A stretch of 28,845 nucleotides of DNA from a virus. This document shows, piece after piece, positions 1 to 28,845 of the stretch; positions within the stretch are counted from its first letter, which is position 1; the number at the start of each line of letters is the position of its first letter. A program made the position numbers and the translations under genes. The stretch is taken from positions 1 through 28,845 of the IMG/VR virus record IMGVR_UViG_3300032069_000042. One strand, 5' to 3'. Below the pieces are notes generated by a model that was not told where the DNA came from, searched no databases, and worked only from the letters and a program-made list of their open reading frames with translations.

Positions 1-981
1 CTCCCATTCATCAACCTTTCCAAGGGGTGAGTTTCGATAATAGTAGTTGGTGGCGTCTGTTTCGAGGCGGATCTGGCAGGGCAGAACCGTGTTCTGTTTA
101 ATCCAGAGAAGCAGCCTCTTGAGGACATTCAGGTTGAGGGCTGAAGTGAAGGCGCGCCTAAAATACCGATCGAGACTCGCTGTCAAAGTAGCCTTTAGGC
201 TGTAGGATCCATGTTTCTTGTCGGCACTGTCATTAGTTACAGTGGCATTGCTGACAGTCCAATTTACAGCATCGTTCTCTGTATAATCATCCAGCGTCGG
301 CGGATGGATCTGGTTCTTGGCCCCGTAGACCTTGACCCTGTTCGCGTAGAGCTCCTCCAGCTTCTTGACCCTTGGCTCTAGGACATTGTCGTCTGTCAGC
401 TGCAGGCTCGAAGATGAGGATCCGAGGTTCTTGAAGTAGGCTTTCTTGTAGTCGATCCAGAAAGACCAACCATCGCATTCCGGCTGGTCTAGGATCTCCT
501 CGATCCAGTCGCTCACCTTCTTGTCCTGACCGCCAATAAAGGTCAGAGTGGGCCCGGCATCGATGTTGGTCCGATCGATATCTGGGCAATAGGTCTGCAG
601 CAGGTTGCCGATGATGGCGCCGGCGGTCTGGTTTTTGAAGACGCCGGAGTGCATAGCCATCTGCGTGTCCATGAAGTAGTCGAAGCCCTCGATGTTGACG
701 ATGCGCTTCAAGCCTCCGCGCCTAAGCCGGACATCCTCCCAAGTGTCCAGCCTGCCAGCGAACATGCTCTTCAAGGCGCCGCCGGGAGTCTGCGCGACTC
801 GGATCGTAATCGGATTGTATCTGCTGAACTTGCCATTATAGGATCCATCGTTCTTGATGCGAAGCGTGAAAGGCGAAGCCTTCAGAACAGACGGCCCCTC
901 AAAGTCGAGGGCTTCAACATCGGCGCTGACGTCGAGCAGCCCACTCGAGGTCGTGATCTTGACTTCGATGTCTCTTACCAT
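1..981 (-). CDS. Tail hub/baseplate-like protein with carbohydrate-binding-like domain (partial, runs off left edge)
   Basis: Open frame from ATG at 981 to the window edge, 327 residues visible with no stop. The ATG overlaps the tape-measure stop by 7 nt, so it is translationally coupled and is the next tail gene in the operon. Residues 1-230 look like a phage tail hub protein (gp27/Mu gp44-like): an N-terminal beta-rich part, then a region ending in NRVKVYGAKN. From about residue 240 the pattern (DDYTE, W, HGSYSLKA, NYYYRNS) resembles a CBM-like galactose-binding jelly roll, as in tail adhesins that bind cell-surface sugar. The position directly after the tape measure is where distal-tail and hub genes sit in siphoviruses. 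Function is inferred from position and pattern. The C-terminal part is unseen. Confidence 0.6.
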   Translation of the reverse strand, partial: MVRDIEVKITTSSGLLDVSADVEALDFEGPSVLKASPFTLRIKNDGSYNGKFSRYNPITIRVAQTPGGALKSMFAGRLDTWEDVRLRRGGLKRIVNIEGFDYFMDTQMAMHSGVFKNQTAGAIIGNLLQTYCPDIDRTNIDAGPTLTFIGGQDKKVSDWIEEILDQPECDGWSFWIDYKKAYFKNLGSSSSSLQLTDDNVLEPRVKKLEELYANRVKVYGAKNQIHPPTLDDYTENDAVNWTVSNATVTNDSADKKHGSYSLKATLTASLDRYFRRAFTSALNLNVLKRLLLWIKQNTVLPCQIRLETDATNYYYRNSPLGKVDEWE

Positions 982-2054
982 CCGGATCTCCTGCCATAAG
1001 CCAACAGCTTGCGCTTGCGGATCTCATCCAGCCTATCGGCTAAGCGGTCTACATCGTAGTCGCTGCCAATCGAGGCATAGATCGTGATCGTGCTATAATC
1101 GTTGAAGAGCGAAGATGATCCCCCAGCTGGAATCACAGCCTCACCCCGATGCAGAAACGCGAGTCCTGTCTCCTCGACTATGCCTCCAAACTGATAATAT
1201 CTGACCGGGCTAGGTCTGACAGGAGCAGGTGTAGGCGTGGGAGCGGTGACCGTCGCGGCTGTTGTCGCTGCTGTTCCGGCGGCTCCGAAAAGCCAGCTGA
1301 GGAAGCCTGCAACCGCGTCCACGATGCCCTTGATGAAATTGACAAGCCCTTGAATCACGCCGATGATTGCGTCGATGGCAGGCTTCACAAAATTATAGAT
1401 GGCGGTGAAGACGCCGATCACCGCGTCCCTGAAACCACCGAAATTCGTGATTAGAGCAAGTACTATTCCGATCAGGATCGTCAACGCTAAGGCGAGGGGG
1501 TGAGCTGTGAGAATATCCATTGCGACCCGCAGACCAGCCATAGTGCCCTGCAGACTCGTTATCGCGGTGATGACTGCGGGAATAATCATGGTCGCGGTAC
1601 TAATCATCGCCTGATTCATGTCCTGTTGCTTAAGCTGAAGCCTCTCCCCTGCAAGAGCCAAATCGTCCTGCGCAGCCTTCAAGGTGACAGCCGCGGCTTC
1701 AGCTTCTGGACTGTCTGCACCAAACTTTTCAATTGCCGCGTTGAGGTCATTCTGAGCCTTCTCCACCCTCCGCGTTGTGTCCTCATACGCATTCGTTGCT
1801 TTATTGAGGCTGTACTGCGCCTTCTCGACGCGGTCGAAGGCGAAGACGAGAGTTGTGACGCTGGTCATCAAGCCTGCCATGCTTGTGCCCAGACTCTTGA
1901 GGCTGAACGATGATTTTTCACTTGCCGTCTGAACCCGCGAGCTGCTCTGCTCCACGCTGTCAGCCATCGTCTGCGCTGAGGTCCCAACTTTCGCTAGCTC
2001 ATCGCTGGCATCGTCTACCGCGCTGATCAGGATTCCTACTTGAGTTTCTGCCAT
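975..2054 (-). CDS. Tail tape measure protein (short)
   Basis: 359 aa. The N-terminal 150 residues are Ala/Glu/Lys/Gln-rich and coiled-coil-forming. They are followed by long hydrophobic helices (about 160-285, including TAHPLALALTILIGIVLALI), an Ala/Thr/Pro linker, and a C-terminal GGIVEETGLAFLHRGEAVIP, which matches the Gly-rich 'GEAVIP' signature common at the end of tape measure proteins. The ATG at 2054 lies 19 nt inside the preceding chaperone frame, and the stop overlaps the hub start. The protein sets tail length and is expelled at infection. With the usual ~0.15 nm per residue rule it would give a short tail of roughly 50 nm. The place between chaperones and hub is canonical. Confidence 0.85.
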   Translation of the reverse strand: MAETQVGILISAVDDASDELAKVGTSAQTMADSVEQSSSRVQTASEKSSFSLKSLGTSMAGLMTSVTTLVFAFDRVEKAQYSLNKATNAYEDTTRRVEKAQNDLNAAIEKFGADSPEAEAAAVTLKAAQDDLALAGERLQLKQQDMNQAMISTATMIIPAVITAITSLQGTMAGLRVAMDILTAHPLALALTILIGIVLALITNFGGFRDAVIGVFTAIYNFVKPAIDAIIGVIQGLVNFIKGIVDAVAGFLSWLFGAAGTAATTAATVTAPTPTPAPVRPSPVRYYQFGGIVEETGLAFLHRGEAVIPAGGSSSLFNDYSTITIYASIGSDYDVDRLADRLDEIRKRKLLAYGRRSGW

Positions 2055-2251
2055 TCTGCTTGTTCTCTCCTAACTTGCTCGGCCACAGACACAGGCTCTT
2101 CTTCTTCCCTCTGCTTCTCCATCTTCTTTTTGAGCCATCGATCCGTTCTTGCACTGATCATGCTGTTGAACATGAGTTCCGCGATCGGGCTAAGATCCAA
2201 CTCGACCAACTCACTAGGCAATCGATGGTATTTTTCCGCTAGGAGCCCCAC
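2036..2251 (-). CDS. Tail assembly chaperone, second frame (gpT-like)
   Basis: 71-aa frame that starts at a GTG inside the end of the 150-aa chaperone gene and ends inside the tape measure gene. The sequence (LAEKYHRLPSELVELDLSPIA followed by a charged helix) is the typical short second product of caudoviral tail-assembly chaperones. No good Shine-Dalgarno precedes the GTG, and the frame stays open upstream of it. It is therefore more likely reached by frameshift from the upstream gene than started independently. The shift needed is +1 (or -2), and a run of five A at GGA AAA ATA lies in the overlap. Helps fold or load the tape measure with tail tube subunits. Confidence 0.65.
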   Translation of the reverse strand: MGLLAEKYHRLPSELVELDLSPIAELMFNSMISARTDRWLKKKMEKQREEEEPVSVAEQVRREQAEWQKLK

Positions 2252-2666
2252 CGCCAGTCCGAAGCTGCTCTTTACGAAACGAGCTCAGCCTGCCTGCTGT
2301 GAAGCGGTCCAGATCGTTGAACAGGATGATCTCGTTGAAGAGCGTGATTAGGTCCATGCCCTCAATATCGTTGACGCTCAGATCCTCGGGGCCCGTCACG
2401 AGATCTACGATGGTAGGCTTCGTGACCGATTCAGACAGTAATGCTAATACTTCTTTGCTTCGCAATAGTTCGGCCAGCTTTAATTCATCTTGTTCCTTAG
2501 CGATCTCATCTAAGATGCCTTTGTTCTTCTTGAAGATGCGAGCGCAGGCTAAGACATCGATCTTCTTGATCTCGAAGACCGCTTCGCTGGGCAGCTCAAC
2601 CAGCTTCCGCGCCCTGCGTCTGTCCTCGACTCGCTTACGGTACTCGCTCCCGGTTATCGGCTTCAT
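2214..2666 (-). CDS. Tail assembly chaperone, first frame (gpG-like)
   Basis: 150 aa, ATG at 2666 immediately next to the tail tube stop. Charged, helical, with a C-terminal region (LFNEIILFNDLDRFTAGRL, then a Gly-rich end) like that of gpG-type tail assembly chaperones. Its location between tail tube and tape measure, and its 38-nt overlap with a second frame, are the diagnostic arrangement of the gpG/gpGT pair. The 0-frame stop at 2214 would be bypassed in the longer fusion product. Sequence identity to known families cannot be tested here; the call rests mainly on synteny. Confidence 0.7.
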   Translation of the reverse strand: MKPITGSEYRKRVEDRRRARKLVELPSEAVFEIKKIDVLACARIFKKNKGILDEIAKEQDELKLAELLRSKEVLALLSESVTKPTIVDLVTGPEDLSVNDIEGMDLITLFNEIILFNDLDRFTAGRLSSFRKEQLRTGGGAPSGKIPSIA

Positions 2667-3623
2667 TTAGAGACTTGTCTCCTTGTTCTGCAGCTTCGCT
2701 CTGACCGCATAGGTCGCTGTGGCATTGTAGATGGCCTGGAACTCAACGCCCTGCACGATCAGTTTACGCGTGTCCAAAGGAGCCTTAGCTGTGCTGTAGT
2801 AGACTTCAGGGATCTCAAGTTCCAACGAATACTTGTACGCGCCTTCGATGACCACGCCTTCCCAGAGCAGATCCAATGCTACGCCTGTGAGAGCGCCCTG
2901 GGGCTCCGTCGCTGCGGCTGCGCCGTAGAACTTTTCAAGCTGATCCTTGTTCACAAACTCGATGTCTAATTTGCCCTCGACCTTCCTCGCTCCGACCGGC
3001 AGTTTGCTGATCACACGTGCTCCTGGCCGGTATTCGTCCCCCTGCAGCGCGTTAAGGATCTTGGCTTCGATGCCTACGATGTCTCCGCAGGCCACAGTAT
3101 TGATTTTGTAGGTTCCTTGTGTGAAGGTGAGGTCCGGTAGATTGCTCCAGCTTGGCGTGCTCAGAGATACGATCTTCTCGGTCTTACCTAAGACGTCCAC
3201 GCTGGCGCTCAGCTTCGCCTTCTTCGCGGTCTTCAGCGTCAGACTTGCGATCTTGCAGCCTGGATACTGCAAGCCTGTTATAGCGTCTAGTCCTTTCTCA
3301 ACGGTGAAAGACGGTGGATCGTCAGCCGGCGTGATCGTGTGCAGGTAAGCGGTTGTGCCTCCCTGCTGCGCCGAACTCACCGCGCCTAAGCAATAGTAGA
3401 GCAGCTGTCCGATGCCGTTTTCGGGCGCCACAAAGAAGTCGAAGCCCCCTCCGATCTTGACGGGTCCCGCTGACTGCTTGTAGTAGTCGCGTCCTCTGAC
3501 GGTTTCGTCTAAGAGGATCTCTTGATCTGCGCCTAATGATTCTTTGACGATATCAATGAATTTCGTTGGTGTTACTGGTGTTCCGTAGACCGTCTCTTTC
3601 GCGATGCCTAGATACCTTGCCAT
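2667..3623 (-). CDS. Major tail tube protein
   Basis: 318 aa. The N-terminus (GIAKETVYGTPVTPTKFIDI, then VRGRDYY and a 'GG-FDFFVAPENGIGQLLYY' segment) follows the phage tail tube pattern (Phage_tube_2-like). This pattern has an early GTPV motif, an 'ET-RG' stretch, and a region ending in a Leu-rich helix before ALG. The rest is beta-rich. A GGAGGTAA element overlaps the end of the preceding 50-aa gene and places the ATG at 3623. Forms the tube through which DNA passes; it stands just before the tail chaperones, as expected. Confidence 0.8.
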   Translation of the reverse strand: MARYLGIAKETVYGTPVTPTKFIDIVKESLGADQEILLDETVRGRDYYKQSAGPVKIGGGFDFFVAPENGIGQLLYYCLGAVSSAQQGGTTAYLHTITPADDPPSFTVEKGLDAITGLQYPGCKIASLTLKTAKKAKLSASVDVLGKTEKIVSLSTPSWSNLPDLTFTQGTYKINTVACGDIVGIEAKILNALQGDEYRPGARVISKLPVGARKVEGKLDIEFVNKDQLEKFYGAAAATEPQGALTGVALDLLWEGVVIEGAYKYSLELEIPEVYYSTAKAPLDTRKLIVQGVEFQAIYNATATYAVRAKLQNKETSL

Positions 3624-3631
3624 TTCCTTTC

Positions 3632-3784
3632 TTACCTCCGTTTATGTTTATACTCTTGAAAGAGGCCTGACTTGATCAGGTCCTCGCCTACTTGGTCGGG
3701 CACCTCAACAGGCTCATCAGGCTTGAAGAAGCCGACGCCGTCCACCGAGACGCCCGAATCTTGCCTGATGTACACGATTTTCAT
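3632..3784 (-). CDS. Small conserved-looking head/tail protein (50 aa)
   Basis: ATG at 3784 directly follows the TAG of the tail terminator gene, and the frame ends at 3632 just before the tail tube ribosome site, so it is a tightly packed operon member. Starts MKIVYIRQDSG and contains FFKPDEPVEVPDQVGEDLI and GLFQEY. This has the same plan as the 71-aa protein at 5438-5653: a short beta strand, 'F-x-PGE/DE-V-VP', a helix, then 'F-x-V/Y'. Small SH3-like structural proteins of this plan are frequent in head-tail modules, but no function can be assigned. Confidence 0.7.
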   Translation of the reverse strand: MKIVYIRQDSGVSVDGVGFFKPDEPVEVPDQVGEDLIKSGLFQEYKHKRR

Positions 3785-4207
3785 CTAGATCGCCTTCCAA
3801 GGCTCGACCGTGATGATGCACCAGAACAGATTGTAGTCTTGGCCGATGCTGTAGTCAAAATCTCGGCCAATAAAATAGAGGATCTCGCATTTGCCGCCGA
3901 GTGTGCGGTCCTCGAGAAGCTTGTCATGTGCGTCACCGGCTAAATCGATTAGAGTGCTCATGCCGGTGAGCGGATCCGTTGCCGGCGACCGCGTTATGAT
4001 GATTATTTTTGTTCTGAATTTGTGAAGGATTCTCGAAACCGTGTGATCATCTTCCTCGTCTCTCGCAGGAATAAGGTAGCATGCTGGAAACTTGTCCGGG
4101 GGCAGGACTTTAAGCTCGCCGATCGTCACGCTCTTAATCGATGTGAGCGCTTCGATCTTAGCTTTGATCGCTGTCAAAATATTGTTATGCGTGGTCTTCA
4201 AGGGCAT
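3785..4207 (-). CDS. Tail terminator/neck-like protein
   Basis: 140 aa, starting with an ATG that overlaps the upstream stop (TAATG). An N-terminal helix (HNNILTAIKAKIEALTSI) is followed by strands (FPACYLIPAR, FRTKIIIITRS), a second helix (LAGDAHDKLLED) and a last strand pair (DFDYSIG, FWCIITVEP). This alternation matches the lambda gpU/HK97 gp10-neighbour tail-terminator fold, and it lies between the gp10-like gene and the tail tube, which is the normal place. Caps the tail tube and joins it to the neck. Assignment is by fold pattern and synteny. Confidence 0.65.
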   Translation of the reverse strand: MPLKTTHNNILTAIKAKIEALTSIKSVTIGELKVLPPDKFPACYLIPARDEEDDHTVSRILHKFRTKIIIITRSPATDPLTGMSTLIDLAGDAHDKLLEDRTLGGKCEILYFIGRDFDYSIGQDYNLFWCIITVEPWKAI

Positions 4208-4632
4208 TACTCTAACGCCTCCGATAAAATTCGGTTGAAAACTTCGGCCAGTTGAGGCTCAGCAACCAACGCGGTTCTTTCGACAAAATGCGTGGCTCTG
4301 ATGCCTGGGTGCATGCCGAAGTGGGGCAGATCAGGATTTACAAGTCTCTTACCTATGGCTGGCACATATCTTCCCGGACTCGGCCGCGTCCCAAACTCGA
4401 CAAAACCGGCATAAGGAACTTGGGGGCCGACCGTAACCCTGTCGGCTTCAACATCAACCATTATGGACGATCTTAAAGCGCCTGTTCTGACCGGAGCTTG
4501 CGTCTCCATTTCGCTCTTAACTAAAGCGCCTGCTTCTTCAAGCGCCTGTTGAATTGCCTGCTTAATCTTCTCCGTCTTCTCTTTCCAGACGCGGTTGAAC
4601 TCAGCGAGATCCACCGTTATTTTAACGCTCAT
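4207..4632 (-). CDS. HK97 gp10-like head-tail joining protein
   Basis: 141 aa. Carries the distinctive gp10/HK97 family motifs: an N-terminal helix (ALEEAGALVKSEMETQ), 'APVRTGALRSSI', 'VPYAGFVEFGTRPSPGRYVPA' and 'HPGIRATHFVERT'. Adjacent to connector and tail terminator genes. The family acts in completion of the head-tail junction. Start ATG at 4632, overlapping the stop of the upstream connector gene by 4 nt. Confidence 0.88.
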   Translation of the reverse strand: MSVKITVDLAEFNRVWKEKTEKIKQAIQQALEEAGALVKSEMETQAPVRTGALRSSIMVDVEADRVTVGPQVPYAGFVEFGTRPSPGRYVPAIGKRLVNPDLPHFGMHPGIRATHFVERTALVAEPQLAEVFNRILSEALE

Positions 4633-5009
4633 TCCTCTTCGTCCTCCGTTACCTTGAAAAATAGCTTCTTAGCGCCTGGGATCTGCGCCAAGATCGCCAT
4701 GACGCGGTTGTGCAACTGCGTAGCCCGGTCGATCAAGACTTCTTCACTGCCCCGGCCTACTGCTCGCGCAGCTATGTCCTGCTGGAATAGGTACGAAGCG
4801 GCTAGATCCGTGGCTGCGGCTTGGATGCTGGCGTAGTAATCACTTGTTTCAGCCCAGCCCGAAGGGTGCCTGGTCAAAGCGTTTATCTCGGCTTCGGCGT
4901 CCGCTATGCACGCGGCAATTATGCTAGTTGCCTCGGCATCGCTAGAGCTGACGTCTGATTTTGTCAGCTTGGCCCTGTAGAGTACTTTCGTCTCGGTCGT
5001 GTAAGCCAA
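4629..5009 (-). CDS. Head-tail connector/adaptor (gp6-like)
   Basis: 126 aa, mostly alpha-helical (ATSIIAACIADAEAEINALT, then YASIQAAATDLAASYLFQQDIA, then VLIDRATQLHNRVMAILAQI). This is the pattern of the ring-forming adaptor that docks on the portal. The TTG at 5009 is chosen as start. There is no ATG nearby, and a TATA-like box (CTTAAATC on the minus strand, 5041-5047) lies 32 nt upstream, which would give a very short leader. The same promoter block stands before the Dam gene. First gene of the connector-tail transcription unit. Confidence 0.65.
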   Translation of the reverse strand: MAYTTETKVLYRAKLTKSDVSSSDAEATSIIAACIADAEAEINALTRHPSGWAETSDYYASIQAAATDLAASYLFQQDIAARAVGRGSEEVLIDRATQLHNRVMAILAQIPGAKKLFFKVTEDEEE

Positions 5010-5034
5010 AACCAGTCGAATGAATCGGGGGTGG

Positions 5035-5059
5035 AGGCTGATTTAAGCCAGTCCAACAG
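5035..5059 (-). promoter_or_regulatory. Archaeal promoter block, copy 1
   Basis: Minus-strand CTGTTGGACTGGCTTAAATC followed by AGCCT. A TATA-like CTTAAATC lies about 32 nt before the TTG start of the connector gene. 23 of 25 positions match 24684-24708, upstream of the Dam gene at nearly the same distance. The conserved upstream half (CTGTTGGACTG) would include the TFB recognition element and possibly a virus-specific activator site. Confidence 0.65.
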
Positions 5060-5092
5060 TCTTCTCATTTTGAGAAGGATGAGAAAGAGGGG

Positions 5093-5410
5093 CTATTCCT
5101 CTGCGAGTAGGGCGGTTAAGCCCTTCATGAGGATGCTGTGCAAGACTTCGCATTCCGCCGGCTTCGCGCGGCCCTGTCTAATCGCCTTCTCGCACTCCTT
5201 CGCGTAGACTTTTTGGAAGCTTTCGCGTTGCTGGAACTCGTGCACCTGCAGGCCCTTAACTATCATTGTGCCGGCTGCACCTCCCTGCGATGATGGTAGG
5301 CGGTTCTTCCTCCGTGCCTCCTCACATTCCGCGTCGTAAGCTTTCCGTAGTCTTTCAAGGGCGCTGGCTGGCACGGACGCGTTTACGCGGTATCGTTTCT
5401 CCTCGGTCAT
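5093..5410 (-). CDS. Unknown small protein with duplicated motif, RHH-like N-terminus
   Basis: 105 aa, ATG at 5410. Contains two similar halves: one reads RLRKAYDAECEEARRKNR and ends in MIVKGL, the other reads FQKVYAKECEKAIRQGR and ends in ILMKGL. This suggests an internal duplication of a ~40-residue unit. The start (RYRVNASVPASALERL) resembles the strand-helix of ribbon-helix-helix proteins. It lies inside the head-to-tail region, directly upstream of a promoter block, so a DNA-binding or structural role is equally possible. No confident family. Confidence 0.6.
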   Translation of the reverse strand: MTEEKRYRVNASVPASALERLRKAYDAECEEARRKNRLPSSQGGAAGTMIVKGLQVHEFQQRESFQKVYAKECEKAIRQGRAKPAECEVLHSILMKGLTALLAEE

Positions 5411-5437
5411 GGGATCCTCTCGTCTCGCTTAACACAG

Positions 5438-5653
5438 TCAAGCGACCTTTTTGGACTTCTTAGAGGGCTTCGACTCTGCCGAAGGCTTAGGTTCAGCAGC
5501 CACTTCTGACTTAGGAACTTTAACGAAATACGGGTCTTGAAGCAGAACATCGGCTGCCTCTGGAGGCACGTCCATGATCTCGCCTGGCGCCCAGATCTTC
5601 TTAGGCTCGGCTGTGCCGTATCGCCCAGGCCCTATGTACTTGATTGCGACCAT
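5438..5653 (-). CDS. Small head-module protein (71 aa)
   Basis: Starts MVAIKYIGPGRYG, with IWAPGEIMDVPPEAADVLL and YFVKV, then a Lys/Ser/Pro-rich tail (SKPSKKSKK). A strong GGAGATGA lies 6 nt before the ATG at 5653. This is the widespread short SH3-like protein found after the major capsid protein in head-tail viruses. It shares its layout with the 50-aa protein at 3632-3784. The basic tail could touch DNA. Role unknown. Confidence 0.72.
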   Translation of the reverse strand: MVAIKYIGPGRYGTAEPKKIWAPGEIMDVPPEAADVLLQDPYFVKVPKSEVAAEPKPSAESKPSKKSKKVA

Positions 5654-5729
5654 TCTTCTTCATCTCCTTTTGTGTTATTTTTGGTATGATGCTAACCCGT
5701 AAAAAGCCGGGGGATCCTTCATCGCCTCG

Positions 5730-5749
5730 ATTGCAGTATATACCGCAAT
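5730..5749. other. Imperfect palindrome/hairpin after the capsid gene
   Basis: ATTGCAGTATATACCGCAAT is a 20-bp near-palindrome with one mismatched pair. As minus-strand RNA it folds into an 8-bp stem with one G-U pair and a 4-nt loop. It lies 13 nt downstream of the major capsid stop in a 108-bp gap that otherwise holds only the next gene's ribosome site. Could attenuate or stabilise the capsid message, or be a protein-binding site. Confidence 0.4.
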
Positions 5750-5761
5750 AGGGCATCAGGT

Positions 5762-6511
5762 TTATGCGTGTACTCCGGTGAGTTTCCGGCATGCTCCTGT
5801 CTGTACAAGGATGGGCTGAAGCCACTGGCGTATCAAGAAGGCGTCGTAGCCTGCTTTCTCGTCGCGGTAGGCTGCTGCTTCGGTGGGTCCTTGTCCCAAG
5901 ATTATGGCGGGTGCTGCTAAGGATCCCACGATCGCTGCCGTGTTGGTCAGGACGGTGTCGCTGATTCCCGTCACTCCGGGCAGGCCCGGAATAGGGAACG
6001 TCTTGCCCGCGGGTATCTGGACGCCTGCAGCCGTGCCACGTGTATGGTCGTTGCTGAAGAAGTCCATCCAGACCAGCGGATCCGCGGCGATGAAGTCAAC
6101 GGGGAACCCGTTGCCCTCGATAATGTCCATGACGCTGCCGATGTCGTCGAACGGGTTGTTTGTGTCGGTGCCCCAGTCAGCGCCTGCGACGGCGGTCGCG
6201 GTCTCGACCACGGTCTTTATCTGGCTGTTCTCCATCCGCGCTATTTCTTTGGCGGCGTCGGCGATCTGCAGGTTGATAATGTCGTGCGCTGCTTTCTTGG
6301 CGGCTTCGTCGCTGACGACGACGTGTGCTACGTTCTTCCAGAGGTCAAAATTGGTGCGTGTGTAGGCTTCGGCCGATATCTCGGCTTCGACCAGCGCCGG
6401 TACCTTCTCGACTCCGGTGAGCTTCGTGGCTACATCGACGCTTGCGACTAGCTTCGGCATGCTCACCACGCGGCAGATGCTCCGCAAGGAGTATTGGGGT
6501 TTCGCGCACAT
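5762..6511 (-). CDS. HK97-fold major capsid protein
   Basis: 249 aa. After an N-arm (MPKLVASVDVATKLTG) comes an E-loop-like stretch (VEAEISAEAYTRTNFDLWKN), the spine helix (SDEAAKKAAHDIINLQIADA) and a P/A-domain region with FDDIGSVMDIIEGNG, DFIAADPLVWMDFF, 'PGLPGVTG' and a closing 'RQWLQPILVQTGACRKL'. This order is that of HK97-fold shell proteins, at the small end of the family and without an obvious N-terminal delta domain. It follows the protease/scaffold and decoration genes. The ATG at 6511 gives coherent sequence; a second ATG at 6460 preceded by GGTGAG is the alternative start. The frame remains open upstream but is not coding-like. Confidence 0.82.
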   Translation of the reverse strand: MCAKPQYSLRSICRVVSMPKLVASVDVATKLTGVEKVPALVEAEISAEAYTRTNFDLWKNVAHVVVSDEAAKKAAHDIINLQIADAAKEIARMENSQIKTVVETATAVAGADWGTDTNNPFDDIGSVMDIIEGNGFPVDFIAADPLVWMDFFSNDHTRGTAAGVQIPAGKTFPIPGLPGVTGISDTVLTNTAAIVGSLAAPAIILGQGPTEAAAYRDEKAGYDAFLIRQWLQPILVQTGACRKLTGVHA

Positions 6512-6576
6512 GTGCGATGGCCTAGGACTCAGACCGGAGCGACCGATCCTTTGACCAGCCTTAACAGAGCTGGGTC

Positions 6577-6741
6577 CTAGGCCTGTCTCGCAAGCCCCAA
6601 CACTTCTTCCAGGATCACCTGGGCTTGGATTGCCGAGATGTCTTCGGGCAGGATCATCTGGGCTTCGAAGACGCCTAGACTAGGCGACTTGAAGATTCTT
6701 CCACTCACAGGATCCTTCCAGACTCCGCAGTATTCGTTCAT
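6577..6741 (-). CDS. Small protein (54 aa) between decoration and capsid genes
   Basis: ATG at 6741, six bases after the decoration-protein stop; TAG at 6579. Translation begins MNEYCGVWKDPVSGRIF and ends LEEVLGLARQA, with an acidic, hydrophobic C-terminal helix. Fits exactly in the gap between two structural genes and in the same direction, so it is very likely expressed. No family recognised. Confidence 0.6.
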   Translation of the reverse strand: MNEYCGVWKDPVSGRIFKSPSLGVFEAQMILPEDISAIQAQVILEEVLGLARQA

Positions 6742-6746
6742 GTGGA

Positions 6747-7196
6747 TCACTTCTTACTCAGCCAGATCTTTGCTGTCGTGTCGGCGTCTGCAGCGTCTGC
6801 GATAAGCGCTCCTAAACGTTGCAGTGTTCTGTTCAACGCGGTCTGCACGTCTGCTTCAACATAGGTTGCTGGGGCGTCAGGATCGGTGTAGAGGGTTGCC
6901 TCTCCCGCGGTTGCGGAGATCATGACGCCTTGACCTTGCTTTCCTCCGCCGCTGCCCGAAACCTTCTGGACCGCGACGGCTCCGGCGACTACGCATCTGA
7001 CTTTATGCGTGGTCTCCGCGCTGTAGTCGTGGTCTTTCAAGGCCATGTAGAATGGCCCGGTTACGGTGTTCGGCGCGGCTAGGATGCCGTTGCCGTCGTT
7101 GTAGACGACTTCGCCTTTCTCGATGTCCTCGTTCAGCTTGACCGTGAACTCTTCGATGATCAAGCCTTCCTCTTTGAGTATGTCTCCTGCAGCCAT
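6747..7196 (-). CDS. Capsid decoration/cement protein (DUF2190-like)
   Basis: 149 aa from ATG 7196, which is 1 nt after the stop of the protease/scaffold gene. A longer open frame from 7292 would overlap that gene by about 95 nt and is rejected. Beta-rich: EEFTVKLNEDIEKGEVVYND, ILAAPNTVTGPFYMALKDHD, VRCVVAGAVAVQKV and a Gly-rich turn. This is the repeat-of-strands pattern of DUF2190/gpD-like proteins that stabilise HK97 capsids. A C-terminal Ala-rich helix follows. Position between scaffold and major capsid gene is typical. Confidence 0.72.
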   Translation of the reverse strand: MAAGDILKEEGLIIEEFTVKLNEDIEKGEVVYNDGNGILAAPNTVTGPFYMALKDHDYSAETTHKVRCVVAGAVAVQKVSGSGGGKQGQGVMISATAGEATLYTDPDAPATYVEADVQTALNRTLQRLGALIADAADADTTAKIWLSKK

Positions 7197-7197
7197 C

Positions 7198-7686
7198 TTA
7201 GTTGCCTCCCAGTATTCTGCCTTCGGTGTCTCGGGTAAAGCCGCATAGTCTAAGTCTCTCCCTCTCCACGGGGTCGAGCTTGCTGCTGCCACCCAGATAT
7301 TTCGCCTTCGGCATCGCGGTGTAGCTTCCGCGGTCCACCAGATTCCTCGTGTCCTCGGTCAGCTGCTCCAATATGTCGTCTGCCATGCCTTGAAACCTCG
7401 TGAGCTCCTCGTTTGATGGCGTGAAGCCTAGTTTCGATCTTAAGCCCAGCAGTTCCTGGACTTTAGTCGAGTGGCGTTCAGTCTCGAACTTGCCGAGGCT
7501 CTCCCGCAGCTTCTCGATGTCTCTGCGAAGAGCGTCGTTTTCGCTCTTCCACTTCGCAATCTCGGCTTCGTAAGGCGTCTTCGTCCTCTGCTCAAGCAAC
7601 TCGCGCAGATTCTTATTCGCTGCTTCTAGTTTCTCGATTGTTGCTTTTGCTTCAGCTAATTCCTTGTCATGAGCATTTTCGCTCAT
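7198..7686 (-). CDS. Candidate nested scaffold (internal in-frame start)
   Basis: Within the protease/scaffold gene, residue 174 is Met in the context WKMSENAHDKE. An AAAGGAG (7698-7704 read on the minus strand) stands 11 nt before it, exactly at the change from protease to coiled coil. Translation from here would give a 162-aa free scaffold, as lambda Nu3 arises within gene C. The spacing is slightly long, so this is a proposal. Confidence 0.4.
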   Translation of the reverse strand: MSENAHDKELAEAKATIEKLEAANKNLRELLEQRTKTPYEAEIAKWKSENDALRRDIEKLRESLGKFETERHSTKVQELLGLRSKLGFTPSNEELTRFQGMADDILEQLTEDTRNLVDRGSYTAMPKAKYLGGSSKLDPVERERLRLCGFTRDTEGRILGGN

Positions 7687-8205
7687 CTTCCATTTTTCTC
7701 CTTTATTGATTTCTTCTAACTTTTCGGTTAGGGCAGCCGAGAACGGTCTCGGACTGCTTTCCTGACCAGCATAAGTCGATAAAACCTGGGCGCTTGGATA
7801 CGCGCCTCGAGGCACAAACGCCACGTGCTCGAACTCAAAATCCTTCAGAAGGTCCACGCCATCGATTTTTGAGACATCGTGGGCGATGACCTTGGGGCTG
7901 ACGAAACGCCACTCACCGCGATTGATCTTTTCCCACGCAGCCGTATCCGTGATCTCGGCGATTCCGATCGCGTAGCCGTCAATCCTCTGTGCATCGATAA
8001 ATGCACCGGCTTCGACGAGTCCACTATGATCCGGGTAAGCGATTAGCGGTTTCCCGATAAGAGTATCCAGTGCCTTCTTGAGAGCCTCACCGGTTACCTG
8101 CCACCTATTTGCATTAACCGTGGTGTCGATGACCAGGATCTTCGCCAAGTGTCTTGCTGGATCGTATACCTCGACGGAGGCCAGATAGTTAAAACTGAAC
8201 GGCAT
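7198..8205 (-). CDS. Prohead protease fused to scaffold
   Basis: 335 aa. Residues 1-150 are protease-like (XkdF/S78-type prohead protease): 'AYPDHSGLVEAG' offers a candidate catalytic His at 60, and 'WRFVSPKVIAHD' a candidate Ser at about 105. The region ends in 'FEHVAFVPRGAYPSA', a motif commonly found before the linker in such proteases. Residues 170-250 are a long charged coiled coil (AEAKATIEKLEAANKNLREL), the scaffold part, then a helical C-terminus. An in-frame ATG at 7686, preceded by AAAGGAG, could yield scaffold alone. Cuts and directs assembly of the prohead with the capsid protein. Confidence 0.75.
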   Translation of the reverse strand: MPFSFNYLASVEVYDPARHLAKILVIDTTVNANRWQVTGEALKKALDTLIGKPLIAYPDHSGLVEAGAFIDAQRIDGYAIGIAEITDTAAWEKINRGEWRFVSPKVIAHDVSKIDGVDLLKDFEFEHVAFVPRGAYPSAQVLSTYAGQESSPRPFSAALTEKLEEINKGEKWKMSENAHDKELAEAKATIEKLEAANKNLRELLEQRTKTPYEAEIAKWKSENDALRRDIEKLRESLGKFETERHSTKVQELLGLRSKLGFTPSNEELTRFQGMADDILEQLTEDTRNLVDRGSYTAMPKAKYLGGSSKLDPVERERLRLCGFTRDTEGRILGGN

Positions 8206-8206
8206 C

Positions 8207-8824
8207 TTAGCTTCTCAATGCCTCCTCATATCCCCACTCGCACCGGCAGAACGGGTGCGCGGGTATAACCGCCAATGGACCGTACAGCGGGAACAGCTTG
8301 CCGTCCATGCCTGCGCAGTACCCGCATACGCGCTCATCTCCTTGGGTGATCCATACGGCGTGAAACTTGAACTCCGGTAGAATGAATTGCGCGGTGAAGA
8401 GGGGGGATTCGCCTACTTTGCCCTCGTTGCGCTGACGGTATGTGCTCAGCTTTCCCTCGTTGTAGAGGCTCCAGACGACCAGCTGCGCAATTATCTTCAT
8501 GCGGCTTTCAGCCTCGTCCCGAGTGATGACTTCCGCGTCGAGCTTAGACAAAACGTCCGCGAGATCCGAGGAATACTTTTCACGCTGACCCTGTATGGTG
8601 TCCATGCTGTAGTCTCCCAGCCCATACTCCCAGCGCTGCTTAAGCTCGGCAACCGCGACGAGGTGACCTCCAAAAAACGCTTTGAAGCCGTAAGCGCGTA
8701 TGATGCGTTTGCCATCCATCAGTGCCCGCATCTTAGCTTCTGCGAGGACTGACAAGAGGGCTTTAGCCAGCAGCGACTCCAGCTTCTGCGGCCTCAGGAC
8801 GGGTATGAGCTCGCGTACACTCAT
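8207..8824 (-). CDS. Minor head protein, Mu F/SPP1 gp7-like
   Basis: 205 aa, ATG overlapping the portal stop (ATGA). The C-terminus carries the family signature 'WITQGDERVCGYCAGMDGKL', then 'PLYGPLAVIPAHPFCRCEW': paired cysteines followed by an HPxCRC motif. The N-terminal two thirds are helical. In the family the product is packed with the head near the portal and aids assembly or DNA delivery. The order portal - minor head protein - protease/scaffold is standard. Confidence 0.85.
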   Translation of the reverse strand: MSVRELIPVLRPQKLESLLAKALLSVLAEAKMRALMDGKRIIRAYGFKAFFGGHLVAVAELKQRWEYGLGDYSMDTIQGQREKYSSDLADVLSKLDAEVITRDEAESRMKIIAQLVVWSLYNEGKLSTYRQRNEGKVGESPLFTAQFILPEFKFHAVWITQGDERVCGYCAGMDGKLFPLYGPLAVIPAHPFCRCEWGYEEALRS

Positions 8825-10140
8825 CCACCTTTTTCCTCCAACTCGGCTGGATCGAAGTCGAGCAGCTCGTAACCCTTCTTCCGGTCAATGATGCCGATGC
8901 CTGAGTCGTAGAGTTTACTGACGGCGTCGGCCATTTCAGCGAAGTCCATGACGCTGATGGGGTTCCAGCGATGCTTCACCAAAACGGGTAAAGGCTTCTT
9001 CGGATCCACCAGGTCCAGGATACGCCTGACCTGCCGGTCGTACCACTGATTCTCTATCTCCCTGCGGAGGTGACGCTGCACATCCGCGACCTTGCCATCC
9101 CGGTAGGCCTCGAGTTCTGCGTAAGCCGTGGCCCGGTTCACCTGCTTCTCGCGTCCAATGAGAAACTTGGGAACCCTGAAGTTGCCGATTATCTCAAAGT
9201 CGAGGTACTCAAGGCTCTGGATAAGACCCGGGATATCGCTTTTGAGGTCCACGGGCGTAGCCGTAACCTTCTGACTCATCGCTATGTTCTTGCCGGGCTC
9301 GATGCCCGTGATTACTTGATCTATGGCTTTCTGCGCGTCGGCGTCGCTGAGCCCTGAAACATCCACGGTCAGGATCACCGTAGGTGCCCAGAGTTTCTCC
9401 GCCGTCTCCTTAAGATCCGTGGCCAGAATCTGTTGTCTCGTCTCGCACATGGTTAGGACAGGCTCGATGTCGCTGAGCCCCTCTTGATCGGCTTCGAGGC
9501 TAAGATTCACGAAATACAGAACCTGCTCCGGCTTGTAGAACCCGCTTTGCCTATCGTACTCGAAGCCTGCAAGATTCCAATCACCGTCAAGTTCCGGCTC
9601 AAGCTGCGTTGAGTCGAGGGGCAGAAGCTGCGTGGGCACGCCTTTCTTGTCCAATACGATCTCGAAGCCAGCTTTACCGTAGATCGACCTTTTTATCTGA
9701 GCTACGAAAAGGACGTGATCTAGGTTCACAGCCTTGTTTAATGCATCGATCTCATCCTTGACATTCTGGTATTGTTCAAGCTGTGCGGCGATCTGTTCCT
9801 CCGAGAGGTCTCCAGGATCAGCCAATTCGAGTACTGTTTCAAAGCCTTTCGCGGTCGGGTAGAAGGCGTTGGCGATTATGCAGTTTCGCACCAGCGAGTC
9901 GCGGCGGAACTCGCGGTAGAACTTGTTGCTGCCCGTGTACGGGTATTCGGGCGTTGGCCTGGACCAGACCCAGTGCGTGGCAACAGCCGCTTGGTACTCC
10001 GGAGACACCTTTCTAGCCACGATCAGCCTCCCCTGCTCTTTCTTGGCGGTCGAGAGGATCGTTACCCCCGGCCGCTTCTTCAGAGCCTCCCATCGATCCT
10101 TTTCTGTCAAGAAGCTCTTCGCGATGGGTTTCTGCACCAA
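8821..10140 (-). CDS. Portal protein
   Basis: 439 aa. Contains 'RRDSLVRNCIIANAFYPTAKG', 'HVLFVAQIKRSIYGKAGFEIV', 'LPLDSTQLEP', 'YKPEQVLYFVNLS', 'ETAEKLWAPTVILTVD' and, near the C-terminus, 'DFEIIGNFRVPKFLIGREKQVNRATAYAE' in succession. This is the order of landmarks in SPP1/HK97-type portals. Start is the TTG at 10140 (or the GTG next to it); an upstream ATG is out of frame. Forms the dodecameric DNA channel at one vertex. Normally follows terL directly, but here about 11 kb of accessory genes separate them. Confidence 0.85.
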   Translation of the reverse strand: MVQKPIAKSFLTEKDRWEALKKRPGVTILSTAKKEQGRLIVARKVSPEYQAAVATHWVWSRPTPEYPYTGSNKFYREFRRDSLVRNCIIANAFYPTAKGFETVLELADPGDLSEEQIAAQLEQYQNVKDEIDALNKAVNLDHVLFVAQIKRSIYGKAGFEIVLDKKGVPTQLLPLDSTQLEPELDGDWNLAGFEYDRQSGFYKPEQVLYFVNLSLEADQEGLSDIEPVLTMCETRQQILATDLKETAEKLWAPTVILTVDVSGLSDADAQKAIDQVITGIEPGKNIAMSQKVTATPVDLKSDIPGLIQSLEYLDFEIIGNFRVPKFLIGREKQVNRATAYAELEAYRDGKVADVQRHLRREIENQWYDRQVRRILDLVDPKKPLPVLVKHRWNPISVMDFAEMADAVSKLYDSGIGIIDRKKGYELLDFDPAELEEKGG

Positions 10141-10195
10141 CCCAGATCATGTTAAGTCTTGGAGTGCAGGCTAAAAAACAGACAACAAAAAAGAC

Positions 10196-10233
10196 TTTGT
10201 ATACTAAGAGAATTTTGTATACAAAGAGGATTT
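10196..10233. promoter_or_regulatory. Tandem TTTGTATAC repeats, candidate operator before the portal operon
   Basis: Two 20-nt copies (10196-10215 and 10214-10233, 18 of 20 identical, period 18). The second holds the perfect 12-bp palindrome TTTGTATACAAA; the first has one mismatch. They lie between the winged-helix gene and the portal start, upstream of the structural operon. A dimeric regulator spaced by 18 bp is plausible. A single TGTATACA also occurs at 21430-21437, just past the terL stop. Confidence 0.55.
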
Positions 10234-10236
10234 TGC

Positions 10237-10578
10237 TTAAGCGGTCCGGATGAAGATGCCTGTACCCTTTTCTTCTCTCCGCGGCTTCTTCTCCGGCTCT
10301 TTCACCTTTTCTGCTGAAGGAAGCGACGAGGGGGCGGTTTCCAAGAAGTCCCTGCCCTTCTCCGTTATATGATAAAATTTTGCAGGCAGCCCTTTGTCAT
10401 TCTCCTCATGGTCGAACTCAATATATCCTTGCTTCAGGCAGTAGCGAATGTATCTTCCCGCTGTCGGGTTACTCCAGCCTGGCAGCTTGGCTATGCGGTA
10501 GAGGTTGGTATTTTCTTCGGCAAAAATCCGAAGAAGCTCTACGATCTTGTCTACGAAGAATTTCTCGGAGGCTGTCAA
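10237..10578 (-). CDS. Winged-helix transcriptional regulator
   Basis: 113 aa, TTG start at 10578. Residues 1-80 form a winged helix: 'KIVELLRIFAEENTNLYRIA', 'GWSNPTAGRYIRYCLKQGYI' (recognition helix and following strand), 'KFYHITEKGRDFLE' (wing and last helix, with the T-x-KG motif typical of archaeal wHTH proteins). A Lys/Glu/Pro-rich tail follows. Divergent from the membrane protein gene with an inverted repeat between them, and next to the tandem repeats before the portal. It probably regulates itself, its divergent neighbour or the structural operon. Confidence 0.75.
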   Translation of the reverse strand: MTASEKFFVDKIVELLRIFAEENTNLYRIAKLPGWSNPTAGRYIRYCLKQGYIEFDHEENDKGLPAKFYHITEKGRDFLETAPSSLPSAEKVKEPEKKPRREEKGTGIFIRTA

Positions 10579-10620
10579 GAGGGGCGGTCCCGTCTGGAGA
10601 ATGATGTGGAAAAGGAATAT

Positions 10621-10640
10621 ATATCCTTTCTATAGGATAT
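10621..10640. promoter_or_regulatory. Operator-like inverted repeat in divergent promoter
   Basis: ATATCCT-N6-AGGATAT, a perfect 7-bp inverted repeat with a 6-bp spacer, in the 91-bp gap between the winged-helix gene and the divergent membrane-protein gene. It overlaps an AT-rich TATA-like stretch (10617-10624). Likely bound by the adjacent regulator. Confidence 0.55.
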
Positions 10641-10669
10641 AGAATAGAAAGGAGGTGGAAACATAGAGA

Positions 10670-11527
10670 ATGAATTACTTGACCTTAGCCTATGCGGTGA
10701 TCTCGGCCATTGTCTATGCCGCCTCATTCTACATTAAGAACCGACAATCGACTGACGAGACCTTTGACCCAACTAAGTTTGCTGCGACATTGATCGTTGG
10801 CTTGATTATTGGCATAGTAGCGATGTTGACCTGTAGCCCGTTGACTGAGCAGGATGTGATTACGCAGCTGATCGCCTATGCTGGTTTGGTCACCTTCATC
10901 GAGACATGGCTTAAGACAGTGTTCAGAGGAGCGAAGCAGCAGGAACAGTTCACGCTTGCGATGCAGGGCTTAGCGGCAGCCATAGGGCTGAGGAAAGAGC
11001 AGCAGCCGAAACCGGCAACACCGACGCCCACGGCACCGGAGGCCCCTGCGACCATAGAAGACATCAAGAGGTCTGAAGACCAGCTGAGCGACCGGAGAAG
11101 AATGGAATACGAACTCGAGAGAGCGATCTACGCTGAACAGACGAGACAGAGGCAGGAGGCCATAAACCAGGGCATGAACGAGGCGGAGGTGGCGAGCAGG
11201 ATCAACCTAGGCACGTTCTACGACTGGGACAAGATCAACCAGATCATCGAGGACTATCATGCTAAGATGCCGCCGGCGCCCGACATCTACTATGTCACGA
11301 CTTCGCCGCCGGCTGGGGGCATTGTCGTGGACGGAGAAAGAGTCTACGGCGTGAACGTGCTCGGCTACACGCTACCCGGCATACACACGAGGAGCGTACT
11401 CTACATCGTTGAGAACGGGAAGACGGTCTACCTAGAGTTCCTAGGAGGCAAAGAGGAATACGTCGGCGGCCAGCAATTCATAATACCAATGTACAGAAGA
11501 GTCGGTGAACGGCCACCGACACAATGA
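10670..11527 (+). CDS. Membrane protein with cytoplasmic-type coiled tail (holin-like N-terminus, unknown function)
   Basis: 285 aa, ATG at 10670 with a strong GGAGGTGG 12 nt upstream. Three hydrophobic segments (about residues 5-22, 38-55, 66-83: TLAYAVISAIVYAASFYI, FAATLIVGLIIGIVAML, VITQLIAYAGLVTFIETW) are followed by a Pro/Thr-rich linker near 110-128. Then comes a charged helical region (SEDQLSDRRRMEYELERAIY) and a beta-rich C-terminal domain (IVVDGERVYGVNVLGYTLPG). The membrane part has the size of a phage holin, but the large C-terminal part is unusual for one. Could act in lysis/egress or be a cell-surface accessory protein. G+C content is like the structural genes, not the defence genes. 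Confidence 0.6.
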   Translation: MNYLTLAYAVISAIVYAASFYIKNRQSTDETFDPTKFAATLIVGLIIGIVAMLTCSPLTEQDVITQLIAYAGLVTFIETWLKTVFRGAKQQEQFTLAMQGLAAAIGLRKEQQPKPATPTPTAPEAPATIEDIKRSEDQLSDRRRMEYELERAIYAEQTRQRQEAINQGMNEAEVASRINLGTFYDWDKINQIIEDYHAKMPPAPDIYYVTTSPPAGGIVVDGERVYGVNVLGYTLPGIHTRSVLYIVENGKTVYLEFLGGKEEYVGGQQFIIPMYRRVGERPPTQ

Positions 11528-11566
11528 CCGCGCGTGCGGACGAATAGGCGCCGCAACAGAACTAAG

Positions 11567-11821
11567 TTAGTCTGAGTAGAGAGAATAGCTACATATGACA
11601 ATCTCAGCGAGTAACTGCGCTATTGTCTGAGGAACATCGTTAGGACCTTTAAGTCCAACATCAAAAACATGACAGAAGTCATTGAACACATTGAAGGTGT
11701 TTTGATGACTCAACACAAGATACAGATTTCTTTCGTTATTACAGGATAGTTTACTTTTTATCTGAATATGCCAGTGTATCAGGCCGAATTCCTGTAAAAA
11801 GCTCTTATTCTGATATGACAT
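11567..11821 (-). CDS. Doubtful small ORF (84 aa) before hsdM
   Basis: The only sizeable frame in the 464-bp gap between the membrane protein and hsdM. Begins MSYQNKSFLQEFGLIHW and ends EIVICSYSLYSD. No ribosome site or TATA box is obvious and the composition is AT-rich. May be a decayed gene from the cargo block's acquisition. The rest of the gap (11822-11970) shows nothing recognisable. Confidence 0.2.
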   Translation of the reverse strand: MSYQNKSFLQEFGLIHWHIQIKSKLSCNNERNLYLVLSHQNTFNVFNDFCHVFDVGLKGPNDVPQTIAQLLAEIVICSYSLYSD

Positions 11822-11976
11822 ATAACAGAAGACGTTTTGAAATTCTTACGCTCCTACCGGAATTATGGGTTTTACAAGGTTTTTCCCAGATAGCTGAAAG
11901 GAAGAAATCTATTCAAACGAGTGCGTGCGAAATGACTTAACCAATAAGGGCATTAGAGTGTTCCATTCACAAACGA

Positions 11977-11983
11977 TTTATAT
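11977..11983 (+). promoter_or_regulatory. TATA box of the hsd operon
   Basis: TTTATAT preceded by an A-rich AAACGA (BRE-like). Transcription about 25 nt downstream (near 12005) would leave a short leader that includes GGGGAG at 12010-12015 before the ATG at 12019. Confidence 0.5.
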
Positions 11984-12018
11984 GAAGCATCTTGGCAATC
12001 ATGATTAGAGGGGAGACG

Positions 12019-13539
12019 ATGGCTGAAAAGGATATTGATTTTGAAAGTAAATTGTTCAGTGCCGCCGATAAACTTAGGAGCAATATGGATGCTGCTGATT
12101 ACAAGCATGTTGTTCTTGGGTTAATTTTTCTAAAATATGTGTATGATGCCTTTGGTCAACTTCATAGAAAACTCGCTTCCGAAAAAGCAAAAGGTGCTGA
12201 CCCTGAGGATCCAGATGAATATAGGGCGGAGAATGTTTTTTGGGTTCCAAAAGAAGCTCGTTGGGATTTCCTACAGAAGAATGCGAAGCAACCAACTATA
12301 GGGAAGCTTGTTGACGATGCAATGGTCGCTATTGAAAGAGATAACCCCTCGCTCAAAGGAGTGTTGTCTAAGGATTATGCTCGACCCACATTAGATAAGC
12401 AGAGGCTGGGAGAGCTAATAGATCTAATCGGAACCATTGGACTTGGAGATGCTACGAGCAAGAGCAAAGACGTTTTGGGAAGAGTCTATGAGTATTTTCT
12501 AGGGCAATTTGCGGACGCCGAAGGAAAGAAGGGCGGTCAATTCTACACTCCGCGAAGTATTGTCAAATTGCTTGTTGAGATGCTTGAGCCATATAAAGGC
12601 AGAGTCTATGACCCCTGTTGTGGTTCAGGCGGAATGTTTGTTCAAAGCGAAAAATTTGTACACGCACACGGGGGAAGAATTGGAGACATCTCCATCTATG
12701 GTCAAGAATCAAACCCAACAACTTGGCGCTTATGCAAAATGAATCTTGCCATTCGTGGCATAGACGCAGATATTCAGTGGGGAGACAGCTTTCACAATGA
12801 TTTGCACAAGGATTTGAAGGCAGATTTCATTCTTGCAAACCCGCCTTTTAATGACAGCGACTGGAAAGGAGATCTTCTTCACAAAGATATACGGTGGAAA
12901 TATGAAGTGCCACCGACTGGAAATGCTAATTTTGCTTGGGTTCAGCACTTCATCTATCACTTATCGCCTACAGGAATTGCTGGTTTTGTCCTTGCAAACG
13001 GATCCATGTCTTCAAACACATCTGGGGAAGGTGACATACGAAAGAACATTGTAGAAGCAGATTTGGTTGACTGTATGATAGCACTGCCTTCTCAATTGTT
13101 CTACAACACAATGATTCCAGCTTGCTTGTGGTTCGTAGCGCGAGACAAGAAAAACTACAAGTTTCGCGACAGGCGGGGCGAAGTCTTGTTTATCGACGCC
13201 AGAAAAACGGGGGCGATGATCGACCGGCGCCACCGCGAGCTCACGGGCGAACAAATAGCAAGAATTGCCTCAGTTTACCACGCGTGGCGCGGCGAGGGTG
13301 GAAAGTACGAGAATGTGCCCGGCTTCTGCAAGGTCGTGAAGCTCGAAGAAATCAAGAAACACGGGTTCATTCTCACGCCAGGACGCTATGTTGGCACTGA
13401 AGCGGAGGAGGAAGACGACGAAAAATTCGAGGAAAAAATGAAGAAGCTTACTTCCGAATTATCCGAACAATTCAAGAAGTCAAAGGAGTTGGAAAAAGAA
13501 ATCTCCCAAAATCTGAAGAGGATCGGATATGAGCTATAG
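12019..13539 (+). CDS. hsdM: Type I restriction-modification methyltransferase subunit HsdM
   Basis: 506 aa from ATG 12019, chosen over in-frame starts at 11992 and 12001 because GGGGAG precedes it and the family begins here ([20 protein letters not shown]). N-terminal HsdM_N helical domain (1-150). N6-adenine methyltransferase domain with SAM motif I '[11 protein letters not shown]' (D198) and catalytic 'NPPF' (274-277), plus the '[12 protein letters not shown]' and '[11 protein letters not shown]' hallmarks. Charged coiled-coil C-terminus for subunit contact. Methylates adenine in the site recognised by HsdS. First gene of a four-gene operon with overlapping ends. A stretch near 13140-13400 is clearly more GC-rich than the rest. 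Confidence 0.95.
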
Positions 13540-13960
13540 AGAACGTGCAAAGCAATGGTATGAACGAGCTTTGGGCGAGAAAGACCCGTTCGTAATGTTC
13601 TTGCTATATTATGTTGCTCTAGAAGTCACTGTAAAGCTGCGTGATAGCAGCATAAGAGATCTGAAACAGGATGTGGACCTTCGAAAGTATGTTTTTAGTT
13701 ATGTGTCTATGGAGCAAAGAACTGAACTTCTGAAAGCACTTGAAACTCAGCCTCTGATTAATGAGAATCCATCTGGAGATCATCGTTGGGATGGGAAACT
13801 TGACACTTCGGACGATTTTGCAGGCATTATTGAGTTTATTATCAGAGCCAGAAACAATCTATTCCATGGAGATAAAGGACTGAACGAGGAAAGAGACCGA
13901 CAGGTAATCGGATGGGCGAATGTATTTCTTAGGCCTATTGTTGAGAGACTGATTGCATGA
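13529..13960 (+). CDS. HEPN-like protein inside the type I RM operon
   Basis: 143 aa, start overlapping the hsdM stop by 11 nt, and its stop overlapping the hsdS start by 4 nt. All-helical: [35 protein letters not shown], then [18 protein letters not shown] with the HEPN catalytic signature R-x4-H (R108-N-N-L-F-H113) and a final helix ([16 protein letters not shown]). HEPN proteins are commonly RNases or their helical partners, and some (PrrC/RloC logic) sit within hsd operons as back-up suicide nucleases triggered when restriction is blocked. Here the product has only the HEPN domain and no ATPase. Nuclease function is inferred from the motif. Confidence 0.72.
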
Positions 13961-15201
13961 AAAAAGAATTAAAATGGAAAGAAACCGAAATCGGGAAAAT
14001 CCCTGAAGACTGGGAATTGGAAGAATTGGGTAAGTTAGGCGAAGTTGCTACTGGTAAAAGAACTAAATGTTCAGAGTACGGAGAATACCCAGTAATTGGT
14101 TCGAATGGACTTATGGGTTATTGTAATGATTATTTAGAAGATGAAAACATAATTTATACGGGAAGAGTCGGAACAATAGGTAAGATAAATTATCAAAAAA
14201 AGGGAAAAATTTGGCTATCAGATAATGTTTTATATTTTAAGACAAGAAACGCAGAACTGCTCAAGTTCATCTATTACTTCTTAAAGGGAATTGATTTTTC
14301 TTATCTCAATGTAGGGAGCACCCAACCACTAGTAAAACAATCCGACTTCAAGAAATTGTTCATACCTGTTCCAAAGAATGAAGATGAATTAAGACTACTG
14401 GCAAAAACCCTATATGACATTGATTCCAAAATCGAGCTTAACCAGCAAATGAACAAGACTCTCGAAGCAATCGGGCAAGCAATTTTCAAACGTTGGTTTG
14501 TTGACTTTGATTTTCCAGATGAGGAAGGCAAGCCATATAAATCAAGCGGCGGCAAAATGACAAGCTCAGCACTGGAACCTATCCCAGAAAATTGGAAAGT
14601 GGATAGGCTGGAAAGGTTTGGCAAAATAGTGTGCGGGAAGACTCCTTCAAAATCGATTAAGCAGTATTTCGGTGGAGCTATTCCCTTTATCAAAATCCCT
14701 GATATGCACAATAAGGTATTTGTCACAGAAACAGAAGATTCGCTGACTGAAGAAGGTGCGAGATCACAGAGTAACAAAACAATACCAAGTGGATCAATTT
14801 GCGTCAGTTGTATTGCTACAGTAGGGCTGGTCAGTATTACTAGCAAAGATTCGCAGACCAATCAACAGGTAAACTCGATAGTTCCAAACAGGATTTCTCA
14901 CACCTATTATTTGTTCTATCAGATGAAGAGTATAACTGATCATTTGAACAACCTTGCGAGTGGTGGTTCTACCACCTTGAATCTGAATACACGCATCTTT
15001 TCCAAGATGGAAATTCTTAGACCCGAAGAAACCGTTCTTGAGCGATTTCACGGAATATTGAAGCCTCTGTTTGATGATATGTTGACTAATCAATGTCAAA
15101 ATCATAAACTTGGACTCGTCAGGGACACTCTTCTTCCAAGGCTTATGACCGGCAAAACCAAGGTTAAGGGTTACGCACAGGATTCGGGTATGATTGCATG
15201 A
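13957..15201 (+). CDS. hsdS: Type I restriction specificity subunit HsdS
   Basis: 414 aa with two target-recognition domains. TRD1 is about residues 1-150, starting near '[22 protein letters not shown]'. It is followed by a central conserved helix ([20 protein letters not shown], then [11 protein letters not shown]). TRD2 starts at the equivalent '[22 protein letters not shown]' and the protein ends in the second helix ([13 protein letters not shown]). The half-repeat layout defines a bipartite DNA target, which cannot be read from sequence. Start overlaps the HEPN stop, and its stop overlaps the HsdR start. Confidence 0.94.
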
Positions 15202-18200
15202 TAGCTGTAATGGCTGAATCCTATGTTGAAGATGCTGTTCTTGAATATCTGTCCGAATTAGGTTATAAGGTATTGTTTGGTCCGGATACCGCTCCGGATG
15301 GCAAGACACCTGAAAGAAAGAGTTACTCCGACGTTGTTTTAGTCAAGAGATTGAAACGTGCTGTTGACCGGTTCAATTCTGAAATACCAGCGGAGGCTAG
15401 AGAAGAAGCGATCAGAAAACTATTGAGAACGGAAAGCCCGCAGCTCGTTATTAACAATCTGAGTTTTCACAGAATGCTTGCTAACGGCATTGATGTTGAA
15501 TACAGTAGAACTGATGGAAGCATAGCCGGAGACAAGGTTTGGCTTTTTGATTTTGAAAATCCAGAAGAAAACGAGTTTCTAGCTGTCCACCAGTTCACAG
15601 TTATTGAGAACAACAATTCGAGGAGACCGGACATCGTTCTCTTTGTCAACGGTCTACCGTTGGTTGTTATTGAACTCAAAAACCCAGCTGACGAGAATGC
15701 GACGATTTTAACCGCTTTCAATCAGTTTGAAACTTACAAGAACCAGATTTCTTCATTATTTCACTTTAACGAAATACTTGTCATCAGCGACGGAGTAGAG
15801 GCGAGAGCTGGGACAATAACTTCAGGCCAAGAATGGTTTCTGCCTTGGAAAACCATCGAAGGAAGAGAGACAGCTCCGCCAACGATGTCACAGTTAGAAG
15901 TACTCATCAGAGGAATGTTTGACAAGAGAAGGTTGCTTGATCTAGCAAGACATTTTGTGGTCTTTGAACAAGAACGTCAAAAAACTTCCAAGAAAATCGC
16001 CGCGTATCACCAATATCATGCAGTCAACAAAGCTATTGAAGCAACAATCAAAGCGTCAAGCGCGAGAGGAGATAAACGATGTGGCGTCGTTTGGCATACA
16101 CAAGGCGCTGGAAAGAGTCTGAGCATGGTCTTTTACACTGGGAAGCTCGTCTTGTCGCTAGATAATCCGACGATCGTTGTACTTACAGATAGAAATGATT
16201 TAGACGATCAGCTGTTTGATACATTCAGCCGCTGCCTCGAATTGCTACGACAAAAACCTGTTCAGGCAGAATCAAGAAGCATGCTGAGAGAACTTCTCAG
16301 AGTGCCTTCCGGCGGCATCGTTTTCACAACAATACAAAAATTTCTTCCAGAGCAGAAAGGTGATCGTTATCCTCTGCTCTCAGAAAGAAGAAATATAGTT
16401 GTCATAGCGGACGAGGCTCACAGAAGCCAGTATGATTTCATCGATGGGTTCGCGAAGCACATGAGAGATGCTTTACCTAATGCTTCTTTCATTGGCTTTA
16501 CAGGTACGCCGATAGAAAAAGCGGACAGAAGTACTCCTGCAGTTTTTGGTAATTATATTGACGTTTATGATGTGACACAAGCGGTAGAGGACGGCGCAAC
16601 AGTAAGGATTTTTTATGAAAGCAGACTGGCAAAACTTGACTTGAAACCAGAAGAAAGACCAAGGATCGATCCGGAGTTTGAGGAAGTCACAGAAGGCGAG
16701 GAAGTAGAAAAGAAAGAAAAGTTGAAGACCAAATGGTCAAGGCTCGAAGCAATAGTCGGAACTGAGAAACGTGTCAAATGTATCGCTAAAGACATCGTGA
16801 ACCACTTTGAGCAACGCCTCAATGTCCTTGATGGGAAAGGAATGATTGTCTGCATGAGTAGGCGTATCTGCGTTGAACTTCACAATGAAATCGTCAAAAC
16901 AAGACCTGAATGGTACGATGCAGATGACGACAAGGGCCTCATCAAAGTTGTTATGACAGGCTCTGCTAGCGACCCAATAGATTGGCAGGGACACATAAGG
17001 AACAAAACAAGACGCAAGGCGATTGGCGAGCGAATGAAAGATCCTGCTAACCCTCTGAGACTGGCAATAGTGAGGGATATGTGGCTGACAGGGTTTGATG
17101 CCCCAAGTCTTCACACCATGTACCTTGATAAGCAGATGCGGGGTCACGGATTAATGCAGGCAATTGCGAGGGTAAACCGTGTTTTCAAAGATAAGCCTGG
17201 AGGGCTTGTCGTTGACTATTTGGGAATAGCTGACGAGCTGAAGAAAGCACTCGCTGAATACTCTGAAAAAGACAAGAAAGAGACAGGTATCCCGCAAGAA
17301 GAAGCCATCGCGTTGATGCTTGAGAAATACGAAATAGTGTCTGCGCTGTTCCATGGCTTCAATTACAGAGATTTCTTTACAGCAACACCGAGAGAAAAGA
17401 TGGCTATTATTCCATCAGCTATTGAGCATATTCTAAGACAAGAAGATGGTAAAGAGCGGTTATTGCGATATGTTACTGAATTGTCAAAGGCATTTGCTCT
17501 TGCTGTACCCAGTGATGAAGCTCTCAGAATTCGTGACGATGTAGGGTTCTTTCAAACAATTCGATCCAGTATAGCCAAGACCGCCATAATTACTGGTAAA
17601 CCACAAGAAGAATTGGATTCTGCAATAAAACAGATAGTGTCCAAGGCTATTGTCTCGGATAAAGTCATAGACATTTTCTCTGCTGCTGGACTGAAAAAAC
17701 CTGACATCTCAATACTTTCAGACGAATTCTTGGCTGAGGTTAAAGGATTACCTCATAAGAATCTTGCGTTTGAATTGCTCAAGAAACTACTTAATGATGA
17801 GATAAGAATCCGGTCAAGAAAGAATCTGATCCAAGGAAAATCGTTTGCCGAAATGTTGGAGAAATCGATCAAAAAATATCAAAACAAGAGTATAGAGACC
17901 GCTCAAATCATTGAAGAGTTGATTGAACTAGCAAAAGAGATGCGAGAAGCAAAGCTTAGAGGAGAGAAACTGGACTTAAATGAAGAAGAGCTTGCTTTCT
18001 ATGATGCGCTTGAAGTAAATGACAGCGCAGTTAAGGTATTAGGTGATGAAACTCTAAGAATGATTGCGCGAGAACTCGTTGATGTTATTCGTGAAAACGT
18101 GACTATTGATTGGACGCTGAGGGAGAGCGTGCAGGCAAAACTAAGGGTGATGGTAAAAAGAACTCTAAAGAAATATGGCTATCCTCCAGATAAACAGAAA

Positions 18201-18263
18201 AAGGCTACGCAAACGGTATTAGAACAAGCAAGTTTGATTTGCAGAGACTGGGCCGAGATCTGA
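15198..18263 (+). CDS. hsdR: Type I restriction endonuclease/translocase subunit HsdR
   Basis: 1021 aa, full family length. The ATG overlaps the hsd[24 protein letters not shown] begins at residue 5, so a Met here could also serve as start. N-terminal nuclease: D145 in 'RRPDIVLF' and E159-x-K161 in 'VVIELKN'. SF2 motor: Walker A '[10 protein letters not shown]' (about 300-308), DEAH at 405-408 ('[11 protein letters not shown]'), motif III '[10 protein letters not shown]', motif VI-like '[10 protein letters not shown]'. Helical C-terminal region joins HsdM. Translocates unmethylated DNA and cuts at a distance. All catalytic residues are present, so the system looks functional. Confidence 0.95.
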
Positions 18264-18302
18264 TCTTCAAAAGCTCTTTCTTTTGCGCGCGCGATGCGCA
18301 CG

Positions 18303-18316
18303 GTAAAACGTTTTAC
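18303..18316. other. 14-bp perfect palindrome between convergent genes
   Basis: GTAAAACGTTTTAC lies in the 86-bp gap between the end of hsdR and the end of the EVE-domain gene, next to an alternating GCGCGCGC tract (18284-18293). It may be a terminator shared by two convergent genes or a junction scar; there is no U-rich tail long enough to decide. Confidence 0.4.
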
Positions 18317-18349
18317 GTATGGGTCTAGGCGCGCAGAGGATCTGATAGG

Positions 18350-19270
18350 CTAATCAGTTTTCCACTTTAGCATTTTTTCTACGAAATCTTTGTAGCGGAT
18401 TACAGTATCGTATAGATTGACAAGTTCATCGTAAAGCAGCACTTTGGTATGTCTGATTCTGTGAAAGGAACCGGTGAAGTATGGGTTAAGGTATTGCTCT
18501 GTCTTCTTTCTATCCTTTTCATCCGTAACAATCAAGAATAGGTCGGCACGCCACTTGTCTTGCGCGTGTTGGAGATTTATCAGGGAGTCCTTTAGCATCC
18601 CCTTATGCTGGACTTCAAAGACCTTATGCGGGGGAAGATGCTCTGTTTCCTTCCAGACAACATCGAATCTATATGACTCATTAGCAAATTCATCTTTACT
18701 GTACCATCCGCACACTTCGCCCAGCTCGACCAGCTTCTCTATGGCGTCTTTGTGCTGGTTCGCTGGTGATGGTTCTCCCCCCTCTTCCCTTAGAGGCTTC
18801 GGTCTAGATGGTTCACGTGCCTCTCGGAAGGTGACGCTTGTCGGCGGTTTCTTCATCTCTTCGTATATCAGTTGATAGTCTTCGTCAGAAATCGGTCTCT
18901 GAAGGTTGGAAGGGGTCCCAACCAGGTAGACGTTCCATTTATCTTTATTCTCAACGAAGTTCAGTCTTGAAGAAAGCTCTTTGTAATTCGCCGTTCCTAA
19001 CTGTATGAGCTCTATATCGCTTTGCCAAGGATACAGGATCCTCCCTTCCTTAACCTCGCTATGCCAAACAGGCTCCTCTGCCTGGCGCCAATTTCCAACT
19101 ACTTTGTATAGGCCTAGAAAAGAAGGAGGATCAGACCTGGTGATATAAAAAATTATGCGATCTCCAGCCTTAATCTTGTCACGTATCTTTTCCGTACGAA
19201 CGGCCCAAAAATTCCTCTCTTTTAAAATCTCCCAATTTTCACGGGAACATGAGAATATCCAATTTGTCAA
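18350..19270 (-). CDS. EVE-domain protein fused to a PD-(D/E)XK-like nuclease domain (putative type IV restriction)
   Basis: 306 aa, TTG start at 19270. Residues 1-140 follow the EVE/PUA-like fold: 'NWIFSCSRENWEILKERNFW', then 'IKAGDRIIFYITRSDPPSFLG' and 'EVKEGRILYPWQSDIEL'. This fold reads modified bases such as 5mC or 5hmC in DNA. A disordered Pro/Glu linker (145-172) leads to a C-terminal domain with E182/E185, D203 ('YRFDVVW') and E219-V-Q221 ('VFEVQHK'), followed by 'RADLFLIVTD'. This is a PD-(D/E)XK-like core with Gln in place of Lys. Reader plus nuclease suggests cutting of modified DNA. Transcribed against the hsd operon, beside the GmrSD-like gene. Confidence 0.68.
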   Translation of the reverse strand: MTNWIFSCSRENWEILKERNFWAVRTEKIRDKIKAGDRIIFYITRSDPPSFLGLYKVVGNWRQAEEPVWHSEVKEGRILYPWQSDIELIQLGTANYKELSSRLNFVENKDKWNVYLVGTPSNLQRPISDEDYQLIYEEMKKPPTSVTFREAREPSRPKPLREEGGEPSPANQHKDAIEKLVELGEVCGWYSKDEFANESYRFDVVWKETEHLPPHKVFEVQHKGMLKDSLINLQHAQDKWRADLFLIVTDEKDRKKTEQYLNPYFTGSFHRIRHTKVLLYDELVNLYDTVIRYKDFVEKMLKWKTD

Positions 19271-19585
19271 TCAAGAACACAGTTTTAGCTAAGATTTCAA
19301 GACATATAAGGTTAAAGGCAAACAAGAAAGACCACTCCGATGTTTTAGTAAATCTTTGCGACAGCGAAGCGCAGAGCAGGGCTCTTCTCTCCGATGTAGA
19401 CAATATGACACTTGTCCAGAACCAATTGTTGTGGTTTCCTCTGATGCATACACGAATGGACGGAATGGAAAGACTAATATCGACCAAATTATGAGAACAT
19501 CTAAAAGAGGAGGTTAAAGTCTTGCGACGTTCATTATTCTTAGAAGTCATAGATGTTACTTTAACCGTTCACGAAGGGTAAGTTG

Positions 19586-21403
19586 ATGAGTCATTTATTC
19601 ATACCCTCTACAGAGCCAATAAGTTTTATGCTACAAGAAATAGACGAGGGCAAGCTTGTCCTTCCAGCGTTTCAGCGAAGATTTGACTGGGACTACAGAA
19701 GACAAGACGCTTTGATTAGAACGATCCTAAATGAGTATCCGGCAGGAAGTATACTATTCTTGCAACAGCCAAAGGAGGAGGCTTTAGGCAAACGTTTGTT
19801 TGAGGGAGTGGCTCCATTAAAAGAGTCAACGCCTCCTAACCGTATAGTATTGGATGGACAGCAGCGCCTAACAACTCTTTATCATGTCTTTTACGGAAAG
19901 AGCGGTAACCACATATTTTACGGGAAGAGCGCTCGCAGAGCCATCATAAACATCAGCAAAGTCGAGGAGTACTTCAGCAAAGAATGGAAATTGCCGGATA
20001 GTAGCGAGGAATCGGGAATTGATCTTGTCAAAAATTCAGTCGAGTTTATGGACGCCGGTACTATAGACATTCACTATGGTCATCTTCAAGAACAGTTCAA
20101 TAGAAGTATGTTGCCGTTGACATGTGTGTTTGAGAAAGAGTACCCGGTTTGGGAAAATGGACAGAGAAGGAGCATCGGATTTGATGAATGGAAGACTAAG
20201 TATGCTGAATCTCGTGAACCCTCAGATCAAGTAAAGCGGCTTGAGTTACACAGGAAGTTAGACGAAATCAAGCGCAGGTTGATTGAGCCGATTCAAAGAT
20301 ATTCTTTTCCTGCTGTTCTCTTACGTGAAAAAACAGAGCCACAAGCAGTGTGCCAAGTGTTTGTAGATCTCAACATCCAACAGAAACCACTCGTTCCGTT
20401 TGAGGTTGTAGCCGCAAGGGTCTGGCCTTTCAAAATAGACCTATACAAGAGATGGGAGGAAGCTGAGAAGAAATCTATATTGAAAGACTCCTCCTCAGAA
20501 AAAGCTATCGACCGGGTATTGCCTTTAAAAACCATCGCTTTGCTTCAAACCTCGAAAAGTAATCCAACACACATTTCATGTACGAAAAGAGCACTTTTTG
20601 AAATCGAGCCTCGTAACTTTGAGGAGCCATGGGAAAAGGCCGTGAAGGCTTTGGCCGAATCTCTATCATTGCTAAAAGGAGAGGCTGGTGTACTTCACCC
20701 TAAGTGGCTGCCTTACTCTGCGCTTCTTGCTTCGATGGCTGCAACGCTTGTAGATTCTGAAGACGGCGGATTCCCAAAAGAAGAGGTAAGACGCAAACTA
20801 TTATGTTGGTTCTGGTGTTCTGTATTTACTAGAGCCTACGATAGCGGTACCGACAGCCAAAATGCCTGGGATTTTGCACAACTGAAAGAGTGGATACAAG
20901 GCGGTGATGACCCTTACGCGGTCAAGAATTTCTCATCACTCTTCAATCCAGCAGTCCTGAAAACTGTCTATGGGCAAAGAGAAGGTTTGTACAAAGGTGT
21001 TTTCTGCCTTCTTTTGAAACATCACGCTAGAGACTTCAATACAACACAAAGTATCAATACAAGTCTTTTGCTACAAGAAAAGATCGAGGACCATCATGTT
21101 TTTCCTGACGCTTATCTCCAGAGAATCGGTGTTAAGGACTGGGTCCAAAGGAATTGTGTCCTAAACCGTGCCTTAATAGATGCAACGACTAACAAGACCA
21201 TTCAAGACCAGCCGCCTTCAAATTACCTCAAGGGCATTAAGCAAAAGATTGGAGATGTAAAACTAAGGGAAATTCTGGAATCGCAGCTTCTTCCATCGAG
21301 GGCTGACTCAGGTCTATTCACAGATAACTACAAAGAATTTCTGCAAGAGCGGGAAAAAAGCCTTATTGAAGAAATAGAAAAAGTGACGATATTACCACAA
21401 TGA
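19586..21403 (+). CDS. GmrSD-like type IV restriction enzyme (DUF262 + DUF1524)
   Basis: 605 aa from ATG 19586 (a TTG one codon earlier is possible). DUF262 domain: 'LVLPAFQRRFDW' near residue 26 and the ParB-like 'IVLDGQQRLTTL' near 88, the NTP-binding signature of GmrS. C-terminal DUF1524/HNH: 'DHHVFPDAYL' near 503, 'RNCVLNRALID' and 'TNKTIQDQPPSNYL', with the DHxxP and N...N residues of the GmrD nuclease. Both halves are in one polypeptide. Family members cut DNA with glucosylated or otherwise modified cytosines. A TTTA box at 19560-19563 would start transcription almost at the ATG, suggesting a leaderless message. Confidence 0.9.
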   Translation: MSHLFIPSTEPISFMLQEIDEGKLVLPAFQRRFDWDYRRQDALIRTILNEYPAGSILFLQQPKEEALGKRLFEGVAPLKESTPPNRIVLDGQQRLTTLYHVFYGKSGNHIFYGKSARRAIINISKVEEYFSKEWKLPDSSEESGIDLVKNSVEFMDAGTIDIHYGHLQEQFNRSMLPLTCVFEKEYPVWENGQRRSIGFDEWKTKYAESREPSDQVKRLELHRKLDEIKRRLIEPIQRYSFPAVLLREKTEPQAVCQVFVDLNIQQKPLVPFEVVAARVWPFKIDLYKRWEEAEKKSILKDSSSEKAIDRVLPLKTIALLQTSKSNPTHISCTKRALFEIEPRNFEEPWEKAVKALAESLSLLKGEAGVLHPKWLPYSALLASMAATLVDSEDGGFPKEEVRRKLLCWFWCSVFTRAYDSGTDSQNAWDFAQLKEWIQGGDDPYAVKNFSSLFNPAVLKTVYGQREGLYKGVFCLLLKHHARDFNTTQSINTSLLLQEKIEDHHVFPDAYLQRIGVKDWVQRNCVLNRALIDATTNKTIQDQPPSNYLKGIKQKIGDVKLREILESQLLPSRADSGLFTDNYKEFLQEREKSLIEEIEKVTILPQ

Positions 21404-21415
21404 TTGTTTTTCCGA
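21404..21415 (+). terminator. Possible T-rich terminator after the GmrSD gene
   Basis: GATTGTTTTTCC directly after the stop. Archaeal transcription ends at short T-runs without a hairpin. It also lies just downstream of the convergent terL gene. Confidence 0.3.
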
Positions 21416-21460
21416 AACTCCAAGAATTATGTATACAATCTAAGGCGTTAGCTCATTGGT

Positions 21461-22870
21461 CTAGAAGGTTTTAGCGAATATCGGTCCAGGCTTTGGCTCT
21501 TTCTCTGTTGCGTAGGTGGCTAGGGCGGTGGCCCAGAAGCGGTCGTCGTGGCTGCCTTCAGGGTGCGAGAATTTGATTTTACCGGTCTTCGCCAATTCGT
21601 ACCTTTCAACGTTTAGCTCATTGATCAGCGCCCGATCGTAGGGTAGCTTAAACTCGTTCTTGAGCATTTTCTCCTTGAGGACTGTGGCCAGCTCCTCCTT
21701 GCTCTGCTCCGTGAACATCACGCCTTCCACGTTCTGTATTCCAGCGTTCTTCATGTCCTCGGTGATGTATTCGCCGACGCCCGTCTGATCCACGCAGACC
21801 CGGTGAACCGTCTTCCAGCGGTCCGAGAGCGCCTTCACGTAGCCTATCACGCTCGCGTAGCTCGTCTTCAGGGGAAACCGGTAAACGTGGACCAAGCGGA
21901 GGCGGTCCTCCTTCTTTTCAACCGCGGTGACGACGCTGTAGTCCATGTGCTTGCCAAAGTCCACGCCGACGAAGAAGACGCCTACGGCAGCGTGCTCGAA
22001 AGGATAGTAGGTCCAGTCCCTGCCCTCGACGAGAGGCTCGGACGACACGCATTTGGCGATGAGGTCCTGAGGCAGCCAGACGTCCACGTCTTCGACGAAC
22101 TCGGCTTCAAACTCCATCGTGAACTGCTGAGGCAACATACTTACCTGCATATCGTCGATAAACGCTTGCGTGATGAGACCGGCCTCTACGGCCTCACGCC
22201 AATTCGCATAGTGTTGATTGAACCGGTTCTTCAATCGACCCTTACAAAACTCGTAGAACTGCGACTTCGACGACCAAGGCGTCGAACTCACTATCAGAAC
22301 GCCATTCGTCGTCGCCAGCATCGGCAGAAGCACATTGCTAAACATATACTCATCCCGCTCAAAGAAGGCCGCCTCGTCGGCCAAAATGAGGTGGGCTGTT
22401 AAGCCCCGGATCATGTTTTCGCTGCACGGCAGAGCCCAGATCCTGCTCCCGTTCCTGAAGGTGATCTTCGTCCGCTGCTGCTGAGCGATCAACTCACGCT
22501 TCACCGCCGGATCCATGCGGTTAAGGTGCTCCTCGATCCGGTCCATGACAATCATGCTCTGCCTGAGCCCAGGCGCCACCACCAGAATTGACTTATTCCG
22601 GTTCATCGCTGCCAGCGCGATAGCCTTGGCTGCTAGGGTCGTCGATTTTCCGCTCTGCCTCGAGAAGCGCACCGCGATCCTGTCCGAGGAATCGAGAAGA
22701 AGCCTAGCCTGGTAAGGCGTGGCCTTGAACCCTAACACACTCTCGGCAAACTCAATAGGGTCCATCTGGCCGATATCGGGCTGGACGATGATGGCGCTGA
22801 GGGCGTCTTCAAGCCGTCTCATGCCTTTCACGAGGCTCTTCCTAACCTTTCCTGAGAACCTGCTCCACAC
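21461..22870 (-). CDS. terL: Large terminase subunit
   Basis: 469 aa. ATPase: Walker A 'RFSRQSGKST' (68-77), motor segment 'SILVVAPGLRQSMIV', Walker B 'LILADEAAFF' (161-170), coupling motif 'LIVSSTPWS'. RNase H-like nuclease: D304 in 'FVGVDFGKHMD', D361 in 'VCVDQTGVGEY', and D442-D443 in 'SHDDRFWATAL'. Packages DNA through the portal. The frame opens at GTG 22870, overlapping the upstream HTH gene by 29 nt; ATG at 22822 (MRRLEDAL) is an equally good start. After the stop the virus operon is interrupted by the defence block. Confidence 0.92.
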   Translation of the reverse strand: MWSRFSGKVRKSLVKGMRRLEDALSAIIVQPDIGQMDPIEFAESVLGFKATPYQARLLLDSSDRIAVRFSRQSGKSTTLAAKAIALAAMNRNKSILVVAPGLRQSMIVMDRIEEHLNRMDPAVKRELIAQQQRTKITFRNGSRIWALPCSENMIRGLTAHLILADEAAFFERDEYMFSNVLLPMLATTNGVLIVSSTPWSSKSQFYEFCKGRLKNRFNQHYANWREAVEAGLITQAFIDDMQVSMLPQQFTMEFEAEFVEDVDVWLPQDLIAKCVSSEPLVEGRDWTYYPFEHAAVGVFFVGVDFGKHMDYSVVTAVEKKEDRLRLVHVYRFPLKTSYASVIGYVKALSDRWKTVHRVCVDQTGVGEYITEDMKNAGIQNVEGVMFTEQSKEELATVLKEKMLKNEFKLPYDRALINELNVERYELAKTGKIKFSHPEGSHDDRFWATALATYATEKEPKPGPIFAKTF

Positions 22871-23276
22871 TCGTCTCCAACCTCTTCATCCTAGCCTCGA
22901 GCTCCGCGTACTTCTCATAACTGTCGAACACGACGAAGTACCGGCCTATCGCCGAGACGATGGTTCTGAGACGGCCTAGCTCAACTTCATCTATTTCTCC
23001 GCCTTCCTGGAGGCGCTTGATCACGGCTGCAAGGACCTTCAACGCCTCCTCCCGGCTCATAACTTCGACGCCCTCGATTGTACCAACAATACTTTTTTTC
23101 ATTGTACTAACAATAGAGCCTCGTTCGAGACCCAGCCTCTTAACCTGCATCGAGACAGCGCTAACCGTCCTGCCCGGTGGAAGCTTCCCCGCTATCTCCT
23201 CGACCGACGCGCCCTCGCCGTATAGCTGGCCTATAAGCTGGTTCTCCTCGTCTGTCCAGCGTCTTCCTCTAGCCAT
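22842..23276 (-). CDS. Small terminase subunit candidate (Myb/HTH N-terminus)
   Basis: 144 aa, ATG at 23276 preceded by GAGGT. Residues 1-50 are a Myb/SANT-type helix-turn-helix: 'RRWTDEENQLIGQLYGEGAS', 'VEEIAGKLPPGRTVSAVSMQ', 'VKRLGL'. This is followed by a helical region (REEALKVLAAVIKRLQEGG) and a C-terminal coiled coil (ELEARMKRLETSVEQVL) suited to ring assembly. Immediately upstream of terL, where terS lies in head-tail viruses. DNA binding plus oligomerisation helices fit packaging-site recognition. Two ATTGT-N4-ACAAT elements lie inside the gene and could be the packaging site. Confidence 0.65.
   Translation of the reverse strand: MARGRRWTDEENQLIGQLYGEGASVEEIAGKLPPGRTVSAVSMQVKRLGLERGSIVSTMKKSIVGTIEGVEVMSREEALKVLAAVIKRLQEGGEIDEVELGRLRTIVSAIGRYFVVFDSYEKYAELEARMKRLETSVEQVLRKG
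23077..23114. repeat. Two ATTGT-N4-ACAAT elements inside the terS-like gene (candidate pac site)
   Basis: 23077-23090 and 23101-23114 differ at one base, each being a perfect 5-bp inverted repeat with a 4-bp spacer. They are 24 bp apart and separated by a run of seven T. The repeat is also seen in the protein as SIVSTM/SIVGTI. Packaging sites often lie within terS genes. Confidence 0.4.
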
Positions 23277-23280
23277 GCGA

Positions 23281-23859
23281 TTACCTCAAAGCCGCCAATA
23301 CATCTAGAACGATTTTACCCAAGGATGTGGCCAGGAGCACCCAAATGATCTTCTGGTAGAAGCTCGCGTGCTCGAGACGCTCCTCGAGGACTGCAACCCT
23401 GACCTCGAGGCTCTGGATCCTCTCGTCCTTGGTCAGCTTCTTAGGCTTCTTCTCGGCTGGATTCGAACCCGCAAACCTCTTCAGGGCTACGTGGTTGTTT
23501 TCCTTAAAGGCCCATCCATCTTTTCTGCGCAGTATCTCTATGGACTCCTTCACGAACCTCCGGAGGCTCTTCTTAAGCCTAGGATCCAGGGCATCCCGCT
23601 GAATGATCTCGATCCTATCGATCATAGAGAACAGGATCACGTTATAGTGGTAGGCTGAGCCCTGATCGATGATCTCTTTGGCAAGCACGAGGTGCTTTCG
23701 CACCAGGCCCTTGACACCTAGGTAGAAGCCGGTGCTGTGAACGTGCGTCTCAACGTCTTGGCTAGGTTTCCCGGAGCTCACTTCACTGGCATCGTACCAA
23801 TAGACGTCGATCCGGTCGCCAAGCTTCAGTTTGCTAATCGCATCCTCGATGCTGCTCAT
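23281..23859 (-). CDS. Membrane-anchored Sm/SH3-like protein of unknown function
   Basis: 192 aa. The N-terminus looks like a small beta barrel: 'LKLGDRIDVYWYDASEV', 'STGFYLGVKGLVRKHLVLAK', 'YHYNVILFSMIDRIEII'. A basic helical segment (RLKKSLRRFVKESIEILRRK) and a Lys/Pro linker follow, then a coiled coil (ERIQSLEVRVAVLEERLEHA) and one C-terminal membrane helix (IIWVLLATSLGKIVLDVLAAL). Its ATG overlaps the Dam stop (ATGA) and its stop lies 4 nt before terS, so it belongs to the packaging transcription unit. A tail-anchored DNA- or RNA-binding barrel next to terminase is unusual. Confidence 0.6.
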   Translation of the reverse strand: MSSIEDAISKLKLGDRIDVYWYDASEVSSGKPSQDVETHVHSTGFYLGVKGLVRKHLVLAKEIIDQGSAYHYNVILFSMIDRIEIIQRDALDPRLKKSLRRFVKESIEILRRKDGWAFKENNHVALKRFAGSNPAEKKPKKLTKDERIQSLEVRVAVLEERLEHASFYQKIIWVLLATSLGKIVLDVLAALR

Positions 23860-24659
23860 AGCTTCAAGCCTCCTGACAGCGGATAGTTCGCGATCACCAG
23901 ATTGGTGAAGTGCGTTCTCTTCCCTCCGTCCTTCACCAAATTGCTGCTTCGGAGTTGCCTCGCCTCCTGAAAGCAGAAGCCGTGATAAAGCCTCCGGATC
24001 TCAGGGTGCTCGCCGTAGGTAAGCAGCCATTTCCCTTTAGTCTCGCCGAGGACCTTGCGGAGGTCCCTATGATCCTGCTCCGAGAAGTTGTGCCGATAAT
24101 ACTGTAGACCGTAGTAAGGAGGATCACAGAAGAAGAACGTCTCCGGCGTGTCCCAGTTACGGAAGCATATTCTGAAGTCTAAAGCATCTATGTAGACGCT
24201 CTTGAGACGATGAGCTATCTCCTCGATTTTTTCGATGCTGGACCAGAAGATGTCCGGCGCGTGTTTATGCGCCTTCCTCTTAAAAGCCCAGGAAGCCCCA
24301 TAGTTGCCTCCGAAGCTGCAACGCATGATGTAGTAGAAGTGCACCGCCCTCTCCACAGCATCCTCCGGCGTCGGCTCATCGAACCATCTCTTATAGAGGC
24401 CCCGGCTGTAGAAGACCAGATTGAAGCGCTTGACAAACTCCTCCCGCCTGTCACGGATCACGAGGAACAGGTTCACCAGATCGCTGTCGATGTCGTTATA
24501 GACCTCCACAGGACTAGGCGGCTTGTTAAGTAGCAGATTCGCCGCGCCTCCGAAGACCTCCACGTAGATGTGATGCGGAGGAACGAGTGGCTGAAGCGCC
24601 TTCAGCAGGTTGAACTTGCCTCCGATCAGAGGGAAGAAGCAGGTCCTAGCAACCAACAT
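23856..24659 (-). CDS. dam: D12-class DNA adenine-N6 methyltransferase (orphan)
   Basis: 267 aa from ATG 24659. Motif order of the Dam/D12 class: SAM-binding 'FFPLIGGKFNLLKAL', then 'VEVFGGAANLLLNK', 'EVYNDIDSDLVNLF', and catalytic 'FFFCDPPYYGLQYY' (DPPY near 179-182). A GTG at 24674 extends the frame by five residues, but the TATA-like box at 24690-24697 is only about 20 nt from it. The ATG gives the same promoter spacing as the other copy of this promoter. No partner nuclease is adjacent. May mark viral DNA against host or viral restriction, or time packaging. Target unknown, so the symbol is a class label. Confidence 0.88.
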   Translation of the reverse strand: MLVARTCFFPLIGGKFNLLKALQPLVPPHHIYVEVFGGAANLLLNKPPSPVEVYNDIDSDLVNLFLVIRDRREEFVKRFNLVFYSRGLYKRWFDEPTPEDAVERAVHFYYIMRCSFGGNYGASWAFKRKAHKHAPDIFWSSIEKIEEIAHRLKSVYIDALDFRICFRNWDTPETFFFCDPPYYGLQYYRHNFSEQDHRDLRKVLGETKGKWLLTYGEHPEIRRLYHGFCFQEARQLRSSNLVKDGGKRTHFTNLVIANYPLSGGLKL

Positions 24660-24683
24660 CGAATCGGCTGACACGCAGCGAGA

Positions 24684-24708
24684 AGGCTGATTTAAAGCAG
24701 TCCAACAG
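24684..24708 (-). promoter_or_regulatory. Archaeal promoter block, copy 2 (Dam-terminase operon)
   Basis: Minus-strand CTGTTGGACTGCTTTAAATC then AGCCT, matching 5035-5059 in 23 of 25 positions. The TTTAAAT box is 31 nt before the ATG at 24659. The purine-rich repeats 24708-24738 lie immediately upstream. Confidence 0.65.
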
Positions 24709-24738
24709 AATGAGAAGAACGAGAAGAATGAGAAGAAC
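24708..24738. repeat. Direct repeat upstream of the Dam promoter
   Basis: GAATGAGAAGAAC occurs at 24708-24720 and 24726-24738 (period 18), inside a purine-rich run on the plus strand. A looser GAGAAGGATGAGAAAG stretch follows the other promoter copy at about 5070-5092. May be activator binding sites. Confidence 0.45.
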
Positions 24739-24793
24739 TAGAAAAACTAGAGTATTGAAACAAGAAGTGTGCGCATTTGAGGATGCTTAAGCC

Positions 24794-24904
24794 ATGGCTA
24801 CATGGGATTGCGGCGAATGCGGAGAATTCTGGAATTCAGATAAGGAAGAGTATTTTTGCCCTAACTGCTTGAGCGCAGATATTTTCAAGGTCAGCGAAGG
24901 TTGA
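24794..24904 (+). CDS. Small zinc-ribbon protein (36 aa)
   Basis: ATG at 24794, stop at 24904. Starts MATWDCGECGEFWNSD, with C6-x2-C9 and C22-x2-C25 ('FCPNCLSADIF'), a complete four-cysteine zinc ribbon of the rubredoxin/TFIIS-like layout. Such miniature zinc ribbons are common in archaea and their viruses, often as nucleic-acid or polymerase-binding factors. The full Cys set in so short a frame argues that it is real. No strong ribosome site; possibly leaderless. Confidence 0.65.
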   Translation: MATWDCGECGEFWNSDKEEYFCPNCLSADIFKVSEG

Positions 24905-24981
24905 ATCTCACATGCACTTATCTAGATGAAAACTGAAATAAGAATACAAAAAAAAGCCCGAAAGGTTCAGGCGAGCTAATT

Positions 24982-25734
24982 ATGTTCAAGCTTAGTCCTT
25001 CTACAGTGAGAATCATAGCTGAGAAAACGAGTAGGATAAGAGAGTATGATATCAAGGGCGTTCTAAAGAAATTAGGAATCATAAAGAATGATGAAGATTA
25101 CTGGAATATACTTTCCGACCATATCGACTCAACTTCAGCAAGCAAGGAGGCAAAAATCGAAGCTATTCTCAATAATCTTCAGGGAAGCGAGAGGATTCTT
25201 GGGGTAATAGTTGAGCTTGTTGCAGCAAACCCGCTATCCTCTGAAGACATCAAAGAAATAAACCGGTATTTGGTTCGTGACGGGTTACGATATGACAGCG
25301 AAAAGAATACAATATATCCTTTTATGAGAGGTATGGAGGAGGAAAAGAAGATCACAAACGAGTTGGATGAACTTCTCATCAAGATCGATCCTAACTTTGC
25401 CAAAATCCATAATGGAGCTTGGGAAGCTCTTTCATCTGGTACAGGTGATAGTTATAGACAGAGCATCTCTTCTGCAAGAGAGCTCCTTAACCAAGTTCTG
25501 AGGACATTAGCTCCGGGAGAAATGACTCGCAGAAAGCGCATAAAACAGATTTTGGGTTCGTCACGTCGGGCGAAGCTACTTGATGCCATCTCAAAGGTTG
25601 TAGAAGAACTCTATGCACAGCTTTCAACCGGAGAACATACAACCCCTAACTTGCTGGATACCATGTTAGCCCTGAAGCTCACTGAATACACCCTCTACTA
25701 TATTCTTAAGATGAGGTTACAAAGAGAGCCTTAG
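24982..25734 (+). CDS. Unknown helical protein, possibly abortive-infection related
   Basis: 250 aa, ATG at 24982. Almost wholly helical and charged. First part: 'TVRIIAEKTSRIREYDIKGV', 'KEAKIEAILNNLQGSERILGVI'. The second half has 'HNGAWEALSSGTGDSYRQSISSA', 'RELLNQVLRTLAPGE', 'RRKRIKQIL' and a closing helix 'LALKLTEYTLYYILKMRL'. The 'AWEALSSG...RQ..SSARELL' layout reminds me of helical effector or HEPN-like domains in phage-defence proteins, but the R-x4-6-H catalytic motif is not evident. It stands alone near attR with AT-rich composition. Function not assigned. Confidence 0.6.
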   Translation: MFKLSPSTVRIIAEKTSRIREYDIKGVLKKLGIIKNDEDYWNILSDHIDSTSASKEAKIEAILNNLQGSERILGVIVELVAANPLSSEDIKEINRYLVRDGLRYDSEKNTIYPFMRGMEEEKKITNELDELLIKIDPNFAKIHNGAWEALSSGTGDSYRQSISSARELLNQVLRTLAPGEMTRRKRIKQILGSSRRAKLLDAISKVVEELYAQLSTGEHTTPNLLDTMLALKLTEYTLYYILKMRLQREP

Positions 25735-25897
25735 TTTGTTCTTTATACGATTGAAGGTTATCACGCGTTCGAAATATTTACGGATTATCTGATCGGGCGT
25801 ACTTCTTTTGCCAGATCCATTTCTTAAAGTAATACTTAATCAATCGATTGCGCACAGAAAAAAGAAGGGGTGTGCGGGGTACATTCGTGTGATGCCT

Positions 25898-26281
25898 TCA
25901 CCTTGGGAAGCATCTCGGCGAATGCATCTCGCTTAGAGTTTTTCTGACTCCACGCTTGATTATCTCTATGGAGCCACATTTGGGACAGGCTAATGTTTGT
26001 GTGTATGCTTCTTCCACCCCTTCGGTTTGAGAGCCTCCTATTATTGTGTCTCTGGCTTTCAAAGTTTGTGCTAGGACTACGGCATGGATGTGTTTGCAGA
26101 CTACACCTCTCATCTGGTAGTCTGGACATTGGCATGACCATTCTAGGCCTAGTCTTGCCACTATGTAAGTTGCTTCACTGCTTTGGCTCTTCACTGCATA
26201 GGTTACATCATCTATCTTGTGGATATTTTTCTGTAAGACGATGGCTTTAAGCTGGCGTTTGTCGAGAAGTTTCGTTTCCAT
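25898..26281 (-). pseudogene. Truncated SWIM-finger/zinc-ribbon transposase-like ORF
   Basis: 127 aa, ATG at 26281. SWIM finger C50-x-C52...C62-K-H64 ('WSCQCPDYQMRGVVCKHIHA'), then the first half of a zinc ribbon, 'CPKCGSIEIIKRGVRKT'. Some archaeal insertion-sequence transposases have this N-terminal order, followed by 'RYRCKDCG' and a DDE catalytic domain. Here the sequence diverges right after RKT and stops, with no second Cys pair and no catalytic domain downstream. Best read as a transposon remnant, though a free-standing SWIM protein is possible. Confidence 0.55.
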
Positions 26282-26316
26282 ATGGTGCCACGCTCTTACA
26301 AAGAGTATGGTACCAC
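26282..26316. other. Hairpin-forming inverted repeat upstream of the SWIM ORF
   Basis: Arms 26282-26297 and 26301-26316 around an ACA loop. 12 of 16 positions pair as DNA, and 14 of 16 with G-U in plus-strand RNA. Abuts the start codon of the SWIM ORF. May be the end of the insertion sequence or an operator. Confidence 0.4.
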
Positions 26317-26414
26317 AAAGAACCTTTAATGATCTTCATTATATCGTCCGCGCAATGGCTAATATCACGCGCAGGGTCTGCAACCTATGCATTGAGTTGT
26401 TTTTCCAGGAGTTA

Positions 26415-27266
26415 CTAGAAAAGGTTGTCCAGTCTCTGGTAGGTTGTTATGTCTCTCAGTTTTTTCAGGTATTCTTCATATGTTGTTGGATTGTTTAGCA
26501 TCATGTTGAGTCGCCAGACCTGATTAGTTTGCTCCACAAAACAGAGGTTGTGTCTTTCACCTGACTGCACAGCATCTAAGAGTTTTCGCTCTCGATCTTT
26601 CTCAAAAGCATAGTTATGTCCTTCAAGTATCTCGCGAACTGTCCCAACTGTAAAGCGTGTATCCCTGTATCTAAAAGCTCTTTCCCACAACTTAGTGAAA
26701 ACCATTTTCTCAAGCAAAACTATTGGCGAGTCGGGCTGAATCTCGATCTGGTGGGGAGGAAGATGGTATAATGACAAGCCTCCTTTCAAAAGCGAGTCAA
26801 GTTGAACATCACCATGGTTGCCAGCGATCAATGTTATTTGAAGTCCCCTTTCACAAGCCCATATTAGAATATCTCTTTCAAAACTTAATTTAGACAAAAG
26901 TTCGTTCTTCAGGTCAGGGTCAGAGTCTAATTTGTCCTTGAAGTAGAGCAGGATTACCTTTTGTGCAGTTTTTTGAAGACCTGTTTGCTTCGTTATGAGA
27001 GAGGGGGGAATATTCGCATATTCTTTTGCTTGCACCAAATCGTCCTCAGATGGCTTTCCCGCTTTGCACTCAATGATTAGAACAATTCTGTCGTTCCAAA
27101 CCATAAGGTCTGGCGTCCAAGAATCATTACCTCCATGGATCAACGGTGTGGTATGTGGATTTGCAAAACCACAGGTATTAAGAGCAGCATTTTTCTGAAA
27201 AAGCGAAAGAGCCCAGTTTTTGAGATCCGTATGATCCATGTGCTCTCTATAAGAAAGACCAATCAT
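26415..27266 (-). CDS. PD-(D/E)XK nuclease-like protein, second gene of attR-proximal cassette
   Basis: 283 aa from ATG 27266; a GGAGG at 27276-27280 stands 9 nt upstream and lies within the end of the upstream gene. The core is 'WTPDLMVWNDRIVLIIECKAG' with D53, E66 and K68: the D-x12-E-x-K of restriction-like nucleases. It is preceded by a helix and followed by the expected helix 'EDDLVQAKEYA'. A C-terminal region (TVGTVREILEGHNYAFEKDR, LCFVEQTNQVWRL) resembles a winged helix. It begins 1 nt after the stop of the 377-aa gene, so the two are coupled. Likely cuts nucleic acid; target and trigger unknown. Confidence 0.65.
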   Translation of the reverse strand: MIGLSYREHMDHTDLKNWALSLFQKNAALNTCGFANPHTTPLIHGGNDSWTPDLMVWNDRIVLIIECKAGKPSEDDLVQAKEYANIPPSLITKQTGLQKTAQKVILLYFKDKLDSDPDLKNELLSKLSFERDILIWACERGLQITLIAGNHGDVQLDSLLKGGLSLYHLPPHQIEIQPDSPIVLLEKMVFTKLWERAFRYRDTRFTVGTVREILEGHNYAFEKDRERKLLDAVQSGERHNLCFVEQTNQVWRLNMMLNNPTTYEEYLKKLRDITTYQRLDNLF

Positions 27267-27267
27267 C

Positions 27268-28401
27268 TTACGCATCCTCCGATTTAGCAACAAGGATTGA
27301 ATCGACATCTAATTTCTCAAGAACGGTGTGATAAATGCGGTCTATAGTTCTGGATCCAGTAGTGGTTGTCGGGTGGATGATAATGGTGTCCTTTGAGATT
27401 GGTATTTCGACAAGCGCATCACCTCCTCCAGCAATATCTGTTGTATGAATCAAGCACAATGATTCGGATTTCTTTTCGATTGTTCCTAAGAAATTGCTAT
27501 GACAGAAGTTTTGGGTGAAGAGGCCTATTGTCTTATTGAAACCCGTTGAATCAATTTCTTTGCCTAACTTGATGAGGATCGGTTTTGACTGTTGGATGAT
27601 CTCCTTGGAGACCATTTCCGTTTCCGTCTCTGAATCTTCCACGACTTTGATACGGCTTACTGGAATACTACGAAGTATCTCCTCGTTTTTGACCGAAAGA
27701 TAATTTAGCACTCGTTTTCTCATCTCCAGAAAGAGATCTTTATCTCCCCTTTGAATCTGTCGAAGTCTGCCATCTATGTCTATGCGGATTCTACAGGTTC
27801 TTTCTTCGGAGGAGGAGCGGGTTATTCTTAAGTCTGCACTAGTTAGCATGAGAGGCCCAACAGGTCTGTTCTCAACAAGAGTCACAAAGTCATCAGGAAC
27901 GTTAGAAGATTTGTAATTCAAGTCCGCAAAATTGCGCCGAATACTTTCATGGGGGTTCCCTACTTCAATTGAGAAATAGTCTCGTTGCGCTTTGAAGGCA
28001 ACAAGTTCTTGATTAGGATCAAATGATTTCATTACATTCTTGATGAAACTGGGAGGAATCAAAGCATACCCAAGTCTTGGTATAAATCTGATTAAAGCAT
28101 CTAATGTTCGACGAAAGCGTGGCGATTCAAGCGTGTATATTTCCCAAAGTGCATTGTCTAGATGAGACAAAATGTGGAATATATGTTCTTCATAAACGCC
28201 TGGTGTTTTGGAAGGTCTTTCCAAGTCAATAAACTTCAGAATCCATTCATCGGCCATCGGCCCTTTTAGGTCAACCTGAAGAGTTCTTGTGGCCGATTCA
28301 AACTTAGGCAACCATTCTTCTCTCAGTTCACTTGGTGACCCGAGCTCAGACCAGACAAAAGTCTCTTTAATTACACCTTTTCGTTCAAAACCTGACAGCA
28401 A
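27268..28401 (-). CDS. Unknown 377-aa protein, first gene of attR-proximal cassette
   Basis: Starts at TTG 28401; an in-frame stop lies directly before it, so the frame cannot start earlier. No domain is recognised. The N-terminal third is helical (EEHIFHILSHLDNALWEIYT, RFRRTLDALIRFIPRLGYAL). The middle is mixed, with 'DLRITRSSSEERTCRIRIDI' and a Glu-rich stretch. The C-terminus is beta-rich with a Gly-rich turn ('CLIHTTDIAGGGDALVEIPI', 'DTIIIHPTTTTGSRTIDRIY'). Tightly coupled to a nuclease gene next to the attachment site, so a sensor or specificity role for that nuclease is plausible but unproven. Confidence 0.65.
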   Translation of the reverse strand: MLSGFERKGVIKETFVWSELGSPSELREEWLPKFESATRTLQVDLKGPMADEWILKFIDLERPSKTPGVYEEHIFHILSHLDNALWEIYTLESPRFRRTLDALIRFIPRLGYALIPPSFIKNVMKSFDPNQELVAFKAQRDYFSIEVGNPHESIRRNFADLNYKSSNVPDDFVTLVENRPVGPLMLTSADLRITRSSSEERTCRIRIDIDGRLRQIQRGDKDLFLEMRKRVLNYLSVKNEEILRSIPVSRIKVVEDSETETEMVSKEIIQQSKPILIKLGKEIDSTGFNKTIGLFTQNFCHSNFLGTIEKKSESLCLIHTTDIAGGGDALVEIPISKDTIIIHPTTTTGSRTIDRIYHTVLEKLDVDSILVAKSEDA

Positions 28402-28426
28402 CTAGGTGACTGCTCCAATAACAAAA

Positions 28427-28457
28427 TTATCCATAGACCGTTTTATCCATAGACCGT
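28427..28457. repeat. Tandem 15-bp repeat upstream of the attR-proximal cassette
   Basis: TTATCCATAGACCGT at 28427-28441 and again at 28443-28457 (period 16). Just upstream of the cassette's TTG start and about 210 bp from the att core. Could be an operator for the cassette or a recombination arm site. Confidence 0.5.
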
Positions 28458-28548
28458 ATTACTTAAAAAGATTCGGATTTATCGGCGATGAGCCTCTTAA
28501 CATAATGAAACCTGCGAACGAGGGTTGTTAACTCTTCGGCACAGTTCA

Positions 28549-28605
28549 AAGTCCCTCCAGTTACCAGTCACCTTTATCTGTCGTCAAGTCCCTAGGAGTT
28601 ACCAG
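28549..28605. repeat. Direct repeats near the att core (candidate arm sites)
   Basis: AAGTCCCT-N2-AGTTACCAG at 28549-28567 and AAGTCCCT-N3-AGTTACCAG at 28586-28605, 60-120 bp from the att core on the viral side. The rest of the 317-bp gap between the cassette and the host gene holds only the 15-bp tandem repeat and the tRNA fragment. Confidence 0.45.
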
Positions 28606-28666
28606 AATTGAATTTTCATCTATAGGATAAAAAAGAGGGAAGGTGGCGGGTCAAATTCACCCCGCG

Positions 28667-28692
28667 GGGTTCAAATCCCGCCGGGCCCGCCA
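28667..28692 (+). other. tRNA 3'-end fragment, attachment site (attR)
   Basis: The segment holds the T-loop GGGTTCAAATCCC, the acceptor 3' strand CGGGCCC, discriminator G and an encoded CCA. The matching 5' acceptor GGGCCCG and the D and anticodon arms are absent upstream, and the 5' side of the T-stem does not pair correctly beyond three bases. This is what remains when a virus integrates in a tRNA 3' end and restores the full gene at the other junction. The acceptor fits a tRNA starting GGGCCCG (tRNA-Arg-like in archaea); identity is a guess. Confidence 0.7.
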
Positions 28693-28718
28693 CACACCCC
28701 AAGAATGAAATGCTTGAG

Positions 28719-28845
28719 TCAAGGTCCGGTAACTTCGTGAACTATCCTCAAGAACTCCTCATCTGAGAGAACGCTCTTCCTCTTCTCAGACTTCCTCTTA
28801 ACCTTGAGAAGGATCTTCTTAACGTCTTCTGTAGACGCTTCTATA
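28719..28845 (-). CDS. C-terminus of a leuA/homocitrate-synthase-like gene (partial, host)
   Basis: Reverse-strand frame open from the window edge to TGA at 28721, 41 residues visible. They include EDVKKILLKVKRKSEKRK and LSDEEFLRIVHEVTGP. The end 'V..I...VK...ekrk.vlsdeeflrIv.EV.G' resembles the C-terminal helix pair of the isopropylmalate/homocitrate/citramalate synthase family. It starts 26 bp past the tRNA fragment, so it is taken as host chromosome. Frame and stop are clear, family is tentative. Confidence 0.45.
   Translation of the reverse strand, partial: IEASTEDVKKILLKVKRKSEKRKSVLSDEEFLRIVHEVTGP

Follow-up and report, generated by a model that had tools for sequence, protein, structure and literature searches.

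The window, by which we mean the whole 28,845-base stretch analysed (an IMG/VR virus record), carries tail tube, portal and terminase genes and appears to be a partial provirus whose right end lies inside it, the record ending without the other provirus end. Close to this right end, two adjacent minus-strand genes encode a 377-aa protein (p377) and a PD-(D/E)XK-like nuclease, in the following arrangement:

25898-26281, minus strand: transposon remnant with a SWIM zinc finger, adjoining the cassette downstream of the pair (PF04434, E 1.4e-6)
26415-27266, minus strand: PD-(D/E)XK-like nuclease, 283 aa, second gene of the pair (open reading frame; motif residues P52 D53, E66, K68, Q79 A80 Y83)
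27268-28401, minus strand: p377, 377 aa, of no known family, first gene of the pair (open reading frame; TTG start right after an in-frame TAG)
27276-27280, minus strand: GGAGG Shine-Dalgarno sequence of the nuclease, within p377, 9 nt before the ATG
28402-28434, minus strand: in-frame ATG (28434), TAG at codon 11, then the TTG start of p377
28427-28457, minus strand: perfect 15-bp tandem repeat ACGGTCTATGGATAA, two copies with a period of 16, between the TATA-like box and p377; candidate operator
28462-28470, minus strand: putative archaeal TATA-like box CTTTTTAAG
about 28663-28692, plus strand: tRNA 3'-end-like fragment (T-arm, acceptor, ending CCA), recognised by eye; putative attachment site

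Both open reading frames are real, coupled, coding-like genes. The tight coupling described in the initial annotation is as claimed: the p377 stop codon TAA is followed by a single base and then by the nuclease ATG at 27266, and the GGAGG lies inside the upstream gene. The nuclease frame has an additional upstream ATG at 27308, overlapping p377. Judged against codon use in the other window genes, frame-1 log-odds are +0.10 and +0.11 for the two frames and negative in every other frame, a fit that holds in the stated frames only. The p377 frame stays open for 377 codons, versus a mean of 117 and a maximum of 218 for the longest frame in 300 simulated runs of 4 kb. The GC content of the pair is 0.415-0.417, against 0.562 for the terminase and 0.553 for the portal, and the restriction-modification (RM) cargo in the window lies at 0.43-0.45. 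The nuclease gene terminates in tandem stops, TAG TAA (26412-26417, minus strand).

The product of the second gene is likely to belong to the PD-(D/E)XK superfamily, judging by its motif. Residues 49-84 (SWTPDLMVWNDRIVLIIECKAGKPSEDDLVQAKEYA) place PD, E-x-K and QAxxY elements in the arrangement seen in restriction-type enzymes of this superfamily, and the intact D-x12-E-x-K core reported earlier is there, as D53, E66 and K68. The same part of the protein yields its sole Pfam signal, a match of residues 47-85 to HSDR_N_2 (PF13588, the PD-(D/E)XK domain of restriction enzymes) that at 14.4 bits (E 0.041) is below the cut-off of 25. The nuclease resembles HSDR_N_2 in the order of the three elements, but it has no helicase domain and no attached HsdM or HsdS, and its remainder matches nothing. 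It likewise shares a superfamily-level motif with the Cas4-type nucleases of archaeal viruses, yet profile search matched it to neither Cas4 nor PDDEXK_1. With a pLDDT of 37.9, the AlphaFold model built from the single sequence is poor; the secondary structure that it assigns around the motif, weak at this pLDDT, runs helix-strand-strand-helix-strand, which fits the PD-(D/E)XK fold, and the segment at residues 187-255 (helix-helix-helix-strand-strand) hints at a C-terminal winged helix. Because no relative of the nuclease was found, conservation of the catalytic residues is not demonstrable.

For p377, profile searches against Pfam, NCBIfam, PHROGs and PADLOC gave no above-chance match and the PDB no credible sequence match, which agrees with the earlier statement that this partner belongs to no known family. 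Candidate matches to Pfam 'Ripply' (E 0.06) and PDB HapE (E 0.9) were judged to be chance, and a C-terminal 'DIAGGGD' was rejected as methyltransferase motif I, there being only about 50 residues after it and no methyltransferase profile match. The single-sequence structure model of p377 is unusable (pLDDT 34.8). Fold searches with the models of both proteins returned nothing at E <= 0.001, a result without meaning for models of pLDDT 35-38. The profile and structure searches proposed in the initial annotation have yielded the sub-threshold HSDR_N_2 signal for the nuclease and nothing for p377, and its idea of p377 as a sensor finds no support in a protein with no family match and a model of this quality.

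We searched for relatives of the pair at several levels. Neither protein has one in Pfam, NCBIfam, PHROGs, PADLOC or PDB, and the known anti-phage systems of PADLOC-DB 2.0.0 gave 0 families for either. Comparison of both proteins by tblastn with 50,697 phage and 72,556 plasmid records returned nothing at E 0.1; extended to E 10, the nuclease search found only IS66-type and other chance-level matches in plasmids and none in phages, while p377 had none in plasmids to E 10 and none in phages to E 0.1. Peptide scans of IMG/VR and 84,980 genomes recovered no relative of p377 or the nuclease. When nuclease motif patterns were scanned against IMG/VR, two had 0 matches and a third had 49, none of them similar by tblastn; the one match to a fourth pattern, a protein reading like ribonucleotide reductase, was rejected. 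The nuclease motif scan of genome contigs gave 0 matches. Peptide and motif scans detect distant relatives poorly, and the sensitive tblastn search covered phages and plasmids; the pair is rare in phages and plasmids, and the scans used do not imply a wider absence. A second copy of either gene occurred in none of the collections searched (phages, plasmids, IMG/VR and the 84,980 genomes), so that the undescribed two-component anti-virus module put forward in the initial annotation is neither shown nor refuted by this recurrence check.

The genomic setting of the pair can be read against a related provirus (L002/L056), whose terminase is 66% identical to that of the window and which shares 66-74% DNA identity with it across many genes. 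Past the shared D12 methyltransferase, this provirus carries a GmrSD protein with both domains (PF03235+PF07510) and, in the same region, a DUF5655-like protein that narrowly misses its cut-off. At L056 2828-5923, an Eco57I/TaqI-like methyltransferase gene adjoins a gene for a 337-aa nuclease-like protein, which has a PDLM...E-x-KA...QAxxY motif and a weak EVE-like C-terminal match. These two genes resemble the window pair in their adjacency, in having the nuclease-like gene second, in lying in the corresponding end region and in the motif. They differ in that the first gene encodes a methyltransferase, which p377 is not, and the nuclease-like proteins share the motif only: the best BLASTP match between them (E 0.07) runs through a different segment, and from these sequences homology outside the motif is not demonstrable. 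Since two members carry different restriction-type cargo, the end region looks, in the two records compared, like a variable slot for restriction cargo, and because the relative's restriction-type genes occupy the same end region, the pair is probably DNA-defence cargo. Among the observations made, this difference in cargo speaks most strongly for a defence role. The window itself also carries type I RM, GmrSD/HEC-05-like and EVE genes. Together with the end-region cargo of the relative, these lend support to the earlier view of this location as a place for accessory defence cassettes. Archaeal tailed proviruses are reported to carry RM, DISARM, pPIWI and further defence genes as cargo (PMC11705971).

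The immediate borders of the pair are in part as first described. The transposon remnant next to the cassette is confirmed by its SWIM zinc finger, and it intervenes, with an opposite-strand gene, between the pair and the nearest methyltransferase gene, that of the D12 enzyme (23856-24674). A 250-aa protein encoded at 24982-25734 (plus strand) matches pP_pnuc_1 (PF18165, predicted pPIWI-associating nuclease) above the cut-off, though over only 50 of 133 positions, and no pPIWI gene was identified in the window. The attachment site claimed on the other side holds up less well: the tRNA-like 3' fragment can be made out by eye, but neither ARAGORN nor Rfam calls a tRNA at 28663-28692, and no second att copy was found in the window. 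Past this fragment, the opposite strand carries a short open end (IEASTEDVKK...HEVTGP) that has no Pfam family match and may be host sequence. Promoter type and gene kinds suggest an archaeal-like host, and the virus genome seems to lie integrated within an archaeal chromosome.

By sequence, the pair belongs to none of the catalogued defence systems tested. It departs from type II restriction-modification in that p377 has no methyltransferase match and no cognate DNA methyltransferase is adjacent. The reading that we favour, at somewhat less than an even chance, is that the pair forms a restriction-type cargo cassette, which an archaeal-type tailed provirus carries in its variable end region. 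This reading draws on the coding character and coupling of the two genes, the catalytic-type motif and the weak secondary structure around it, the restriction-type cargo of the relative and of the window itself, the RM-like GC content and the defence cargo reported for archaeal tailed proviruses; the promoter-region tandem repeat is likewise an observed feature. We propose that the second gene would encode a DNA endonuclease of the PD-(D/E)XK type whose C terminus probably forms a DNA-binding winged helix, and that p377 would be its partner, produced from the same mRNA at a matched dose and most likely either recognising or licensing the DNA target or restraining the nuclease until the target is met. 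The complex, expressed from the integrated provirus, would then cut the DNA of incoming rival viruses; that the enzyme is active, that the two proteins form a complex, what p377 does and that the purpose is anti-viral are what we infer here. Against this reading, no methyltransferase or other self-protection gene lies directly beside the pair, and we also count against it that no relatives were found to show conserved catalytic residues or recurrence of the pair, the HSDR_N_2 score below cut-off, the doubtful 5' end of p377 and the blank PADLOC result.

The pair might instead perform a virus function and not act in restriction: it could serve viral recombination, process the genome, degrade host DNA or counter host defences. 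Archaeal viruses can carry Cas4-type PD-(D/E)XK nucleases (PMC10848311), and one virus relative (L003) has a PDDEXK_1 protein. However, the p377 and nuclease genes are missing from both virus relatives compared, their GC content is cargo-like, and they are located at a variable end beside a transposon remnant, and we regard a virus function as unlikely. A bolder form of the defence reading, to which we give a similarly low probability, is that of an undescribed two-gene anti-virus system borne by an archaeal provirus against rival viruses, in which p377, as a new family, would sense or mark invading DNA and direct a PD-(D/E)XK-winged-helix nuclease to it. If a defence role of the pair is real, on either reading, the little-known defence cargo carried by archaeal proviruses would gain a compact nuclease-partner module, and the end region of the virus would prove to be a place where restriction-type cassettes are exchanged; at present there is one case, unreplicated, with a partner protein that falls outside known families.

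The region upstream of p377 bears on a further alternative. Repeats like the one before p377 arose in 0 of 2000 simulated 120-nt stretches; the tandem repeat is possibly a regulatory site, and possibly too a simple slippage duplication. As an autoregulatory operator, it would suit a toxin-antitoxin-like or addiction pair, in which p377 restrains the nuclease and the provirus is thereby kept in the host. The tight coupling with p377 first, the position of the 15-bp repeat between the TATA-like box and the start, and the winged-helix-like nuclease C terminus (weak and model-based) are consistent with this idea, but an antitoxin of 377 aa would be very large and no TA family is matched, and we consider an addiction role quite unlikely.

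Returning to the restriction-type cassette, whether its first gene is intact depends on how the start of p377 is read. This start is doubtful, and the N terminus possibly damaged, because the TTG is immediately preceded by a TAG, and this TAG shares its frame with an ATG further upstream. That ATG, at 28434, sits near the transcription start expected from the TATA-like box, and the frame read from it runs MDNFVIGAVT, TAG, LLSGFERK.... Going by the sequence, either the TTG would be the true start or the gene would contain an early nonsense codon. Recoding of TAG throughout the virus (as pyrrolysine) was dismissed as the general code, since about ten window genes use TAG as an ordinary stop; a single recoded TAG codon ahead of p377 is possible. 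That the cassette is a decaying, non-functional remnant which has lost the true p377 start would accord with the ATG, ten codons, TAG and TTG and with the transposon remnant next door. Against this, the TTG could serve as a start, with GGAG 11 nt upstream and TTG starts in other window genes; apart from this 5' end, the two frames run uninterrupted and look coding-like, and the catalytic-type motif is retained. We think decay as improbable as addiction.

Elsewhere in the window, the portal (8821-10140) and terminase (21461-22870) genes, which are adjacent in L002, are split by about 11 kb. Between them, positions 10237-21403 hold hsdM, a MauJ-like gene, hsdS, hsdR, an EVE-domain gene and the GmrSD/HEC-05-like gene, and constitute a restriction island within the packaging/head gene block. 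The MauJ-like gene (143 aa; 13529-13960, plus strand; E 7e-4, below cut-off) lies between hsdM and hsdS of the type I RM operon.
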